A DNA stretch of 31,472 bases. Source: a virus. The stretch is taken from positions 1 to 31,472 of IMG/VR virus record IMGVR_UViG_3300002460_000822; one strand, written 5' to 3'. Position numbers and translations under genes: made by a program. Position 1 is the stretch's first letter; each line of letters starts with the position of its first letter. Shown piece after piece: positions 1-31,472 of this stretch. The notes beneath the pieces are model-generated. The model saw only the letters and a program-made list of their open reading frames with translations, did not search any database and had not been told where the DNA came from.

Positions 1-49
1 CAATGACTGTTGGCCGAACTTCTGGTGCATATTTTGGTACTTCTGGCAT
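1..49 (-). CDS. 5' end of a gene leaving the window (partial)
   Basis: On the minus strand an ATG at 49-47 opens a frame that stays open to the window edge and reads M-P-E-V-P-K-Y-A-P-E-V-R-P-T-V-I. A textbook Shine-Dalgarno (AGGAGG followed by five A) lies directly upstream at 50-60, which is what makes this start credible. Only 16 codons are visible, rich in proline and valine, so no function can be assigned. It is divergent from the zinc-ribbon gene starting at 83. The two share about 33 bases of upstream DNA. Confidence 0.6.
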   Translation of the reverse strand, partial: MPEVPKYAPEVRPTVI

Positions 50-82
50 TTTTTCCTCCTTTCTTATATAATCATACCATAC

Positions 83-280
83 ATGGACAAGAAACTTATA
101 ATTTGTCCGGCCTGCGAATTAAAGGGCAAAAAAGAAATACTAGGTGAGATAGACAATGACGGCAACTTCTGTATCTTGCGTTTTCATCGAGGACTTACTA
201 AAGTAAAATCCAACAACTTTCAAATCGAATGCGGGGTCTGTGGTGAGTTAGTTTATTTTAGAATGAATCATGGACATTAA
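83..280 (+). CDS. Small zinc-ribbon-like protein
   Basis: 65 residues. Two CxxC knuckles are visible, C-P-A-C at residues 8-11 and C-G-V-C at 50-53. This is the usual arrangement of a small treble-clef or zinc-ribbon protein that binds one zinc ion; such proteins are common and mostly uncharacterised in phages. No catalytic motif is seen. There is no Shine-Dalgarno, but a TATAAT box at 67-72 ends 10 bases before the ATG, so a very short or absent leader is possible. Its end overlaps the next gene by 11 bases, suggesting coupled translation. A role in nucleic-acid binding is inference only. Confidence 0.65.
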   Translation: MDKKLIICPACELKGKKEILGEIDNDGNFCILRFHRGLTKVKSNNFQIECGVCGELVYFRMNHGH

Positions 281-614
281 AACCAAAGATATTTACCAAG
301 CCGCTTTTTATACCATGTATGGCGCAAAGGTTGATCATATTGAAATTCGGCATCTAGCCCCAAACAAAGCGCTTAAAAAAGGCTATCAGAATGAGGCTAT
401 ACTATATCTAACTGATACATCTGATTGGTGTATTCGTGCCTGGGAGGAAGGATTTATTTATGGACCACTACTTGAGTTTGCTAAAACAAGGGAATATCTT
501 AAAAAGTTAATTAAAAATAAAAAAGTCGGCGGGGGACAGGGTTTGAGGCTACACAATAAGCCAAAGCATCGCACTTCTCCGGTTAAAAATGGGCGGTGGA
601 GGAGAGATATATGA
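270..614 (+). CDS. Hypothetical phage protein
   Basis: 114 residues, not recognised. The N-terminal two thirds look like a compact alpha/beta domain rich in aromatic residues. The C-terminus is very basic (K-N-K-K followed by a GGGQG loop and several Arg/His/Lys), suggesting nucleic-acid or envelope contact. The ATG lies inside the end of the upstream zinc-ribbon gene. The last bases contain the GGAGGAG Shine-Dalgarno of the methyltransferase at 611, so the three genes at 83-1264 form a tightly packed run. Confidence 0.55.
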   Translation: MDIKTKDIYQAAFYTMYGAKVDHIEIRHLAPNKALKKGYQNEAILYLTDTSDWCIRAWEEGFIYGPLLEFAKTREYLKKLIKNKKVGGGQGLRLHNKPKHRTSPVKNGRWRRDI

Positions 615-1264
615 AAGCTACAATTTGCGGGGTTGAGTTTGCCGAATACCCATACGAAAGGCGTGAGGTGAAGGCAATTGTATCTTTGTTGAAAAAGCCA
701 AGAACGATAATAGATATCGGCGCAAATATTGGCTGGTGGTCGATTTCTTTGAGCAAAACCTACCCTGCATCCAAAATCTACTCTTTCGAGCCGATGCCTG
801 AAACAATAAAGTATTTAAGGAAAAATTTGGCAGTAAATAAAGTAAGGAATGTTAGGGATTATGAAGTCGCTTTGTCAAATAAGGCCAGTATTGAGATTTT
901 CAATTACTACCCTGGCTTCCCCGCCGCTTCTTCTTTCGGCGACACACAAAAACTAAAAGCAAAAAAGGTTAAAGTTAGACTGTTGACTTTGGATTTGTTT
1001 GCATTTGCCGACGTGGACTTTATTAAAATAGACGCTGAAGGGATGGAACTATTTGTCTTAAAAGGTGCAAGACAAACAATAGCAAACGACCACCCGGTAA
1101 TATTTTGCGAGATGATGAGAAAGTATTGCGCTAAATTCAACTACCACCCAAATGATATAATAAAGTTTCTGGCTGAACTGAATTACAAATGCTACACTAT
1201 AAACAACGAACCATTTAACAAGATGACTGATGATGTGAAGGATACCAACTTTATTTTTCGATAA
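611..1264 (+). CDS. FkbM-family SAM-dependent methyltransferase
   Basis: 217 residues when started at the ATG at 611, which has GGAGGAG seven bases upstream. A longer GTG start at 596 is possible but would place that ribosome site inside the gene. The SAM-binding loop I-D-I-G-A-N-I-G lies near residues 33-40 and is followed by an acidic strand end (S-F-E-P). The family signature F-I-K-I-D-A-E-G-M-E lies about 145 residues in. FkbM enzymes O-methylate sugars or polyketides, and phage or capsule-locus copies usually act on glycans. A second, divergent FkbM lies at 5167. Its 3' end overlaps the convergent epimerase gene by 14 bases. Confidence 0.88.
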   Translation: MKATICGVEFAEYPYERREVKAIVSLLKKPRTIIDIGANIGWWSISLSKTYPASKIYSFEPMPETIKYLRKNLAVNKVRNVRDYEVALSNKASIEIFNYYPGFPAASSFGDTQKLKAKKVKVRLLTLDLFAFADVDFIKIDAEGMELFVLKGARQTIANDHPVIFCEMMRKYCAKFNYHPNDIIKFLAELNYKCYTINNEPFNKMTDDVKDTNFIFR

Positions 1265-2285
1265 AGCTGTCGATTGTTCTTTTAAATCCCTCTTCAAGAT
1301 CAAATGCAGGTCTCCAACCCAACGCTCGCAATTTTGAAATATCTGGATTATTGTCTAATACTCTGCTTGTGAGATAAGTGTCTTTAGAATCTCTGACTAT
1401 ATATTTGATTTGTAAATTAAGGCGGGAATATAATTTAACAATAAGTTCAGCAATCTCTCTAATGCTTTTACGGGCTTCATCGTTGCTGATATTATATGCT
1501 TGTCCTGTTTCACCCTTTAATAGAACCGTCAAAATTCCCATAATCGTATCGGCAAGATAACAAAATGACCTGACGGTTGTGCCGTCGCTTTTTAAAACAA
1601 TTGCCCTTTTTTTTAGTATATCTTTGATGAAGTCGGCAATTGCCCGCCCGTCATGGATATTCATTCCTGGCCCATAAACATGGAAAGGCCGCACTATTTT
1701 AATTGGAACACCATATTGGTTAAACCAAGCCTTGCATATTGTCTCACCCATCCTTTTTGCCTCATGGTAGCAGGAACGTGAGTCCAGCGGATCAAGATAA
1801 CCATAGGAGGTTTCATTAGTCAGCCCGATTGTCTCTCCATACACACCACCTGAAGAGATAAACAAAAGCTCGGCCTTCTTATCTTTAGCCAACTTCAATA
1901 AATTCATAGTACCTAAAACATTCGGCGACAGGGTTTCAATTGGATATAGTTTGAAATACTTTGGACTGGAGATCGAGGCGGCGTGAATTATTATATCTAC
2001 TTTATTTAATTTTAAAGGGGCGCTAATATCTTTTATAATCAACTTGAAGTCTTTGCGTCTTAAAAGATTACCAAATGAAGCTTTAGCCCGTTTCTCATTT
2101 CTGACTACCCCGATCAGATTAACTTCCAACTCATAAAAATCATTCAGATATAGCAATAGTTTGGTTAAGTAGGAAGCGATGAAGCCGGATATGCCAGATA
2201 TTAATATTGTTTTACCTTGCAGATCGCTAAAAGGAAGGGATTGTGAAGAAATATAATTAAAGTCTGCGTCTAGGATTTTAGACAT
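1251..2285 (-). CDS. NAD-dependent nucleotide-sugar epimerase/dehydratase (extended SDR)
   Basis: 344 residues. The Rossmann dinucleotide loop is G-I-S-G-F-I-A (residues 31-37). It resembles the usual TGGAGFIG but the third glycine is alanine. The catalytic set is visible: S-S-G at 144-146 and Y173-x-x-x-K177. The segment around 195-210 (V-R-P-F-H-V-Y-G-P-G) is typical of UDP-glucuronate decarboxylase and dTDP-glucose dehydratase-like SDRs. The exact sugar substrate cannot be told. It is one of only three minus-strand genes seen and overlaps the convergent methyltransferase. The start is set by a promoter whose TATAAT ends 8 bases before the ATG, so a leaderless transcript is likely. Confidence 0.88.
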   Translation of the reverse strand: MSKILDADFNYISSQSLPFSDLQGKTILISGISGFIASYLTKLLLYLNDFYELEVNLIGVVRNEKRAKASFGNLLRRKDFKLIIKDISAPLKLNKVDIIIHAASISSPKYFKLYPIETLSPNVLGTMNLLKLAKDKKAELLFISSGGVYGETIGLTNETSYGYLDPLDSRSCYHEAKRMGETICKAWFNQYGVPIKIVRPFHVYGPGMNIHDGRAIADFIKDILKKRAIVLKSDGTTVRSFCYLADTIMGILTVLLKGETGQAYNISNDEARKSIREIAELIVKLYSRLNLQIKYIVRDSKDTYLTSRVLDNNPDISKLRALGWRPAFDLEEGFKRTIDSFIEK

Positions 2286-2293
2286 TATTAAAA

Positions 2294-2319
2294 ATTATAG
2301 CATATTTTTTATTTGTCAA
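2294..2319 (-). promoter_or_regulatory. Promoter of the epimerase gene (leaderless type)
   Basis: Read on the minus strand: TTGACA (2319-2314), a short 14-base spacer, then TGC-TATAAT (extended -10, 2299-2294). Eight bases separate the -10 box from the ATG at 2285, so transcription should start at or within two bases of the start codon. The spacer is shorter than the 17-base optimum; the extended TG motif may compensate. Confidence 0.55.
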
Positions 2320-2327
2320 GTTATTTA

Positions 2328-2356
2328 TTGACATTTTTAAAATTAAGTATTACTAT
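2328..2356 (+). promoter_or_regulatory. Divergent promoter for the gene at 2363 (leaderless type)
   Basis: TTGACA at 2328-2333, exactly 17 bases, then TACTAT at 2351-2356. The ATG follows six bases later at 2363, leaving no room for a Shine-Dalgarno. It is back to back with the epimerase promoter, the two -35 boxes lying nine bases apart. Confidence 0.55.
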
Positions 2357-2362
2357 TTATAT

Positions 2363-2821
2363 ATGAAGACGGTCTATCTTTTCGATAAGTCTTTTACTAA
2401 AGATGTTGAAAAAGCCTATAGATTATATCGCAGATTTAAAGATAAAAACTCTCACTTCTTTTTTGAACCCAATTTGCTAGTTAGAACCAACCGATATAAA
2501 GAATTGTCTCAATACTTAAAAAGGCACAATATAGGTTATTCAATTTATCAATATCCATATCCAGAAAAGAAAGGTCAGTTCGGCGAAAGAAAAAAAGTTA
2601 AAGCACTCCAATTCTATTTAGATAAATTATTTAATCTGCAAGCTGAAATTGCAGTAGGGAATTTCTCTCGTAATGATAAAGGGTTTTTTTTAAATAGATT
2701 GTCTCACTGTTTTACCAATATGTGTGGAATAAGTTATTGGAATGAAGGAATTTTTTATTTAAAACAAGGTTGGTTTTATTTGAAATTGGAAATAAAGAGA
2801 TATTTTAAGGGCTTCAAATAA
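2363..2821 (+). CDS. Hypothetical protein, AT-rich insertion
   Basis: 152 residues, basic and rich in Lys, Tyr and Phe; not recognised. The N-terminus (M-K-T-V-Y-L-F-D-K-S-F-T-K-D-V-E-K-A) has the pattern of an alpha/beta fold opening strand, and the C-terminal 30 residues are strongly aromatic and basic. No membrane segment or catalytic motif can be supported. The gene has its own leaderless-type promoter and is visibly more AT-rich than the packaging genes next to it, which suggests an independently acquired gene. A truncated host or defence gene is possible but not shown. Confidence 0.5.
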   Translation: MKTVYLFDKSFTKDVEKAYRLYRRFKDKNSHFFFEPNLLVRTNRYKELSQYLKRHNIGYSIYQYPYPEKKGQFGERKKVKALQFYLDKLFNLQAEIAVGNFSRNDKGFFLNRLSHCFTNMCGISYWNEGIFYLKQGWFYLKLEIKRYFKGFK

Positions 2822-2830
2822 AAAGTCAAG

Positions 2831-2860
2831 TTGACAATGACTATAACACACTACTATACT
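2831..2860 (+). promoter_or_regulatory. Promoter upstream of the small ORF at 2872
   Basis: TTGACA at 2831-2836, an 18-base spacer, then TATACT at 2855-2860. The ATG at 2872 is 11 bases after the -10 box, giving a leader of about 4-5 bases. This is the only clear sigma70-like promoter between the epimerase region and the terminase genes, so it may also serve TerS. Confidence 0.5.
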
Positions 2861-2871
2861 TTATATTAGAT

Positions 2872-3052
2872 ATGATAACTATTCATATTCGTTCGCTTGA
2901 TCTAAAACATCCTTTAACTTTACTTAAAAAATTATATTCTCTTTTTCTCAAAGACGATAAAATGTTTCATCATTTTTTTTATTCTTCAAAATAATTATGG
3001 TGAAGAATGTAAAGATATTATTAAAATAGCACTAAAAGTATTAGATATTTAG
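2872..3052 (+). pseudogene. Small ORF with a frameshift at a run of eight T
   Basis: From the ATG at 2872 a 40-codon frame runs to a TAA at 2992-2994. At the T8 run (2973-2980) the next frame (+1) continues with protein-like sequence (I-L-Q-N-N-Y-G-E-E-C-K-D-I-I-K-I-A-L-K-V-L-D-I) to a TAG at 3050-3052. Removing one T would give a single protein of about 59 residues. It may be a decayed gene, a homopolymer sequencing error or transcriptional slippage at the T tract. No family was recognised. Its upstream promoter is good, which argues that something here is expressed. The remaining bases up to 3104 show no further feature. Confidence 0.4.
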
Positions 3053-3104
3053 AGGACAAAAATAGCCTCCATCCATATATCAGAAGAAATGGGTTCTTAT
3101 ATAT

Positions 3105-3629
3105 ATGGGAAAAGTAGGAAGACCTCTCAAATATCCGGGCGAAGATGTTCTCATCAGGAAAGCTGAAGAATATATTACTACAACAGGACGGGAACAGACA
3201 TCACTTCCAACGATAGAGGGATTAGCAATCTATCTTGATTTAGACGATGAACGGATAAGCGATTACTCAAAACGATATCCAAAATTTCACGCTACAATAA
3301 AAAAGCTAAAAGCATTACAAAAGAAACAATTAATTGATGATGGAATGTATGGAGGTAAAGAAGTTAACTCTACCATGGCGATATTTCTTCTTAAAGTTAA
3401 TCACGCTATGATTGAAACGGAAAAGAAGATTTTAGCAGGTGTAGATGGACAACCATTATCAATCAACCTCGTCGGAGGAGGATACAATATTCCCGAACTG
3501 GGATCGGCTAATGGCACATCAAAAGTCGGTGATCAAGGATCAGCACCGCTTCAAGGTGACAGTGTGGCACAGACGGGCAAGAAAGACGACAACGGCGATA
3601 AACGAGTTGATACGTCAGGCACTATATAG
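3105..3629 (+). CDS. Terminase small subunit
   Basis: 174 residues. The opening V-G-R-P-L-K-Y-P, the helix-turn-helix-like T-I-E-G-L-A-I-Y-L-D-L-D-D-E-R-I-S-D-Y, and the later S-T-M-A-I-F-L-L-K-V-N-H segment are the standard layout of phage small terminase subunits that recognise the packaging site and load the large subunit. The family usually ends shortly after this core. Here the last 60 or so residues (Gly/Ser/Asp-rich) are read out of frame through the start of TerL. It has no Shine-Dalgarno; TATATATATG directly precedes the start. Confidence 0.8.
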   Translation: MGKVGRPLKYPGEDVLIRKAEEYITTTGREQTSLPTIEGLAIYLDLDDERISDYSKRYPKFHATIKKLKALQKKQLIDDGMYGGKEVNSTMAIFLLKVNHAMIETEKKILAGVDGQPLSINLVGGGYNIPELGSANGTSKVGDQGSAPLQGDSVAQTGKKDDNGDKRVDTSGTI

Positions 3630-4776
3630 AAAAGGCGTTTATTGGCATGTGTTTCCGACATATGGTGAGGCAAAAGACGCCGTATGGCGTGATCCAAGTA
3701 TGTTATTTAATATTCTTCCGAAAGAATTGATTGTAAAACAAAATGATAGTGAGCTAGTTATTTATCTTCGTGGTGGATCAATCTTACAACTTAAAGGCGC
3801 TGACAATCCGGCAAGTTTACTGGGATCAGGCCCAATGGGTGTAGTTTTGGATGAGTTTGAAGAGATGAAGTATGAAACGTGGCAGAGGGTAGTTGAGCCG
3901 ATAGTCCGTGCCAATGATGGTTGGTGTTGGTTTGTCGGCACACCTAAGGGTAAGAACCATTTATTTGAACTTTATCAACGTGGTTTATATGAGAATAGCG
4001 AATGGAAGTCATGGCTTTTGAGGGCTACGGAGTCTGGAATATTTACTCCAACACAACTTGCTAACGCAAAGCTATCAATGTCATCAGCACTCTTTAATCA
4101 GGAGATGATGTGCGAGTTTTTAGAGGGTGAGGGATCAATCTTCCGAGGTGTGCGTGACGTGATGACTGCTACACCTGCGCCGCCTAATCCGAAACATATC
4201 TATGTCATGGGCGTTGATTTAGCTAAAGTCACTGATTACACCGTAGTCTGCGTTTATGACCGGCAGAACAACCAACAAGTGTATCAAAACCGTTGGGAGA
4301 CTTTAGAGTGGCCATTTCAAAAGAAACGATTAGTTGAAATCAGTCGGCACTACAATAATGCTTTGATTATGCTGGATGCAACGGGTTTGGGTGATCCGAT
4401 AGCCGATGATCTTTTAAGATTTAATGTTCCGGTTGAGCCTTATAAGATTACTGAACCGTCTAAAAAGGAATTGATTGAAAAGCTATCTATCTGGATTGAA
4501 CAGGGCAAGATAAGAATGCTGCCTATAGATGAAACTGCTTTTGAGTTTGATAACTTCAGCTATGAGATTGGGCCGACAGGTAAGATTAGATATGGAGCAT
4601 TAGAAGGTTTTAATGACGATATTGTTATTGCCCATAGCTTAGCTATCTGGTCACTGCAACCTTTAATGTTACAAATTCCAAAGAAAAATATAAATTTGGT
4701 GTCTTTGGCTTACAAACAAGCTAAAAAACAATATGAATCAGAGGAAGATACGTGGGCTGACTGGAACACTCAATAA
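3445..4776 (+). CDS. terL: Terminase large subunit (ATPase-nuclease)
   Basis: 443 residues. A Walker A-type loop H-R-R-A-R-K-T-T lies at residues 42-49; the usual Gly before Lys is replaced by Arg. Walker B is V-V-L-D-E (133-137) and the F-V-G-T-P-K-G coupling motif is at about 163-169. The C-terminal RNase H-like nuclease shows the three expected acidic sites: G-V-D-L-A (about 255), I-M-L-D-A-T-G (about 310) and N-D-D-I-V-I-A-H-S (about 390). It translocates DNA into the procapsid and cuts it. The chosen ATG has a modest AGGTG upstream. An ATG at 3511 would be too late, leaving only a few residues before the motor domain. The start overlaps TerS by 185 bases. Confidence 0.92.
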   Translation: MDNHYQSTSSEEDTIFPNWDRLMAHQKSVIKDQHRFKVTVWHRRARKTTTAINELIRQALYRKGVYWHVFPTYGEAKDAVWRDPSMLFNILPKELIVKQNDSELVIYLRGGSILQLKGADNPASLLGSGPMGVVLDEFEEMKYETWQRVVEPIVRANDGWCWFVGTPKGKNHLFELYQRGLYENSEWKSWLLRATESGIFTPTQLANAKLSMSSALFNQEMMCEFLEGEGSIFRGVRDVMTATPAPPNPKHIYVMGVDLAKVTDYTVVCVYDRQNNQQVYQNRWETLEWPFQKKRLVEISRHYNNALIMLDATGLGDPIADDLLRFNVPVEPYKITEPSKKELIEKLSIWIEQGKIRMLPIDETAFEFDNFSYEIGPTGKIRYGALEGFNDDIVIAHSLAIWSLQPLMLQIPKKNINLVSLAYKQAKKQYESEEDTWADWNTQ

Positions 4777-5170
4777 GGGCAGAACCTTCAGTACACAAGA
4801 AGTCGAGAAGGCCCTTATGGAAGTTCAGGATACGCTTGAACGGTGTCTTGTGCCATTCTTTCTTTTAGAAGGAATAGCTAAACAAATGGTTGAAAATCTG
4901 CCGTTTGAGCTTAAAGAGTTATCAATTGGGGTAAAGGAGAGCGAGTGGAGCAAGTCAGGTAAAAGTATCTTTAAGATGTTGCGACCGGAGGCGGAAGTGA
5001 CTAAAGATTATGCCTCTTTCAAGGTGGGTGAGGTGCCTGTAGTCATCTGGATCATCCACCGTAATTATAAATTCTTTGAACACCCTGACTTTAAGTGGTT
5101 TCGGGCGACCGAGTTTTATCTGCCTAACCCATTTGCGTTATATTGGAAGTCCAGATTTTTTATTAAATGA
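4733..5170 (+). CDS. Possible LicD/nucleotidyltransferase-like protein
   Basis: 145 residues. The central stretch F-F-L-L-E-G-I-A-K-Q-M followed by E-L-S-I-G-V-K, then V-P-V-V-I-W-I-I-H-R and a final L-P-N-P-F-A-L-Y-W-K, resembles the order seen in LicD and related nucleotidyltransferase-fold proteins that transfer phosphocholine or handle sugars. The catalytic acidic pair is not clear, so this is tentative. The ATG at 4733 overlaps TerL by 44 bases; an in-frame ATG at 4817 would avoid that. The stop overlaps the next ATG (ATGA), so it is probably co-translated with the FkbM methyltransferase. Confidence 0.45.
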   Translation: MNQRKIRGLTGTLNKGRTFSTQEVEKALMEVQDTLERCLVPFFLLEGIAKQMVENLPFELKELSIGVKESEWSKSGKSIFKMLRPEAEVTKDYASFKVGEVPVVIWIIHRNYKFFEHPDFKWFRATEFYLPNPFALYWKSRFFIK

Positions 5171-5910
5171 ACACCGCAGAAATTGAGATTGGTGGTGCAA
5201 AAAGGATAATCAGTTTTCCTAATAAGCCGGATTCTGTTAAATATACTAGTATTATCTATGGCGAGATATTTAAAGCAGAACATTACAAGGAGGGATTAAA
5301 ACACATAAAAAAGATTAAGAAACCAGTTGTTCTAGACTTGGGTGCGAATATTGGGATATCAGTATTATATTTTAATCAGCGTAAAGACTGCCAGTTTTAT
5401 GCAGTTGAACCGGAGAATGAATATTTTAAAGCGTTAGAAATTAATGTTAAAGGATTAAATTGCACAAATTATCATTTAGCAATCGGTGGCGCAAACCTCA
5501 CACGGTATTTAAGCGGAATGAGCTTATATTTTGAGGGTGAACAATTAGCGCAAGCTACTCCAACTAAAACTTTAGAAATGTTTTTTAAAGAGAATAAGAT
5601 TAAACATATAGATTTACTTAAAATAGATGTTGAGGGAGCAGAGTATGAGATATTTTCAACGCCGTCTTTTAGGGAGGTGGCAGACAAGATTAATTTTATC
5701 ATAGGTGAGGGGCATTATAAGCCTTATCCCTGTCGGCCTGATAGTATAGAATATTTGTTAAAACCCTATGGATTTGAAGTTAAATATCTTAAAATTAAGA
5801 ATTTTGTAACTGAATGGGCGTTAAAATTAATGGATAATAGCGGAAATGAGATAATTGGTAAAATCCGCTATTCAAATCCGACAATGTTTACCGCTGAACG
5901 AAAAACTTGA
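5167..5910 (+). CDS. FkbM-family SAM-dependent methyltransferase (second copy)
   Basis: 247 residues. The SAM loop V-L-D-L-G-A-N-I-G-I-S lies near residue 55-65, the next strand ends in A-V-E-P-E, and the family signature L-L-K-I-D-V-E-G-A-E-Y-E lies near residue 155. It shares the fold with the protein at 611 but the sequences differ widely, so they are not a recent duplicate. An O-methyltransferase acting on a glycan is the likely role. It starts at an ATGA overlap with the preceding gene and is followed by a promoter whose -35 box lies at the end of this gene, so the two-gene block looks like an insert between TerL and the portal region. Confidence 0.87.
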   Translation: MNTAEIEIGGAKRIISFPNKPDSVKYTSIIYGEIFKAEHYKEGLKHIKKIKKPVVLDLGANIGISVLYFNQRKDCQFYAVEPENEYFKALEINVKGLNCTNYHLAIGGANLTRYLSGMSLYFEGEQLAQATPTKTLEMFFKENKIKHIDLLKIDVEGAEYEIFSTPSFREVADKINFIIGEGHYKPYPCRPDSIEYLLKPYGFEVKYLKIKNFVTEWALKLMDNSGNEIIGKIRYSNPTMFTAERKT

Positions 5911-5938
5911 CGATTAACTATATGCAATTTATTATTTA
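5901..5938 (+). promoter_or_regulatory. Promoter for the gene at 5943; one of two near-identical copies
   Basis: TTGACG (5907-5912), 17 bases, TATTAT (5930-5935), then seven bases to the ATG at 5943, so the transcript should be leaderless. The 16 bases AAAAACTTGACGATTA (5901-5916) and the box TTATTATTTA (5929-5938) recur with identical spacing at 27034-27071. The -35 box lies in the last codons of the methyltransferase gene. Confidence 0.6.
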
Positions 5939-5942
5939 AACT

Positions 5943-6554
5943 ATGGAACCTAAAAAAAGCCTTTGGCATGAGTTAGCAGGAGTAGTATTAAATATAGTAA
6001 AAAGACAAACTCAAGGACTATGGCAAGGTGCAACAACTGCACCATCAGCCCCATATCCAGAACAACCAACATTAGAGGAACAAACTTCAGGTTACTCAAT
6101 GGGACGTTCGCTTCCCGGGCTTATACCAACGCAGATAGCTTCACAAATTCCACAATTAGCTAAATCAGCTTTATCAATGGCACAAAATTGGCCGATATGG
6201 ACACAAAGGGCAGCGATATTGGAAGAAGGATATAAGAAAATGAAACCAGAGGATGTCCAAATAGCAAGGATGTTAGATATGATGGCTTTTGCTGGTATGG
6301 CACAACCACAAGGTGTGGGATCTATAATGAAAGCACAAAAAGCAGTTAATTTAAGAGCAAATCTTGATCCAACAAATGTTTTAGATACATTTAACAAATC
6401 TATAGAACAAGCTAAGATAAACCTAGGGAGCAATGAATCCAATCAGTATTTAGCAAGAGCTGCAAAAGCAAGGCAATGGTTAGAAGATAATGGTTATGGG
6501 AAATATATTAAATCCCAACCCCCAGTACAGGGAGGAGTTAAAAGTTTAAAATAA
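5943..6554 (+). CDS. Hypothetical protein between terminase and portal
   Basis: 203 residues, not recognised. The N-terminal third is low in predicted structure and rich in Pro, Gln and Thr (A-P-S-A-P-Y-P-E-Q-P-T). The middle (residues 55-130) contains an amphipathic, Ala/Met-rich helical stretch, and the end is charged. Its place directly before the portal, in the packaging block, suggests a virion or assembly protein. Similar Pro/Gln-rich helical proteins in this phage sit among the internal virion proteins at 27-30 kb. No enzyme motif is visible. Confidence 0.55.
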   Translation: MEPKKSLWHELAGVVLNIVKRQTQGLWQGATTAPSAPYPEQPTLEEQTSGYSMGRSLPGLIPTQIASQIPQLAKSALSMAQNWPIWTQRAAILEEGYKKMKPEDVQIARMLDMMAFAGMAQPQGVGSIMKAQKAVNLRANLDPTNVLDTFNKSIEQAKINLGSNESNQYLARAAKARQWLEDNGYGKYIKSQPPVQGGVKSLK

Positions 6555-6559
6555 AATAT

Positions 6560-6799
6560 ATGAGTGAATTAATTTTAGGTGCAGTTATCATCGGTTTGTT
6601 GGTTGAAGTTGCTTACTTAACAAAATCCAATAAAGATCAAGTGGACAAACTTACAAAAGCCGTATTAGCAAAAAACTTGACCGAATATACATCAAGTGCG
6701 ATAATTGAAAAAGAATCAGCCAAGTCTACTCTAGAACCCGATCTAATACCTTTAGAAGACGCTGATGATAAGTTATTTAATCAGGCTATTAAAACTTAA
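6560..6799 (+). CDS. Small N-terminally anchored membrane protein
   Basis: 79 residues. Residues 3-20 (E-L-I-L-G-A-V-I-I-G-L-L-V-E-V-A-Y-L) form one hydrophobic span. The rest is polar, with a likely helical segment at 25-45 and an acidic tail. There is no signal-peptidase site. It starts five bases after the upstream stop (TAA-AATAT-ATG) without a Shine-Dalgarno and ends two bases before the portal start. Its function is unknown; membrane anchoring is the only supported property. Confidence 0.6.
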   Translation: MSELILGAVIIGLLVEVAYLTKSNKDQVDKLTKAVLAKNLTEYTSSAIIEKESAKSTLEPDLIPLEDADDKLFNQAIKT

Positions 6800-6801
6800 A
6801 C

Positions 6802-8934
6802 ATGGACAAGGATCGCACTTCAGATATCCCATCAGAAAATATAGGCAAGGCAGTTGACGCAATGATTAAGTCATTTGAAAACCAGCGCAAGTCTTTTGAA
6901 CGCCGTTGGTATGATAACAACTTCTTTGATGATGGATACCACTTCAGGTATGTTTCACGCTCTACAAATAGAATTATAGATTTATCAGAACGGCAAAATG
7001 TTAACTTACCACAGAGGGCGTTACCAAAGGCTTCAAGACAAATTAGAGGTGTGGCAAACTTGTTACTTCAACTTGACCCGACACCGATAATCTACCCTGA
7101 AAAAGTAAATATAACTGCTTATCAAGAACAGGAACTACAACAGGCAAAAGATCAGGCGAAAGATGTTGCTAAAAAGATAGGCCACTGGCTCAAGGAAGAA
7201 TGGAAGAAGATGCACTTTAAAGACTTATTGACTTATATGGTTATTCTGGCTACTAAGCATGGTGTATCTTTTATGCAAATATGGCCGGATGCGGTCAAGG
7301 AAAAGATCAACGCTCAAGTGTTCGATGCGTTTGATATTTACCTGCAAGGCAACCTGACCTCAATCTATGACTCTCCGGCGATTATCAAGTCAATGCCAAA
7401 GCTGATCTCACAGATTAAGGCCAATGAATTGTTTGACGAGGAGGCAAAAGAACAACTGTCGCCTGATAATAAGTTTGCCTCATCTGAGGTTAAAGAGGCT
7501 TATATGAACGCAAGATACGCTACAGGGTCAGAGTCAGACTACGCCGCAACACTTTTAGAGAAAGAGGCGTTTATTAAAGAATATCTTAATTCGGATAACT
7601 GGGCTGAGGTGTCTAAGAAAAGCGGCAAGTCAGGCGTAATGGAAGGCAAAAGCAAGGGGGACATGGTGATGCGTCATTCTTTTAGCACATCAGGTATTAC
7701 ACTTTTAGATGAGTATATTGATGTCCCCGATTACCCGTTTGTTGATTTCAGATTTGAGCCAGGGCCGATCTATCAGGTATCACTCTTAGAAAGGTTTATC
7801 CCACTTAATAAATCGCTTGATATTATTGCATCACGGATTGAAAGATACGCTAATACGATGGTATCAGGAACGTGGCTAAAGCGCAGAGGTGAGGATTTTC
7901 AGATCAACAACTTGCCAGGCGGTCAGGTGTTAGAGTATACAGCCACCCCGCCAACCCAAGCGAATATCGCATCAATTCCTCCTTTTATGTTTAACTACTT
8001 GAGTTTCTTGGAGAAACTAATCGAAGAACAAGGAGCATCAACATCAGCTCTAGGTCAATTACCAGAAGGCGTGAAGTCAGGGATCGCTATTGAGTCAATG
8101 AAAGCAACTGAATATGCTAACTTAAAAATAGCTTCAAACCAGCTTAAAAACACAGCACGGATGATTGCTGAGAAAATGATTGATGTAGCCAGCAAATACT
8201 TCATTAAGCCGCAGACTGTATTTATGCTGGAGAAAGGTGAGCCGACTTACTACGATGTCATCGGACAGTATGGGGTAGAGGCAAGGCGGAGGGCGGGAAT
8301 GAATGTGCCTAATGCTACTCCTATTAAGTCTGATTATATTGTAGATATAGACGTTGAGTCAGGTTTAGGTTACACGACTGAAGGCAAGAAAGCATCCATG
8401 CAACAGATTATTCAGTTTATATCCGAACTTGCTAAAAACGGCATGATCCCGCAACCTGCCGTAGTTGAGGTAGTCAAACGCTTCTTGGAGGTGTTTCAGT
8501 TCGGCTCAACCGAGGAGTTCATGGAAGCTATCGACAAAGGCCAACAGGAGCAACCGATGGGCGATCAACAGCTGATGCAAATGAAAGTAGCAATTCTAGA
8601 GGCTTTGAAAGAAGCGGGTGAGGTGGGCGAAGAAGCATCTCAAAAGAGAGTTCAGGAGTCGGCGCTTGGCGCTTTACAGGCTATTAAAGATTCAGGTTTG
8701 ATTGAAAACACTCAAAATAAAGAACGAGAACCTGAAAAAGGCCCAAGCAAATCAATATCATTTAAAGACCTTCCTGACGAAGGAAAAGTCCAATTAGCGG
8801 GTCAAGCGGGGATTAGATTATCACCTGAAGATATAACCGCTAAAGAACTCAAAGACAAAGTTATGAATCAAGTTACCAGTTCACAAAACACAAATGCCTC
8901 TACTCAAGGGAAAAAGCGACAAGGTAGTCGGTAA
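6802..8934 (+). CDS. Portal protein (P22-like, long form)
   Basis: 710 residues. The core segment [19 protein letters not shown] (about 77-95) and the following helix-rich body with conserved acidic and Gly-rich loops match large portals of podoviruses. The C-terminal 150 residues are helical and Gln/Lys/Glu-rich, as in the barrel or tail of P22-type portals. A dodecamer of this protein would form the DNA channel at one capsid vertex and dock the terminase. The final 41 bases overlap the next gene in another frame. The start has no Shine-Dalgarno and lies two bases after the preceding stop. Confidence 0.88.
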
Positions 8935-9079
8935 AAATATAAGTGAGCTTATGCACTCAGGCTATCCGCAAAAGCAAAGTATTGCGATTGCGATGTCAAA
9001 AGCCGGACGCTCTAAAAAGAAAAGAAAAGGCGGAAGCTATGACCATGAGACTGTTAAAAAAGCATTAAAAAAACTATGA
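8894..9079 (+). CDS. Small conserved basic phage protein (portal-adjacent)
   Basis: 61 residues starting [20 protein letters not shown], with [20 protein letters not shown]. This is a very recognisable small protein found next to portal or capsid genes in many phages, of unknown role. It is strongly basic, with a Lys/Arg-rich C-terminus. It starts inside the portal gene (41-base overlap, other frame), and its TGA stop overlaps the next ATG, so its translation is likely coupled on both sides. Confidence 0.8.
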
Positions 9080-9354
9080 AACCACTTGTTGTTCTAAGCT
9101 ATACTTATCTCTTCGATCCATCTGAAACATGGCCGCATCTATTTGAGTTTGAAAAACAGTTCGCAGATTTTCTATCCCAGCATGGGATGGAGGCTGAAGT
9201 TGTTAAAACAGTTGAAGGATCAGCAGGGACTAAAATGATGATTATTAGAAAAAAACAGGAGATAGTTGATCTTACACCTAAGAGGATATTTCCTCAGCGC
9301 AAGATCGGCGACAAAATTAGAAAGTTAGGCGAGGAAAAGCCTATTAAAAAATAA
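9076..9354 (+). CDS. Hypothetical protein
   Basis: 92 residues, not recognised. The N-terminal half is a plausible alpha/beta unit ([13 protein letters not shown] then F-E-K-Q-F-A-D-F-L). The second half is basic (I-R-K-K-Q-E... K-P-I-K-K). It starts at an ATGA overlap with the basic 61-residue protein and ends one base before the LamG-like protein, so it belongs to the same transcript as the portal. A head-completion role is possible from position alone. Confidence 0.5.
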
Positions 9355-9355
9355 T

Positions 9356-10579
9356 ATGGCTAGATTATGGTCGTGCGGATTAGAGTTAGCATCACAATTA
9401 ATAGAATGGGATAACGCTAGTGGTACTTTTACATTTTCGACAACAACTGTTAGAAGTGGTACTTATTCACTTAATGTTACTGGACTAATTAGTGCAGAAA
9501 GAAGATCAGTTCGTACTAATTTTAAATCCGCCAACAATAATGGGCCATTTTATTTAAGAACCTATTTTAGGGTTGCTACTCTACCTTCAGCTGAAAATAG
9601 AATTATTGCTACAATTACTTCTGATAGCATAGTCAATCAAAAAGTATATATAACTATCAATAATGCGGGAGTATTAAAACTTTATGATGAAGATGGTCAA
9701 ATAACCGGAACCACTACGTTATCTGTAAATATATGGTATCGAATTGAGATTCTGTTTGATATTACAGCTGCGGCAGGTTCTCATGTAATAACTGCAAAAG
9801 TTGATGGAGTTGATTTTGCTACAGCTTCTGATAGAAATTTATCTATTGGCATACAAGGTATTGCAATTGGTGGAAATTTAGCAACGGAAGCTCAAACTAC
9901 GGGAAATTGGTTTTTTGATGACATCGCTATTAACGATTCAACTGGTTCTTTCCAAAACTCTTACCCCGGAGCTGGATCAATAGTTCATTTAAGACCAAAT
10001 GCTACGGGAGATAACTCTGAATTATTTAAATTTCCTAATTCAGGAGAAAGTAATTATCAGAATGTTGATGAGGTTACACCTGATGATGCGACTACTTATA
10101 ATTATTCTGATTTTGGAGGAGAGTTTGGAAATACAGATGATTATAATATTGATAATGCTCCAGCTTCGATAGGCGCAACAGACGATATTAATTTAATTTC
10201 CGTTGGAGTAAGGTATAACGGTGAAGGAGCTAGTGCTAATGCAGGGTTTAAAGTAAGAGCCAAAAAAGCCTCTGCAGGAACAGTTTTGGAAAGTGCAGAA
10301 ATAATACCTGCCAATACAACTTGGGTAACTAACACCAATGCTGTTCCCAGAAATTATTCCCTGACTCTTTATCAGACTCCAGATAGCGAAAGTTGGACAA
10401 AGGCATTACTTGACACTTCGCAAATTGGAGTAAAAATAACAACAAGTGATACTAATGCAGCTCAAATATCAACCCTATGGATGTTGGTTGAGTATAGTCC
10501 AGCAGTTGGTGGAGGAGAAGTTTTATCAGTTGACTATATCGGTGGAGAACCGAGTGGAGTTGTAGTAACTCAAATATAA
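9356..10579 (+). CDS. Virion protein with LamG/concanavalin-A-like domain
   Basis: 407 residues. The first 195 or so residues have the alternating strand pattern of a LamG-like jellyroll: S-G-T-Y-S-L-N-V near the start, Y-L-R-T-Y-F-R-V, then W-Y-R-I-E-I-L-F-D, V-D-G-V-D-F and a final N-W-F-F-D-D-I-A-I-N-D. Such domains bind carbohydrates or form adhesive surfaces. The remaining 200 residues (I-V-H-L-R-P-N-A-T-G-D onward) look like a second beta-rich domain and end in a Gly-rich tail. No signal peptide is seen, so this is more likely a tail or capsid-decorating adhesin than a secreted protein. Confidence 0.68.
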   Translation: MARLWSCGLELASQLIEWDNASGTFTFSTTTVRSGTYSLNVTGLISAERRSVRTNFKSANNNGPFYLRTYFRVATLPSAENRIIATITSDSIVNQKVYITINNAGVLKLYDEDGQITGTTTLSVNIWYRIEILFDITAAAGSHVITAKVDGVDFATASDRNLSIGIQGIAIGGNLATEAQTTGNWFFDDIAINDSTGSFQNSYPGAGSIVHLRPNATGDNSELFKFPNSGESNYQNVDEVTPDDATTYNYSDFGGEFGNTDDYNIDNAPASIGATDDINLISVGVRYNGEGASANAGFKVRAKKASAGTVLESAEIIPANTTWVTNTNAVPRNYSLTLYQTPDSESWTKALLDTSQIGVKITTSDTNAAQISTLWMLVEYSPAVGGGEVLSVDYIGGEPSGVVVTQI

Positions 10580-10581
10580 AT

Positions 10582-12111
10582 ATGTCTGACGAAAATTCCA
10601 TACAGGATAAAAATCAAAATTGGTCATTGCTTGGAGCTTCAGGCACATCAGGAACCGCTGAAACAAGACGGGCTATTATTAATGATAGTGGGGAATTAGT
10701 AACATCAGCTTCTTTATCCGGTGCCACTATTACTGTAGGAGATATAAATACAGTAGGAACAATCGGCGTGATTGAAGATGGAACAATATCGATTTCAGGC
10801 ACAGTCCCAGTTTCAGGAAACTTCGCAGGAGGTTCAATTGTTGTAACGGTAGGTACTATAACAGCGGGTACAATTGATACTCTTAAAGATGGAACTGTAA
10901 CAATATCTGGAACTGTGCCGGTTTCTGGAACAGTCGTAACTACAATGGGTGATTTGTCCGGTGGGACAATAGACTTATTGTCCGGTGGTACGATAGATAT
11001 GCTAAAAGCTGGAACGATTGACGTTTTAAAAGCGGGAACTTTAACCGTTATTCCAAATATTCCAGGTGGAACTGTCGGGGTAGTTTCAGAGGTTACTTTA
11101 CTGAAAGGTGGCACAATCTCAACGATCTTAGACGGTGGTACAGTCAAAAACCAACTTGCTGGGACTATTACAAAGTTGCTTGGTGGGACATTAGATACAA
11201 TACCCAACATTCCAGGAGGTACAATCGGTGTATTATCTTCTTTAACTACAGGTTCTGTGGTTGTAACAGCTGGAACAACAACTGTTTCAGGTACTGTACC
11301 AGTGTCGGGGACAGTAACCACTACAATGGGGGATTTAACTGGAGGGACTATTGATCTCATATCTGACGGAACTTTAATAACAAAGATGGCATCGGGTACG
11401 CTTAATGTTGGAACTATAACAGTATTACCTAATATTCCAGGCGGAACAGTAGGTGTAGTATCTGAAGTAACATTATTTAAAGCAGGAACGGTATCTAATC
11501 AATTAGCTGGGACTATATCAACTATTTTAAATGCTGGAACTACACAAAATATTCTTGCTGGAACAATATCAAATGTTCTTAACGCAGGTACAACGCAGAA
11601 TATTTTAGCGGGTACTATAACCAAACTTTTAGGCGGTACAATTGACAATCAACTGGCAGGGACTATCTCTACAGTTTTAAATGCTGGAACAATCGCTAAT
11701 CAGCTCGCAGGAACTATCTCTAATCTTTTAGGCGGAACATTAAACATAGGAACTATTAAACTAGATGGAAGAACTGGAAGAAATATCTTAACTTATGGAA
11801 CTACATTCGGTGGAACTGCCGCTGCTTACGGAACCCTTATCGGATCAGCTTCAGTTGGATCAGGAACATCAACTTGGATCAATGACGTATCGATTGTTAA
11901 TAACGTTGGAACTATTACCACACTAGTTGGTTTTGGGACTGCTCTTAATGGTAGTTCAGTCCTAGCCAAAGGTAACTTTGGGGCGCAAGGCGGTATTCAA
12001 AAATCATTTCCGCTTCCTGTTAATGCTGGAATGACTAATCAGGACTTAGTCTGCTGGATTTCAGCTGCAAGCACGATTGATGTTAACGTTAGTTATTTCA
12101 TATCAGCTTAA
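10582..12111 (+). CDS. Gly-Thr repeat fibre/adhesin protein
   Basis: 509 residues. Residues 45-400 consist of degenerate G-G-T-I / A-G-T-I units spaced 7-10 residues apart. In the last third they form a clear period of about 17 residues (L-A-G-T-I-S-T-I-L-N-A-G-T-T-Q-N-I and variants). The regular beta-strand and turn pattern suggests a beta-solenoid or fibrous stalk. The last 100 residues are non-repetitive and may be a trimerising or receptor-binding tip. Codons differ between units, so the repeat is old and selected at protein level. It starts two bases after the preceding stop. Confidence 0.72.
   Translation: MSDENSIQDKNQNWSLLGASGTSGTAETRRAIINDSGELVTSASLSGATITVGDINTVGTIGVIEDGTISISGTVPVSGNFAGGSIVVTVGTITAGTIDTLKDGTVTISGTVPVSGTVVTTMGDLSGGTIDLLSGGTIDMLKAGTIDVLKAGTLTVIPNIPGGTVGVVSEVTLLKGGTISTILDGGTVKNQLAGTITKLLGGTLDTIPNIPGGTIGVLSSLTTGSVVVTAGTTTVSGTVPVSGTVTTTMGDLTGGTIDLISDGTLITKMASGTLNVGTITVLPNIPGGTVGVVSEVTLFKAGTVSNQLAGTISTILNAGTTQNILAGTISNVLNAGTTQNILAGTITKLLGGTIDNQLAGTISTVLNAGTIANQLAGTISNLLGGTLNIGTIKLDGRTGRNILTYGTTFGGTAAAYGTLIGSASVGSGTSTWINDVSIVNNVGTITTLVGFGTALNGSSVLAKGNFGAQGGIQKSFPLPVNAGMTNQDLVCWISAASTIDVNVSYFISA
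10780..11780 (+). repeat. Gly-Thr coding repeats (period about 7-17 residues)
   Basis: Tandem degenerate units encoding G/A-G-T-I/V cores. The cleanest copies are near 11500-11740, where units of 16-17 codons alternate between L-A-G-T-I-S-x-x-L-N and A-G-T-T-Q-N-I. Third codon positions vary freely between copies. The same kind of unit recurs in the proteins at 22731 and 26435. A long minus-strand open frame across this stretch is a by-product of the repeat. Confidence 0.7.
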
Positions 12112-12121
12112 ACAATCTAAA

Positions 12122-12277
12122 CTATGATAAGTTTTTGAAAGGAAGCTTAACATGATCAAGGATAACAATCATTATTACAACAGGAATATATAGAGCATAA
12201 ACAAAAGGAGTAATTAAAAGTAAAAGTAGTTTTTCATACCATTTCGAGTCAGACCAAACATTAAGAAAATCTAACAT
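12122..12277 (-). CDS. Small antisense membrane protein
   Basis: A 51-residue frame on the minus strand, filling the 200-base gap between two plus-strand virion genes. It reads M-L-D-F-L-N-V-W-S-D-S-K-W-Y-E-K, then an unbroken hydrophobic stretch of about 24 residues (L-L-L-L-L-I-T-P-F-V-Y-A... V-V-I-M-I-V-I-L), then a short basic tail (D-H-V-K-L-P-F-K-N-L-S). One transmembrane helix is clear. A near-consensus promoter stands immediately upstream (12312-12284) and no Shine-Dalgarno fits, so it should be a leaderless moron-type gene. The function is unknown; superinfection exclusion or a membrane-active toxin are possibilities only. Confidence 0.65.
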   Translation of the reverse strand: MLDFLNVWSDSKWYEKLLLLLITPFVYALYIPVVIMIVILDHVKLPFKNLS

Positions 12278-12283
12278 GATCAT

Positions 12284-12312
12284 ATTATATATTATAGGGT
12301 AATAAAAGTCAA
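12284..12312 (-). promoter_or_regulatory. Promoter of the antisense small gene (leaderless type)
   Basis: On the minus strand TTGACT (12312-12307), exactly 17 bases, TATAAT (12289-12284), then six bases to the ATG at 12277. The -35 box abuts the start codon of the plus-strand gene at 12313. Box quality and spacing are among the best in the window. Confidence 0.65.
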
Positions 12313-13029
12313 ATGGCAGTATCAGCAGCTAATTTAACTTCGGGAGTTGACGCTGATGGTAATAGTTCTTCAACTACAGCTTCAATTAGTCCTACAGGAA
12401 ATAGGTTGATTTTGGCAACGGTCGTAAGCCGTACAGGAATAACAGCAAATCCAAATCAACCCACACTTTCTGGAAATGGATTAACTTGGGTTGCAATAGG
12501 AAGTGTTATTCACGATGACGCAGGATCAACACGAAGGAGGGTTACATTATTTCGTGCTATGGTGGCAAGTCCCAGTGCTGGGGCGGTTACTATTGATTTT
12601 GGCGGACAAAATCAAACGAATGTAGTCTGGGTAATTGACGAATGTGCTGGGGTAGATACAAGTGGAACTAACGGATCAGGTGCGGTAGTTCAATCGGCAA
12701 CCAACGTTGATACTTCAGGAACTGGAACTACGCTTACTGTAACTCTTGCAGCTTTTGGTAGTGCAGATAATGCAACTTACGGGGCGTTTGGTGATACTGA
12801 CGCAACTGTTGTCACAACGGCTGGAACAGGTTTTGCAATAGTAGGGGAGGAGACGACCTCAACAGCAGTTGGAGCTACAACAGAATTTTTAGTCAGCAAT
12901 GATACTACAGTAAATATGACATGGGCATCTGGTCTACAATTGGGTGGAATTGCTGTTGAAATAAAAGCAGCAGCAGAAGCAGGGGTTACTATTAGACCGC
13001 AAAAGACACTACTCGGTGTCGGTGTTTAA
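12313..13029 (+). CDS. Beta-rich virion/adhesin-like protein
   Basis: 238 residues, rich in Thr, Ser, Gly, Ala and Val with alternating strand patterns, and ending in a short linker (E-A-G-V-T-I-R-P-Q-K-T-L-L-G-V-G-V). The whole length resembles a single jellyroll-type domain found in phage virion proteins of unknown role. There is no signal peptide or catalytic motif. No convincing Shine-Dalgarno precedes the ATG. It is followed 18 bases later by the ThDP enzyme, which has its own -10 box. Confidence 0.55.
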   Translation: MAVSAANLTSGVDADGNSSSTTASISPTGNRLILATVVSRTGITANPNQPTLSGNGLTWVAIGSVIHDDAGSTRRRVTLFRAMVASPSAGAVTIDFGGQNQTNVVWVIDECAGVDTSGTNGSGAVVQSATNVDTSGTGTTLTVTLAAFGSADNATYGAFGDTDATVVTTAGTGFAIVGEETTSTAVGATTEFLVSNDTTVNMTWASGLQLGGIAVEIKAAAEAGVTIRPQKTLLGVGV

Positions 13030-13031
13030 TA

Positions 13032-13040
13032 TGTTATACT
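13032..13040 (+). promoter_or_regulatory. Extended -10 promoter of the ThDP-enzyme gene
   Basis: TG-T-TATACT (13032-13040) ends seven bases before the ATG at 13048. No good -35 box lies 17 bases upstream, as is common for extended -10 promoters. Spacing to the ATG predicts a leaderless mRNA, like the other inserted genes. Confidence 0.45.
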
Positions 13041-13047
13041 TATTTTA

Positions 13048-14799
13048 ATGAGGGTTGCTGATTATGTTATAGATTTTCTCTACAAAAAAGGCGCTTCATA
13101 TATCTTTACACTTGCAGGCGGCGGGGCAATGTTTTTAAATGACGCTGTAGCTCAACACAAAAAGATCAAATATATCTGCTGTCATCACGAACAGGCGTGT
13201 GCGATGGCGGCAGAGGCTTATGCCAAAACAAATAATAAACTAGGTGCAGTAATGGTCACGTCAGGCCCAGGATCGACTAACACAATTACAGGATTGATGG
13301 AGGCGTATCAGAACTCAATCCCGGTGTTTTTTATCTCCAGTCAGGCTAAAAGGTCACAAATGAGCAGTAGTTTGCGTCAATTTGGCGTTCAAGAGGTTGA
13401 TATTATTTCAATAGTTAACAGATTAACTAAATATGCGGCGGTAGTTGAAAGACCAGAGAATATCAGATTTTACTTGGAAACGGCTTATTTTGAGGCAAAA
13501 ACAGGCCGACCTGGGCCTGTTTGGTTGGATATACCACTAAATGTTGCCGCTTTTGAGATAAATCCGAATAATTTAAGAAGTTCTAATTTAAGAGAAGAAT
13601 ATCCAATAATTGACGAAAACATTGAAAAAGCTGTCAAAATGCTTAAATCTGTCAAAAAACCAGTAATTGTTGCTGGCGGCGGGATAAGATTATCTAACGC
13701 TGTTGGAGAATTAAGACAATTAGTTGAAACATTTAAGATACAAGTCGTTACCCCGCATATGGGAGTTGATTTATTTGAGTTTGATCATCCGTATTATGTA
13801 GGAACGGGTGGTGTAAAAGGTCAACGGGCGGCAAATATAGTCTTACAGAATGCAGATTTGATACTTTCAATAGGTTCACGCCTTGCGGTGGCATTTACGG
13901 GACATGAATATAGCAAATTTGCGCCTAAAGCTAAAAAGATTGTTGTAGATATAGATAGATTTGAACACTTAAAAAAGACTATAAAAATAGACTTGTTTAT
14001 TGAACAGGACGCTAAAGTGTTTATTAAAGAATTATTAAAACATAAGATTGAGTTCACTAACAAGTGGATGGCTAATTGTCAGGAATTGAAGTATAAATAC
14101 TACTCACGTTATCCGAAAGCCGGCGAAGATGAGATAAACATATATGATCTAATCGGTAAAATATCTAAATTGTCACGCCAGCGTGACATTTATATTACCG
14201 ATGCCGGAACTACAACTTACGTTTTAACTCAAGCAGTAAGATTGAAAAAAGATCAAAGAATTATTGTCCCAGGCGCAACGTTGGCAATGGGATATAACTT
14301 ACCGGCGATTGTTGGAACTTATATGGCTGATCCGCAAAGAATTATTTGTATTACAGGCGATGGATCGTTTCAGACTAATATTCATGAACTTCAGACAATC
14401 ATTCACCACAAGATACCAGCGAAGATATTTGTGACCAATAACGGCGGATATCAGGCTATAAGAAATACACAACGTGGGTATTTTAATGATAGGTTTATCG
14501 GTGAAAGCGCAACCTCTGGGATATCTTTTCCAAGCCTTGAAAAGATCACAAGAGCTTACGGGATAAAATACTTCAAGATTAAAGACAACTCTCAGTTGGA
14601 AGAATTTGTCGAAAAGACGTTAAATTACAAGGGAACGGTGATTTGTGAAGTAATCTGTCCGTTTTGGCAGGACGTAGTGACAGTATCATCTAAACGGCTT
14701 CCTGATGGGCGGATGGTGTCTTTGCCGATAGATGATATGGCACCATTTTTATCAGACGAGGAGAAGCAGGAAATTGCTAAAAAACTTGACGAAGTTTAA
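13048..14799 (+). CDS. Thiamine-diphosphate-dependent enzyme (acetolactate synthase-like)
   Basis: 583 residues, the full length of the three-domain family. The N-terminal Pyr domain carries the catalytic glutamate (H-H-E-Q-A at 46-50). The central domain has V-I-V-A-G-G-G. The C-terminal PP domain has the Mg/ThDP motif G-D-G-S-F-Q-T-N beginning at residue 437. It is therefore probably active. Candidate reactions are acetolactate synthase or, given the other sugar genes, the two-carbon transfer to a keto-sugar known from branched-sugar pathways (YerE type). The sequence does not decide between them. It lies inside the virion operon, has its own promoter and is followed by a terminator, so it is an independent insert. 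Confidence 0.9.
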   Translation: MRVADYVIDFLYKKGASYIFTLAGGGAMFLNDAVAQHKKIKYICCHHEQACAMAAEAYAKTNNKLGAVMVTSGPGSTNTITGLMEAYQNSIPVFFISSQAKRSQMSSSLRQFGVQEVDIISIVNRLTKYAAVVERPENIRFYLETAYFEAKTGRPGPVWLDIPLNVAAFEINPNNLRSSNLREEYPIIDENIEKAVKMLKSVKKPVIVAGGGIRLSNAVGELRQLVETFKIQVVTPHMGVDLFEFDHPYYVGTGGVKGQRAANIVLQNADLILSIGSRLAVAFTGHEYSKFAPKAKKIVVDIDRFEHLKKTIKIDLFIEQDAKVFIKELLKHKIEFTNKWMANCQELKYKYYSRYPKAGEDEINIYDLIGKISKLSRQRDIYITDAGTTTYVLTQAVRLKKDQRIIVPGATLAMGYNLPAIVGTYMADPQRIICITGDGSFQTNIHELQTIIHHKIPAKIFVTNNGGYQAIRNTQRGYFNDRFIGESATSGISFPSLEKITRAYGIKYFKIKDNSQLEEFVEKTLNYKGTVICEVICPFWQDVVTVSSKRLPDGRMVSLPIDDMAPFLSDEEKQEIAKKLDEV

Positions 14800-14821
14800 A
14801 TAGTATATTAATCTTTAATCA

Positions 14822-14882
14822 GTAGGAAAAAGCCTACCGATTCCAACAAAACTAGAAAGGTTGGGAAAGGTGGGCTTTTTTT
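14822..14882 (+). terminator. Terminator/attenuator-like leader before the capsid operon
   Basis: A stem AAAAAGCCTACC (14827-14838) with GGTGGGCTTTTT (14869-14880), one G-T pair, is extended inside by CCAAC (14843-14847) with GTTGG (14860-14864) and ends in a T run (14876-14882). This fits an intrinsic terminator after the ThDP gene. The 5' arm can instead pair with GTAGG (14822-14826) through CCTAC (14833-14837), so two mutually exclusive folds exist. A third near-palindrome, 14884-14916, follows immediately before the scaffold ribosome site. Confidence 0.65.
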
Positions 14883-14931
14883 GTCGAGGAGTCCAGTTAG
14901 AAGTTGGAACTCTCGAAAGGGGGTGGTAAAC

Positions 14932-15645
14932 ATGAGTGGAGATTTTTTTTCAAAAGATGAAGAAAAGGCAGCTCCGGTGGAAACACCAACGGAAGCGCCA
15001 AAAGTAAAAGTAGGGGAGGCTGAATATTCTCAGGATGAGTTAAGCGATTTAGTAGGTTTAGGCAAGTTGGCTAAAGAAGCCGAGACTAAATACAACACTA
15101 AATTAGACAGAGTTTGGCCTGAATATGGAAGAAGCCAGAATAAGGTTAAAGAGTTGGAATCTCAACTTGAGGAACTAAAAACCAAGAAGGAAGAACCGGC
15201 ACAAGACCTTAATCCAGCAGAAGTCCAACAGGCAAGGGAAGCAGCCAAAAAGATAGGGATTGTGACTGAAGACAAGTTTGACGAGTATCTTGATAAAAGA
15301 TTTAGAACTCGTTATCTTCAGGAACGGTCGGCTGAGAAATTACTAGAGGAGTGTGAGGGATATGAAGGAGAAATTGATGGTAAAGATGGCAGGCCGGCGT
15401 TCAAAAAAGAAACAGTCCTTAATCACATGGTTGAAACAGGTATTAAAAATCCTGAGAGGGCATATAAAGACCTTTATGAGAAAGAGTTGGACGCTTGGAA
15501 AGAAACACAGTTTGAGAAAATGAAGAAGCCGGGGTTTACGTCACAAACGGAAACAACCGGGGCTAAATTTCCAAAAGAGGAGAAAGTAACTGATAAGAAC
15601 TTGAGATCGGCTCTTGAGGAGGCTTTATACGGTAAGGGTGGGTAA
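14932..15645 (+). CDS. Capsid scaffold protein
   Basis: 237 residues from the ATG at 14932, which has AAAGGGGGTGG at the proper distance; a TTG at 14881 would start inside the leader hairpin. The protein is very acidic and Lys/Glu-rich, with a Pro-rich N-terminus, a coiled-coil at about 75-105 (K-V-K-E-L-E-S-Q-L-E-E-L-K-T-K-K-E) and a helical, charged C-terminus. This composition and the position 49 bases before the capsid gene are the classic signs of a scaffold. It would template procapsid assembly and then leave. No protease motif is seen. Confidence 0.78.
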   Translation: MSGDFFSKDEEKAAPVETPTEAPKVKVGEAEYSQDELSDLVGLGKLAKEAETKYNTKLDRVWPEYGRSQNKVKELESQLEELKTKKEEPAQDLNPAEVQQAREAAKKIGIVTEDKFDEYLDKRFRTRYLQERSAEKLLEECEGYEGEIDGKDGRPAFKKETVLNHMVETGIKNPERAYKDLYEKELDAWKETQFEKMKKPGFTSQTETTGAKFPKEEKVTDKNLRSALEEALYGKGG

Positions 15646-15677
15646 GATTGAGTTAAAAGTTTAAAAATTAATTAGGA

Positions 15678-15689
15678 AAGGGGGTGAAT
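15678..15689 (+). promoter_or_regulatory. Strong conserved Shine-Dalgarno of the capsid gene
   Basis: AAGGGGGTGAAT ends six bases before the ATG at 15695. The same 12 bases occur at 17660-17671 and 18381-18392, and close variants stand before the genes at 14932 and 19151 (19135-19144). Such long anti-rRNA complementarity is absent from the rest of the window. Confidence 0.7.
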
Positions 15690-15694
15690 ATTAT

Positions 15695-16939
15695 ATGGCT
15701 ATAGTGATTTCGGACGTTAGTAACGCTCTGCAAAAAGTTATCATGCCTTATATTAGGGATAACTTTGACAAGAAAACGATTCTGCTTGACCAATTAAAAA
15801 GGAACGCAAATGTTACGTTTATGAACGATAACTTCTATGCTCCTGTTCGATCTACCAGAAATACGGGTTTGGCAAATCTTGCAAATGATGGAACCAAACT
15901 TCGTGCTGGCAAGTCGGGCATTAGTCAGGCAAGCGTGGCAGTAAAAATCTTAACTGGAACATTCGATATCTCGAAGTTGACCATTGATGCTACCAAAACC
16001 GCCAAAGGTGCAGTTGAAAATCAATTGACCTGGCAGGCCAAACAGTTGGCATCAGATTTTGCTAAAAACGTAAACAGACAGATGTATAGTGATGGTGTGG
16101 GAGTTGTGTCAGAAGTTGCCTCCTCTGCAGGAACAGCAACCTTCACGATTCAGCAACCTTCCTCGTCTTTGGATGATGGACGCTCGACTGATTGGTATGG
16201 AACCGTAAACGGCGACATTTCGTATTCTAAATACCTTTTTGCTGGACAAGGCATTGGTATTGGTACGGCAGCCGCTTATTGCGGAACTATATCTTCAGTT
16301 ACAGGCAATACCGTTGTATTGACAGTAGGTACTCCATCAGTTGCAAATGATGCCATCTATTTAGTAGATGGATCAAATTCGGCTGCGGGTACTTCAGAAA
16401 TACAAGGATTGCGATCAGCGTTGTCAACAACGACAGGAACATCGCTTTATGCAGCACTTGCACGATCTACTCAGGGTTGGACTCCACAAGTTGGGACAGT
16501 CAGCGAGGCACTTACTTTATCAGCAATTGAGGATAAGTATTTGTCAGCAGTTGAATATGCCCAAGTTGGTGATCAATATGCCATCTTTGTCAACAAATCA
16601 TTGTTTAAAAAATATGGCGACATATTAACAGCAATGAGACGAACAGTTGATAAAACCCAGTTATTGGGTGGATGGACAGGATTGGAGTTTGCCGCAGGGA
16701 ATGGAACGGTAGGAGTATTTTTGGATTTTGACGTTCCAGATGGAGAAGTTCTTATTGTCAATCTTGATACTTGGACACTTTGTCAGGTATCTGACTTAGA
16801 TTGGCTTGAGTCTCCGTCTGCGGGTGCATTAGTCAGAACCACCGACTATATTACCTATCAGGCAACGATGGTCTGGTTTATGAACTTACTATGTGTTTCG
16901 CCAGGGGCGAATGGTAGGTTAACGCAGAAGACTGATTAA
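15695..16939 (+). CDS. Major capsid protein
   Basis: 414 residues. The N-terminus (A-I-V-I-S-D-V-S-N-A-L-Q-K-V-I-M-P-Y-I-R-D-N-F) and the early F-Y-A-P-V-R-S-T-R-N-T-G segment are typical of HK97-fold coats of short-tailed phages. The body alternates strand-rich and helical parts with a Gly/Thr-rich middle (residues 140-240). It follows the scaffold directly and has the strongest ribosome site in the window, as expected for the most abundant virion protein. A P22-like or HK97-like subtype cannot be settled by eye. Confidence 0.85.
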   Translation: MAIVISDVSNALQKVIMPYIRDNFDKKTILLDQLKRNANVTFMNDNFYAPVRSTRNTGLANLANDGTKLRAGKSGISQASVAVKILTGTFDISKLTIDATKTAKGAVENQLTWQAKQLASDFAKNVNRQMYSDGVGVVSEVASSAGTATFTIQQPSSSLDDGRSTDWYGTVNGDISYSKYLFAGQGIGIGTAAAYCGTISSVTGNTVVLTVGTPSVANDAIYLVDGSNSAAGTSEIQGLRSALSTTTGTSLYAALARSTQGWTPQVGTVSEALTLSAIEDKYLSAVEYAQVGDQYAIFVNKSLFKKYGDILTAMRRTVDKTQLLGGWTGLEFAAGNGTVGVFLDFDVPDGEVLIVNLDTWTLCQVSDLDWLESPSAGALVRTTDYITYQATMVWFMNLLCVSPGANGRLTQKTD

Positions 16940-16942
16940 AAA

Positions 16943-17013
16943 GGCGGATTTTGGCGGCGCCTCGACAGGAAATGGCGGGGAAACAATAAGCCCGTAACAA
17001 GTACCTGACCGCC
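16943..17013 (+). ncRNA. GC-rich folded RNA element downstream of the capsid gene
   Basis: This stretch is far richer in G and C than its surroundings. Nested pairs are visible: GGCGG (16943-16947) with CCGCC (17009-17013), CAGG (16966-16969) with CCTG (17004-17007), CGGG (16976-16979) with CCCG (16991-16994), and a small GGC/GCC hairpin at 16953-16961. There is no T run, so it is not a terminator. Part of it (TCGACAGG-AAATGG) faintly recalls tmRNA 5' sequence. It probably belongs with the tRNA-like element just downstream. Confidence 0.45.
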
Positions 17014-17018
17014 AATTA

Positions 17019-17124
17019 GGGGGGATAAGATTGATTAAAGAGTCCTAATAACAAACACATATTTTCCAATCTGGTATGTTGAAGACCTTTTAATTTGACG
17101 GTTCAAGTCCGTCACCCCCCACCA
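17019..17124 (+). ncRNA. tRNA-like RNA with T arm and encoded CCA
   Basis: GGGGGG (17019-17024) pairs with CCCCCC (17115-17120), giving a 6-bp acceptor plus an A-A seventh position. Discriminator A and CCA follow (17121-17124). A perfect T arm is present: GACGG, loop TTCAAGT, CCGTC (17097-17113). Instead of D and anticodon arms there is one long helix, 17034-17044 with 17084-17094 (ten of eleven positions paired), capped by ACATA/TATGT (17057-17061, 17075-17079). No D stem or anticodon loop with T33 fits. This is the shape of a tRNA mimic or tmRNA-type domain, not a decoding tRNA. The next ATG is three bases after CCA. Confidence 0.5.
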
Positions 17125-17126
17125 AT

Positions 17127-17456
17127 ATGGCATTAACTAAAAATCAAATAAGAGATCACAAAAAATATTTTGTTGAACGGGGGCAGGAGGGATTTAATCC
17201 TAAGTGGAACAAGATGGTCGTCAACGAGGTGATCGCTGAGGCGGAGGCAATGAAAAAAAGAAGGGAAAAGACGTTTGAAAACAAGATAAGAGAACGGGCA
17301 AGTGCAGTTGCCTCATACCTAAAGTCAGGAATGATCAACTCAGGAAGACCGATAGAAAGATACTTAGGTAAAAAGAACTTAGCCTATTTACAGGGACAAA
17401 AGATAGTTGAGGTAATAAAAGGAAAATCAAAGCAGTTGTTAGAAGTTAATAACTAA
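17127..17456 (+). CDS. Hypothetical basic helical protein
   Basis: 109 residues, strongly basic and mostly helical (E-V-I-A-E-A-E-A-M-K-K-R-R-E-K-T-F-E-N-K). No known motif is recognised. It begins two bases after the CCA end of the tRNA-like RNA and has no Shine-Dalgarno. If that RNA is cut out by tRNA-processing enzymes, the remaining mRNA would start at this ATG. It is in the capsid segment, so an assembly role is possible but unproved. Confidence 0.5.
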   Translation: MALTKNQIRDHKKYFVERGQEGFNPKWNKMVVNEVIAEAEAMKKRREKTFENKIRERASAVASYLKSGMINSGRPIERYLGKKNLAYLQGQKIVEVIKGKSKQLLEVNN

Positions 17457-17458
17457 AT

Positions 17459-17635
17459 ATGACACCGGAAGAAAGACAAAGACTTCAGGCGATGCGGGAG
17501 CTTGGGACAATGAACCAGGCACAGGCGTTGGCTTATTTTGAGCTTCTTAAGAAAGAAGAGGAATCTTCAGAGGTTCAACTGCCAGTTCCAGTAGCGCCAG
17601 TAGTCGAAGGACCAAAAAAGAAAGCTAAAAAGTAG
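17459..17635 (+). CDS. Small Glu/Lys/Pro-rich protein
   Basis: 58 residues: M-T-P-E-E-R-Q-R-L-Q-A-M-R-E-L-G-T-M-N-Q, then a helical stretch, a Pro/Val-rich linker (Q-L-P-V-P-V-A-P-V-V) and a K-K-K-A-K-K tail. It starts two bases after the previous stop (TAA-AT-ATG), the junction type used all along this genome. The helix-linker-basic-tail build is typical of small capsid accessory proteins, but no family was recognised. Confidence 0.6.
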   Translation: MTPEERQRLQAMRELGTMNQAQALAYFELLKKEEESSEVQLPVPVAPVVEGPKKKAKK

Positions 17636-17659
17636 TTAGAAATTATAAACTTTTTAGGG

Positions 17660-17671
17660 AAGGGGGTGAAT
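17660..17671 (+). repeat. AAGGGGGTGAAT box, left side of the homing endonuclease gene
   Basis: A 12-base identical copy stands at 18381-18392, at the other end of the endonuclease gene, and a third at 15678-15689 before the capsid gene. Here it serves as the Shine-Dalgarno for the TTG start at 17675. Confidence 0.6.
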
Positions 17672-17674
17672 AGC

Positions 17675-18406
17675 TTGTTAGAGTCTATTTGTAAATTATG
17701 CGAAAAGAAATATAAGGTTTTTAGATATTTAGTTAAAAGTGGACAAAAATTTTGTAGTTTTGAGTGTTATTGGAAAAGTCTTAAAGGTAGACCAACTTGG
17801 AATAAAGGGAAGAAATGTTCATCAATATCAAAAGGAAAGTTGGGTAAAACTACTGCTAATAAAGGTAGGGTTTTTAGCAAAGAGTGGCGTGATAAATTAA
17901 GTAGGGCATTAATGGATAAGAAAGTATCATTAGAAGCAAGAAAGAAAATGAGTTTAGCTAAAAAAGGTTGTAATTCACCAATGTTAGGAAAGCATCATAG
18001 CGAAGAAACTAAAGCAAAATTAAGAGAAATTCGTTTAAAACAAAAATTTACAATAGAACAAATAAGAAAATCTTTGATTAGACGACCAATGTCAAGTTTA
18101 GAAATTAAGGTTAAAAAAGTTATTGAAAAACATAATCTACCTTATAAATTCGTTGGTAATGGTAAGTTTTGGATAGAACGTAAAAATCCAGATTTTATTA
18201 ATATTAATGGAGAAAAAAAAGCAGTTGAAGTTTATTGGAAAGAACACAAAGATAAATTTAGAGGAAATTCAGAACAATGGATGAAAAATCGACAAAAAAT
18301 ATTTAATAAATATGGTTGGCAAATAATATTTTTAGAAGCTAAAGAGTTAACGGAATTACAAATTATAAATGCGTTATCGAAAGGGGGTGAATTACAATTA
18401 GCATAA
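17675..18406 (+). CDS. Free-standing homing endonuclease (NUMOD3 plus Vsr-like nuclease)
   Basis: 243 residues from a TTG start at 17675, chosen because AAGGGGGTG lies at normal distance; the GTG at 17666 is part of that site. In order: an N-terminal zinc knuckle (C6-x-x-C9 and C27-x-x-x-C31), several NUMOD3-type DNA-binding repeats (W-N-K-G-K, then M-L-G-K-H-H-S-E-E-T-K-A-K-L), and a C-terminal Vsr/PD-(D/E)xK-like domain (N-P-D-F... K-K-A-V-E-V-Y-W, ending W-Q-I-I-F-L-E-A). Such genes cut an empty allele and copy themselves. It is more AT-rich than its neighbours and sits inside the leader of the gene at 18417. Confidence 0.85.
   Translation: MLESICKLCEKKYKVFRYLVKSGQKFCSFECYWKSLKGRPTWNKGKKCSSISKGKLGKTTANKGRVFSKEWRDKLSRALMDKKVSLEARKKMSLAKKGCNSPMLGKHHSEETKAKLREIRLKQKFTIEQIRKSLIRRPMSSLEIKVKKVIEKHNLPYKFVGNGKFWIERKNPDFININGEKKAVEVYWKEHKDKFRGNSEQWMKNRQKIFNKYGWQIIFLEAKELTELQIINALSKGGELQLA
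18381..18392 (+). repeat. AAGGGGGTGAAT box, right side of the homing endonuclease gene
   Basis: Identical to 17660-17671 and lies within the last codons of the endonuclease gene. It is the only strong ribosome site near the next ATG (18417) but ends 24 bases before it, too far for normal use, so it may be a displaced or remade copy of the site that originally served that gene. Confidence 0.55.
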
Positions 18407-18416
18407 TTGTTATTTT

Positions 18417-19109
18417 ATGTCTCCTGGACTTAAAAAACACTATCCAGATGTTAGATTTTCTGGAAATAAAGTAACACCAGATGAGGTGGATGAATACGTT
18501 TATACCAATATTTACTATCCGACAGCGTCAGCATCATGGTTTGGAACAGCGGCAGCAGGATCAGCAACTCAAACGAAAGAGTTTGTAATGTTACAGCAAC
18601 AGGCTGATTACACAAGAACACCGCTTTTAACAATAACTTGTGCTTCAGGAACGATTACATCAGGCACTTGTTATCTTACTGGGACTGATCAATTTGGTTA
18701 TGCACAAACTGAAGAAATTAGTGCTCTAGGAACATCGGGTGTTACGAGGGCAGGAACCAAAATCTTCAAAACGATAAGCGCCGGCTCTTTGGTTTTAGCT
18801 AATACAGGAGCGCAAGGAACAGCGCTTGCCACAGCAACTTTGGGAGCAGCGATTGGTACAGCCGCAAACCAAGTTGCAAGATTTGGTTTAGGGTATAAGG
18901 TAGGGGCAGCGTCTGATGTTAAAATGGTCTCTTGGATCAATAATGGGACGGCAACGGGGATAACTGCAGGAACGGTCATCTCAACTTTGGTTTCAGCAAC
19001 GACTCATTCGTTTGCAGGAACAAAGATTGTTGCAGCAACAGATGTATATACTGTCCAAGCAATTCCAACTTATAATGCAGAAGCAGAAACTAAAAACGTC
19101 TGTTCGTAA
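18417..19109 (+). CDS. Virion protein, first of a tandem paralogous pair
   Basis: 230 residues. It shares with the next protein (19151) the order P-G-L-K-K at the start, D-E-V-D-x-Y, A-S-W-F-G-T-A-A-A-G-S, Q-Q-A-D-Y, G-T-D/N-Q-F-G, S-D-V-K-M, S-A-T-T-H-S-F-A-G-T-K and P-T-Y-N-A-E. The rest is a Thr/Ala/Gly-rich beta domain. The place after the capsid gene suggests a capsid decoration or head fibre protein; this is inferred from position. Its ribosome site is disturbed by the endonuclease gene. The C-terminus ends in N-V-C-S, the pair partner in Y-I-A-A. Confidence 0.68.
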   Translation: MSPGLKKHYPDVRFSGNKVTPDEVDEYVYTNIYYPTASASWFGTAAAGSATQTKEFVMLQQQADYTRTPLLTITCASGTITSGTCYLTGTDQFGYAQTEEISALGTSGVTRAGTKIFKTISAGSLVLANTGAQGTALATATLGAAIGTAANQVARFGLGYKVGAASDVKMVSWINNGTATGITAGTVISTLVSATTHSFAGTKIVAATDVYTVQAIPTYNAEAETKNVCS

Positions 19110-19150
19110 GTTGGTAATTAGAAATTAAATAGAGAAAGGGGTGAAAGAAA

Positions 19151-19849
19151 ATGCCAGGATTAAAGAAATATCATCCTGAATTTGACAGTTATAGATCGGG
19201 TATAACCCGAAGAGATAAGGTAACCCAAGATGAAGTGGATCAATATAAGTACACTAAAGTCATCTATCCGTCAACATCGGCGTCTTGGTTCGGAACGGCA
19301 GCGGCGGGTTCATCGGGTCAAGCGAAAGCGTTTGTAATGTTGAACCAACAAGCTGATTATCCGAGAACACCGCTTGTAACGGTTACAAACTCGTCAGGTT
19401 CAATCTGTGCGGGAAGCGCTTATCTTGTAGGAACAAATCAATTTGGACAAACAATAACCGAAACTATTGCACTTTCAGGAACTGAAACTACAACAGCGGC
19501 AGGAACTCATATCTATAAAACCATCACTGCAGGAACGGTTACATTCGGGACTGCGACAGAGGAGGATGGAACAGCTACGTTAGGTGTAGCTGTGGGAACT
19601 ACCGCAGGAGTTGAGTGCCGGTTTGGATTGGGATATAGACTAGGTGCGACATCAGACGTAAAAATGATAACGTGGGTTGACAATGCGACATTAACTGGTT
19701 TGAATAAAGGGACTACTAATAGTAGTTTAGTGTCGGCAACTACCCATTCATTTGCGGGGACAAAAAACCTTGCAATTACGGACATTTATATTGTTCAAGC
19801 GCTACCAACTTATAATGCAGAATACGATGCAACATATATTGCGGCATAA
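19151..19849 (+). CDS. Virion protein, second of a tandem paralogous pair
   Basis: 232 residues, alignable end to end with the protein at 18417 but with about nine extra residues near the N-terminus (S-Y-R-S-G-I-T-R-R-D). AAAGGGGTGA ends six bases before the ATG, so it keeps the strong ribosome site that its paralogue has lost, and is probably the better-expressed copy. A strong terminator follows, ending the capsid transcript. Decoration or head-fibre function is inferred from order and composition. Confidence 0.72.
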   Translation: MPGLKKYHPEFDSYRSGITRRDKVTQDEVDQYKYTKVIYPSTSASWFGTAAAGSSGQAKAFVMLNQQADYPRTPLVTVTNSSGSICAGSAYLVGTNQFGQTITETIALSGTETTTAAGTHIYKTITAGTVTFGTATEEDGTATLGVAVGTTAGVECRFGLGYRLGATSDVKMITWVDNATLTGLNKGTTNSSLVSATTHSFAGTKNLAITDIYIVQALPTYNAEYDATYIAA

Positions 19850-19856
19850 TGCAACC

Positions 19857-19896
19857 TAAAAATAGCCGGTGGTGTAAAAGCTGCCGGTTATTTTTT
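19857..19896 (+). terminator. Intrinsic terminator of the capsid operon
   Basis: AAAAATAGCCGG (19858-19869, with the next A upstream) pairs with CCGGTTATTTTT (19884-19895) in a 12-bp stem with one G-T pair and a 14-base loop, followed by six T (19891-19896). It stands eight bases after the stop of the second paralogue and directly before the glycosyltransferase promoter. Confidence 0.85.
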
Positions 19897-19897
19897 G

Positions 19898-19926
19898 TTG
19901 ACAAATTGTTTTTTCTCACTTATACT
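19898..19926 (+). promoter_or_regulatory. Promoter of the glycosyltransferase block (leaderless type)
   Basis: TTGACA (19898-19903), exactly 17 bases, TATACT (19921-19926), then eight bases to the ATG at 19935. The start site should fall within two bases of the ATG. This is the best sigma70 promoter in the window and comes directly after a terminator, so the block is an independent transcription unit. Confidence 0.8.
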
Positions 19927-19934
19927 GTAAAAAC

Positions 19935-20783
19935 ATGAAACTTCCGGTCTGCTTCTTTACAGTCGCTCTCAACGAGATTAACCAACAATACTACAAGATG
20001 ATGCGCAACTCGTTCATGAAGTTTAACAGCAAATATCCACTAATAACCTACGGGAAAGAAGATTTTGATAAAGCTACTAAAACCAAAGAGTTTATAGAAG
20101 GCGTGAATGTAAAAGACCACAAAGACAATATGTTTAGGTTGACGCCGCTTTTTGCCAAAGAGTTAATCAAAGACTATGAACTTGTAGTCAGATTAGATGC
20201 CGACCAGATTATTATGGGGGACTTTGATTATATAGTCGAACAACGTAAAAACTATGATCTAGGGACAGTTTTAAATATAAACAGGGTCGATCCTTTGCAC
20301 TACAAGCCTTGCGGTGGTTGGGGAATACCGCCAAACGAATATTATAATATCGGACTGATCGCTTTTACTTCAGAAAGTTTTTTAAATCATTTATGGAAGT
20401 TGTGTAATAGTAAGTATTTCTGGCGTTTACAATATCGTGAACAGGATTTAGTGAACGTGATGGCTCACTACGGCGACTATCGGGTGAAGTGTTTTGATCA
20501 TCCTAATATAGAAAATAATTATTGTGCTTTTCATGGATTGGTTGCAAAGGGTGAAGGATTACGATTTAGACTTGAAAAAGACGGTGAAAAATACAAAGTA
20601 GTTTTGCCTAAAGGCCCAGACAATTATCCAGATCATGATATGGTTATTAAGGCATATCACTTTGCCGGTGGAGAGTTTGAGAAGAAATACAACTATCATA
20701 TACACTTTAAACCTGACATCGTTGATTATGTTGAATGGTTAATTTCAGATACCGGTAAGCCATATGAAAATAAATCTGAATAA
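19935..20783 (+). CDS. GT-A fold glycosyltransferase
   Basis: 282 residues. It opens with a Rossmann-type strand (V-C-F-F-T-V-A-L-N). The metal-binding D-x-D is V-V-R-L-D-A-D-Q-I-I (D88, D90), and there is a downstream Y-N-I-G-L-I-A-F motif and a late Y-H-F-A-G-G-E that fits the third ligand. The layout resembles GT8-type enzymes that use UDP- or GDP-sugars. It should add one sugar to a glycan or protein. The start is fixed by the promoter; no Shine-Dalgarno. Its end overlaps the next gene by 20 bases. Confidence 0.82.
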   Translation: MKLPVCFFTVALNEINQQYYKMMRNSFMKFNSKYPLITYGKEDFDKATKTKEFIEGVNVKDHKDNMFRLTPLFAKELIKDYELVVRLDADQIIMGDFDYIVEQRKNYDLGTVLNINRVDPLHYKPCGGWGIPPNEYYNIGLIAFTSESFLNHLWKLCNSKYFWRLQYREQDLVNVMAHYGDYRVKCFDHPNIENNYCAFHGLVAKGEGLRFRLEKDGEKYKVVLPKGPDNYPDHDMVIKAYHFAGGEFEKKYNYHIHFKPDIVDYVEWLISDTGKPYENKSE

Positions 20784-21051
20784 AATGTGGGAAAATAGAA
20801 ACATTAAAGCTGAAAACCAGTTTAATAGAGAAATTGAAAGAAAAAAACGTACTTCACGAATAGATTTAGAAACTATAGAAAAAGAAATTAATATAAGAGC
20901 ACCAGAGATCGAACGTATTTTAGAAAAAATATATTACGAATTAACAACAAAAAGTTTTAAAAGTCATTCAGATAATTCTAGTTTAGGTTTAATAATATTA
21001 ATTTATTTTATGTTGATTGCTATAATGATTAAACTTTTTTTAATTAAATGA
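20764..21051 (+). CDS. Small C-terminally anchored membrane protein
   Basis: 95 residues: a basic, helical N-terminal two thirds (likely amphipathic or coiled) and one hydrophobic span at about 74-94 (L-G-L-I-I-L-I-Y-F-M-L-I-A-I-M-I-K-L-F-L-I-K). It overlaps the glycosyltransferase gene by 20 bases and its TGA overlaps the ATG of the next glycosyltransferase. This translational coupling suggests it may hold the two enzymes at the membrane, which is inference. No family recognised. Confidence 0.65.
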   Translation: MKINLNKMWENRNIKAENQFNREIERKKRTSRIDLETIEKEINIRAPEIERILEKIYYELTTKSFKSHSDNSSLGLIILIYFMLIAIMIKLFLIK

Positions 21052-22223
21052 CACCAAAAAAATTACGAATAATGTTTTCATCTAATGCGATTTGGAGTCC
21101 TAGCGGTTACGCCCAGCAGATGCAGGACTTGCTACCATTAATTCGAGATGAGGGTTATCCTTTAGCGATAAGTAATTTTTATGGACAAGAAGGAGGAGTT
21201 TTCCTATTGGATGGTATTTTACAGTATCCTAAAATGGGTCATCCGTGGGGATCAGACGCTATGGTTGTTCACTCACAGGACTTTAACGCCGATGTCACAA
21301 TCACCTTACAAGATATTTGGGTGTTGGATGATAATAATATAAGAGAGTTAAAACGTTTTTGTCCAATTGTGCCGGTTGATCACGACCCGATACCAATGGG
21401 GATATTTAATAAACTAAAACTTGCTTACAAGATAATCACCTATTCAAAGTTCGGTTTTCACCAACTTGAGAAGTTAGGTACAGCGTCAACTTTTATCCCG
21501 CATACAGTCAATACCGAGTTATTTGTTAACTCGAACAAAAAAGCAGAGATCAGAAAAACTTTAGGCATACCGGAAGATATGTTTTTGTTTGGAATGGTAG
21601 CTGCCAACAAAGACAATCCGTCCCGCAAGTCATTTCAGGAGGTATTGGATGCTTTTAAAAGATTTCAAGACAAATACCCAAATAGCGGTATTTACTTTCA
21701 CGTGCTTCTTCAACAGCAAGGCGGATTTCCGATAGATACTTATGCCAACGCAATAAAAATAAAGAATATCTACAATACCCCGCCCTATACACAACTGCTT
21801 AAAGTATCGAAAGCCGACATGGTAAAAATATATAACTCTATAGATTGTCTGCTTGCTCCGTCAACCAATGGCGGGTTTGAAGTACCGTTAATTGAAGCGG
21901 GAGCGTGTGAAGTTCCGGCAATCACCAACGATTTTACCGCTATGAAAGATTTAGTTATAGAAGGCGTTACCGGATACAAGACTAAAGTAGCTTATAAACG
22001 TTATACTCATCTGCAAAGCTATATTGGAATACCAAGTGTTGACTCGCTTTATGAGAAAATGGAGGCGGTTTATGCTACGGATAGGGTTAAAATGGGTAAA
22101 GAAGCACGCAAGTTTGTGGTTGAGAACTTTGACTTGAAGACTACATTTAACACTAAATGGAAATTCTGGCTTGAACGCACGGAAAAGGAAATTTATCCCA
22201 ATCTTGTTGAAAAACTTGACTAA
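21048..22223 (+). CDS. GT-B fold glycosyltransferase (GT4-like)
   Basis: 391 residues. The N-terminal domain has the phage-type opening S-N-A-I-W-S-P-S-G-Y-A-Q-Q, and the middle has I-P-H-T-V-N-T-E-L-F. The donor-binding C-terminal domain ends in the E-x7-E type motif G-G-F-E-V-P-L-I-E-A-G (about residues 277-287). Retaining GT4 enzymes use nucleotide sugars. Similar proteins occur in other phage genomes, role unknown. It is coupled by ATGA to the small membrane protein and closes the three-gene block. Confidence 0.85.
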   Translation: MTPKKLRIMFSSNAIWSPSGYAQQMQDLLPLIRDEGYPLAISNFYGQEGGVFLLDGILQYPKMGHPWGSDAMVVHSQDFNADVTITLQDIWVLDDNNIRELKRFCPIVPVDHDPIPMGIFNKLKLAYKIITYSKFGFHQLEKLGTASTFIPHTVNTELFVNSNKKAEIRKTLGIPEDMFLFGMVAANKDNPSRKSFQEVLDAFKRFQDKYPNSGIYFHVLLQQQGGFPIDTYANAIKIKNIYNTPPYTQLLKVSKADMVKIYNSIDCLLAPSTNGGFEVPLIEAGACEVPAITNDFTAMKDLVIEGVTGYKTKVAYKRYTHLQSYIGIPSVDSLYEKMEAVYATDRVKMGKEARKFVVENFDLKTTFNTKWKFWLERTEKEIYPNLVEKLD

Positions 22224-22251
22224 CTTTTATATCTACATTAAACTTTATTTC

Positions 22252-22286
22252 AAGTGATATGCAGTCTATCCCGTATGCGATCACTT
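22252..22286 (+). other. Inverted repeat before the next virion gene
   Basis: AAGTGAT (22252-22258) pairs with ATCACTT (22280-22286) around a 21-base loop. No T run follows, so it is not a convincing terminator. It could be an operator or mRNA hairpin. A TTGACT box at 22216-22221 with a weak TAAACT 17 bases on would start transcription just upstream of it. Confidence 0.3.
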
Positions 22287-22318
22287 TAAATATTAATTAA
22301 ATTAAGGGATAAAATATT

Positions 22319-22705
22319 ATGTCTAGTTTAAATGATCTTCACTATGCGTCTTTTGGGACAGAAGGAACGACTACTTTCCAAATTACGGGAGGTGCTTTTG
22401 CGACAGGTTTCGGAACATTTGTTATGGGGAGTGCTGGTTCAGCCGGAACAGTTACAAATACTTTTCAAGGTGTTACAAGAGGAGTTACCTTTGTTACACC
22501 AGCCTTAACCGGAACAGGAACGGCGACTTTAGCACTTATAGATAGCAAAGGTGGAACAATGATTTCACAAGCTCAAGTTGAGTCGGGAACAGCGTATTAC
22601 GGAACAATCGTACCGATGACAACAGACATGACTTGGACTGCGGTAGCCAATGGAACTCAAGCCTCAGCCGCAACAGCCAGTTTTGCAGTGCATTACGAAA
22701 AATAA
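22319..22705 (+). CDS. Small beta-rich virion protein
   Basis: 128 residues, Thr/Gly/Ala-rich, alternating strand pattern, no charge clusters; probably one beta-sandwich. It carries the F-G-T-E-G-T and G-S-A-G-S-A-G-T motifs common in the other virion proteins here. AAGGGA lies about ten bases before the ATG, a weak Shine-Dalgarno. It stands at the head of the tail-hub and fibre block, so a tail accessory or head-tail joining role is possible. Not recognised as a family. Confidence 0.55.
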   Translation: MSSLNDLHYASFGTEGTTTFQITGGAFATGFGTFVMGSAGSAGTVTNTFQGVTRGVTFVTPALTGTGTATLALIDSKGGTMISQAQVESGTAYYGTIVPMTTDMTWTAVANGTQASAATASFAVHYEK

Positions 22706-22730
22706 ATTATAAGTTTAGAAATTCGACAAT

Positions 22731-23654
22731 ATGGCGAATTATCCGACTTCATTGGACTCATTAAGTAATCCGTCTGGAACTTCGACTGTAGCAGATTTTA
22801 CTCATTCTGGTATTCATGGAACAGTAAATGATATTGCTGAGGCTTTGGAGGCAAAAGTTGGAGTTGGTGCAGGAACGCCGACTGCAAATAAGATTTTAGT
22901 CGGATCAGGTAATGGAACTTCAGCTTGGAGCACTACATGGAATGCCGCTACTTTAGGAAGTCCAATAATTAACGGTGGTACAATCTCAGTTACAGCAGGA
23001 ACTTTATCAGGTGTGTTAGTTGGAACCTCAACTATAACAGGTGGAACGATATCGGCGGCATTGATTGGCACTTCTCAAATAACAGGAGGAAGTATTGCGG
23101 CAGCCGTTATCGGGACTCCTGCTATAACCGGCGGGACAGTGCAGAACGTACTTCTTGGGACTTCAACCATAACTGGCGGAACGGCAAGCGGAATGTTGAT
23201 GGGGACTTCTTCAATCATAGGGGGAACTTTAAACAGTGTGGCAATCGGAACTCCCACAACAAATAATTATTCATACAATGCTTCATCTAATATAAGCATT
23301 ACAAGTACAAGTTACACTCAGGTCAGTACGGCTAATCTTAAGGGAACCCTTACTTTAACTGGAAATTCAAAAGTCAGGGTAAGTTTTCATACTAACGTTC
23401 TTTCATCTTCTGGAACACCAACTTTTTATTGGCAGGTAGTAAGAGACCCAGCCGCAGGATCAGTAACATTATTTGATGATGTATTGACAATGGTAGCCTC
23501 AACTTATGGTAACGTTGGTGCAACTTTTATAGACGCTCCAGCTGCAGCTTCAGCTGTATATGCGATTACGGCTAAAGTCAATCAGGGAACAGCAATTCTT
23601 GCTAGTACGCCTTATTATTGTTCATTTGCATTGGAGGAAATTAAAGCAGGATAA
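22731..23654 (+). CDS. Tail-fibre-like protein with T-G-G-T repeats
   Basis: 307 residues. The N-terminus (residues 20-70: F-T-H-S-G-I-H-G-T-V-N-D-I-A-E-A-L-E-A-K-V-G) is a common phage tail-fibre connector. Residues 75-175 hold about seven units built on I-G-T-S-x-I-T-G-G-T, period 14 residues. A non-repeat domain (S-I-T-S-T-S-Y-T-Q-V onward), resembling fibre-tip domains, ends the protein. The repeat matches that of the protein at 26435. It probably trimerises. Confidence 0.72.
   Translation: MANYPTSLDSLSNPSGTSTVADFTHSGIHGTVNDIAEALEAKVGVGAGTPTANKILVGSGNGTSAWSTTWNAATLGSPIINGGTISVTAGTLSGVLVGTSTITGGTISAALIGTSQITGGSIAAAVIGTPAITGGTVQNVLLGTSTITGGTASGMLMGTSSIIGGTLNSVAIGTPTTNNYSYNASSNISITSTSYTQVSTANLKGTLTLTGNSKVRVSFHTNVLSSSGTPTFYWQVVRDPAAGSVTLFDDVLTMVASTYGNVGATFIDAPAAASAVYAITAKVNQGTAILASTPYYCSFALEEIKAG
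22975..23260 (+). repeat. Coding repeat, units of about 42 bases (I-T-G-G-T)
   Basis: Successive units encode L-I-G-T-S-Q-I-T-G-G-S, V-I-G-T-P-A-I-T-G-G-T, L-L-G-T-S-T-I-T-G-G-T and similar, 14 codons apart. Two more such units occur in the gene at 26435. Copies differ at many third positions. Confidence 0.65.
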
Positions 23655-23655
23655 T

Positions 23656-23874
23656 ATGATAAAACCCAAATTAGAAATTGAGAAATCAGGATATTCAGCA
23701 GGACTTGGAATAACAACTTTATGGACAACTTTTGACCAGACAGTAATAATTTTTGACGAACCATATTGTACGTTTGACGGAGGAATAGGTGAACAATTTA
23801 GCAATCGCCAAGATATACCACTTAAGTTAGAAGTTATTGAAAGTCCACGACCAAAGTTAGCATTTGTTGAATAA
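23656..23874 (+). CDS. Small hypothetical protein
   Basis: 72 residues from the ATG at 23656, the second base after the upstream stop (TAA-T-ATG); longer frames starting inside the fibre gene are not supported. It is a compact mixed strand protein (I-K-P-K-L-E-I-E-K-S-G-Y-S-A-G-L-G-I-T-T-L-W) with many aromatic residues and ends in K-L-A-F-V-E. Not recognised. It lies between fibre and connector genes and is likely part of the same transcript. Confidence 0.55.
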   Translation: MIKPKLEIEKSGYSAGLGITTLWTTFDQTVIIFDEPYCTFDGGIGEQFSNRQDIPLKLEVIESPRPKLAFVE

Positions 23875-23877
23875 TTT

Positions 23878-25020
23878 ATGCTTATCAAAAGTAGAAATTT
23901 GCTTGATCAGTCAGCCGCCTTATCTTACCTTTCAACTGGCGAGGCTGTGGGTGCGGCGACTTTAAAGGTTAAAAATATCAATGCTTTTTACGCTAGTTGG
24001 GGAATACAGGTAGGAAAAACAGGCGAGGAAAAGGCAGAAGTCGTGATCATGTCAACTGCTACACCATCTGGAACATCTTTGGCGCTTGACGGAACGACAC
24101 GATTTGACCATCCAGCAGATTCACCGGTTTATGCGATTAAATACAATCAGGTAATATTCAAGCGTTCTACCGCAGGAACTTCGGGCACGGCAACGGCAAT
24201 GACCGACGGGACGGTTACAATTACGCCGGATTCAGACTACACGATATTCGACGACACTTCAGGTTCATCAACTTACGCTTATCAGGCGGCATATTATAAT
24301 TCAGTCACAACAGAAACTTCGGCAGATTCAGACTGGATGACAACCGCCGGATATACTTTCTATTCACTTGCTAAGATCAGGGAAAGAATAAAGAACAAAC
24401 TAATAAGTGCTAACTATATCAAAGACGATCTAACTATCGACAATTGGGTAAATGAATGGTTGGAAAAGATGACTAACACGGCGATTGATGTTAATAAAGA
24501 CTATGCTATAGGAACGGTTGATATTGCTTACTCCGGCACGGCTGAACTTGGAACGATCACCGAAACTGATTTTAAAGAGGTGCGAAAAGTATGGTTTACA
24601 GCTGATGGAACTAATTGGTATCAGGCAACGAAAATGGACTTAAATGACTTTCAACCAAACACAACCTTTAGCGAAACACATCCTTACTTTTTCTATCAAG
24701 GGGATAATGTTATAGGCAGAAAACCAAACGAAACTTCAGGAACGGTTAGAGTTTACTATTACAAGACAAATGCGATTTTAGCCAACGATACTGATGAGTT
24801 ACCCGTTGCGATGAGAAATTACACTAAATCATTTGTTGATTATTCGCTGGGACAGGCATATCACTTGGATAACAAGATTGATCAAGGTAATCTATTTACA
24901 AGTTCAGCTTTAGGTGAATTGACACAATTTAGGACAGAAATCTCCCCACGCCATAAAACAGGCCCACAGTATATAGATATTGTCGCATCGACAGACGCAG
25001 ATGATTTTGAATTACTATAA
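23878..25020 (+). CDS. Head-tail connector/adaptor-like virion protein (tentative)
   Basis: 380 residues. The N-terminal 160 are beta-rich. The middle (L-A-K-I-R-E-R-I-K-N-K-L-I-S-A-N-Y, then W-V-N-E-W-L-E-K-M-T-N-T-A-I-D-V) forms a helical unit resembling small adaptor proteins of podovirus connectors. The C-terminal part has W-Y-Q-A-T and a Y-F-F-Y-Q-G-D stretch typical of ring-forming connector domains. Its TAA overlaps the ATG of the gp10-like gene by one base, and P22-like phages place an adaptor before gp10. The fusion of a beta N-terminus to an adaptor core would be unusual. Confidence 0.55.
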   Translation: MLIKSRNLLDQSAALSYLSTGEAVGAATLKVKNINAFYASWGIQVGKTGEEKAEVVIMSTATPSGTSLALDGTTRFDHPADSPVYAIKYNQVIFKRSTAGTSGTATAMTDGTVTITPDSDYTIFDDTSGSSTYAYQAAYYNSVTTETSADSDWMTTAGYTFYSLAKIRERIKNKLISANYIKDDLTIDNWVNEWLEKMTNTAIDVNKDYAIGTVDIAYSGTAELGTITETDFKEVRKVWFTADGTNWYQATKMDLNDFQPNTTFSETHPYFFYQGDNVIGRKPNETSGTVRVYYYKTNAILANDTDELPVAMRNYTKSFVDYSLGQAYHLDNKIDQGNLFTSSALGELTQFRTEISPRHKTGPQYIDIVASTDADDFELL

Positions 25021-26435
25021 TGGCAGATATACAACGAATTTCTCAAATATCGGGTTTAAACCTGTATGTTAATCCATTACTAAAAAATGATGGAGATTTA
25101 ATTCGTGCTGTAAATGTCACGTCAGACCAGTATGGATCAAAGACAAAACGACCGGGTTATGAAACTTATTTAGGAACAGCCAACGGATCGGCGGTTGATT
25201 CGCTTTTTTCTTTCTATAAAAATGATGGAACGACTTTTTGGAATTATCGTGCTTCTGGCGGTCTTCTCTATTATTCTTCGCAAGGAACGGGAGCATGGAC
25301 GATAGCGGGAAATGGGACATTAACGGCAGGTGCCAAAGTGGGATATGCGATATTAGACAATACTTTGATTTTAGGCGAAGGGGTTTTGGCGACTCGTCAT
25401 ACTACAGACGGAACATCTTTTACCGATACAACGATTGCACCAGTATCAAACAGTTTCTCAATGTATCAAAATAGAATATATGCCGCTGGAACATCATCGA
25501 GTTTGTTTTACTCGACAACTGGCGATGCCACAAACTGGTCAACCGGAGGCACATCAGATTCATCATCTTTGACTATTCCGGGCGCTGGTAAACTACATTT
25601 ATGTTTCACAGCCAACGATAAGGTGGTAGCGGTCAAAAACTCCGGAAAAATGTTTAAGTGGGACGGATATTCTTTAATTGATATGGCGACGGATTTAGGA
25701 CCATCAAGTCCACAATCTTATGCGAAAATTGAAGATTATTCATTCTGGTTAAATAGACTTGGGATATTTGGTTATGGTGGAGCAAGACCGCAAATCTTAT
25801 CAAATCCAATAGAAAAGCAAATCTATAATAATAGTGGTTCAGCAATAGTGGGTTCTACTTTTGACACAGCCCCGGCCTCTATATATAGGTATGATTACTT
25901 AGTGGCAGTTGGAACACTGACCGATGACTTTACAACTGAAACTATTAATGATGCAATAATTAAGTATGATTTTAATAAGAATGAGTTTATTAACTGGAGT
26001 TTTGCCAACTTTCCAACAGCATTTCACACATATCAAGACGAGAATGGCGTGGATCAGTTAATCTGGGGTGATTCTACGGGACAATGCTATCAACTATCAG
26101 GTACAGAAACATCAGACAACGGATCACGGATTGAATCGATTATGGAATTTATTGTTTATCTACAATTCCCAGAATATGACAAAATTTGGAATTGGTTGTG
26201 GGTAATCACTAATCCAGGGTGTGATGCTAAAATTTCAGTCGCTTTTACCGATACTTATACAAGAGCATCTCTTAACTGGATTGAGATTGGGGATTGTAGG
26301 GATGGGAATAATAGATTTAGGCTGCCTCAAAACTCACGTTCAAAGTTTATGTTTATTAAAATCTACGAATCGTCTTTGAACAAACCTTTTACGATTTATG
26401 GATTATCAGTTGACGGAAAGGTAATGCCGATATAA
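25020..26435 (+). CDS. P22 gp10-like tail hub / DNA-stabilisation protein
   Basis: 471 residues. The opening (D-G-D-L-I-R-A-V-N-V-T... K-R-P-G-Y-E-T-Y-L-G) and the successive repeats of short strands with Gly/Trp turns (N-R-I-Y-A-A-G-T, D-K-V-V-A-V-K, N-R-L-G-I-F-G-Y-G-G) look like a beta-propeller of the type that closes the portal channel in short-tailed phages. The C-terminal F-T-I-Y-G-L-S-V-D-G-K is a common virion domain end. It is coupled to the connector gene (one-base overlap) and to the next fibre gene (one-base overlap). Confidence 0.72.
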   Translation: MADIQRISQISGLNLYVNPLLKNDGDLIRAVNVTSDQYGSKTKRPGYETYLGTANGSAVDSLFSFYKNDGTTFWNYRASGGLLYYSSQGTGAWTIAGNGTLTAGAKVGYAILDNTLILGEGVLATRHTTDGTSFTDTTIAPVSNSFSMYQNRIYAAGTSSSLFYSTTGDATNWSTGGTSDSSSLTIPGAGKLHLCFTANDKVVAVKNSGKMFKWDGYSLIDMATDLGPSSPQSYAKIEDYSFWLNRLGIFGYGGARPQILSNPIEKQIYNNSGSAIVGSTFDTAPASIYRYDYLVAVGTLTDDFTTETINDAIIKYDFNKNEFINWSFANFPTAFHTYQDENGVDQLIWGDSTGQCYQLSGTETSDNGSRIESIMEFIVYLQFPEYDKIWNWLWVITNPGCDAKISVAFTDTYTRASLNWIEIGDCRDGNNRFRLPQNSRSKFMFIKIYESSLNKPFTIYGLSVDGKVMPI

Positions 26436-27034
26436 TGAACTATAAAGATAAAGGTCTTAACCAGTTTTTACAGCCTGAAAAAGCTCCTATAGCAAGAGAG
26501 TCAATAACGACATCCTATGACTTTGATTATAAAAATGAGCGTGGTGTAGTAACTCAATCAACTTTACAATCTGAGGCACTTGGGTCAACTACACTTGCTG
26601 ATGGGGCTGTGACTGAAGGCAAGATTGCTAGTTTTGCGGTAACTTCATCTAAAATTGGCACAGCGGCAGTTGGAACAACGGCACTTGCTGGATCGGCAGT
26701 AATCGCAAGTAAAATTGCCGCAACTGCTGTAACCAATGCAAAGATAAACGATTTTGATTTTGCCAAAGGAACAGGTGTCATATCGGTTGCATCAGGAACA
26801 ATCTCTGGAATACTTTTGGGAACGTCACAAATCACCGGAGGCACGTTAGCAGCAGCTTTAGTTGGAACATCGACTTTAACAGGTGGGACGGTTAATCCGA
26901 CCGTTTATCAAACTGGTGGAACGGTTGGAACAAATGGAACAGTTATTTATATTAAGACAGTCGATTTTTCTGGTAGTGCAACTACATCAGGAACTGTGAT
27001 TTTTAACAATGGTATCGCAATATCAATTACCTAA
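26435..27034 (+). CDS. Short tail-fibre-like protein with shared repeat
   Basis: 199 residues. The first 45 are an anchor-like segment, then A/T/S-K-I repeats (A-V-T-S-S-K-I, A-V-I-A-S-K-I) of a kind common in phage fibre stalks. After that come L-L-G-T-S-Q-I-T-G-G-T and L-V-G-T-S-T-L-T-G-G-T, clearly the unit of the protein at 22731, and a short strand-rich end. It starts at an overlap with the tail-hub gene. Together with the protein at 22731 it may form a composite spike. Confidence 0.65.
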   Translation: MNYKDKGLNQFLQPEKAPIARESITTSYDFDYKNERGVVTQSTLQSEALGSTTLADGAVTEGKIASFAVTSSKIGTAAVGTTALAGSAVIASKIAATAVTNAKINDFDFAKGTGVISVASGTISGILLGTSQITGGTLAAALVGTSTLTGGTVNPTVYQTGGTVGTNGTVIYIKTVDFSGSATTSGTVIFNNGIAISIT

Positions 27035-27071
27035 AAAACTTGACGATTATTTGGTTATAAATTATTATTTA
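27034..27071 (+). promoter_or_regulatory. Second copy of the 5901-type promoter
   Basis: AAAAACTTGACGATTA (27034-27049) and TTATTATTTA (27062-27071) match 5901-5938 with identical internal spacing; the boxes are TTGACG (27040-27045) and TATTAT (27063-27068), 17 bases apart. Here 20 bases separate the -10 box from the ATG at 27089, so the transcript has a leader of about 13 bases without a Shine-Dalgarno. Confidence 0.6.
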
Positions 27072-27088
27072 GATAAGTTTATTTTCTT

Positions 27089-27889
27089 ATGATTAATCCT
27101 AATTTAAGCACAAACTTAAAAAGCGATCTTGCACAAGGACACAATGTCGGCGATATAGATGTAGGTCCTGATAATATCAAATACCGCTGGAGTGGGGCTT
27201 CATGGGAGCGTGAGCCAACCCACATGCAGTCTGCCGCAATTCAATCTCAAGACCCGATGTATATGGCGCAACAGGCATTGAAGTTCCAACAGGAAGCCAA
27301 CAAGCCGGCGATTGCTTCATATGAGGCGGCAATACCAGAGGTCACACAAAAATATGCGACCCAGAGAACTGCCTATCAGGGACAGATTGAGCCCTTAAAA
27401 CAACGTTATCAGTCATTACTTGATGAAATAAAAGGTATTTATGGAACACAGATTAACAGACAGACTTTAGCAACTGGTCGTGAGATGGGCAAACGTGGAG
27501 TGTTACCGTCTTCAGGTTTGTTTGAACGTGAACTTAACTTGGGACTTGAACCGATAGCATCGGAGCAGGCAGCAAAAGTTCAACAGACAGGACTTGCACA
27601 AGAGGCAGATATTAGAGATATACAAAATGCTATAGCGGCACTTACTCCGGCTGAAACCGCAGAACTTCGTTCAATTACAAATGCTATAGCTCAACTTCAA
27701 TCAGGAGCTGGAGCATCAGCTTTATCAAGCGGATTAAGTTATGCTGGTTTAGCACAACAACAACAGCAACAAGCTGAATCTAACAGATTAGCGCAACTAA
27801 CTTATGAATTAGGTGAAAAGAAACAAAGTTGGGAACAATCGCAAGCTAATTTCAATCGCTTGATTGAATTAGCAAAGGCTTATGCTTAA
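27089..27889 (+). CDS. Internal virion protein candidate (Gln-rich, helical)
   Basis: 266 residues. After a short N-terminal domain with a W-S-G-A-S-W-E motif, residues 45-266 are almost wholly helical and rich in Ala, Gln and Glu, with heptad-like spacing and a Q-Q-Q-Q-Q run. The composition and place, ahead of the lytic-domain protein and other helical proteins and after the tail genes, fit the ejection-protein cluster of podoviruses. No enzyme motif. It has its own promoter, the duplicate of the one at 5901. Confidence 0.55.
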   Translation: MINPNLSTNLKSDLAQGHNVGDIDVGPDNIKYRWSGASWEREPTHMQSAAIQSQDPMYMAQQALKFQQEANKPAIASYEAAIPEVTQKYATQRTAYQGQIEPLKQRYQSLLDEIKGIYGTQINRQTLATGREMGKRGVLPSSGLFERELNLGLEPIASEQAAKVQQTGLAQEADIRDIQNAIAALTPAETAELRSITNAIAQLQSGAGASALSSGLSYAGLAQQQQQQAESNRLAQLTYELGEKKQSWEQSQANFNRLIELAKAYA

Positions 27890-27906
27890 AGTTAAAATAA
27901 TAAAAA

Positions 27907-28506
27907 ATGGATAAAAAAAAACTATTTGATTTTCTACAAAAAGCAAAAGGAATGGGCTATTCTGAAGATGATATTTTAAGTGTTCTTTTGGCAACAAACT
28001 TATTACAGAAAGGACAAGGGCAATCTATAAGTGGGCAATCAGCTGGTTTAAATAGTGGAAGTAATATGAGCGTTGGTAATATACCAATAACGCAAGGTTT
28101 TGGTCAAAAGTCGCCTTATGATGTTTTTTCAGGTGGGGTGAATTACGGAGTAGATTATGCGGTAGGTCAAGGAACACCGGTTAAAGCACCAGAAGGAGAA
28201 TGGCAGATTGAGGAGGTCGCCGGAGGATCAAAGCGAGGATTTATCGGTAATCGTGAAAATCAAGGTTATGGGAATACGATTGTAATAAAAAATATTAACA
28301 CAGGTGAAAAGATAAGAACATCACATTTGTCGCAGATAAATGTAAAACCAGGTCAGACTATACAAGGTGGTGAAGTATTAGGTTTATCAGGCGCAACTGG
28401 TAATGTTACAGGCCCACATACTGATGTTGAATATAGAAATAAACTAGGGGCATTAGCAGATATATTAAAAACTGGTTATGGTAGGCAGTTGTTTGCACAA
28501 AAATAA
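27907..28506 (+). CDS. M23 (LytM-like) peptidase domain protein with changed zinc ligands
   Basis: 199 residues. Residues 1-30 form a helical tag (F-L-Q-K-A-K-G-M-G-Y-S-E-D-D-I) also seen in the next two proteins. Residues 60-185 are an M23 fold: N79-Y-G-V-D83 in place of the usual H-x-x-x-D, H140-L-S, V-K-P-G-Q, G-G-E-V-L-G-L-S-G-A-T-G and G-P-H171-T-D173 in place of G-P-H-x-H. Two of three zinc-ligand histidines are thus Asn and Asp. The protein may be inactive, bind another metal or serve as a wall-binding part of the ejection apparatus. No signal peptide. Confidence 0.75.
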   Translation: MDKKKLFDFLQKAKGMGYSEDDILSVLLATNLLQKGQGQSISGQSAGLNSGSNMSVGNIPITQGFGQKSPYDVFSGGVNYGVDYAVGQGTPVKAPEGEWQIEEVAGGSKRGFIGNRENQGYGNTIVIKNINTGEKIRTSHLSQINVKPGQTIQGGEVLGLSGATGNVTGPHTDVEYRNKLGALADILKTGYGRQLFAQK

Positions 28507-28509
28507 GCT

Positions 28510-29172
28510 ATGGATATAGAAACTAAAAAACAGCTATTTAGAACACAAGCACAAAAGATGGGTTTTTCTGTTGATGATATTGCAATGGCTGAACAAATAA
28601 TAGGAGCAGGAGGAGATAAAGCAGAAAAAGAAGCTATTGCTTTAGAATCTTCACGGTTTGAGCTTGAACAAAAAAAGAAAACACCAGAAGAACTCGGCGA
28701 AGAAGAAGCATTAACAGAAATTACGAAAAAAAAAGCTCTAAAGAGAGCTGGAATTGGCCTAGAAACAGAAGTATCAGCTGAGGAAAAAAAACAACAAAAG
28801 AAACTTCGAGATGTAGCCTCTGCAGTTGATCAACTTGAAGAAAATTATAATCAACTTGAAGTCAAAGGACCGTGGGTTGGTGATGTGGCTAAATTATTTT
28901 CAGGTATTACAAGAGGGAAAATGAATCCACAAATTAGAGATTATGAAGCCTTGCGTAAAAGTATGATTGGTCCATTGGCAAGAACAATATCAGGAGAAGT
29001 TGGAGTTTTAACAGATCGTGATATTGCAAGAGCTGAGGATTTATTACCCAAAGTTGAAGATGCTCCTGAAGTTGTTAAAAATAAACTTTACAATTTACGA
29101 AGAAGAATAGGAGAAATGAGTGGAACAAAGACAGAAAAGAAAAGACCATCATTAGAAGAATTATTTAAATAA
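28510..29172 (+). CDS. Internal virion protein candidate (helical, charged)
   Basis: 220 residues, mostly helical. N-terminal tag A-Q-K-M-G-F-S-V-D-D-I as in its neighbours, a highly charged coiled-coil middle (K-K-K-T-P-E-E-L-G-E-E-E), and a C-terminal domain with Y-E-A-L-R-K-S-M-I-G-P-L-A-R-T-I-S-G-E-V-G-V-L-T-D-R, of a type common in phage proteins near ejection genes. No catalytic residues. It starts three bases after the stop of the M23-like gene. Confidence 0.58.
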   Translation: MDIETKKQLFRTQAQKMGFSVDDIAMAEQIIGAGGDKAEKEAIALESSRFELEQKKKTPEELGEEEALTEITKKKALKRAGIGLETEVSAEEKKQQKKLRDVASAVDQLEENYNQLEVKGPWVGDVAKLFSGITRGKMNPQIRDYEALRKSMIGPLARTISGEVGVLTDRDIARAEDLLPKVEDAPEVVKNKLYNLRRRIGEMSGTKTEKKRPSLEELFK

Positions 29173-29173
29173 T

Positions 29174-30193
29174 ATGGATTTAAGACAAAAAGTACAGGCG
29201 GCAAAAGACGCTGGATATTCTGATGAGGAAATCTCCCAATTTCTTCAAAAAAGAGGAATAAATGCTTCTGTGTCAGAAGTTGAACCTGTTCAAGGATATA
29301 AAAAAACTACAAGAGGTGTTTCCGATGTTTTGAAAATGCTTGGATTGGGTGCAATTCCTACTATTGCCGGAGCGGGTTATGAGGCGGTTCGTGCAGGAAA
29401 ACAAAGAATTACAGGTGAAAATCAATACGTTAATGAACAAGGACAACCAGTAGAAAATCCTTTTCTTTCCTATGAAGAAATGGGTAAGGCTCGAACACAA
29501 CCAGTTGAACAAATAGGACGACAAACTGCGGGACTTGCCGCTTATGGAATACCATTTGGTGGCAATATACCAAGAATGGCACTTCAAGGGGCGGGGAGAT
29601 TTGCAGGATATACTGCTTCTCAACCAGAATCTAATTTAAAAGACATAGCAAAAGCTGGTGTAACTGGGGCTGTTGTTGAACCAGGATTAGGATTATTAGC
29701 TAAAACTATCCCAAAAATATTTAAACCATTTAAAACGGTTGGAGAATATCGTGCTGGCAAAATAGCAGAAGCTACTGGTAAAACAGTATCCGGTGATAAG
29801 ATAATATCAGCTTTAGAAAAAGGAGCACGTGAAGTTTCGCCAACCGCAAAGATGAGTTATGATAGATATTTAGAACAAGCAAAACAAATGTTTAAGGGTA
29901 GACAACTAACCGTTGATGAAGTAATAAAACTTAACCAAGGAGCAAATGATGCTTTTACTGCTGCCGGTAGAGTTGGTAAAGCGTCAGTTGCTAAATTCAA
30001 TAAAGTATTAGGTGATGTTTTAAAATCAGAACTTAAAATAACCGCACCAGATGTAGCGAAAGCTAACGAATTATTTAAAAAACTTTATGGAACTCAAAGA
30101 GCATTAAAAACTGGGATACCAAAAGCCGCAATCGGAGTTACTGGTGGAGCGGCTGGATATTGGTTAATGAATAAATTATTAGGAAGACAATAA
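29174..30193 (+). CDS. Internal virion protein candidate with hydrophobic stretches
   Basis: 339 residues. The N-terminal tag is A-A-K-D-A-G-Y-S-D-E-E-I-S-Q-F-L. Gly/Ala-rich hydrophobic stretches lie at about 53-70 and 170-180 and at the end (A-A-I-G-V-T-G-G-A-A-G-Y-W-L-M). The middle is amphipathic helix. The pattern suits a protein that enters or crosses the host membrane during DNA ejection; this is inference. The stop overlaps the next small gene by one base. Confidence 0.58.
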   Translation: MDLRQKVQAAKDAGYSDEEISQFLQKRGINASVSEVEPVQGYKKTTRGVSDVLKMLGLGAIPTIAGAGYEAVRAGKQRITGENQYVNEQGQPVENPFLSYEEMGKARTQPVEQIGRQTAGLAAYGIPFGGNIPRMALQGAGRFAGYTASQPESNLKDIAKAGVTGAVVEPGLGLLAKTIPKIFKPFKTVGEYRAGKIAEATGKTVSGDKIISALEKGAREVSPTAKMSYDRYLEQAKQMFKGRQLTVDEVIKLNQGANDAFTAAGRVGKASVAKFNKVLGDVLKSELKITAPDVAKANELFKKLYGTQRALKTGIPKAAIGVTGGAAGYWLMNKLLGRQ

Positions 30194-30279
30194 TGTTAGA
30201 AAACTTTTTAATTTTTGGAATTGTAGTTTTTTTATTATTATGCCTTGCTTATTATTTAGGAGATAAAGAAACTATATAA
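30193..30279 (+). CDS. Tiny membrane protein (28 residues)
   Basis: Starts on the last A of the preceding TAA. Reads M-L-E-N-F-L-I-F-G-I-V-V-F-L-L-L-C-L-A-Y-Y-L-G-D-K-E-T-I: one hydrophobic helix of about 20 residues and a short polar end. Position just before the lysin suggests a holin-like or holin-helper peptide; size and context only. Confidence 0.5.
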   Translation: MLENFLIFGIVVFLLLCLAYYLGDKETI

Positions 30280-30292
30280 ATAATAACATACC

Positions 30293-30817
30293 ATGAACAA
30301 ATTTACTGATTTTATTACCAAATACAATAGTAGATATGTAGAAGTGGTCGACCCAAACGCCTATGCGCAGTGTTTCGATCTTGTATTACAATGGTGCATT
30401 GAACTAGGTATCCCAAAAAACATATTTCCTTTTGCTAACGCTTACCAAATTTATACCAATTATGGACCAAACCAATCTGTTTATTTTGATCGTATTTATA
30501 ATTCTCCTGATGCTATTCCCAAGGAGGGAGACATTTTAGTTTGGGGTAATTCCTATAACTACGCCGGAGGACATACGGGAATCTACAAAAGCGGGGATAT
30601 TTGGACTTTTACTGCCTTTATCCAAAACGATCCATTCAAAACTCCATCCCATTTAAAAACCTATAACTATAATTATGTTTTAGGATGGTTAAGATATAAA
30701 AATTATATCTCACAACCCACAGTCGAACAGCTTGTCAAATCAATCAAAGATAAAATCAATACAAATATTAGCGATACGGAGTTTAGACAGTGGACTAGAA
30801 AGCTTTTGAACGTTTGA
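30293..30817 (+). CDS. CHAP-domain lysin
   Basis: 174 residues. Catalytic Cys is C27 in A-Y-A-Q-C-F-D-L-V-L-Q-W, and His is H94 in Y-A-G-G-H-T-G-I-Y; the spacing and the following I-W-T-F fit an amidase/endopeptidase of the CHAP family. A C-terminal extension of about 40 residues (L-V-K-S-I-K-D-K-I-N-T-N) may bind the wall. It should cut peptidoglycan peptides during lysis. No signal peptide, so a holin is needed. No Shine-Dalgarno; the upstream A-T-A-C-C-ATG resembles the leader at 83. Confidence 0.8.
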   Translation: MNKFTDFITKYNSRYVEVVDPNAYAQCFDLVLQWCIELGIPKNIFPFANAYQIYTNYGPNQSVYFDRIYNSPDAIPKEGDILVWGNSYNYAGGHTGIYKSGDIWTFTAFIQNDPFKTPSHLKTYNYNYVLGWLRYKNYISQPTVEQLVKSIKDKINTNISDTEFRQWTRKLLNV

Positions 30818-30855
30818 GAGATAGAATTGGCAGAGTATATGACAAGAGTGCTAAT

Positions 30856-30975
30856 ATGAAAAAAACTAAAATCTATTTACCAAAAAAGCAGTGGAAAAAG
30901 TATAAAAACGGTACGATTGTAAGTTGGACTAGCACTGACATTAACGGACAAACAATAACAATAACGACAGTATGA
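30856..30975 (+). CDS. Small basic protein (39 residues)
   Basis: ATG at 30856. Reads M-K-K-T-K-I-Y-L-P-K-K-Q-W-K-K-Y, then K-N-G-T-I-V-S-W-T-S-T-D and a Thr/Ile-rich end. Its TGA overlaps the ATG of the next gene (ATGA). Not recognised; a coupled translation pair makes it likely to be real. Confidence 0.45.
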   Translation: MKKTKIYLPKKQWKKYKNGTIVSWTSTDINGQTITITTV

Positions 30976-31145
30976 AATTGAGCAAGACAGAAAAGAAAAT
31001 AAGACGGAGAACAAAGTATAGAGTAGAGAAAGTTTTGCCGACATCATCTTGGATGCTCAAGTTCCTAGAGTTTTGGAAAGAGATAGAAAATACGGTTATC
31101 AATTATAGGAAAAGGAAAAATGAAGAAAACAAACAATACATTTGA
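30972..31145 (+). CDS. Small very basic protein (57 residues)
   Basis: Starts inside the stop of the previous small gene and ends inside the start of the next (26-base overlap). K/R-rich (K-I-R-R-R-T-K-Y-R... N-Y-R-K-R-K-N), with a W-M-L-K-F-L-E-F-W-K-E-I helix. No family. The overlaps on both sides suggest an operon of coupled small genes after the lysin. Confidence 0.5.
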   Translation: MKLSKTEKKIRRRTKYRVEKVLPTSSWMLKFLEFWKEIENTVINYRKRKNEENKQYI

Positions 31146-31368
31146 GATCTTCCTTTATCATAATGCAATTCCGCTTATAACTTCAGCGATAATAATTGCC
31201 TTATCTTGGGCTAGTCTTGGCGGCCAGATTGCTCTTCTTAATCAGAAGGTTGATTATCTTGTTAAAAATCAACAGGAATATTTTGATAGGAATAAGGAAG
31301 TCCAAATCAGGATAGGAGAGATACAGGTCAAGATGAAAGAATTAGAAACGATATTAGGAAGAAGGTGA
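31120..31368 (+). CDS. Small membrane protein with coiled coil (holin- or spanin-like)
   Basis: 82 residues: one transmembrane helix at about 15-38 (A-I-P-L-I-T-S-A-I-I-I-A-L-S-W-A-S-L) and a coiled coil at 38-78 (L-L-N-Q-K-V-D-Y-L-V-K-N-Q-Q-E-Y-F). AGGAAAAGGA precedes the ATG. The build and place fit a lysis accessory protein; a specific holin or spanin family could not be assigned. Confidence 0.6.
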   Translation: MKKTNNTFEIFLYHNAIPLITSAIIIALSWASLGGQIALLNQKVDYLVKNQQEYFDRNKEVQIRIGEIQVKMKELETILGRR

Positions 31369-31373
31369 TAGCT

Positions 31374-31472
31374 ATGAAAAATCCTAAACTTGAAGGTCTG
31401 AAAACATCAGTTAGGATGATTTGCCTAGCGGTACTTGGATTTGTAATTGAGGCAGTTTCCGAGAAGCTGACC
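31374..31472 (+). CDS. Start of a small hydrophobic protein (partial)
   Basis: Open to the window end, 33 residues visible: M-K-N-P-K-L-E-G-L-K-T-S-V-R-M-I-C-L-A-V-L-G-F-V-I-E-A-V-S-E-K-L-T. AAGGTG lies seven bases before the ATG. A basic start and a hydrophobic segment at 14-26 suggest a membrane protein, perhaps the holin. It cannot be judged further. Confidence 0.5.
   Translation, partial: MKNPKLEGLKTSVRMICLAVLGFVIEAVSEKLT

Follow-up and report, generated by a model that had tools for sequence, protein, structure and literature searches.

The capsid-targeting sequence (CTS) of phage T4, which is removed by a prohead protease, belongs to the systems closest to the locus described here. In the accessible part of PMC3012670 it is a short conserved element that is common to diverse internal proteins and directs them into the scaffolding core. 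For short-tailed phages, the choice of cargo for loading and injection is known mainly from P22 genetics. The accessible parts of two accounts of P22 (PMC4992974, PMC12005531) state that the scaffold, and not the portal, is required to load the ejection proteins and that the N-loop of the scaffold helps gp16 loading; these parts describe no cargo recognition signal. Domains swap between ejection proteins, according to a portion of PMC8954989, and large polyvalent proteins are predicted to be packaged and injected, according to the accessible sections of PMC5512222. A small recognisable tag would give the cargo signal a handle, and injected proteins could be predicted from among the many large phage proteins that have no annotation. 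Proteins of choice could also be loaded into P22-type capsids by means of a short sequence.

The tag described here resembles the T4 CTS in being a short N-terminal element ahead of otherwise unrelated bodies, with the 'internal' status of its carriers put forward here from comparison. It differs in that it is predicted to be a helical hairpin and is often doubled, and in that loading by the CTS is proven and loading by the tag is proposed. The two sequences presumably differ as well.

Three tagged proteins at the ejection-gene place of the window

The window, the whole stretch of DNA that was analysed, is a 31,472-base record of an uncultured virus with 38 called proteins (9763 residues). The features discussed below are all on the plus strand. 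It encodes a P22/SU10-type portal protein at 6802..8934 (PF16510, 2.3e-7; phrog_156, 6.3e-12), a major capsid protein at 15695..16939 (phrog_14242, 1.5e-20), an SU10-type adaptor at 23878..25020 (PF24175, 5.9e-10) and a virion protein of the head-closure or tail-hub type at 25020..26435 (phrog_3287, 5.4e-9). These are followed by the ORF at 26435, the gene for an untagged 266-aa protein directly upstream of the M23-like gene (27089..27889), the three tagged ORFs and, at the downstream end of the cluster, a CHAP-domain endolysin (30293..30817; PF05257, 2.7e-7; phrog_7887 endolysin, 5.4e-9). The order of portal, coat, adaptor, gp10-type gene and then the place of the ejection genes is like that of P22, where portal, coat, gp4, gp10, gp26 and gp14 precede the ejection genes 7, 20 and 16. 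The tagged genes share with P22 gp7, gp20 and gp16 the place after the adaptor and gp10-type genes and the P22-type portal; unlike the tagged proteins, P22's own three ejection proteins are without such a tag when inspected by eye. In annotated phages, the portal and the adaptor of the window have no match and the major capsid protein matches two weak records. The 27089 protein is conserved in records L393 and L394 (1e-38) and weakly in L392. It was considered as a P22-type gp7 homologue and rejected, as gp7 profiles give a probability of 0.2% and it shares only gp7's gene place.

The M23-like protein (27907..28506, 199 aa), a 220-aa protein (28510..29172) and a 339-aa protein (29174..30193), the latter two of no assigned family, begin with MDKKKLFDFLQKAKGMGYSEDDILSVLL, MDIETKKQLFRTQAQKMGFSVDDIAMAEQII and MDLRQKVQAAKDAGYSDEEISQFLQKRG, respectively. 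The shared G(Y/F)Sx(D/E)(D/E)I is at residues 17, 18 and 14, within tags at 27925..27996 (FDFLQKAKGMGYSEDDILSVLLAT), 28531..28602 (QLFRTQAQKMGFSVDDIAMAEQII) and 29183..29254 (RQKVQAAKDAGYSDEEISQFLQKR). The preliminary description had claimed that three consecutive ORFs share this N-terminal element, and this is confirmed: the expression G[YF]S.[DE][DE]I has exactly 3 matches in the 38 window proteins, all in these three ORFs, and no other called protein has the motif. The chance matches expected from the composition of each protein are 0.0028 for all residues and 0.0004 for the first 45 residues of the 38 proteins, the latter being an optimistic figure because the expression was composed post hoc from the three tags. 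The accompanying statement that the remainder of the three proteins is unrelated is also borne out, with no significant mutual similarity in blastp of the bodies (best E 0.05).

The three tags differ in how closely they follow the family pattern. In a position-specific model made from 34 tags of other phages, with the window left out, the tag of the 29174 protein scores 44.7, that of the M23-like protein 19.3 and that of the 28510 protein -1.2 (shuffle p 0.17). Scoring of the 707 ORFs of 100 aa or more in the window and in 21 further tagged phages gives a background maximum of 13.6, with the phages' own tags set aside. An HMM from the same 34 tags, run on 31,349 open frames, finds the 29174 tag as a strong member (E 2.1e-9) and the M23 tag at E 7.4, and does not report the 28510 tag. 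The latter has the core A-x-x-M-G-F-S-x-D-D-I in common with its M23 neighbour, while the rest of the family pattern is absent. Two of the three window tags are family members by profile, and the 28510 tag shares the core alone. The weakness of the 28510 tag outside the core is what would be expected if the three N-termini were alike by chance, but two of the three stand well above background in a model blind to the window and the expectation for the core motif is the very low one given above. A chance likeness is already unlikely on the present numbers, and almost no weight is given to it here.

The M23-like protein passes Pfam PF01551 (E 9.3e-15; 55 bits with a cut-off of 28.7). In PDB alignments it has N79 in place of the first His and D173 in place of the last His of HxH and keeps D83 and H171; the HxxxD...HxH set, whose positions we take to be zinc ligands, is not intact. 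A peptidoglycan-hydrolase-type domain within the ejection block is also found in the T7 gp16-type internal virion protein, and an M23 region is present in PDB 9k2v_E, whose name is 'Internal protein'. Unlike the T7 gp16-type domain, the M23 domain of the window is stand-alone, in a protein of 199 aa, tagged and altered in its zinc ligands. A search of IMG/VR found no direct relatives of the M23 protein or of the 29174 protein, and the phage records that match the M23 protein are M23 domains within tape-measure and other proteins. The bodies of the window ORFs have no phmmer match at 1e-3 to the ejection proteins of phage DSL-LC05 and Rhodoferax P26218, and Pfam finds no LPD domain in the short window proteins.

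The tag as a recurrent phage module

Database scans show the tag to be a genuine phage module, about 24 residues long and apparently undescribed. When IMG/VR was scanned for codons that encode GYSDEEI, at any position, at least 120 records matched. Among the matches listed, the heptapeptide falls within the first 40 residues in 15 of 42 scorable protein families, with 5.0 expected; the 42 are what is left of 63 after 21 that were shorter than 100 aa or of unknown start were dropped. The N-terminal cases also share an Ala four residues before the Gly and a hydrophobic pair after the Ile, and a second copy of the tag is often present 19-30 residues downstream, forming tandem pairs. After two further scans the total reached at least 346 loci; at 12 bits or more, an N-terminal tag is present in at least 109 records (the window included) and is tandem in at least 57.

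The preliminary description had proposed a search for the tag on other phage proteins, and a stringent back-translated pattern found it in 53 viral records of IMG/VR. It is N-terminal in 47 of the 52 scorable records (one open-ended record was left unscored), compared with 9.5 expected if positions were uniform, C-terminal in 3/52 and internal in 2/52. The same pattern gave 3 records in 257 Gb (257 billion bases) of prokaryotic genomes, the 53 and the 3 being counts and not rates, as the viral collection comes without a stated size in bases. Of the three matches, one is in a protein of 1,992 aa whose N-terminus has the tag in tandem, one is at the C-terminal end of a 511-aa protein on a Patescibacteria contig and one is at residue 79 of a 176-aa frame. 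These counts suggest that the tag belongs largely to viral records. Among the genomes examined, the window is the one in which several proteins are tagged, with the qualification that one of these checks used a model that included the window's tags and that at the 12-bit threshold the window itself counts with one. The notion of one tag on several cargoes of one phage rests on the window, because every other tagged genome examined has a single tagged protein.

Neither Pfam nor PHROGs has a family named for the tag. None of 5.39 million open papers contains any of the heptapeptides GYSDEEI, GYSDDEI, GYSDEDI and GYSEDDI, and no description of the tag was found in the open-access literature. The accessible parts of the Peru-2 preprint and of the P1 DarA/Hdf literature contain nothing on it, and the accessible text of the 2017 survey of large polyvalent proteins does not mention it, with 0 occurrences of 'GYS' (PMC5512222).

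Tagged records are enriched in P22-type portals. Among the matches listed, many of which are in fragmentary records, a phrog_156 portal is present in 17/35 tagged records (16/34 without the window) and in 4/40 controls, where the controls are 40 records hand-picked from the 84 remaining ones with GYSDEEI elsewhere, and where 2 of the 4 control portal matches are among L019, L025 and L027, which have another N-terminal GYSDEEI variant. The tagged set of 36 records was reduced to 34 by dropping L039 and L098 as near copies, the window making 35, and in two of the 34 (L053 and L011) the tag is doubtful. In 16 of the 17 records, the tag is on the portal strand and 7.5-19.1 kb downstream of the portal, which in four of them requires a circular record; in P22, 7.6 kb separate the portal from gene 16. 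Co-orientation of tag and portal alone is weak evidence in phages.

In an AlphaFold model, the tandem tag (59 residues; mean pLDDT 83) forms four helices in two hairpins, and the predicted fold is a helical hairpin with two helices per unit. The best matches of the model among predicted viral structures (BFVD) are two large polyvalent proteins, one LT_GEWL protein and one PcfJ-like protein, at 36-42% identity and Foldseek E values from 0.005 to 0.36. Fold search of the solved PDB structures gives no match at E 0.001 or better. Two candidates from the PDB profile search were rejected: DotG/IcmE, whose numerous repeats of 10 residues have KxAGYS-like cores, owes the only strong total to weak local matches added together, with no single stretch that passes, and designed helical repeats score likewise.

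Another reading makes the tag a small domain that works inside the infected cell, as a UBA/CUE-like or HTH-like adaptor that binds a host protein or DNA. This is distinctly unlikely. The tag has some likeness to UBA_2 (11.9 bits, E 0.24) and UBA_6 (12.4 bits, E 0.17), but both scores are below the Pfam cut-offs (23 and 23.5 bits). A CUE domain is among the weak PDB fold matches (E 9.7), yet none of these is at the level stated above, and the two helices per unit of the model do not correspond to the three-helix UBA/CUE fold. The tag model gives two of its next-best scores (11.9 and 11.5) to HTH-like segments of two small proteins, perhaps terminase small subunits, but the tagged N-termini, unlike a DNA binder, have equal numbers of acidic and basic residues. 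A host adaptor would moreover leave the link to podoviral portals unexplained.

Proteins behind the tag and relatives without it

By blastp, 97 tagged proteins fall into 46 body families among the matches listed, or 37 after filtering, in which 7 families doubtful by eye and short ones were dropped; as blastp splits remote homologues, the truly unrelated folds are fewer than 37-46. Most of the 37 match no named family. The tagged proteins with known relatives resemble DNA-transfer, internal-virion or large polyvalent proteins. The tagged protein of L028, and with it the L028 family, is homologous to a 'putative DNA transfer protein' of phage DSL-LC05 (41.6% identity over residues 53-628). That protein occupies the gp16 position, and gp10, DNA transfer protein p32 and one further gene precede it in the P22 manner. 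The L179 protein matches the 'internal virion protein' phrog_6651 at 7e-24 and, weakly, an internal virion protein with an endolysin domain (3e-5). The L326 protein, with LPD38, LPD3, InPase and DarB-like regions, is a tagged large polyvalent protein, the class that provides two of the four best BFVD matches of the tag itself. The L120 protein matches a family named major head protein, and there is one Zeta_toxin match among the tagged bodies.

The tag and the bodies part company in several genomes. L392 has the same gene order as the window, and the 28510 and 29174 bodies are fused there in one untagged 458-aa protein: the former corresponds to residues 73-201 (phmmer 6.2e-38) and the latter to residues 233-440 (phmmer 1.4e-7). 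Neither the start of this protein nor the junction of the two bodies has a GYS tag. The window's nearest relatives are without the tag, which is absent from L392-L394. In the window, the two halves of the L392 protein are separate and each has its own tag. In G030, the homologue of the 28510 protein (327 aa, phmmer 7.9e-7) and the protein at the 29174 place are separate, and the tag is on the second alone. Separate polypeptides that are each labelled are what an address would need, and G030 shows that labelling is not obligatory. Relatives of the L028 protein vary at the same end, as judged by eye: the DSL-LC05 homologue has no tag and starts with a doubled NPFAQF motif, the Rhodoferax P26218 homologue has a different start with an AGD hairpin-like stretch, and the start of P22 gp16 differs from both.

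The single L392 protein, together with the tandem arrangement of many tags, which makes copying easy, could be taken to mean that the tags are a functionless residue of gene fission or duplication in the ejection block. Against this, the DNA of the three window tags has diverged, and they are not a recent copy because only 33-39 of 72 bases are identical in pairwise comparison, yet the core residues are kept. The same core is maintained across dozens of protein families, and L392 has no tag at the start or fusion point. A functionless residue is highly unlikely.

Proposed docking on the assembling head and the possible reach of the tag

The reading favoured here, with moderate confidence, is that the three genes form the ejection-protein block of a P22/SU10-type podovirus and that the shared element is a swappable docking tag that recruits ejection proteins to the procapsid. 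The tag would fold as a hairpin that binds a common receptor of the assembling head, the likeliest being the scaffolding protein or an ejection protein that the scaffold has already bound close to the portal vertex. Packaging of the DNA would then clear the scaffold and, upon infection, the tagged proteins would exit through the tail. The ejected M23-like protein might then act at peptidoglycan or bind it, and the 28510 and 29174 proteins might contribute to an envelope channel. A docking hairpin for the assembling head is the simplest account of the tag because of the analogy with the P22 scaffold. What is observed is the module itself, its preference for N-termini, for viruses and for a particular gene position, the many different bodies that follow it and the kind of protein that these are; the binding partner, the loading and the ejection we infer by analogy.

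The preliminary description had seen in the tag a delivery signal, for packaging into the capsid or for docking on the portal. Delivery to the capsid gains from the comparative evidence, with N-terminal, promiscuous, viral and portal-linked tags on suitable kinds of cargo, while docking on the portal fares less well, as P22 needs the scaffold. The portal is a possible receptor with no particular support. Necessity of the tag is not supported, since relatives of window proteins and of other tagged proteins are without it or have other short motifs. The tagless relatives, the C-terminal and internal tags, the weak 28510 tag and the mostly unnamed bodies count against packaging by the tag. No virion proteomics of tagged proteins was found in the open-access literature.

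The main rival to a docking tag is a module for ejectosome assembly, making contacts among ejection proteins, the tail or the inner membrane after ejection, with packaging set by other parts of the proteins. The evidence from cargo and gene position is the same for it as for packaging, tandem hairpins are suited to protein-protein contacts, and the tagless relatives retain body and gene position. However, the tagged proteins vary in size and domains and include a large polyvalent protein, so that they need not all build a channel, and most tagged genomes have one tagged protein, which leaves it no tagged assembly partner. A role in ejectosome assembly is thus regarded as doubtful.

The docking tag may be part of something wider. 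Single or tandem hairpins, set in front of nearly any body, could be an address module of general use, exchangeable between proteins, that sorts ejection proteins and large polyvalent proteins into P22-type and other heads. The tandem NPFAQF-type start, the AGD hairpin and the P22 gp16 start could be other such labels, each recognised by a scaffold or portal variant that fits it. This extension is put forward tentatively. If true, such a module would serve phages without T4's system, and the window would offer the plainest example of a label that is used again for several cargoes.

The tag also occurs in cultured phages. When three tandem tags were compared with annotated phages by tblastn, two had no match and the third found KF-1, Amaethon and VPMS1; the Amaethon protein, used as a query, found PH1 and two metagenomic podoviruses. 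For KF-1, the open-access literature yielded a genome announcement alone and no virion proteomics. In KF-1, Amaethon and VPMS1, the tandem tag is at residues 131-198 of a protein of 961-1010 aa, which sits at the end of the injection-gene block. The homologue in MW202744 has two tag copies at residues 7-79, and those in MW202665 and PH1 have tag copies at about 404-506, with one weak copy (score 17.7) in PH1, a Pseudoalteromonas phage with a marine host. In these proteins the tag remains in front of the body, and other domains may lie before the tag.

Positions of the tag within proteins

The short tag, predicted to fold as a helical hairpin, is also found away from the N-terminus. In the cultured phages KF-1 (L395:11500-14409), Amaethon (L396:11453-14485) and VPMS1 (L397:11605-14490), it occurs in tandem within a large protein annotated as hypothetical or as a tail tape measure, and despite that annotation the gene sits in a podoviral injection block. 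A different motif context, FGxQDYIKAKExGYSDDEIxxYL, occurs inside proteins of ~250-390 aa at loci L191, L023, L189, L173 and L422, which apparently form one family with the motif in mid-protein. At locus L272 (660-3844, minus strand), the gene directly following the gp10-type one encodes a 616-aa protein with the tag at the very C-terminal end; the gene after it begins with a doubled (P/S)LD(S/A)FV motif. Further C-terminal tags are present at L424, L431 and the Patescibacteria contig L402.

The proteins at the gp16 position of P22 gene order in DSL-LC05 (L122:19908-21863), Rhodoferax P26218 (L123:16598-18439) and P22 (L165:11484-13313) have three other short N-terminal starts, that of DSL-LC05 being a doubled motif; these are possibly alternative labels.

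Tagged genes of the window

In the M23 domain of the protein encoded at 27907-28506, N79 replaces a histidine of its relatives and D173 the last histidine of HxH. Since both histidines are zinc ligands in the relatives, the protein may bind peptidoglycan rather than cut it, or may use another metal. No clear Shine-Dalgarno sequence was seen upstream of the three tagged genes (starts at 27907, 28510 and 29174), where the sequence is A/T-rich; this may be a sign that the host starts translation without one.

Other genes of the window

FkbM-like methyltransferases, a sugar epimerase, a thiamine-dependent acetolactate-synthase-like enzyme and glycosyltransferases, putatively assigned by eye (596-2285, 5167-5910, 13048-14799, 19935-22223), lie within the structural region, as if for modification of surface sugars. 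Two neighbouring genes at 18417-19849, with N-termini and a SASWFGTAAAG stretch that appear alike by eye, look like paralogues. The proteins of 10582-12111, 22731-23654 and 26435-27034, in which many repeated GGTI/SGT-type units were likewise seen by eye, are probably fibre-like.
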